DNA from: a virus
Reading direction: 5' to 3' (one strand)
IMG/VR virus record: IMGVR_UViG_3300017744_000123
Span: 1 to 25,922 of that record
DNA length: 25,922 nucleotides
Under the pieces are notes generated by a model that saw only the letters and a list, made by a program, of their open reading frames with translations, was not told the DNA's origin and did no database searches. Below, in pieces: positions 1-25,922 of this stretch. The position numbers and the translations under genes were made by a program. Numbering within the stretch: the stretch's first letter is position 1; each line of letters starts with the position of its first letter.

Positions 1-608
1 GTCCCACTTTTGCACTAACTTACAGTGGTACTTGGCATACTCTTGTATCTAATATTGGTATTGAGAAAAAAGAAGCTCAGCTTATTGAACGACAATATCA
101 CGATTTGTACTCTGTATCTGACATCTTTACACAGCAAAACATTGATTTTGCAGGTAAGCATGGCTATATGAAATGTGCATTTGGACTACGAATAAAGTGT
201 CCATTATTAGCTACAACTGTGCATAACACTACACTGACACCATATGCTGCTGTAGCAGAGGCTAGAAGCGCAAACAACGCTGTAACACAGTCCTGGGGCA
301 TGCTCATAAATAGAGCTCTTATTGCTACAAATAATATAATAGAGCACTCTGATATGGTGTATGATATATATCCAATCAACACAATTCATGATGCAGCCTA
401 CTTTTTAGTCAAGGATGATCCGATGTCTGTGAAGTTTCTTAATGATACTTTGATTAAAGAGATGCAATGGAATGCTCATCCGAGCATTTTTTCAAATGAA
501 GTGAAGATGGAGGCTAACCTGGAGATAGGTAAGTCTTGGGATAAACAATTTACTTTACCCAACAACGCAAGTATTGAAAAAATAAAGGAGATTATCAATG
601 GCATTTAA
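1..608 (+). CDS. DNA polymerase, family A (C-terminal part, cut by the left edge)
   Basis: C-terminal palm/fingers part of a pol I-like replicative DNA polymerase. The frame is open from base 3 through the left edge, so the TTG at 105 is an internal Leu codon and not the start. The window opens inside the O-helix: TFALTYSG (codons from base 6) fits the FxxxY part of KxxxFxxxYG, with Phe at 9-11 where Klenow has Phe762 and T7 has Tyr526. Motif C is IHDA followed by AYFLVKDD (compare VHDELVFEVHKDD in E. coli); the Asp is the catalytic metal ligand, but the usual next Glu is Ala. The end, with GKSWDKQF, fits the family's usual C-terminal pattern. The stop overlaps the next gene by 11 bp, so it is co-transcribed with the nuclease and primase-helicase. 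Exonuclease and other N-terminal domains lie outside. The family is clear from the motifs; the whole architecture is not visible. Confidence 0.85.
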   Translation, partial: PTFALTYSGTWHTLVSNIGIEKKEAQLIERQYHDLYSVSDIFTQQNIDFAGKHGYMKCAFGLRIKCPLLATTVHNTTLTPYAAVAEARSANNAVTQSWGMLINRALIATNNIIEHSDMVYDIYPINTIHDAAYFLVKDDPMSVKFLNDTLIKEMQWNAHPSIFSNEVKMEANLEIGKSWDKQFTLPNNASIEKIKEIINGI

Positions 609-1578
609 ATATACCAATAAGAATAATGTCTCTATGCCTTTAGCTGTATGGCTAATGCATGATGACTATGATTATGATGAACGAACAAATGTAATTAGTG
701 CTACATCTTTACTTAAACCACTGAGAGCGTTAATACTCTCACATCAAAATAAAGGTTTAGATAAAACTGTAGACATTATGGACTTAGTAAGTTCTAGGAT
801 GGGCTCTGCTATACATGCTATTGCAGAAAAAGCTTGGAGTAATAGAGGTAATATTACTAAAGCACTACAAGCATTACAAGTATCTAACTTAGATGACAAA
901 CTTGTAATAAACCCTGACAAAGTAGAAGAAGGACAAATACCTGTTTATATTGAACAACGGCATGAAAAAGAAATAAAAGACTATATTATTTCTGGAAAGT
1001 ATGACCTTGTTGTAGACGGAACTGTCTCAGATTACAAAAGTACATCTGTATGGTCGTATATCTTTGATTCTAACGCACTTAAATACACACAACAAGCTAG
1101 CATATACAAATGGTTAGCACCTGATAGAATTACAGATAATGCTGTACACATACAGTATATCTTTACGGATTGGTCAGCAGCACAAGCTGCAAGAGATCCA
1201 AGTTATCCTCAGACTAGAGTAATAACTAAAGAATATCCAATCTGGTCTGTAGAACAAACAGAACATTTTATTACTGAAAAGCTAGATTTATTAACAAACT
1301 ACTTAGATACACCACAAGAAGGCTTGCCTGAGTGTAACAAAGAAGAACTCTGGGAGTCTGACACTGTATATAAGTATTACAAAAACCCTGCCAAAATGTC
1401 TAGAGCAACTAAAAACTATGACAGTTTAGATGAAGCTAATTTAAGACTAGCCAATGATGGTGGAGTAGGTACAGTTGCTACTGTACGAGGCGAAGTAAAA
1501 GCTTGCAGATACTGTGAAGTATCAGAAATATGTACGCAAGCTCAAAATTTAATACAACAAGGGAGACTAGTTTTATGA
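598..1578 (+). CDS. Cas4/RecB-like PD-(D/E)XK nuclease with Cys4 cluster
   Basis: A 326-residue nuclease expected to resect DNA ends during phage replication and recombination. Nuclease motifs appear in order: GSAIHAIAEKAW (His73, Glu77), GKYDLVVDG (Asp136), SDYKST (Asp145, Lys147) and QQASIY (Gln166, Tyr170), the GxxD...DxK...QxxxY arrangement of the RecB/AddB/Cas4 family. Near the C-terminus CRYCEVSEIC gives CxxCxxxxxC (Cys303, 306, 312), and Cys246 in PECNKEELW can supply a fourth ligand, so an iron-sulfur or zinc cluster is likely. This layout, with the first Cys in the second half, is common in phage Cas4-like exonucleases. The ATG at 598 has AAAGGAG just upstream and overlaps the polymerase end; the stop overlaps the next start as ATGA. 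There is no cas context, so a CRISPR role is not suggested. The family call is strong; exonuclease polarity is unknown. Confidence 0.85.
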   Translation: MAFKYTNKNNVSMPLAVWLMHDDYDYDERTNVISATSLLKPLRALILSHQNKGLDKTVDIMDLVSSRMGSAIHAIAEKAWSNRGNITKALQALQVSNLDDKLVINPDKVEEGQIPVYIEQRHEKEIKDYIISGKYDLVVDGTVSDYKSTSVWSYIFDSNALKYTQQASIYKWLAPDRITDNAVHIQYIFTDWSAAQAARDPSYPQTRVITKEYPIWSVEQTEHFITEKLDLLTNYLDTPQEGLPECNKEELWESDTVYKYYKNPAKMSRATKNYDSLDEANLRLANDGGVGTVATVRGEVKACRYCEVSEICTQAQNLIQQGRLVL

Positions 1579-1850
1579 ACACCTGGTACTACATAAAAAA
1601 TTGGTTTACAAAACCTAAACAATCCGAAGAAGTCTTAATACCACGCATTAAAACTCGTAAAAAACGAGACAATGCTACACTCACAGATAATCAAATTGAC
1701 CAAATTCAAAAACTCTATACGCTTAGAAATGAATATGGCGTTAAAACTTATGCTGAGTTTACAAAATTTTGTAATGAGAAGTTAGACCTTAACAAAAGCA
1801 GAAGTGTTTATCATCGCATTATAAGTAAGCAAGGTAGTTACGAGAAATAA
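1575..1850 (+). CDS. Small basic protein, possible helix-turn-helix
   Basis: A 91-residue protein that I do not recognise. I chose the ATG at 1575 because it overlaps the nuclease stop as ATGA (1575-1578) and gives a compact reading frame; a longer in-frame version would run back into the nuclease gene. The first half is very basic (TRKKR around residues 27-31). The second half, roughly 35-85, looks helical: LTDNQIDQIQKLY, then EFTKFCNEKLD and RSVYHRIIS. That spacing could be a helix-turn-helix, with the last helix as recognition helix. Its place between a nuclease and a primase-helicase suggests a DNA-binding accessory of replication, but this is inference from charge and neighbours only. 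Confidence 0.6.
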   Translation: MNTWYYIKNWFTKPKQSEEVLIPRIKTRKKRDNATLTDNQIDQIQKLYTLRNEYGVKTYAEFTKFCNEKLDLNKSRSVYHRIISKQGSYEK

Positions 1851-1851
1851 T

Positions 1852-3996
1852 ATGTCAAAACCTACTTACTTTAAATTCTCTGAAGAGATTGTAGACATAC
1901 TTGTCGCTAAAACACAATCACAGAATCGTCACTTCTTCAGATTACTCGTAGCTTATTACTTATCTAAAGTAACTTCTATGATGCGATGTAATATTGAAAC
2001 ACGTGATAGGGGGGTTATACCTGTTAACTCATATGTTTTAAACTTAATGCCATCAGGCACAGGCAAGGGCTTCTCAACTAATATTATGGAAGAAGACATC
2101 ATTGATGGCTTCAGAACAAGATTTTTAAGAGATGTATTGCCTGGTGAAAGTAACGCAGAGCTATTACAGATTGCTGCTAGACGTCAAATGATTAATCCTA
2201 ATCTATCTTCTGATGAGGCTATGGCTGAAGTTCAGAAAGAATATGATGCTCTAGGTACATTAGCATTTAGTTTTGACAGTGGTACTGCACCAGCAGTCAA
2301 ACAGATGAGACTCAAATTACTAATGTCTAACGCAGGTTCTATGAATCTAGAGTTAGATGAGGTAGGCTCAAACTTAACTAGCAATGTAGAAATGCTCAAT
2401 ACTTTCTTAGAGCTGTATGATGTAGGCAAAGTCAAGCAAAAGCTAACTAAGAATACATCAGACAACAAGCGTGGTGAAGAACTAATAGGCAAGACACCTA
2501 CAAACCTTATGTTATTCGGCACACCAACTAAGTTATTAGATGGTAGCAAAACAGAAGAAGAGTTTAAACAAATGCTTGAGACAGGCTATGCTCGTAGAAT
2601 GCTATTTGGTTATACAAATACACTCAATGACTTTAAGAAACAAACAGCAGAAGAATTGTATGATGCTTTGACATCTACTAATGTTGTTAAAGATACACAG
2701 CGTATTAGCCAAGTTATTACTAACTTAGCAGATAGAAATAAATTTAATACTGTGCTAACTCTAACTAAACAAGATACAATTCACTTACTTCAATACAAAA
2801 TTAACTGTGAAGCTAGAGCTTCTAAGTTAAAAATACATGAAGACATTAAAAAAGCTGAGCTATCACATCGCTATTACAAAGCATTGAAACTAGCAGGTGC
2901 TTATGCATTTGTTGAAGGTGGTAAGTCTATTACACAATATCATCTGGATAGTGCTATTCAACTTGTAGAAGACTCAGGTAAACAATTCCATCGAATCATT
3001 AACAAAGAAGGCTCATATGCTCGTCTTGCAAGATATATTGCAGATGTAGGTAAAGAGCTTACTCAAGTAGATTTGATTGAAGAGTTACCATTCTATCGAG
3101 GACCAGAAGCACAGAAAAAAGATATGTTGTCACTAGCTATTGCCTGGGGTTACAAAAACAATATTATTATTCGTAAGAGTTATATTGATGATATTGAATT
3201 TTTATCTGGTGAAGCACTAAAAGAAACTGATCTAGATAAAATACAAGTAGCTTACAGTACTGACATAACAAAAGACTTTGAAGGTGCAGTAACTAAGTTT
3301 AATCGTTTACACGAATTAGTTAGCACTGCAGGTTACCATTATACTGCACACAATTTCTTAGACGGTTACCGTTCTAGTGATAAAGCTATACCAGGCTTTA
3401 ATTTACTAATACTAGACATTGACGGTGAATGTAGCTTGAATTCTGCTAAAGAACTTCTAAGCGAATACAAAGTACTGTTTGCTACAACTAAACGACATAC
3501 TGAGAAACAAAACAGATTTAGAATTATATTTCCTATGTCTCACTACTTAAAGTTGAAACCTAGAGATTATTCTAAATTTATGGAGAATGTCTTCAATTGG
3601 CTACCATTTGATTGTGATACTGCAACTAAAGATATTGCACGCAAATGGATGTCACATGATGGACATCATTACTATAACGATGGAGAACTACTAGATGCTA
3701 CTTTATTTATACCTCAAACTAAAAAAGCTATCGAACAAGAACAAAAGATTCTCGATGCTCAAGGTATGAGTAATATGGAGCGATGGTTCTCTGACCGCAT
3801 AGAAGTCGGTAACAGAGCATCTATGATTATTAGATACGGCTTTATGCTAATGGACAATGGCTATCCAAGAGATGCGATTGCAAACAAACTTGTAACTTTC
3901 AATGAACATATTACTGACCCTATCAGTCAAGAAGAAATTCATTCTAAGATTATGAGATCAATTGATAAAAAAATACTTCAGAAGGAGAGTAAATAA
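1852..3996 (+). CDS. P-loop ATPase (DUF3987-like) fused to AEP-type primase domain
   Basis: A 714-residue probable replicative helicase-primase. The N-terminal part has a Walker A, PSGTGKGFS (Lys72 in GTGKG), a Walker B, LELDE (Asp169, Glu170), a sensor-like LMLFGTP at about 219-225 and an arginine-finger-like GYARRM at 245-250; it resembles the DUF3987 helicase-like ATPases of phages and plasmids. From about residue 490 it has features of an archaeo-eukaryotic primase of the BT4734-like kind: LLILDIDG (metal ligands Asp522, Asp524), TTKRHTEKQ followed by RFRIIFP (555-561), and DTATKDIARKW (589-599). The C-terminal 60 residues look like a helical primase-associated domain. The domain order, ATPase first and primase second, is opposite to T7 gp4. 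It starts 1 bp after the previous stop, and its TAA overlaps the next ATG. I am sure of the P-loop and fairly sure of the primase motifs. Confidence 0.75.
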   Translation: MSKPTYFKFSEEIVDILVAKTQSQNRHFFRLLVAYYLSKVTSMMRCNIETRDRGVIPVNSYVLNLMPSGTGKGFSTNIMEEDIIDGFRTRFLRDVLPGESNAELLQIAARRQMINPNLSSDEAMAEVQKEYDALGTLAFSFDSGTAPAVKQMRLKLLMSNAGSMNLELDEVGSNLTSNVEMLNTFLELYDVGKVKQKLTKNTSDNKRGEELIGKTPTNLMLFGTPTKLLDGSKTEEEFKQMLETGYARRMLFGYTNTLNDFKKQTAEELYDALTSTNVVKDTQRISQVITNLADRNKFNTVLTLTKQDTIHLLQYKINCEARASKLKIHEDIKKAELSHRYYKALKLAGAYAFVEGGKSITQYHLDSAIQLVEDSGKQFHRIINKEGSYARLARYIADVGKELTQVDLIEELPFYRGPEAQKKDMLSLAIAWGYKNNIIIRKSYIDDIEFLSGEALKETDLDKIQVAYSTDITKDFEGAVTKFNRLHELVSTAGYHYTAHNFLDGYRSSDKAIPGFNLLILDIDGECSLNSAKELLSEYKVLFATTKRHTEKQNRFRIIFPMSHYLKLKPRDYSKFMENVFNWLPFDCDTATKDIARKWMSHDGHHYYNDGELLDATLFIPQTKKAIEQEQKILDAQGMSNMERWFSDRIEVGNRASMIIRYGFMLMDNGYPRDAIANKLVTFNEHITDPISQEEIHSKIMRSIDKKILQKESK

Positions 3997-4715
3997 TGAA
4001 TAACAACTTAGTTTTGTTATGTGGCAAATCCGCTACAGGTAAGTCTGCAAGCTTACAAATGTTAAAAGACCCAGAGGGCGTAATGTATTTGAACTGTGAA
4101 AACAACAAGAAATTACCGTTCAGATCTAAATTTAAAAAATTTACTATTACAGACCCTACCGATGTACCTGATGCTATTGACTCAGTGCAAGACAATGACA
4201 AAGTACATACAATTGTTATTGACAGTCTTACATATCTTATGGATATGTTTGAGAGTACTAAAGTGCTTACATCTACAAACACAATGAAAGCATGGGGTCA
4301 ATATGCACAGTTTATGAAAAACATGATGGCACAGAATGTAGCTAACTCTAACAAAAACATTATCTTTATTGCACACACATCAGATATCTTTAATGAATCT
4401 GAGATGGTTAATGAGACTATGGTTAAAGTCAAAGGTTCTCTTATGAACACTGGTGTAGAAAGTTATTTCAGTACTGTTATTGGTTGCAAGAAAGTACCTC
4501 TTAAAAATTTAGAAGCTTACAAATCTGATTTATTGTCTTATAATGATGAAGAAAAATTGTTGGAATACAAATATGTATACCAAACTAAGCTGACTAAAGA
4601 TACGGTTAATGAACGTATCAGGAGTCCTATGAGAATGTGGGACACACAAGAAACATTTATTGATAACAATCTGCAGCATATATTGGACAGATTGCATGAA
4701 TATTATGACGACTAA
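3996..4715 (+). CDS. Sak4/RecA-like ATPase (AAA_24 family)
   Basis: A 239-residue RecA-fold ATPase, likely a phage recombination mediator of the Sak4 type that acts with single-stranded-DNA-binding protein in strand annealing. It has Walker A GKSATGKS (residues 10-17, Lys16), Walker B TIVIDSL (Asp76) and the strand NIIFIAHTSD (His127) typical of AAA_24/Sak4 proteins; the length fits the family. AAGGAGAG lies 8 to 15 bp before the ATG, which overlaps the upstream stop as TAATG. The Cas4-like nuclease upstream and the RusA and SSB-like genes downstream complete a plausible recombination-dependent replication set. N4-like phages also carry a P-loop ATPase gene in this neighbourhood, from memory. 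The fold call is firm; the exact biochemical role is inferred from family and context. Confidence 0.8.
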   Translation: MNNNLVLLCGKSATGKSASLQMLKDPEGVMYLNCENNKKLPFRSKFKKFTITDPTDVPDAIDSVQDNDKVHTIVIDSLTYLMDMFESTKVLTSTNTMKAWGQYAQFMKNMMAQNVANSNKNIIFIAHTSDIFNESEMVNETMVKVKGSLMNTGVESYFSTVIGCKKVPLKNLEAYKSDLLSYNDEEKLLEYKYVYQTKLTKDTVNERIRSPMRMWDTQETFIDNNLQHILDRLHEYYDD

Positions 4716-4905
4716 AAAATTTTCAGACATAGACTTAATGAAATTCGTTGACGGTGAATTAGATAATAAGGAACTGTCAATGGATATCATGGGTGAAGTT
4801 ATTGCTGGTAACGAAGACGTTAAAGAACGTTTAAAAGTATATGCAGATACACGCAACATACTTACTAAAAGAGGCAATACTTTACTATTAAGTTTATTAA
4901 ATTAG
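4705..4905 (+). CDS. Anti-sigma-factor-like small protein
   Basis: A 66-residue soluble protein starting at the ATG at 4705, inside the last codons of the Sak4-like gene. The text DIDLMKFVDGELDNKE followed by EVIAGNEDVKERL and VYADTRNIL closely follows the N-terminal sigma-binding domain of proteobacterial anti-sigma factors, whose usual form is LxAYVDGELxxxE...xxLxxxPExxxxVxxxxxxNxxL. The zinc-finger cysteines and the membrane helix of such regulators are absent; only the cytoplasmic helical part remains. If it binds host sigma factor it would help redirect host RNA polymerase, which fits a phage that brings its own polymerase. An in-frame ATG at 4696 is the alternative start. Function is inferred from pattern resemblance in a very short protein. 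Confidence 0.6.
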   Translation: MTTKKFSDIDLMKFVDGELDNKELSMDIMGEVIAGNEDVKERLKVYADTRNILTKRGNTLLLSLLN

Positions 4906-4914
4906 GAGACAGCT

Positions 4915-5031
4915 ATGTCAGCTTTAAAGTTACTATTTGATACGCTAACATTTTTTATGCTTAGCGTAACTACAATTAGTGTTGTTTATATAGCACTATG
5001 GTTTGCACAATACGAACGTTACATAATTTAG
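4915..5031 (+). CDS. 38-residue single-pass membrane peptide
   Basis: A short ORF with a strong AGGAGA 5 to 10 bp before the ATG at 4915. It encodes one hydrophobic helix at about residues 10-31 (TFFMLSVTTISVVYIALWF) and a short tail with charged residues (QYERYII). Its stop lies just before the ribosome binding site of the next gene, so it fits neatly into the gene train. No family is recognised. It could be a small membrane-acting effector or an early inhibitor of host functions. A perfect inverted repeat sits inside the coding sequence (4941-4968), so part of the conservation could be at RNA level. The good ribosome binding site and the tight spacing are the main reasons to call it. Confidence 0.6.
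   Translation: MSALKLLFDTLTFFMLSVTTISVVYIALWFAQYERYII
4941..4968 (+). other. RNA hairpin inside the 38-residue ORF
   Basis: TACGCTAA (4941-4948) pairs perfectly with TTAGCGTA (4961-4968). CAT (4949-4951) can pair with ATG (4957-4959) across a five-T loop with one bulged C, giving about 11 base pairs. It lies within a coding sequence and no T-run follows, so it is not a standard terminator. It could be a processing site or a regulator of the following small genes. Confidence 0.5.
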
Positions 5032-5039
5032 GAGATACC

Positions 5040-5228
5040 ATGAGTTTACAAGTTTTAAAATTAAAAGATTTAATTGAAAGTCCTAGTAGCATACCTGATC
5101 CAAATAATATGCCTGATACAAACAAAATATATAAATTACGTAGAGTAATTGATGTTTTTGGTGAAAGTATTGGATTTCCTGAAGAAGTTGAAGTTGTTGT
5201 TGAAGTTGAGGATATAGCTAATGGATAA
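5040..5228 (+). CDS. Hypothetical acidic protein, 62 residues
   Basis: Starts at the ATG at 5040, with GGAGA 5 to 9 bp upstream. The first half is polar and proline-rich (SSIPDPNNMPD); a basic patch, KIYKLRRVIDVFG, follows; and the end is an acidic, valine-rich strand-like segment, EEVEVVVEVED. I recognise no family. Its last 8 bp overlap the start of the next gene. Placed among several small genes between the Sak4-like ATPase and RusA, it is probably a phage accessory protein of the same transcript. No function can be assigned. Confidence 0.6.
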   Translation: MSLQVLKLKDLIESPSSIPDPNNMPDTNKIYKLRRVIDVFGESIGFPEEVEVVVEVEDIANG

Positions 5229-5466
5229 AATCTATAGTTTAAGCAGAACAGCTTTTTTTAACTATTATTTTAAAAGTAGAACAAAAGAACAAATTGCAGC
5301 TTTTGTATCTCCAATGTTTTTAAACATTATAAATAAAGATGTTTCTTTTGGTTTAAATGATTTATTACAAGAAATTGGTACAGTACCTTCTTATTTATTA
5401 AATAACTATCCTACTGATAAAAAACCTAATCAAGAAATAGATGTTAAATTTGTTAAATTAGTTTAG
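5221..5466 (+). CDS. Hypothetical protein, 81 residues
   Basis: Begins with an ATG that overlaps the end of the preceding gene by 8 bp; no clear Shine-Dalgarno is seen, so translational coupling is likely. The protein is rich in aromatic and hydrophobic residues (FFNYYFKSR, AFVSPMFLNII) but has no convincing transmembrane stretch. It is more AT-rich than the replication genes before it. I recognise no family and assign no role; it is supported by its length, its tight packing in the operon and the ribosome-binding-site-bearing gene that follows directly. Confidence 0.55.
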   Translation: MDKIYSLSRTAFFNYYFKSRTKEQIAAFVSPMFLNIINKDVSFGLNDLLQEIGTVPSYLLNNYPTDKKPNQEIDVKFVKLV

Positions 5467-5476
5467 GAGAAACTAT

Positions 5477-5794
5477 ATGAAATCCATGAAAAGTTTTGAA
5501 TCTATGTGGCGTAAAAAAGAATTAGCACAAAGAAAGATTAATGACGCTTTACAGGGTTATAATCTATCTAATACAGCTAAAGATGTTTATGTTTTTACTG
5601 CTGCAGCACATAGTACTTGTATTACTAATATAGTAAATCACAGTCATTTTGCTGATAAGTCTTTATCAACTATTAAAAGAGCTGTACTAGATTTAAAAAA
5701 TAAAAAATTACTTGTTGAAAGTAGTTTAGCGTCTTTACAAGATGATAAAAGAGTTGTTTGGTTAACAGTAAATCAACATAGTACTAATGCCTGA
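5477..5794 (+). CDS. Winged-helix DNA-binding protein, putative
   Basis: A 105-residue protein with AGGAGA 7 to 12 bp before the ATG at 5477. Residues 30-100 read like a winged helix: helices in LSNTAKDVYVFTAAAHS and CITNIVNHSHFAD, a recognition-helix-like STIKRAVLDLKNKKLL, and then a beta-wing, LVESSLASLQDDKRVVWLTV. The Ser-Thr-Ile-Lys-Arg plus Leu-Lys-Asn-Lys-Lys-Leu-Leu pattern is typical of MarR/replication-initiator-like winged helices. It may be a transcription regulator or a DNA-binding accessory; nothing shows its operator. The stop overlaps the next start (ATGCCTGA). The fold is a reading of the pattern, not a family match. Confidence 0.6.
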   Translation: MKSMKSFESMWRKKELAQRKINDALQGYNLSNTAKDVYVFTAAAHSTCITNIVNHSHFADKSLSTIKRAVLDLKNKKLLVESSLASLQDDKRVVWLTVNQHSTNA

Positions 5795-5939
5795 TACTAG
5801 AAAAAAAGCAAAGTTAAGTAAAAACTTTGAAGAGCAACGTAAAGAGAGACAAAACCGTGTCACTCCACGTATTAAAAAAGCTATGAAAAATAACCAAGAC
5901 TTTTGGAAAATTTTTAATAACGCTTTTAAGGAGAAATAA
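5787..5939 (+). CDS. Small lysine-rich protein, 50 residues
   Basis: A short gene starting at the ATG at 5787, inside the end of the winged-helix gene (8 bp overlap), and ending one base before the next ATG. The protein is strongly basic (TRKKAKLSKN, EEQRKERQNR, RIKKAMKNN) with a short aromatic end, FWKIFNNAF. It looks like one or two charged helices able to bind nucleic acid. I recognise no family. The overlap at the front, and the downstream ribosome binding site AAGGAG lying within its last codons, support a real translated gene. Confidence 0.5.
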   Translation: MPDTRKKAKLSKNFEEQRKERQNRVTPRIKKAMKNNQDFWKIFNNAFKEK

Positions 5940-5940
5940 C

Positions 5941-6132
5941 ATGGAATTATCCGTAACACTTGATTTAGATATAGTTAGAGCAGAAATGAAATCTGTTTTT
6001 ACAGATAAATATAAAAGTGATTGGGTAGATCAAAACAATCCTACTGATGTAGAGTTAAAAAAATCTATTAGAGATGAAATTAATGCAGGATTAAAATATT
6101 TAGCTTTAACTTTTGAAGTGAAAACAGATTAG
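5941..6132 (+). CDS. Hypothetical protein, 63 residues
   Basis: A 63-residue acidic protein with AAGGAG about 8 bp upstream. It starts with a strand-like ELSVTLDLD, then mostly helical, charged text (VELKKSIRDEINAGLKYLAL), and ends FEVKTD. It lies one base before the RusA-type gene and is probably co-translated with it. No family is recognised, and no catalytic or metal-binding pattern is visible. Confidence 0.55.
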   Translation: MELSVTLDLDIVRAEMKSVFTDKYKSDWVDQNNPTDVELKKSIRDEINAGLKYLALTFEVKTD

Positions 6133-6133
6133 T

Positions 6134-6574
6134 ATGCATGTTACATTTAACATAATACCTGTTCCTGCTAGTAGACCTAGAGTTACACGATGGTCTACAT
6201 ATTATGGCAAGAAATACACTCAATTTAAAAAAGATATGTATGCACTTACTGCAGATCTTAAAACTATACCTATGACAGGCAATATATTTGCTGAATTACA
6301 ATTTAATGTACCAATACCTAAGTCTTGGTCTAAGAAAAAGAAAGAAGCTAAAAATGGGGCATATTGTGACAATCATGCTGATATTGATAACTATTGTAAA
6401 GCTATACTAGATTCACTTAATAATGTTTATTATGAAGATGACAAACAGATAGTAATGTTAAAAGCTACAATGTTATGGGCAACAGAGCCTAGCATAGAAT
6501 GTAGATTTACAGAGCTAGAAGATAAAGCTAGACCTGCACCTATGCCACCTATGAGTCCATTTGGAGATAATTAA
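6134..6574 (+). CDS. rusA: RusA-family Holliday junction resolvase
   Basis: A 146-residue endonuclease expected to resolve four-way junctions made during replication and recombination, before packaging. It shows the RusA hallmarks: the start FNIIPVPASRPRVTRW, a Tyr/Lys segment (YTQFKKD) and the active-site block HADIDNYCKAILDSLN followed by YYEDDKQI. Asp83, Asp85 and Lys89 match the DxDNxxK core, and Asp102/Asp103 supply the last acidic ligand; Lys110 follows. The length suits the family. A proline-rich tail (ARPAPMPPM) is an extension. There is no strong ribosome binding site, and it starts 1 bp after the previous stop, so coupling is likely. Its stop overlaps the next start as TAATG. Confidence 0.88.
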   Translation: MHVTFNIIPVPASRPRVTRWSTYYGKKYTQFKKDMYALTADLKTIPMTGNIFAELQFNVPIPKSWSKKKKEAKNGAYCDNHADIDNYCKAILDSLNNVYYEDDKQIVMLKATMLWATEPSIECRFTELEDKARPAPMPPMSPFGDN

Positions 6575-6744
6575 TGAAGTTGACAAAAGAACAGCTATGC
6601 GAAGCATTAGCTTTAGATTATGCAGATAGAGCAAGCAGAGGCGGCTTAAATTATGATGACGCTTACGAGCGTTATATCTCTAGATGCAAACAAAGACCGC
6701 TAGAAGAACTAGAACAGCAATATAAAGTACAGGGACTCAGTTAA
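6574..6744 (+). CDS. Hypothetical small protein, 56 residues
   Basis: A 56-residue ORF whose ATG overlaps the RusA stop (TAATG). It looks helical, with LTKEQLCEALALDYADRAS and DDAYERYISRCKQ followed by LEELEQQY. It closes the first part of the left-arm gene train. Its last codons form the left half of a hairpin that continues past the stop (6731-6772). I recognise no family. The overlap and good codon structure support it, but it is short. Confidence 0.5.
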   Translation: MKLTKEQLCEALALDYADRASRGGLNYDDAYERYISRCKQRPLEELEQQYKVQGLS

Positions 6745-6772
6745 TTTTATGATAGAATTAACTTGTCTCCCT
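6731..6772 (+). other. Stem-loop at the end of the RusA transcript unit
   Basis: AGTTAATT (6739-6746) pairs with AATTAACT (6756-6763), and AGGGA (6731-6735) pairs with TCCCT (6768-6772), with a small internal mismatch between the two stems and a nine-base loop. There is no T-run after it, so a classical intrinsic terminator is unlikely. RNA processing, or protection of the 3' end, fits better. Confidence 0.55.
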
Positions 6773-6787
6773 GAAAGTGTATTTCAG

Positions 6788-6849
6788 ATTTGACTAGTTT
6801 TTTACTGAGTCGTTAACGGATTTCAACTTAGTCTTGTTCCTAGTCAAAT
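6788..6849 (+). other. Long two-part stem-loop, possible terminator or small RNA
   Basis: ATTTGACTAG (6788-6797) is the perfect reverse complement of CTAGTCAAAT (6840-6849). Inside, ACTGAGT (6804-6810) pairs with ACTTAGT (6826-6832) through one G-U pair, around a loop that contains the palindrome CGTTAACG (6811-6818). The outer stem is followed by TTTT (6850-6853), so it may end transcription of the RusA unit. The gap 6745-6903 holds this and the preceding stem-loop; I see no convincing ORF or clear sigma-70 promoter there. Confidence 0.55.
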
Positions 6850-6903
6850 TTTTCAACGGTACGGCTACTATCGTATACACATGTAGTCATTATTGGAGAG
6901 AGT

Positions 6904-7059
6904 ATGGCAAAAGCAAAGCTAGGTAGTGGTAAACGATTCAAAGCTTTAAAGAAAAAAGTAGGCAGTGCAGCACTCGCAGCACACATAGGTCGAAAGAAAC
7001 ACGGCAAAGCCAAATTCCAAAAACTTGCAGCCGCAGGTAGAAAACGTAAGAAAAAGTAG
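6904..7059 (+). CDS. Small very basic phage protein, 51 residues
   Basis: A 51-residue protein preceded by GGAGAGA (6895-6901), standing alone between two structured non-coding gaps. More than a third of the residues are Lys or Arg. The text GSGKRFKALKKKVG, then ALAAHIGRKKHG and KFQKLAAAGRKRKKK, follows a pattern I have often seen in tiny phage proteins (GSRFKAL...AALAAYIGRKKYG...KFQKLAAAGRKR), whose function is unknown to me. Charge and size suggest binding of DNA or RNA. Its isolation and strong ribosome binding site suggest separately controlled, perhaps high, expression. Confidence 0.7.
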   Translation: MAKAKLGSGKRFKALKKKVGSAALAAHIGRKKHGKAKFQKLAAAGRKRKKK

Positions 7060-7068
7060 TTTCTATAC

Positions 7069-7182
7069 GTTAGGGCATATATTTTTTCAGTACTACATTT
7101 AGTGCTTCCAACTGATTAAGTAGTGTCCTAACTTATGGGAGACGCTAGTCCTAGAGGCTAGCAAGGCTACAGCCTGAGTAAG
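7069..7182 (+). ncRNA. Structured leader or small RNA, candidate
   Basis: Several helices follow each other. GTTAGGGCA (7069-7077) pairs with TGTCCTAAC (7124-7132) with one G-U. GCTAGTC (7144-7150) pairs with GGCTAGC (7156-7162), also with one G-U. AGGC (7164-7167) pairs with GCCT (7172-7175), and CTTA (7132-7135) can close the last two with TAAG (7179-7182). No ORF or tRNA T-arm is present. This is part of the 257-bp gap between the small basic gene and the SSB-like gene. The structures are read by eye and may not all form together. Confidence 0.4.
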
Positions 7183-7223
7183 CTAAATAGTCTATATAAA
7201 AAGTGCTTATATCTTATTTTATA

Positions 7224-7240
7224 GCGGTGCTCCGCACCGT
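7224..7240 (+). promoter_or_regulatory. N4-type virion RNA polymerase promoter hairpin, candidate
   Basis: CGGTGC (7225-7230) and GCACCG (7234-7239) form a perfect six-base stem around the three-base loop TCC, extended by a G-T pair. On the minus (template) strand the core reads GCGGAGC with loop GGA, the same seven bases as the core of the N4 P2 early promoter as I remember it; the loop-centre G and stem G would sit at -11 and -8. Transcription would run rightwards, starting near 7243, into the SSB-like gene. The expected +1 base here is T, unlike N4. A plain hairpin or weak terminator is the alternative. Confidence 0.5.
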
Positions 7241-7250
7241 ATTTAACCAA

Positions 7251-7290
7251 TCTATAGAGGGTTCTGTTACTACCTTTATAGATTTTTATT
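7251..7290 (+). terminator. Intrinsic terminator or leader hairpin before the SSB-like gene
   Basis: TCTATAGAGG (7251-7260) pairs with CCTTTATAGA (7273-7282) over ten pairs with one G-U, a 12-base loop between, followed by TTTTTATT (7283-7290). This has the form of a rho-independent terminator for rightward transcription. It lies only 27 bp before the next ATG, so the SSB-like gene would need read-through or a phage polymerase that ignores the signal. Confidence 0.55.
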
Positions 7291-7316
7291 CACAGTAACT
7301 AAGGGAGATTTGTATT

Positions 7317-8018
7317 ATGGGCAAATTTAGTATGCACGATGATATAAAATTAAAAGAAACTTCACTAGGTGGAGGCTCATATCTATGGGACTCTGGCGTA
7401 TATAAAACAATAGTAGATATGGCATACTTTGACCAATCAAAAGGCGGAGCTCATTCATTGAATGTGACTTTGTTAGGCGAAGATGGCAAAAAGCTAAAAC
7501 AAACTATTTGGTTTACTAACCGCAAAGAAGAAGTTCATTTTGTAAACCAGAAGGGTGAGAAAGATTACTTACCTGGATATACACTAGTTAATAACCTAGC
7601 TCTAATCATTACAGGCGAAGACATCAATGAGGCTTTCGACAAGAGTGAAAAGAAAATGGTTAACGTCTATGACTTTAATGAGAAGAAAGAAAAACCTACA
7701 GAGAAGAGCGTTGCTACTTCTTTATTAGGTAAGCAAATTAAAGCCGCAGTCCTGAAGCAAACTGTCAATAAGAGAGTTAATGACGGTAGTGGTACTTACG
7801 TAGACTCTGCTGAAACTAGAGATGAAAATCAGTTGAAAGAATTTTACTTTCCAGATTCTGATTTGACTGTAGTTGAGAAAGCTAAAGATGCTACTGAAGC
7901 ATTGATGATGCCTAAATGGGCAGAGCGTAACACAGGTAAGACTCTTAACAGAGTTAAAGAAGTTACAGGTTCTACATCTGCAGCTGCAAAGCCAGCAGGT
8001 AAGAAGCTATTCAATTAA
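7317..8018 (+). CDS. Putative single-stranded-DNA-binding protein
   Basis: A 233-residue protein with AAGGGAGA 9 to 16 bp before the ATG. The first 130 residues alternate as beta strands in a way that suggests an OB-fold: YKTIVDMAYFDQ, SKGGAHSLNVTLLGEDGKKL, QTIWFTN and KDYLPGYTLVNNLALIITG. The SKGGA...LNVTL / GKKLKQTIW / LPGY pattern resembles phage proteins annotated as single-stranded-DNA-binding proteins, including those beside the N4-like replication cluster. The second half (KQIKAAVLKQTVNKRV, TRDENQL) is charged and the end is Ala/Lys-rich, without the acidic tail typical of SSB. It is the first gene after the structured leader and candidate hairpin promoter. In N4 the SSB gene also sits just before the convergent virion RNAP gene. 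Assignment rests on pattern memory plus context. Confidence 0.55.
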   Translation: MGKFSMHDDIKLKETSLGGGSYLWDSGVYKTIVDMAYFDQSKGGAHSLNVTLLGEDGKKLKQTIWFTNRKEEVHFVNQKGEKDYLPGYTLVNNLALIITGEDINEAFDKSEKKMVNVYDFNEKKEKPTEKSVATSLLGKQIKAAVLKQTVNKRVNDGSGTYVDSAETRDENQLKEFYFPDSDLTVVEKAKDATEALMMPKWAERNTGKTLNRVKEVTGSTSAAAKPAGKKLFN

Positions 8019-8026
8019 GGAGTACT

Positions 8027-8284
8027 ATGATTATTAAATTAAACAACAATGATATTCATGGTGCTATTAGAGGGCTTCTACAAGATAAGAATATTATCGA
8101 TAGCTATACTGATATAGAAACTACTATAACAGTAGGCAGAGGTGCTAATGCAGGTGTTACTGCAGAAGTTACTATAGTCGATAAAGACGAAACATCTTCA
8201 GAAACAGCAGATAAGAAAGCAACGAGTATTAAACCACCTACTGCTTTATTTAACGATGAAGTTGAAATTTCCGAAGAATCTTAA
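8027..8284 (+). CDS. Small protein downstream of SSB-like gene, acidic C-terminus
   Basis: An 85-residue protein with AAGGAG 6 to 11 bp before the ATG at 8027. The N-terminus MIIKLNNNDIHGAIRGLL and the strand ETTITVGRGANAGVTAEVTIVD follow a pattern I know from many small phage proteins of unknown function (a helix, then a strand pair around a G-R-G turn). The C-terminus is acidic (DEVEISEES), like the partner-binding tails of SSB proteins. That is suggestive because the SSB-like protein next to it lacks such a tail, but a shared complex is only a guess. It overlaps the next gene by 29 bp. Confidence 0.6.
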   Translation: MIIKLNNNDIHGAIRGLLQDKNIIDSYTDIETTITVGRGANAGVTAEVTIVDKDETSSETADKKATSIKPPTALFNDEVEISEES

Positions 8285-8447
8285 ACTTATAGCTGGTACG
8301 ACAGGGTTTACAGTGCTTATTATTGCAATCTTAGCCCTGTCTGTCATTGCAATACCTATACTAGCAGTTATATTTATTATGTTTGTAGTATATTTTATTG
8401 TAAAGTTGATGTTGTATGACTTAGATGAAGAAAATAAAAAAGATTAG
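8256..8447 (+). CDS. Small two-helix membrane protein
   Basis: A 63-residue protein with a short basic N-terminus (MKLKFPKNLK), two hydrophobic helices at about 11-33 and 35-54 joined by IPIL, and an acidic end, LDEENKKD. The ATG at 8256 lies inside the previous gene; there is no strong ribosome binding site, so translational coupling is likely. It is the last gene of the left arm, and its TAG overlaps the TAA of the giant gene on the other strand. The size and topology would suit a small holin or another membrane-acting phage protein, but no sequence family supports this. Confidence 0.6.
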   Translation: MKLKFPKNLKLIAGTTGFTVLIIAILALSVIAIPILAVIFIMFVVYFIVKLMLYDLDEENKKD

Positions 8448-11400
8448 AATCCTTCTAACATCATAATTTCTACTCCAGGCGGTATAAACACTTCTTCAAG
8501 TATTTTTTCTACTCCGCCAATTGTAGGCATAAAATTACCTGTAATAAGATTAGAATTTAAAATAGTTTCAATATCTAAACCTAAAAGACTATTTCCTGAA
8601 AATATTATTCCTGCATTTAATGGTTTATTAATCATTAAATGTAAACCTGCACGTTGTATTCTCATCCAGTATTTTACGAATAGTATTAAACCCATATCAT
8701 TTGTATAACCTAAATATCTATTTAGTGGTTGATCGTAATTTACAAAAGTTTGTATCATTAATTGGTATGCCTCTTTTTTATCCATACCTTTTTCTTCTGT
8801 TTGGTATTTATATAATGCGTAACGAGCAATAAAATCACTTATTTGTAAGAAATGCATCGATGCTTTAAATATAGCAGTGTGTTCACCAATATAAGCTTGA
8901 TTTGCGATGTTTGTTACTTTTCCTGTAACTAGCTTTCCTCCTTTTTCTTTAAGCTTGTTTAACATCTTATTTCTGTAGCTATACTCATTTTGGTTTATAT
9001 CTTCAGTAATAGAGTTAAACAAGCCCTCATCAATAAACCAAGCTACTTTATTTTTATTCATATCAGCTACCAAAGTAGCTCTCTTTAGTTTAAGAGCACT
9101 GCTGTTTTTTAAAGCAGGATTACTTAACACTTCTAAATCTAACAATTTTAATTCGTTAGCCATTAATCTATAATCTTTAAGTTCTTTAATCCCTTCATAC
9201 CACTTTTTAACTAAATAATCAGGTGGTACTCCGTATGCCCAAGAGGTAATAAAATTACTTGTAAAGTTTGCAGCAGGGACAATTGGAATTTTTATTACAA
9301 TGTTTACTGTAGCCATATTGACCATTTCTTTAACAAACTTTTCACTTATTTTTAAATAACGTTGTGTTTTTCTTGCAGTTGCTGATTTTTTAGCTAGTTT
9401 TTTAGGTACTAAACTAGATATTGAAGGTGTCACATAACCAAATATTGTATCTAAAAATCCACGTTCAACTAGAAAAGAATCTTTTCCTGTTTTGTTGTCA
9501 AACGTAGCTCTTTGCATAATCTCATACTTAGCCTGTTTAGGTAGATGGTCAAAATATTCTTCTTTAAAATCTGCTGATAATATATTTATAAATCCTTTAG
9601 GGTTTTTAGAATAAGCTTTTTTTCTATATTGATCCATTAATTTAATAGCTTCTTCATTTATTAATTCAGAATTAATTCTGTCTTCTATTTGACTGTACAT
9701 TGTTGGCAGAACTTCTTCAAAAGATAAATTTTGTTTTAAATAATTTTCAAATTCATTTTGTCTTAAATTAAATCTATAGTTAACAATATTTAAATCTTCA
9801 TCTACTAACGGAATCATTTTATAAGTTTTATCTATATTTGCGCTTGTTTGTTGTTTTGCTTCTTGCAGCTGCGCTGCAATTAATTGTTGTGCTGTAAATT
9901 TATTTAATTTAGCTTTTAATTGTCCTGGGCTACTTTCATCTCTTGCATTAATTGTCATAAAGTTAGTACCTTTACCAACCATACCTGTCATTGATAATAC
10001 ACCTTTAGTTCTTGTTAAATCTGGGTCGTTTTTTATTACATATAAACCCCAATTTTCTCCTTTAAGTCCTGCAATATTATGAAAATTTCCTATAAATTGA
10101 TAACCTTCAGATTTCATTCTTATTTGTGTTTCAACATTACTTAACTCTACTCTTAATGCTGCATCACTGTCTGTAACTTGTGCAATATAACCTTTTTGCA
10201 TTAATACTGGATTATTTTTAAAAGCTCTTTCTAAAGAATCTCTTTTAAAACCCATATGTAAATTTATTAAAGCATGTATTCCGTTATGTGTACTATTTAA
10301 ACCAAATTCTCTTTCTTGTATTACTGTGACCATTTTTTTAGATTCGTCACCAACTTTTTGTAAAGCAAGTAAACTTACAAAAATATCTATTTGTTTAATT
10401 ATTTCGTCTTTTTTACTTTTACTTTTTCCTCGTAAAGGTTTTGAAATATATATGTTATTTGCATTAAGATATAAATTATTAACAAAAGTTTTGTTTGTTA
10501 CCATGTAATCTGATAAACCTTCACTTTGCAATAATTGATAAGGAGTTAAACCTTTTTTATACTCATCAATTTTATTTTGCAATACATCAGGATTTTTAAT
10601 AATTTCCATAACTTCTTCAATAGTAAACTCTTTAGTGTCTACTAGTACTGAAAGATCTGTTTTTAACAAAACTCTTGTTATAGCACGTTTATCTTCTTCA
10701 GTTAAAGACTTATAATCTTTGAATACTTTTTTAAGTTGTTTTTGTGTAATTTCTTTATGAGCTCTACGATTAGCATCAACTACTTTATTTGATTTATAAA
10801 GCAATTTAATAAAATCTTGATTAACATCACCTAATATATCTGTTTTTAAAGAACTTAATATTTTTAATGAACCTGGTCTAAAGCTTCCATATATTCTCGC
10901 TAAAACTCTTTGAATTTCTGAATTATTTTCAATTAATTCTTGGTTTTTAGCTGTAAGTAAAGTCATTAATTTACTATCGTATAGCACGTCAGCAACGAAA
11001 TTGTCAATTTTTCCTTGTCTAGTTAATGCATCAACCATATTGTTGTATTTATCACCAGCAATATTTAAACCTTTTGTACCTGCTCTTTTAATAAAATCTG
11101 ATAGTATCGCGTTACCTTGGTCTGCGATACCACCTGCTTTATCTAAATATACTGCATTTGCAAGACTACTTCGTTTAGACTGATTTACTTCAATAACTTC
11201 TTTAGTTAGCTGAAATATTTCTTCTTCTAAATTTGCAGGTTTATTTTTTCTTTCTAAAAGATTTTTAAATCTTTTTATCATTTCTGCAAACATTGTAAAT
11301 AGTTTTTCTACAACGTTATCAGTAGAATCTTTACTCCATAAAGGTATGCTTTCTGATGGCATACTCTTTAATGTGTTTACTAAAAATTTATTAGTTAATG

Positions 11401-14400
11401 CATAAGCTAAGAATTCATCTAATACAGCGTCTGCAGGTGGTCTTACAAATACATAATCATATTGTTCTTTAGCTGCTTCTATTTCTGAAGCTTCATCTCT
11501 TCGTGATATTATGTTTCCATCACTATCTCTATGCAAAAAGATTTCATATGGATTCTTTTCTGTTTTTTCTATCTGTGCTTTAACCTGTTCTCTAATTCTT
11601 TTAACATTTCTTCTGAATTCAGGATTGTTTTTAAGAATAAAACGAGTAAGAATATGTATTAACTCATGTGTATAAACTTCTTGACCGTTCTGTTGTGAAT
11701 AAGATTTAGGTAAAAATTTGTTAATGTTTACGTTTACAGAGTTATTTGTAATGTTAGCGTGTCCACTAGTCTTAATATTACCTTTATTTAGCGTTACTAC
11801 TGTTTTATCTAATATAGGACCTGCTTTAGCAATAATCTCATCTAAAACACGCTTTAAATGAGTTTCTTGTGTTGATTTATCTTCTTCGGAAAAATAAGAT
11901 TTTGTATGCATTTTTCCAATGCTTTCAAAAATATTAATTAGATTGCTTCTTAAATCTGTACTTGTGTATATTTTTTTAAGGTCTTCTGTTGTCTGTTCTT
12001 CTAATGAACCTAATAAAGAACCTAATTTATCAGCATTATTATCTAAAAGTTTTTTCTTATTATATTCAGCTTTTTCTTCTTCATATTGTTGTAGCTGGTT
12101 TTCGTATTGGTCATTAATAAGTTGATCGTTTTCATTTAATCCTAATTCACCTGATACTTCTCCAACAATCCTATCAAATATCCAATCATAGTCTGCATAA
12201 CCACTTCCATCATCATCTGCAAATAAACCATCGTCTATAAGCTCATTTACTGGAATTCCATCTAATTCTCCTGTTGTACTATCGTTTCTAAACAATCCTG
12301 GCATCTGTTTATTAGTAATATCTTGAGCTTTTAATTCTTTACCAAGAGTACTATTAGGATTAATGCCACCCATGCGTTTAATTCTATTTATAAATGCTTT
12401 ATTGTTTGTAAATTTAGGCTTTATTGGAGCAATAGGTTCTTGAGGCAATCCATTTTGACTATCAGTTATTCTCTGTATAATTTTTTCTTTTGTTGCATTA
12501 TTTTCTATTGGAACTTGTATTCTTTTAGCTAATTCTATAAGTTTACTTTTACTTTGTTGTTCTAATTTAGCTAAAGGTTCCCAAACAAAAGGAACTGTGT
12601 TAATGTTGTTAGGAGTTAGATTAGTATTTTTAAGATCTCCCTGGGACGATTCTATTTCTGCATTAAGTTTAGCAATATCTTCGAGAGTTAATGGTGTTTC
12701 TTCAACAGCACTACTATCTGTTACTATGTTGTTATTAGTATCATCAATACTTTCTTGACCAGCTTGGTCTTTTTTTACTATAGTAGGTACTGTTGATTTA
12801 TCAAATACTGATTCAGGAACATAAAACTGTGATGACCTTGCATTTTTTAAATCAATTTTTGATTGAGCTTCATTTACTTTGGCAATTTGTTCTACTAATT
12901 TTTCTTGTATTGATTCAATATTAACAAATCTAATAAAGTCGTCAATTTCAGTTTCAGTGTCTTTAATGTTTTTTGCAACATCAGTTGTAATTGGACTTAT
13001 GCTTTTTAAAACTTTTAAACGTTTTTTTAGCGTTGTAATCTTATGGCTTTTAGTTTGAATTAGGTCATTGATTCTATTTAAATATTCAGGGTCTTTATTT
13101 TTAATTTTTACTAAAAAAGTTTCTAATGCATCACGCATTTCATCTAATATACGATTGTTTAATCCATCTTCTAAAAACCATTCATTTAAGATAGTTGCAT
13201 CATTTACAACATCATTTATACTACTTGTTTTTGCATCATGTATAAGCATGCCTTTAGGATTTGCTTTAACAATTTTACCAATGCCTACAGAATCTCTATT
13301 TTGAATTGCTCTAATAACTGCACCAACACCAGGAGAGTCCCAGTTAGGTGTAAAAGTTAAAGTTTCTAATGTAGTAAACTTGCGATTTTCAATTGTTTCC
13401 CAGTTTTTTGTTTTTTCTTCAACTGGAGCAGCTATACCTTTGTTAAAAATTTGAATACTATATTTACCATCTAACTCTGGTTTTGTATTAATTAATTCTA
13501 AAACACCACTACTTTTTTCACTGTAAATATAACCTTTAAGTTGTGGCATTAATTCTTTTAATTCTTTTGCTACTAATAATTTTGTAGCTAAACTTGATAT
13601 TTTTTTAGATTTATTAGTTTTTGGATCAACATATGTTATTGCGTCATTGTAAGCTTCAACAAAACCAAAATACATTATTTCTGCTGCTTGCACTACTAAA
13701 TCACTAGATTCTTTTAAAGGACCTAATAACGTATCTAATGTGTTAGTAAAAGCATTTGTATATAAATCTTTAAAATATTTATTAAAAACTTGAGTTTCTG
13801 CATCTGCAAGCACAAAACCGTACAAATTATTTCTATACGTTTTTTTAATTCTATTTTCTGTACTTCCTTTTTTATTTAATCTATTTACTAAATTTACTCC
13901 TCTAAGCCCTCTATCTTTAAGAATTAAATTAATATGTCTTTGAATAGCTCTAACTTTATCTACAACTTCTTTCTTTTCATTATTTGTTGTTGCATTATTA
14001 AATTCTGTTTGAAATTCTGCTAATTTATCATATAAATCAGGAATTATTGACGCTATAACATTAGAAATAACTCTAGGAGTACCTGCTCCATAGTTACTAA
14101 TCATTACTGGAGATTTAGCTATATCTCGTGCAAATGAACTTAACTTTTCAAGTCCACTTTCTTCAGACATATCGTAAAACTTTCCATGAAGTACTTCGAT
14201 ATTTGCTAAAGTTTCTGTACCTAACTCTTCTTTTGTTTGTTCACTTGGTTTAGTTAATTCTTTATAAAAAGTATCAGAAAAGAATTGATAAACATCTAAT
14301 TCACCTCGTGCAATAAATTTTTCAAAAGTATCTTTAATATCTCCTGGTTGCGCATTAATACCAATTCTAGCAAATTGTTCAACTAACTCTTCAGGTTTAC

Positions 14401-17400
14401 CAACAGCAAATTGTAATAGACCTATTGCATAACCATTAGTAGTACCATCCATTTCAAGATAAATAGTTGACACAAAACTTTCAGGATTATATTCACTAAG
14501 TGCTACTAAACCTTCAAGCACACGCATAGTTGTTTTAATAGTACCTTCATCTATTAGTTCATTGATTAAAGTATTTAATTTATCATTAGTAACTTTAAGA
14601 TCACCTTCATTAATAGCCCTTTGTACATCTTCTTTTGGTAAAGATTTTAGAATGTCTAAACTATTATTTTCTGTTTTTAAAACTTTTAATATTTCGTCAA
14701 TTATTGCTCCAACACTTGTTTTAGTGTCTCTTAACATTTCAAATTGAAGCTCTGCTGCTTTTAGAGTAGTTAATTTAAAACCAAAGGCTTGAGCTACCGC
14801 AAGTTTAAAAACAGCTCTATCCATGTCTGTGTTAACTGTAGAAGGATTATCTGAATAGAAGAAATCTCGCATCATCTTACTGCGTTGTTGATTAATAGTA
14901 TTACTTATAATCTGGAATCTACCTTGCTTCATTACATTCCAACGATAATAGAATCCTTTGTTTTTACTATTAGCAACAAAATCACGTAATATTGCTAAAT
15001 CTTCAACAATTTCTTTATTAGCAGCTTTTTTACCTTCTAATTTTTCATCATGTACTTCATCTAGATTTTTATAGTTATTTAAACGAAGTAATGTAGTATC
15101 AGTTAATGCATTAAAAAGAGGATATAAATTTTCTTTAGCTTTATGTTTTACATTTTGTAAAGATGTAACAACACTTTTATGTTCATCAGATATTGGATAA
15201 AAGCCATCTCTTACTGTTTCTTGTACTTCTTTTACAGGTTTATCAAAAATGTCTTTTAAATAAGACTGACTACCTTTAATAGCTTCAAGATTATTTACAT
15301 TATCTTTAAATACATCTAAAACTTTGTTAGTTGCAGGTGTATCTCTAACTATTAAAGTATTTCTTACAATTTTTTTACTTTTACTATCTACTAAATATTC
15401 TTCATTATCATCAAATAAATCTGGATCATATCTACCGTGATGAAATTGAAAAAATCCCCCTTTAACAATAACTCCTGACGTTTTAGTAGAAACATTCTTA
15501 CCTTTAACTCTTTTTTCTTGATTTATATTATTTGATGTTTTTAATTTACTTGTATCAAGTGCTAAAAATCTAGCTGCTTCAATTGATAATAAAGCTAAAG
15601 CTTGACCTGTTCTTTTAGCTACTATTGCATCTTGAGTAAATACTTCATTAAAACTAGGATCTATTTTTGCTAAATCTAATTTTACAAATAATTCATCTTC
15701 AGTAGCATTTTTACCTTTAATATTTAATATATCTAATATTTCATTACTAATATCGCGTGTAGCATTTCTTATAGACATACCTGCATCTTTAAATGCGTCA
15801 TATTGTTCAGACCTTATTCTATAAGTCTGCTTAGGATCACCAAATAACATTGCAGCTATTTTGTATCTAGGCATGTTTCTAGATATATTTTTATTTATAG
15901 CTGCCCAATGCATTGTAGATAACATCATTGCAAAAATAACTTCATCAGGGATAGTACCGTTTTTTAACGTTAATAATAACTGAGGATTAGATAAAGCCAT
16001 AACTCCATCATTTTGTAACTTAGTATTGATAGTATCTAAATTAGGTAATACATTATTTATCAATTCTTTTTTAAACTTAGTAAACATTGTTGTTACAGCA
16101 TCAATGTATTCTGCATTTTGTTTTTTAGGATTATCTTTATTTACAAGTTTTATTAATTGTTTTTTAATATAATCAGAACTTAAAGTTGTTTGATTATTAG
16201 TTGCAAAAAATGATGTTGTTCTATTAGCATCTCTGATTTCAAATAAATCTCTAACTTTTAATAAATTATCTGCAGTTTGGGCAAGATTAAAAAATTGATC
16301 CGTAAACTTATTTAAAACATTATTAAGAATAAGTTCTTGGCGTTGAGCTTTTTCTAATTTACTTATATTTTCTTTTTGTATTTTTTCAAATGACTTAAGT
16401 AAAGCTTTGTTTGAATTTATTCTGTATTCTAATTCATTGATTTTTTCACTGCGAGATGATTCTAAAATTTCAGATTTTTTTAATATTTCTAATTCAGCTT
16501 CTTGTCTAGCAATAGTAGCTTTTAACTTACTAATACTATCTGTAGCTGCTTTTTCTTTTTCTTTTAATTCATCTATTGTAGATGTTTCTTGTTTTTCTTC
16601 TTTTTTAGATTTAGTATTTACAGCTGCAGACTGTTTTTTGCTATCTTTAGGTTTAGTTCCAGGTTCTTCTTCTACAGCATCTGTAAATTCTTTATTATCA
16701 AGTTTATTAGTTGCTGGTCTATCTTGTACAATTTCTGATTGTATTTTTTCACCAATCTTTTTAGTTTGATTTTTAGCTACTTTAACTTTATTTTTTGTTT
16801 TTCTATTTAGTACTACACCATCAATATACTCTCCGAGTATATTGATGTATTCAACTTCTTTTTCTATATAGCCAACTAAATTAAGACTTTGAGAGTTTAC
16901 CCACCAACTATTTCCATCATCATTAAAATCAACTTTAAAAGTATCTTTATTCACATAAACAATAGTTTCAGTATCTAAGCCCTCGTTAAATACTAAATTT
17001 TCAGCTTTTTTAAAAGCTTCTAACTTTTTATTATGATGTTCTTTAAAAGCTTTAAAAGCACTTAAAAAAGGTAATCCATTTTCTGCTCTATAAAGATAAT
17101 CTTTTAATCCTGTAAATTTTTTATCACCCTCTATAACTTGTTTATAGACTTCTACTACTCCTCTATTAGACTTACCTCCTAATATCTCAGGTCTTTCAGG
17201 ATTAATCTGTACATGTAAATCAGCTATTTGATTTCTTAATTTATATAAATTTTTTTCTGCTTTAGTAAGGTTTTTTTCAACTTTTTTAGATAGTTTTAAT
17301 GTTTTATTAATTACATCAATTTTTAAAGAATTTAGAATATCACTTGCTTTTGATTGTGCTTCTTTTGTTTCTGTACCTTCTTTACTTAATTCTTCATTTT

Positions 17401-20400
17401 CTCTATTCATAACGAGTTGAGTAGTAGCATTAACCCGTTTAATTTGTTTTTCAAGTCCTCGAATTAATGTTCCTAATTGTTTTTGTTCTCGTTTTTGAGT
17501 AGTGTTTTGTGCTGCTTTTAATAATTCATCTTGATAAGCTTTTAATTGTTCATAACCAACATCAAGCTCTTCCATTAATGTATTGATTGTTTCTTCGTCT
17601 AATACTGTTTCATTAATAGCTTTTAATAATTTATCTTGTGTTTCCTCAACAGCTTCAACAGCTTGTTTAATTCTATCGTTGCTTGTTCTTTGAACAACTT
17701 TATTAGTAAACCAATCATAAGAATCTAATGCTTTTTCTGCTGCAGTTTTTGTTGCTGGTAATAACTCAGTTGTACCAGATAAATTTTGAATTATAGTAGC
17801 TTGAGCTTGACGAGTTCGCTCTAAACGTTTACGTTCTGATTTAGATAATTTTGGATCATTTAATTTTGTGTTAATCTCTTGAATTAGTTTAATAGCTTCA
17901 TTAACACGTTCGCTAATTTTAGTTCTTTCAGCTCTATTAGCTTTATTAATAGGAGCTCCTCGAGCTGCTCTATTTAGCTTACTGTTTGCACTTTTACGTA
18001 TTAATGCTTCTTTATCTTTTTCTTCTTTATTTAATGCTTCAACTTCTTTGTCATCAATTGCTTTTGATTTTTTAACTCTATATTCTTGTTCAAGAGCAGC
18101 TAATTCTCTAATAGTTTCGTTTTCAATTATTTTTTGTAAAATAGCAACTTGTTGTTTTGGACTACCTGATTGATAGTTTTTAATAGCAGCTTCAAGTTTT
18201 TCAATAGCTGCGTTTGTTGGGTCAACTTTGCTTAATTCATCTAAAAGTTTTATTGCAACTGATATTGGAGTTTTATCTTTGCCTTTATTTAAATTTAACC
18301 CTTTAGTAGCTTGCAGTACTTCTTTAACAATAGTAGATAATTCAGTTCCAGAGTCTTCTACTATTTCATCTAAACTTCTTGTTTCGTTTTTTCCAATTAT
18401 AGATTCTTCACCAGCTGTACGAGCTTCTTGTTCTATTTCTTGTTGACGTTCTCTAGTTCTAGCTCTATCAGAATCTAATAAAACATCTTTTGCTCCACCT
18501 AATGTTGATGTTATTGTACGGATACCACCACCAGGAATAGCTCCTGCAAACATAGAATTTACAATTCCAGATACAAATTCATTTGCATTAATATTTTTTA
18601 AATCACCTTCTTTAATTAATTCTTGAGTAACTTCTGAAACAACAAATTGTAATCCTTCAGTTACTGCTTCTATTGATGCACCTGATGCAGTTTGTTTACC
18701 AATATTAGCAAGAGCAGGAATAAGTCTTTCAATAAACTTTTTCTTAATAGCATCAGTACCTACTTTAGATGCACCTTTAGTTGCAAATAAACTGGCTGGG
18801 AATATAGCTTCTAAACTAGCTGCTGTTGAACCTCCTATAAATGACATTATTTGGGCTCTTCCATCTCTTTCACCAGCTGCTGCTACATCAAGATATATAC
18901 CACCTGTTTCTAAAACATTAGCTGCTACAAACGCTCCACTGTACTGACTTATTCTTGTTATATTAGCTATAGATTTATCTCTAGCTTCTTGGCTAATTTT
19001 TTTACTAACAAATTTATTAGCTCCTTTTTTACCTAACCAACCAAATATTCCACCTGTGCCATACATAGTAGCTATTGATGGAATTCCTTCACCAAATGTT
19101 CTACCAACTTTAGATAGTACTGCTCTTGGATTAGTCCAATCTAATTCTTCTACTGTTGGTAATATAACGCCTCGACTTCGTGCTTGTTCAAGTTCTTTAT
19201 GAGCTTTTTGCATCCATTCATTAGCTTTTTTAGTATCACCACGCCAATCAGCAATAAGCATACCCATGCCATAAACTACAGCTTGTATATTGTCATAGCC
19301 ACCCATTAATCCATTACTAATTTCAGCTAAAAATCCTTCACCATCAGGATTAGGTTGTCTAGCTATTTCATTTACGTTAGCTAAAATTTTGTCTACATAA
19401 GCTTTGTTATATTTACTAAAGTATGCAGCATTGTTAGTAATATTATTTAAACTATCATTTAAAACGTCGCCTGTTTCAGGATTAGTTAATGTACCAAGAG
19501 CTCTATTATAAATACCTACACCATCTGTTTTAATATCTACATTAACATCGCCTGTAAGTACAGATGCATCAATAGGCGGACGCATTTCATTTGCTATAAA
19601 TTTAACTTTATGTATTTTGCGTTCAATAGCTTTTAGTTTTTGTAAACTAGTATTGTCTTGTCTATTTTCAAACCATTTGTAAATACTATCAATACTACCA
19701 TCTATACCTAAAAGTACATTTTTAGCTAATCCATCAATTTCATCTTTTTCAATATTTTGAATAAGATTAATTGTTTCTGCTTCTCTGCCTTCTCTACTTA
19801 ACTCAGTTATTTTTTGTTCACCTGCTAATAAATCAGCTTCTTTATAAAATTCTTGAGTTAAAGTATCTAATTGATTTTGATACTCTTTTGGATACGGTAC
19901 AGCTTCACCTCTATTAGGTTTAACTCCATAGTCATCCCAAGTTTCACCTTTATATAATGCTTCTACTAGACGTTGAGTTTGCTTTTGTGCTTCCGCATTA
20001 AGCATTTCTTGTGTTACATAGTCTTTATTAGGCAATCCATTAACTTTAGCATAATGAATTCTGTGATAGTCGTATTTATTTTTATTATAAGGTAATAGTC
20101 TTTTATTACCTGATTCATCAATTTCGTATTTAGCTGTTTCGTAAGTATCTAAACTTTGACCTGGATCATTAGAACCTAATCTAATTATTTGTTTTTTAGG
20201 TTCTTTTCCTCCATAGAAACTTTCATAAGGACTTGTAATCTCAATAGTATCACCATCAAGAGTATCAGATTCTATTCTATTGAATACGCTATAAAAGTCT
20301 TTACTAGCAGGATCGTTTAAATATCTGTTTTCTAACGTTAGAGACGCGTTTGCTAAACTTGCTTTTTTACTATAAATTGATGCAGGAGAATTTAAATAAG

Positions 20401-20494
20401 TTTTTATTTCAAATGCTTTTTTATCAAGAGCTTCTCGTTTAGCATCAATTTTAGCCTGAAAAGAGTTTACACTTTTTTCAAATTCTGTTGCCAT
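8444..20494 (-). CDS. Giant N4-like virion RNA polymerase / ejection protein
   Basis: A 4016-residue protein with a single-subunit, T7/N4-type RNA polymerase in its middle, expected to be packaged in the virion and injected to transcribe early genes. Catalytic motifs: MKQGR (Arg1859) followed by TINQQ, for the T/DxxGR motif; MDGTTNG (Asp2016), motif A; RDIAKSPVMISNYG (Arg2123, Lys2127, Tyr2135), motif B; LIHDAKTS (Asp2420), motif C. Arg-Lys-Tyr spacing equals T7 and N4; A-to-B is 111 residues, as in N4 (94 in T7); A-to-C is 404 (392 in N4, 275 in T7). By analogy the core spans about residues 1430-2575. Residues 465-700 are Gly/Ala-rich and hydrophobic; 700-1500 are Lys/Glu-rich coiled coil; HELIH (His2943, Glu2944, His2947) with Glu3027 suggests a zinc peptidase; a hydrophobic stretch lies near 3720-3750. 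It is last in the virion gene train, and no Shine-Dalgarno is seen before the ATG. Confidence 0.9.
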   Translation of the reverse strand: MATEFEKSVNSFQAKIDAKREALDKKAFEIKTYLNSPASIYSKKASLANASLTLENRYLNDPASKDFYSVFNRIESDTLDGDTIEITSPYESFYGGKEPKKQIIRLGSNDPGQSLDTYETAKYEIDESGNKRLLPYNKNKYDYHRIHYAKVNGLPNKDYVTQEMLNAEAQKQTQRLVEALYKGETWDDYGVKPNRGEAVPYPKEYQNQLDTLTQEFYKEADLLAGEQKITELSREGREAETINLIQNIEKDEIDGLAKNVLLGIDGSIDSIYKWFENRQDNTSLQKLKAIERKIHKVKFIANEMRPPIDASVLTGDVNVDIKTDGVGIYNRALGTLTNPETGDVLNDSLNNITNNAAYFSKYNKAYVDKILANVNEIARQPNPDGEGFLAEISNGLMGGYDNIQAVVYGMGMLIADWRGDTKKANEWMQKAHKELEQARSRGVILPTVEELDWTNPRAVLSKVGRTFGEGIPSIATMYGTGGIFGWLGKKGANKFVSKKISQEARDKSIANITRISQYSGAFVAANVLETGGIYLDVAAAGERDGRAQIMSFIGGSTAASLEAIFPASLFATKGASKVGTDAIKKKFIERLIPALANIGKQTASGASIEAVTEGLQFVVSEVTQELIKEGDLKNINANEFVSGIVNSMFAGAIPGGGIRTITSTLGGAKDVLLDSDRARTRERQQEIEQEARTAGEESIIGKNETRSLDEIVEDSGTELSTIVKEVLQATKGLNLNKGKDKTPISVAIKLLDELSKVDPTNAAIEKLEAAIKNYQSGSPKQQVAILQKIIENETIRELAALEQEYRVKKSKAIDDKEVEALNKEEKDKEALIRKSANSKLNRAARGAPINKANRAERTKISERVNEAIKLIQEINTKLNDPKLSKSERKRLERTRQAQATIIQNLSGTTELLPATKTAAEKALDSYDWFTNKVVQRTSNDRIKQAVEAVEETQDKLLKAINETVLDEETINTLMEELDVGYEQLKAYQDELLKAAQNTTQKREQKQLGTLIRGLEKQIKRVNATTQLVMNRENEELSKEGTETKEAQSKASDILNSLKIDVINKTLKLSKKVEKNLTKAEKNLYKLRNQIADLHVQINPERPEILGGKSNRGVVEVYKQVIEGDKKFTGLKDYLYRAENGLPFLSAFKAFKEHHNKKLEAFKKAENLVFNEGLDTETIVYVNKDTFKVDFNDDGNSWWVNSQSLNLVGYIEKEVEYINILGEYIDGVVLNRKTKNKVKVAKNQTKKIGEKIQSEIVQDRPATNKLDNKEFTDAVEEEPGTKPKDSKKQSAAVNTKSKKEEKQETSTIDELKEKEKAATDSISKLKATIARQEAELEILKKSEILESSRSEKINELEYRINSNKALLKSFEKIQKENISKLEKAQRQELILNNVLNKFTDQFFNLAQTADNLLKVRDLFEIRDANRTTSFFATNNQTTLSSDYIKKQLIKLVNKDNPKKQNAEYIDAVTTMFTKFKKELINNVLPNLDTINTKLQNDGVMALSNPQLLLTLKNGTIPDEVIFAMMLSTMHWAAINKNISRNMPRYKIAAMLFGDPKQTYRIRSEQYDAFKDAGMSIRNATRDISNEILDILNIKGKNATEDELFVKLDLAKIDPSFNEVFTQDAIVAKRTGQALALLSIEAARFLALDTSKLKTSNNINQEKRVKGKNVSTKTSGVIVKGGFFQFHHGRYDPDLFDDNEEYLVDSKSKKIVRNTLIVRDTPATNKVLDVFKDNVNNLEAIKGSQSYLKDIFDKPVKEVQETVRDGFYPISDEHKSVVTSLQNVKHKAKENLYPLFNALTDTTLLRLNNYKNLDEVHDEKLEGKKAANKEIVEDLAILRDFVANSKNKGFYYRWNVMKQGRFQIISNTINQQRSKMMRDFFYSDNPSTVNTDMDRAVFKLAVAQAFGFKLTTLKAAELQFEMLRDTKTSVGAIIDEILKVLKTENNSLDILKSLPKEDVQRAINEGDLKVTNDKLNTLINELIDEGTIKTTMRVLEGLVALSEYNPESFVSTIYLEMDGTTNGYAIGLLQFAVGKPEELVEQFARIGINAQPGDIKDTFEKFIARGELDVYQFFSDTFYKELTKPSEQTKEELGTETLANIEVLHGKFYDMSEESGLEKLSSFARDIAKSPVMISNYGAGTPRVISNVIASIIPDLYDKLAEFQTEFNNATTNNEKKEVVDKVRAIQRHINLILKDRGLRGVNLVNRLNKKGSTENRIKKTYRNNLYGFVLADAETQVFNKYFKDLYTNAFTNTLDTLLGPLKESSDLVVQAAEIMYFGFVEAYNDAITYVDPKTNKSKKISSLATKLLVAKELKELMPQLKGYIYSEKSSGVLELINTKPELDGKYSIQIFNKGIAAPVEEKTKNWETIENRKFTTLETLTFTPNWDSPGVGAVIRAIQNRDSVGIGKIVKANPKGMLIHDAKTSSINDVVNDATILNEWFLEDGLNNRILDEMRDALETFLVKIKNKDPEYLNRINDLIQTKSHKITTLKKRLKVLKSISPITTDVAKNIKDTETEIDDFIRFVNIESIQEKLVEQIAKVNEAQSKIDLKNARSSQFYVPESVFDKSTVPTIVKKDQAGQESIDDTNNNIVTDSSAVEETPLTLEDIAKLNAEIESSQGDLKNTNLTPNNINTVPFVWEPLAKLEQQSKSKLIELAKRIQVPIENNATKEKIIQRITDSQNGLPQEPIAPIKPKFTNNKAFINRIKRMGGINPNSTLGKELKAQDITNKQMPGLFRNDSTTGELDGIPVNELIDDGLFADDDGSGYADYDWIFDRIVGEVSGELGLNENDQLINDQYENQLQQYEEEKAEYNKKKLLDNNADKLGSLLGSLEEQTTEDLKKIYTSTDLRSNLINIFESIGKMHTKSYFSEEDKSTQETHLKRVLDEIIAKAGPILDKTVVTLNKGNIKTSGHANITNNSVNVNINKFLPKSYSQQNGQEVYTHELIHILTRFILKNNPEFRRNVKRIREQVKAQIEKTEKNPYEIFLHRDSDGNIISRRDEASEIEAAKEQYDYVFVRPPADAVLDEFLAYALTNKFLVNTLKSMPSESIPLWSKDSTDNVVEKLFTMFAEMIKRFKNLLERKNKPANLEEEIFQLTKEVIEVNQSKRSSLANAVYLDKAGGIADQGNAILSDFIKRAGTKGLNIAGDKYNNMVDALTRQGKIDNFVADVLYDSKLMTLLTAKNQELIENNSEIQRVLARIYGSFRPGSLKILSSLKTDILGDVNQDFIKLLYKSNKVVDANRRAHKEITQKQLKKVFKDYKSLTEEDKRAITRVLLKTDLSVLVDTKEFTIEEVMEIIKNPDVLQNKIDEYKKGLTPYQLLQSEGLSDYMVTNKTFVNNLYLNANNIYISKPLRGKSKSKKDEIIKQIDIFVSLLALQKVGDESKKMVTVIQEREFGLNSTHNGIHALINLHMGFKRDSLERAFKNNPVLMQKGYIAQVTDSDAALRVELSNVETQIRMKSEGYQFIGNFHNIAGLKGENWGLYVIKNDPDLTRTKGVLSMTGMVGKGTNFMTINARDESSPGQLKAKLNKFTAQQLIAAQLQEAKQQTSANIDKTYKMIPLVDEDLNIVNYRFNLRQNEFENYLKQNLSFEEVLPTMYSQIEDRINSELINEEAIKLMDQYRKKAYSKNPKGFINILSADFKEEYFDHLPKQAKYEIMQRATFDNKTGKDSFLVERGFLDTIFGYVTPSISSLVPKKLAKKSATARKTQRYLKISEKFVKEMVNMATVNIVIKIPIVPAANFTSNFITSWAYGVPPDYLVKKWYEGIKELKDYRLMANELKLLDLEVLSNPALKNSSALKLKRATLVADMNKNKVAWFIDEGLFNSITEDINQNEYSYRNKMLNKLKEKGGKLVTGKVTNIANQAYIGEHTAIFKASMHFLQISDFIARYALYKYQTEEKGMDKKEAYQLMIQTFVNYDQPLNRYLGYTNDMGLILFVKYWMRIQRAGLHLMINKPLNAGIIFSGNSLLGLDIETILNSNLITGNFMPTIGGVEKILEEVFIPPGVEIMMLEGF

Positions 20495-20506
20495 TTAAGT
20501 TATTTG

Positions 20507-21811
20507 TTAGTCTGATTTTAATAAATCAGCCATAAAGGCTTTAAAACCTTTAGCTGTTAATGCTTCACCTTCTTCTCTGCTAGTAGCGTATGCACCCCAA
20601 TGAGTGTCATAACTTCTTATATTGCCACTACCACCTTCAGATTTTTCATACCAACTAAATAATTCGTTTTTTAAATCTATTTCTACTCTAGAATCTAAGA
20701 ATGCTGTTTTAGCTTCAGCTATTGTGTCACCAATAAGACTTTGACCACCTTTACCAAAATTATTAGTTTTACCATTAGAATTAGTAAATGCAAAGTCGTT
20801 AAGACCACCAAAAAGACTATTATCATTAAATGTAATGTTATCTGATGCCCATCTATCAAACATATCTCTATTACGCACATCTTGTGGTTTGTAACCTAAA
20901 GATTTTAATACTTTAGTTCTAAAGTCAGCATAAGCAGCTATATCAGCTTGAGTAGCTCCTACATCAGTTCCAGTAGCAGCAGTAAGTCCACCACTAGCTT
21001 TAGTAAAGATTCCTTGTAAACCTTTAGGTATATTGCCAATTTCTTTAAGATAGTTTTCGTTAGCTTTTGTTAAATCTTTTTGTCTTTGTAGATTTTCTTT
21101 GTGAGCTTTTTCTTGGAGGTCTAAATCAATAGCTAATTGTGCTGCAATATCTTCTTTAATTTTTAATTGTTCTGCAACACTTTTTGCTGTAGCTAATGCT
21201 TTTTCTTCTGCTATTTTAGCTTTATTCTTAAGTTCTTCTTGGCTTCTATCAAAAGCAGCTTGTAATTTTTCTTCAGTTAACTCAGCATTTTTTTCAGCAA
21301 CTTTAACATCATACCCATATTCAGTTTCAGCAAGATTTTCAGCATTAATTTGTTTAACATTTTCAATAGCTAAATTATCTTGAAAATTTTGTGCGTTAAT
21401 ACTTCTTTGTAAATTGTTATCAAATTGTTTTAATTCTTTAGATTGTTTAAATTCCCTTTCATCAATAAGTTGTTCTGATTCAGCATCTCTAGCTTCTTTA
21501 GCTAACTGCGTTGCTAGTGTTCTTTCATCAGCTCCTAAATCATAACTTTTTTGACCAATTTTTTCAAAATCTAAATAATCTTGTCCTTGAACACCTTGAA
21601 TCATTGCATCTCTTTGAGCAGTATTATCAGCTGTCATCAATTGAGCAATAAATTCTCCAGTTTCTTTATCTTTTCTATCTGTAACATATTGGTCTGCTTT
21701 AGTACCTAAACCTTCAATATTTTCACTTATTAATTGATTGTTTGCTATTAACGTTTTAATTAAATTAGCATTATCATTTCTATTTACTGTTTTCCAATTT
21801 AGGACTGCCAT
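20507..21811 (-). CDS. Putative internal virion (ejection) protein, coiled coil
   Basis: A 434-residue protein starting MAVLNW, with AGGAG 5 to 9 bp upstream of the ATG. Residues of about 95-260 are almost entirely Glu/Lys/Gln/Ala-rich helix, with long coiled-coil text such as AELTEEKLQAAFDRSQEEL. The C-terminal 170 residues are mixed and glycine-containing, with SWYEKSEGGSG and THWGAYATSREEG. No enzyme motif is seen. It lies between a gp14-like small protein and the giant polymerase, the position held by gp15 in T7-type ejection protein sets, so a role as an internal virion or DNA-ejection component is likely. The gap to the giant gene is 12 bp. This is a context-based call; sequence similarity to T7 gp15 is not apparent. 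Confidence 0.6.
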   Translation of the reverse strand: MAVLNWKTVNRNDNANLIKTLIANNQLISENIEGLGTKADQYVTDRKDKETGEFIAQLMTADNTAQRDAMIQGVQGQDYLDFEKIGQKSYDLGADERTLATQLAKEARDAESEQLIDEREFKQSKELKQFDNNLQRSINAQNFQDNLAIENVKQINAENLAETEYGYDVKVAEKNAELTEEKLQAAFDRSQEELKNKAKIAEEKALATAKSVAEQLKIKEDIAAQLAIDLDLQEKAHKENLQRQKDLTKANENYLKEIGNIPKGLQGIFTKASGGLTAATGTDVGATQADIAAYADFRTKVLKSLGYKPQDVRNRDMFDRWASDNITFNDNSLFGGLNDFAFTNSNGKTNNFGKGGQSLIGDTIAEAKTAFLDSRVEIDLKNELFSWYEKSEGGSGNIRSYDTHWGAYATSREEGEALTAKGFKAFMADLLKSD

Positions 21812-21820
21812 ATTAAACTC

Positions 21821-22390
21821 CTAAGAATAAGTCGTTGGAACGGGAGTATACAAAGGATCTCTTCCTTGTGCTTTTAACCATTGATTACGCATTTCAGCTT
21901 GGTCATTATAGTTCATAGCATTACTTGCAAAGTTTGCTCTACTATTTGCATCATTATCAGCCATTTCTTGTTTTAATAGTTTATTAGCTTGAAATCCTGA
22001 CCAAATACTTGCTAAATCGCTAGCTCCACCTGCTAAATCTGCAAATAAACCTATATTATCTTGAGTAAAATATTTTCCAAACCCTGTTGGTTCTTTACCA
22101 TAACCTAATTTTTCTGCTTCTCCTTTCCAAAAATTAGTTGCACTACCAGGTTTATTCATTCCACCTGCTAAGTTATATATAGAAAATCTATCTTCTGTTG
22201 CAGGCATATTATAAGGAGTACTTGTATTTTTATTAGTATTTAAACCCATATTTGATAGGTTTTGATAACCAGCTAAAGCAGCACTTCTTTCAGAACTTAA
22301 TCCTGAATCAAATCTTTTAAGATAAGGTGAATCTGCTGGCAAGCCTGTTTCAGAATCTACCCATCTATTATTTTTCCATATTACAGCCAT
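21821..22390 (-). CDS. Putative small internal virion protein, gp14-like layout
   Basis: A 189-residue protein starting MAVIWKNNRW. The first 110 residues are polar and Gly/Asn/Ser-rich. A hydrophobic helix, IGLFADLAGGASDLASIWSGF (about 113-133), follows, and then a charged helix, KLLKQEMADNDANSRANFASN. A helix of this kind followed by an Asn/Gln/Ala-rich helix is the usual form of gp14-like ejection proteins and other small podovirus internal proteins. AAGGA lies about 10 bp before the ATG. The 79-bp gap upstream of it (22391-22469) is very AT-rich and may hold a promoter, but I see no clear -35/-10 pair. Its stop is inside the ribosome binding site of the next gene. The role is inferred from layout and order. 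Confidence 0.55.
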   Translation of the reverse strand: MAVIWKNNRWVDSETGLPADSPYLKRFDSGLSSERSAALAGYQNLSNMGLNTNKNTSTPYNMPATEDRFSIYNLAGGMNKPGSATNFWKGEAEKLGYGKEPTGFGKYFTQDNIGLFADLAGGASDLASIWSGFQANKLLKQEMADNDANSRANFASNAMNYNDQAEMRNQWLKAQGRDPLYTPVPTTYS

Positions 22391-22469
22391 TTTTAAATCC
22401 TTGTAAAGTGGTTAATATTAAAGTTATTTATATCATACATCATAAATTAATTATTGTATATAGCTTTTA

Positions 22470-25400
22470 CTAAACTCTCATATCATTTCTTTCATAGATA
22501 TTGTCAAATTTATTTTCATATTCAAATTCTTCATATGCTAATGTTTGATAGTTACTAAAATAATCATAATACTCATTAGCCATCATTGGTAATAAATTAG
22601 CTCTATAACTTTTAACTAAAGAATTAGTATTTAATGCTGCTTCTGCATCTTCTAGCATTTGAAAAGCTTCATCTCTTGCAGTATCTATAGCTTTTTGTTC
22701 TTCTACTAATGTTGCTGTTAAGTCTTCAAGAACAACTTCAACAACATCACTTAATATATCTGTTGCTGTTCCTAATAACTCTACAATATCTTTAAATTCA
22801 GTAAAATCAATATTTCGTATATCTTTACCGCCTGCTCTATAAGCTAAAAATACTCCAACAGCAAAAGCTAATTCAGGACTTATTTTTTTAGCAATAGTAA
22901 CTACAATTTTTTTAATTACTATTTGAATAACAATCTCTCTTATCATAGCTTGTAAAGCTTGCGCTGCAGCAAATTGTCCTGTCATAAGAGCCATTAAAAA
23001 TAAAACAACTTGTACTATTTTTAACAATCCTACCCAAGCTGGTTGCTCAATTATTTGTACATCAGCTACGTATAAAGATATATGTGCACTAGCAACAAAT
23101 AAACTAGATACATGGTCATTAGGTAATGATTTAATAACTTCATAAGAAAAAGGAATCATTAGTCCTGTAGGATCAGTTAAGTCAAAATTAACCATTTTGA
23201 ATTTACTAGTTTGAGTATCAATTACTCGTAACATAGTTTTAGGTGAATGCACTGTATATGTATTCATTCCACTAATTATATTTTGATAGTATGTAAATGA
23301 TGTCCCTGTAGTAGTAGGCTCATTAGCTTTATTAACTAGCTTTAATCCAGCTGAAATTGCTAAAGGTGTCAAGACACAACGACCTTGACTACCACTACCA
23401 CCATCATTACCACTTCCACCTCCTGAACCCCCACCACCAATACTAATTTCAACATAATCATCGGTATTAGCTACTGTATGATTTACAGTGTAATAAGCAC
23501 CTCTAAGACCAGGATTACCAGAATCATCATCGTGAAACCATCCACCATCATCACCGCCTGATGCTCCACCTGCTGAATATCCTGATGCACTACCTCCAGC
23601 TGAATCGTTATGATTTTGACCACCAGTACCTTGAAAAGATGAATGTGCTCCTGAAGGTACACCATTACTACCAGGACCACCAAAAGATTCTCCAGGAAAA
23701 CCAGTTGAAGTTTCGTGAGCATTTCCTGCTCCTCCTGCTCCGCCTCCAGCAGAATATGTGTTTAATAATGTGCCTCCAGCATTATAAACTCTAGCATAAG
23801 TAGTACCACCACTACTACCATTACTACCACTACCTCCTCGTTCACCACTACCTCCTCCACCTCCTCCACCAGATATTTCAATTTTTAATGTTCCAGAAGT
23901 AGGAGGTATTTGATAAGTTGTATTACTAGTTATTTGTGTAGTAGGAGTAGCTATACGCTCATATATTTCAGATGTTCTTAAACCTCCAGAATTATTAGCA
24001 GAGTTGTCTGAATTTACTATTACTCCTGAAAAAGTAATAGCTTGTGTAGGTTGCATCCAATCAGCAGCTTCAGAAGAATAGCTAGATTGTTGTGTAAGTG
24101 TTCCAGCTATATACGCTGTTACATTTGCAAGAGTAGTACAAAAATAACCTACGTTATATGTGTTTACACCTGATGAAACATAATAAGTACTTGTTAATTG
24201 ATTACTACTATTAAATTTACTAGAGTCTGAATAATACTTTTCATATATATCTGAACCAGCACCTGCATTGTTAATAGCTGTTAAAGAATAATTAGCATAT
24301 GTAATATAAGCCCAGGTAAATGCTAATTTATAATCACCTGCAGTCACTAAAATAGTATTGTAAGGTTTTTCGTCTGAACTTGGAGTACTATCGTAAATAG
24401 CTTTAGTTACTCCTTGACCAGGAAATAAAGTACTTAAAAATCTAAAACCATAATTCATAGCAGTTTGAGATGTATCCCAAATTCTAACTCCAAAGTTTAA
24501 ATAAACGTGATCTACTTTATTTTCATAATTTGCTATGTTAGTAGCAGCAACATCTGCCATGACTTGAGTTATTATGTTTTCAGCATCTAAACCAACAGTT
24601 TTTGCTAAACCTATTATTTTATCTCGTTTAGTTGTACTTTGTCCTGAAGCATTAAAATTAGTATTGTTTAGACGTAAAGGTATTGCTGGCAATACACTTA
24701 AAGTATCACTACCTGTAGTAGTAATTTGTGTATTTGGATCATCTAATCCACTGTAAGTACCTGCACCTACTTTATATATAAATAATTTATTTACACTAGG
24801 AGCACTGTCTAAATAGTAATTTACTATGTAATGTAGTCCTGTAGGTTTATTAGGTACATTAAAACCTGTAAAGTTTGCTAATGGGTTTCCTAATCGTAAT
24901 GTGTAATTATTACTGCTACTGTTATAAACAGAATTTGAGACGTTAACTACATAATAACTACTGCTATGATAAAACGTAGATGTCTCATGTACATAAGCTT
25001 TGTTTTCTTGTAACCAATATTTTTGCCAAGGGTTTACAAACAATGTACCTAATTTAGCATTAGATATTGTGCAAGGAGCGCTATTAAGAGTAGTTAATAC
25101 CGAATCGACTTCATCATAGTCGATAGTCATTACGTTACCTTTTAAAGTTGGAAATCCTTCAAAATAGTTATTATTAGTAATGTAATCTACAAATTTTTTA
25201 ACATTGCGTTTTCCGTTTTGAAATAACGTAGCATAAAGTAAATCACTTGATATATCTCTTTCATTTATAAGTGCATTATAAATAACTTCTGCAGAAGCTT
25301 TTTTATCAGGTTTTTCAAATAAAGCTTGATTGTGTACTTCAAAAAGTTCTACATCACTATCTGCAGTTTCACCATCTTCATAACCTAATAAATTAGCAAC

Positions 25401-25517
25401 AGGTGCTAATACTGCATCTACAACTCCTACTATAACATCAACAATAGTATCTACAACGTCAACGATTGCATCGACAACGTCTTCAATAATATCTTCAATT
25501 ACATCACATAAACCCAT
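22470..25517 (-). CDS. Glycine-rich tail fibre / adhesin-like protein
   Basis: A 1015-residue virion protein. Residues 4-45 are a Val/Ile/Asp heptad-like amphipathic stretch (VIEDIIEDVVDAIVDVVDTI). Residues of about 60-540 are beta-rich, full of Ser, Asn, Tyr and Thr, like a fibre or baseplate domain. The stretch QIPPTSGTLKIEISGGGGGG opens a glycine-rich domain (about 545-715) that ends EISIGGGGSGG; this is the known form of Gly-rich receptor-binding domains on phage tail fibres. Residues 828-895 are hydrophobic (LLKIVQVVLFLMALMTG, IVIQIVIKKIVVTIAKK), and the end is an acidic helix plus a Tyr-rich tail. It starts 2 bp after the previous stop, with no strong ribosome binding site. Host recognition is the likely role; hydrophobic segments at both ends are odd for a fibre and could anchor it in the tail or membrane. 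Confidence 0.65.
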   Translation of the reverse strand: MGLCDVIEDIIEDVVDAIVDVVDTIVDVIVGVVDAVLAPVANLLGYEDGETADSDVELFEVHNQALFEKPDKKASAEVIYNALINERDISSDLLYATLFQNGKRNVKKFVDYITNNNYFEGFPTLKGNVMTIDYDEVDSVLTTLNSAPCTISNAKLGTLFVNPWQKYWLQENKAYVHETSTFYHSSSYYVVNVSNSVYNSSSNNYTLRLGNPLANFTGFNVPNKPTGLHYIVNYYLDSAPSVNKLFIYKVGAGTYSGLDDPNTQITTTGSDTLSVLPAIPLRLNNTNFNASGQSTTKRDKIIGLAKTVGLDAENIITQVMADVAATNIANYENKVDHVYLNFGVRIWDTSQTAMNYGFRFLSTLFPGQGVTKAIYDSTPSSDEKPYNTILVTAGDYKLAFTWAYITYANYSLTAINNAGAGSDIYEKYYSDSSKFNSSNQLTSTYYVSSGVNTYNVGYFCTTLANVTAYIAGTLTQQSSYSSEAADWMQPTQAITFSGVIVNSDNSANNSGGLRTSEIYERIATPTTQITSNTTYQIPPTSGTLKIEISGGGGGGGSGERGGSGSNGSSGGTTYARVYNAGGTLLNTYSAGGGAGGAGNAHETSTGFPGESFGGPGSNGVPSGAHSSFQGTGGQNHNDSAGGSASGYSAGGASGGDDGGWFHDDDSGNPGLRGAYYTVNHTVANTDDYVEISIGGGGSGGGSGNDGGSGSQGRCVLTPLAISAGLKLVNKANEPTTTGTSFTYYQNIISGMNTYTVHSPKTMLRVIDTQTSKFKMVNFDLTDPTGLMIPFSYEVIKSLPNDHVSSLFVASAHISLYVADVQIIEQPAWVGLLKIVQVVLFLMALMTGQFAAAQALQAMIREIVIQIVIKKIVVTIAKKISPELAFAVGVFLAYRAGGKDIRNIDFTEFKDIVELLGTATDILSDVVEVVLEDLTATLVEEQKAIDTARDEAFQMLEDAEAALNTNSLVKSYRANLLPMMANEYYDYFSNYQTLAYEEFEYENKFDNIYERNDMRV

Positions 25518-25519
25518 TG

Positions 25520-25922
25520 TTAATTAGCTAATGGATTGTCTAAAGATTCTTGTACTCGTTTCATAAGGTCTTCTTTAGTTTTATCTACTTTGATCTCAAA
25601 CCTGTCTAATTTAGTATCATAACTTGTTAACTTAGTGTCTACAGACTGTAACTTAGTATCTACTTTAGACTCTAAATTCCACTGTGAGTTACGTAAATCT
25701 GTCATATCTTTTTTAAGTTCTATCTTAATAGCATTAGCATGTTCTTCTATGCGTAATACTTCAGCTTCTGTCTTTTTCATCTGTCCAGCTATAGAATCGA
25801 GGTCCAAATTTGCGATTCCTTCGACTTTCTGATACATAAGAAAGCCACCGTATAGGCTACCAACAATCGTAGATAATAGAGCAAAGGCTCCTACAAGCTG
25901 CGTATAAGTAAACCTTAAGCTA
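25520..25922 (-). CDS. Membrane-anchored coiled-coil protein (N-terminus cut by the right edge)
   Basis: The frame is open to the right edge: before the Met at 25837 the reading continues with FTYTQLVGAFALLSTIVGS followed by LYGGFL, a clear transmembrane helix, so that Met is probably internal and the true start lies outside. After the helix comes a long charged coiled coil (VEGIANLDLDSIAGQMKK, ELKKDMTDLRNSQW) and then a heptad repeat, VDTKLQS-VDTKLTS-YDTKLDR, matched by a 21-bp repeat in the DNA. The shape, one TM helix plus a coiled coil, could be an inner-membrane spanin, a holin accessory or a tail-tube protein; the sequence does not decide. It lies directly upstream of the adhesin-like gene in the same transcript. 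Confidence 0.65.
   Translation of the reverse strand, partial: SLRFTYTQLVGAFALLSTIVGSLYGGFLMYQKVEGIANLDLDSIAGQMKKTEAEVLRIEEHANAIKIELKKDMTDLRNSQWNLESKVDTKLQSVDTKLTSYDTKLDRFEIKVDKTKEDLMKRVQESLDNPLAN
25608..25670 (-). repeat. Three 21-bp units coding a heptad coiled-coil repeat
   Basis: Three imperfect 21-bp units run head to tail at 25608-25628, 25629-25649 and 25650-25670, each beginning AAYTTAGTRTC on the + strand. On the coding (minus) strand each encodes one seven-residue DTKL-type heptad. Two units share most of their first 14 bases, so recent duplication within the gene is likely. Confidence 0.65.

Follow-up and report, generated by a model that had tools for sequence, protein, structure and literature searches.

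The DNA analysed here, referred to as the window, is the 25,922-nt stretch spanning positions 1 to 25,922 of the viral record IMGVR_UViG_3300017744_000123, a metagenomic contig like every other sequence of its clade. The window opens with homologues of the N4 replication genes gp39, gp42, gp43, gp44 and gp45, followed on the opposite strand by gp50-, gp51-, gp52- and gp53-like genes, an order shared with N4 (Table 1). The core gene set of N4 and its arrangement around the virion RNA polymerase (vRNAP), by which membership of the Schitoviridae is judged, are both present. The initial annotation had envisaged an N4-like polymerase in a phage whose replication enzymes were otherwise not of the N4 type; this proved incorrect, as the five replication genes are 34-47% identical to their N4 counterparts and lie in the same order. 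Because these genes are of the N4 type and in N4 order, the window is an ordinary fragment of a Schitoviridae genome. RNAPII (gp15/gp16) is absent from the 26-kb fragment and is encoded as one fused chain in relatives, and the structural block of close relatives keeps the N4 order. The gp51-like protein is named by its position in the operon, and its counterpart in 3300013113_000097 matches phrog_6126, the family of N4 gp51, over its first 55 residues (E 0.0016). A search of GTDB genomes with the primase returned no clue to the host.

Table 1. Features of the window, with coordinates, strand and the evidence for each
Feature	Coordinates	Strand	Evidence
DNA polymerase C-terminal part, N4 gp39-like	3..608	+	phrog_2573 E 1.4e-27; 42.5% to N4 gp39
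Exonuclease, N4 gp42-like	598..1578	+	phrog_2139 E 4.5e-126; 40% to N4 gp42
DNA primase, N4 gp43-like	1852..3996	+	phrog_2135 E 3.7e-302; 46% to N4 gp43 (700 residues)
Sak4-like ssDNA annealing protein, N4 gp44-like	3996..4715	+	phrog_124 E 3.3e-42; 47% to N4 gp44
RusA-like Holliday junction resolvase	6134..6574	+	phrog_140 E 9.5e-39
Hairpin CGGTGC-TCC-GCACCG, candidate vRNAP promoter reading rightward into SSB	7225..7239	+	GGA loop on minus strand
Single-stranded DNA-binding protein (SSB), N4 gp45-like	7317..8018	+	phrog_743 E 5.9e-61; 34% to N4 gp45
N4-type vRNAP, gp50-like, 4016 aa	8444..20494	-	phrog_2206 E=0, 1046.6 bits
vRNAP C2 domain, residues 3020-4016, best-conserved part of the protein	8447..11437	-	phmmer to N4 residues 2530-3446
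vRNAP HExxH zincin-like motif HELIH, residues 2943-2947, C1 subdomain	11654..11668	-	Pfam SprT-like 22.7 bits, below cut-off
vRNAP single-subunit RNAP domain, residues 1430-2575	12770..16207	-	AlphaFold2 pLDDT 79, pTM 0.82
vRNAP catalytic D2420, motif C (IHDAK)	13235..13237	-	N4 D1948 = mini-vRNAP D951
vRNAP motif B R2123-K2127-Y2135 (R-x3-K-x7-YG)	14090..14128	-	N4 K1667/Y1675 = mini-vRNAP K670/Y678
vRNAP catalytic D2016, motif A (EMDGTTNG)	14447..14449	-	N4 D1556 = mini-vRNAP D559
vRNAP R1859, T/DxxGR motif (MKQGR)	14918..14920	-	N4 R1421 = mini-vRNAP R424
vRNAP N-terminal domain and linker, residues 1-1429	16208..20494	-	Hydrophobic stretches ~522-570, 640-658 (hydropathy)
gp51-like ejection protein, 434 aa	20507..21811	-	Synteny with N4 gp51; phrog_37241 E 1.7e-4
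gp52-like ejection protein, 189 aa	21821..22390	-	phrog_2646 E 4.9e-8, N4 gp52 family
gp53-like tail plug, 1015 aa	22470..25517	-	phrog_2220 E 1.6e-48, N4 gp53 family
Divergent ejection cassette: vRNAP, gp51-like, gp52-like, gp53-like 3' end	8444..22870	.	Nucleotide identity profile, boundary alignments

A giant virion RNA polymerase of the N4 type

The 4016-residue protein is an N4-type virion RNA polymerase, as first proposed. Its reading frame, for which the initial annotation gave no strand, is real: it starts with ATG, runs exactly from end to end of its interval on the minus strand and contains no internal stop. The protein covers positions 203-3405 of the phrog_2206 'virion RNA polymerase' profile in three stretches, and a phmmer search of the PDB matched the N4 vRNAP (9pnr/11fw) with E-values of 1e-29 to 1e-30, which rules out a chance resemblance. 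The Pfam RNA_pol profile (PF00940) matched neither this protein nor the controls and is hence uninformative.

Residues were mapped onto N4 through an alignment of the window vRNAP with 14 phage vRNAPs, in which every catalytic residue quoted at the outset is present and in register with N4. Among 60 relatives, R1859, E2014, D2016, R2123, K2127 and D2420 are invariant, and position 2135 is Tyr in 45 and Phe in 15. The first residue of the T/DxxGR motif, where a Met had been singled out, is indeed Met here but is in no way special, being Trp in 31 relatives, Gln in nine, Met in five and other residues in the remainder. The spacing between motifs A and B is 111 residues in both the window and N4, and that between motifs A and C is 404 in the window and 392 in N4, as stated in the initial annotation. 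In T7 RNAP motifs A and B are 94 residues apart, and neither the motif spacing nor the length of the window vRNAP is that of T7-like (Autographiviridae) RNAPs.

Structural comparison of the RNAP domain, which had been suggested as a check, gave the same answer. The AlphaFold2 model matches N4 mini-vRNAP (Foldseek E 9e-25; VIA Z 25.8 over 907 residues) more closely than it does T7 RNAP (Z 21.3 over 508 residues), so that N4 mini-vRNAP is, going by the predicted model, the nearest solved structure across the full RNAP core. N4 gp50 (3500 aa; PDB 2PO4, 3C2P, 3C3L, 9PNR) and the window vRNAP share the domain order NTD, RNAP, C1 with HExxH, and C2; the catalytic residues, A-B spacing and full-length core fold also agree, although the cores are only ~16% identical. 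The HExxH motif, described in C1 of the N4 protein (PMC12633501), occurs in all 14 phage vRNAPs compared. Homologues of the N-terminal domain are confined to the window's clade and their alignment is shallow; by analogy with N4, in which this domain has a membrane role (PMC12633501), it would be the inner-membrane or ejection part. Homology, together with the operon position beside gp51- and gp52-like genes, suggests that the vRNAP is packaged in the virion and ejected.

The window protein is ~500 residues longer than N4 gp50, mostly before the RNAP domain and between it and HExxH, with ~1430 residues ahead of the core (some 1400 had been estimated) as against ~1000 in N4. Greater length than N4 was correctly noted at the start, but it is not exceptional. 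Reference vRNAPs span 2,842-3,820 aa (PMC10654107), the sequenced isolate Vibrio phage 1.188.C has a vRNAP of more than 4000 residues (4093 aa), and among IMG/VR relatives lengths reach 4989 aa, another checked continuous ORF having 4064 aa. Open frames of up to 6988 aa in relatives were rejected, as on checking they were not continuous ORFs. By comparison with these sequences, 4016 aa is long yet unexceptional for a vRNAP. The 1.188.C protein and that of Alteromonas phage PT15-A5 (3495 aa) belong to the same family and lie in the same gene neighbourhood; they are of different genera and 18-23% identical to the window protein in the core, and across cultured phages core identity is ~15-23%.

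Divergence of the ejection genes within the clade

Four IMG/VR relatives, 3300028829_002519, 3300013113_000097, 3300046167_000585 and 3300031629_000032, belong to the window's clade, with replication genes 78-99% identical in DNA; their vRNAP C2 domains are 43-52% identical to that of the window, and their gp51- and gp52-like proteins ~30% where measured. Clade phages whose replication genes are 97-99% identical in DNA have C2 domains just 45-52% identical, and the gp51-like and gp52-like ejection proteins are also very divergent between them. Identity is lost abruptly at the vRNAP stop codon and regained within the gp53-like tail-plug gene. Against 3300028829_002519, nucleotide identity is 97% over positions 1-5943, 95% over 6130-6894 and mostly 92-98% up to ~8400, then falls at the vRNAP stop to 73% and onwards to ~60%; the same fall is seen against 3300013113_000097. 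In the latter comparison primase, Sak4, SSB and RusA are 92-97% identical, vRNAP 41% overall and the gp51- and gp52-like proteins 30% each, and the gp53-like protein is 81% identical over its first 889 aligned residues and 34% over its last ~125 aa. This divergent end aligns with a segment of N4 gp53 that is lost in the tail lumen and has been proposed to release gp52 (PMC12633501).

Identity of the window to 3300046167_000585 is 97-99% in the replication genes and ~85% in the gp53-like region, a pairing that is less secure because this contig ends exactly at the breakpoint and contains frameshifts. Over the whole genome, DNA identity between 3300046167_000585 and 3300013113_000097 is 86-94% in most shared blocks (MCP 98%, portal 92%), the main exceptions being the vRNAP, the gp51-like and gp52-like proteins and a protein of 481 aa that its position marks as a likely fibre. 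The pattern recurs in a second genus, where 3300002913_000001 and 3300001679_000055 have primases 98% identical, C2 domains 36% and gp51-like proteins 29%; here the gp53-like C-terminus does not diverge alongside the cassette.

Hairpin promoters upstream of SSB

Promoters of the N4 type are C-GNA-G hairpins with stems of 5-7 bp, located on the template strand ahead of the genes they serve, and the scan for hairpins recovered those of N4 at 90, 557 and 4546 as a positive control. The site before the window SSB has this form and shares the heptamer GCTCCGC with the second and third of these, at 557 and 4546. In N4 the 22-58 kb region is without a GGA hairpin. A C-GGA-G hairpin precedes SSB at all 10 clade loci, compared with ~12 of 116 other loci; its stems covary, and its position is kept across clade relatives, with sequences identical or compensated, despite their differing polymerases. 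The exact 15-mer occurs in 66 contigs of the collection, mostly unrelated, and was left out of the evidence. The residues by which N4 vRNAP contacts its promoters (K114, R119, W129, D901 and R904) fall in gapped, poorly alignable regions of these proteins. At the level of sequence, the N4-like transcription strategy put forward initially is supported by the SSB-upstream hairpin and by the RNAPII genes that close relatives carry.

Probable exchange of the ejection cassette

We consider it probable, at roughly 0.83, that the reading frame is a giant Schitoviridae vRNAP and that the ejection cassette of this clade is swapped by recombination as a co-adapted block. Besides the vRNAP, the proposed unit takes in the gp51-like protein, the gp52-like protein and, from the gp53-like plug, its tail-lumen end; its versions would come from diverged cassettes pooled across the clade. 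Following N4, a few copies of vRNAP would be packaged; when infection begins, a channel built by the gp52-like and gp51-like proteins would admit first the vRNAP and then the DNA. The N-terminal domain would sit at the inner membrane and the RNAP domain would transcribe from hairpins extruded on the template strand, that at 7225-7239 being predicted to drive SSB. Speculatively, the selective pressure might lie in host or prophage factors able to block ejection proteins, in the way that SieA acts against P22.

There is precedent in the P22-like phages, in which few virion genes vary as much as the ejection genes gp7, gp16 and gp20; in P22, entire ejection sets of foreign origin function, the HK620 set escapes SieA, and gp16 and gp20 need to be swapped jointly (PMC10883804). 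However, the P22 ejection proteins are unrelated to those of the window and include no RNA polymerase, and their variation is among different phages of the group, whereas here it occurs within phages whose flanks are 97-99% identical. In the literature we found no report of mosaicism of this kind for the vRNAP. No window-like cassette was found on another backbone, including in an IMG/VR scan with the window vRNAP core, and the donor is therefore unseen. Part of the 97-99% identity may also stem from the replication genes having themselves spread recently.

An alternative to exchange is vertical evolution, in which the cassette simply changes at a higher rate than the remaining genes, with no swapping involved. 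Ejection proteins are variable in general (PMC8954989), and vRNAP outpaces primase family-wide, C2 identity being 35-67% in control pairs with primases 70-80% identical. Nevertheless, Schitoviridae control pairs with primases 95-100% identical (n=23) have C2 identities of 83.6-99.7%, against 36-54% for clade pairs in the same range (n=4). In the primase tree the window, 3300046167_000585 and 3300028829_002519 group together with path lengths of 0.001-0.004, yet the clade uniting these three is rejected by the C2 data (AU p 0.008), and the path from the window to 3300028829_002519 is 0.0012 for primase and 1.27 for C2, a ~1000-fold difference. These values, and a boundary that is abrupt and placed at a stop codon, make vertical evolution unlikely.

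Slightly less probable still is an assembly artefact joining the replication genes of one phage to the structural genes of another. The clade sequences are all metagenomic contigs, and the truncation and frameshifts of 3300046167_000585 would fit such an origin. Against this, the same boundary is internal to three contigs whose vRNAPs all differ (3300028829_002519, 3300013113_000097 and 3300031629_000032), and the pattern recurs in another genus, in two independent contigs. Furthermore, 3300009132_000041 is a 99.8% match to 3300013113_000097 on the gp53-to-vRNAP side, and the junction has no shared repeat that could explain a false join, the ORF being intact through its stop.

Polyvalent phage proteins reportedly exist, and the great length, multiple domains and zincin-like HExxH motif of this protein could suggest one whose RNAP fold has been put to a different use and does not transcribe, but this is very improbable given catalytic motifs invariant across the 60 relatives, a full-length match to the N4 mini-vRNAP fold and the presence of matching hairpin promoters. 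Capture of an N4-like polymerase by a different kind of phage with unrelated replication enzymes, for which the distance from cultured vRNAPs speaks, is refuted, since primase, exonuclease, Sak4 and DNA polymerase are all of the N4 type. All recognisable neighbours are N4-type and syntenic, and close relatives keep the N4-order structural block and an RNAPII homologue.

Returning to cassette exchange, a more specific version carries about even odds: the clade would possess a hot-swappable cassette for starting infection, retaining the same promoters, with blocking membrane factors of the host or prophages driving the swaps. Since the hairpin promoters stay the same, the diverged polymerases would all have to read one promoter code. 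Under this proposal, phages that otherwise belong to one species would differ in their cassettes almost as much as phages of separate genera do.

The vRNAP is a hallmark gene for the classification of N4-like phages, and in a genome survey its tree ranked with the best at following the multigene tree (PMC10654107); here it is the gene that agrees least with the backbone. Should a polymerase of 4000 residues be replaceable along with its channel proteins, natural recombination boundaries would reveal which components of the N4 ejectosome have to fit one another, namely the vRNAP, gp51, gp52 and perhaps gp53 at its tail-lumen end. A set of cassette versions with unchanged promoters would likewise provide a direct test of hairpin promoter recognition, and host or prophage factors acting against ejection proteins would be indicated in these uncultured phages.

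An N4-type virion RNA polymerase in N4 gene order

The vRNAP reading frame of the window (8444-20494, minus strand) starts with an ATG at 20494 and encodes 4016 residues without a stop. All residue numbers assigned in the initial annotation proved correct in this frame. In an alignment with 14 phage vRNAPs, the catalytic residues correspond to N4 R424, D559, K670, Y678 and D951 (mini-vRNAP numbering), and the motif spacings were likewise borne out (A-B, 111 in both the window and N4; A-C, 404 versus 392). R1859, E2014, D2016, R2123, K2127 and D2420 are invariant in 60 relatives; the first T/DxxGR residue, which had been singled out, occupies a variable position. Homology is found to phrog_2206 (virion RNA polymerase; 1046.6 bits) and, in the PDB, to N4 gp50 (E about 1e-30). 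An AlphaFold2 model of the core (residues 1430-2575; pLDDT 79, pTM 0.82) is, as had been anticipated, nearest to N4 mini-vRNAP, which it matches across 907 residues at Z 25.8; the match to T7 RNAP covers 508 residues at Z 21.3. The C1 and C2 domains of N4 gp50 (PMC12633501) are matched by an HExxH at 2943 and a C2 domain at 3020-4016. By analogy with N4, the window vRNAP would be packaged and ejected, with channel formation.

Its length, noted earlier as greater than that of the N4 protein, is not exceptional, as longer vRNAPs exist in Vibrio phage 1.188.C (4093 aa) and among IMG/VR relatives (up to 4989 aa). Relatives of about 4700-4990 aa (loci L102 / L318, on 3300028706_000779, and L100, L121, L125 and L150) lie far above the published references, at 2842-3820 aa (PMC10654107).

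The proposal that this polymerase accompanies non-N4 replication enzymes did not hold. The neighbours are of N4 type and in N4 order: the DNA polymerase end, exonuclease, primase, Sak4-like protein and SSB, with RusA among them, followed on the opposite strand by vRNAP, gp51-like, gp52-like and gp53-like genes. The gp51-like assignment, from position and a weak N-terminal match, is the weakest of these. N4 RNAPII is a heterodimer, as reported for nearly all vRNAP phages (PMC4496689), whereas its homologue in the window's clade is one chain of about 593-605 aa spanning gp15 and gp16.

Coordinates of features in the window and its relatives
Feature	Contig	Position	Remarks
Single-chain RNAPII homologue	3300013113_000097	L233:6681-8498	
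Single-chain RNAPII homologue	3300046167_000585	48668-50449	
Single-chain RNAPII homologue	3300002913_000001		
481-aa protein	3300013113_000097	L231:2072-3517	No PHROG match; about 46% identity between close relatives
C-GGA-G hairpin, candidate promoter	window	7225-7239	77 bases upstream of SSB; hairpin scan

A divergent ejection cassette beside near-identical DNA

On the replication-gene side of the vRNAP stop codon, window DNA is close to that of IMG/VR relatives. It is 97% identical to 3300028829_002519 over 1-5943, 95% over 6130-6894 and mostly 92-98% to about 8400; it is 97% identical to 3300046167_000585 over 1-8196 and about 90% to 3300013113_000097. At the stop codon, or one gene sooner in 3300046167_000585, identity falls over some hundreds of bases to about 70%, then 60%, and is regained only within the gp53-like gene. 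Against 3300013113_000097, vRNAP identity is 41% overall (core 38%, C2 54%), the gp51-like and gp52-like proteins are each at 30%, and the gp53-like protein falls to 34% in its last ~125 residues versus 81% across most of its length. The two longest relatives share DNA at 86-94% across most shared blocks (MCP 98%, portal 92%), the main exceptions being the ejection cassette and, in the structural region, a strongly divergent protein of 481 aa, probably a tail fibre by position.

Primase identity was set against C2 identity at all loci holding both genes. Where primases are 95-100% identical, C2 identity is 83.6-99.7% in control pairs (n=23) versus 36-54% in pairs from the window's clade (n=4), and a second genus of the clade repeats the pattern (3300002913_000001 versus 3300001679_000055). 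In the primase tree the window clusters with 3300046167_000585 and 3300028829_002519, a group rejected by the C2 data (AU p 0.008). We infer that the cassette was exchanged as a block within a clade-wide pool. No donor of the window's version was found, and a search of open-access papers, which leaves out most subscription journals, turned up no description of vRNAP exchange.

The vRNAP frame is broken in 3300028829_002519 (L236, about 16850-16910) and 3300046167_000585 (L227); as the primase of the latter is also frameshifted, sequencing errors seem a likelier cause than gene splitting. Small indels occur at window 5941-6132 and about 6894-6904 among otherwise 95-98% identical relatives, a gene being missing or 240-600 bases extra depending on the relative.

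Hairpins at common sites

A scan for perfect stems with a three-base loop recovered N4 hairpins at 90, 557 and 4546. These precede gp1, gp2 and gp15, the expected locations of the three N4 early promoters. In the clade, C-GGA-G hairpins, all oriented toward downstream genes, occupy common sites before SSB, a helicase-like gene and a gene of about 206-215 residues (closing pair T-A in some). The hairpin before SSB is present at 10/10 clade loci versus about 12/116 others, and in the window it contains the heptamer GCTCCGC of the N4 hairpins at 557 and 4546. Stem bases vary with compensation; the pairing percentage is biased, the sites having been picked as hairpins, so the weight rests on common position, loop and orientation. 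Divergent vRNAP versions thus appear to share promoters, although the recognition residues could not be mapped onto them; by comparison with N4, transcription would start from these hairpins. The vRNAP coding region itself contains a further hairpin (window 16819-16847, CATCAATATACTC-TCC-GAGTATATTGATG) with a perfect stem of 13 bp and a TCC loop; its stem exceeds those of known vRNAP promoters.

Possible co-adaptation and a possible selective cause

In N4, release of gp52 has been proposed to follow displacement of a tail-lumen segment of gp53 (PMC12633501). This segment is the part of N4 gp53 to which the diverged end of the gp53-like protein aligns, a hint of co-adaptation with the cassette that holds for the window's genus and not for the second genus. 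In P22, gp16 and gp20 of Sf6 function only if swapped jointly, and SieA exclusion is escaped by some foreign or mutant ejection proteins (PMC10883804). These findings make exclusion-driven exchange plausible, and exclusion of this kind may, speculatively, have been the selective cause of cassette exchange in the clade.
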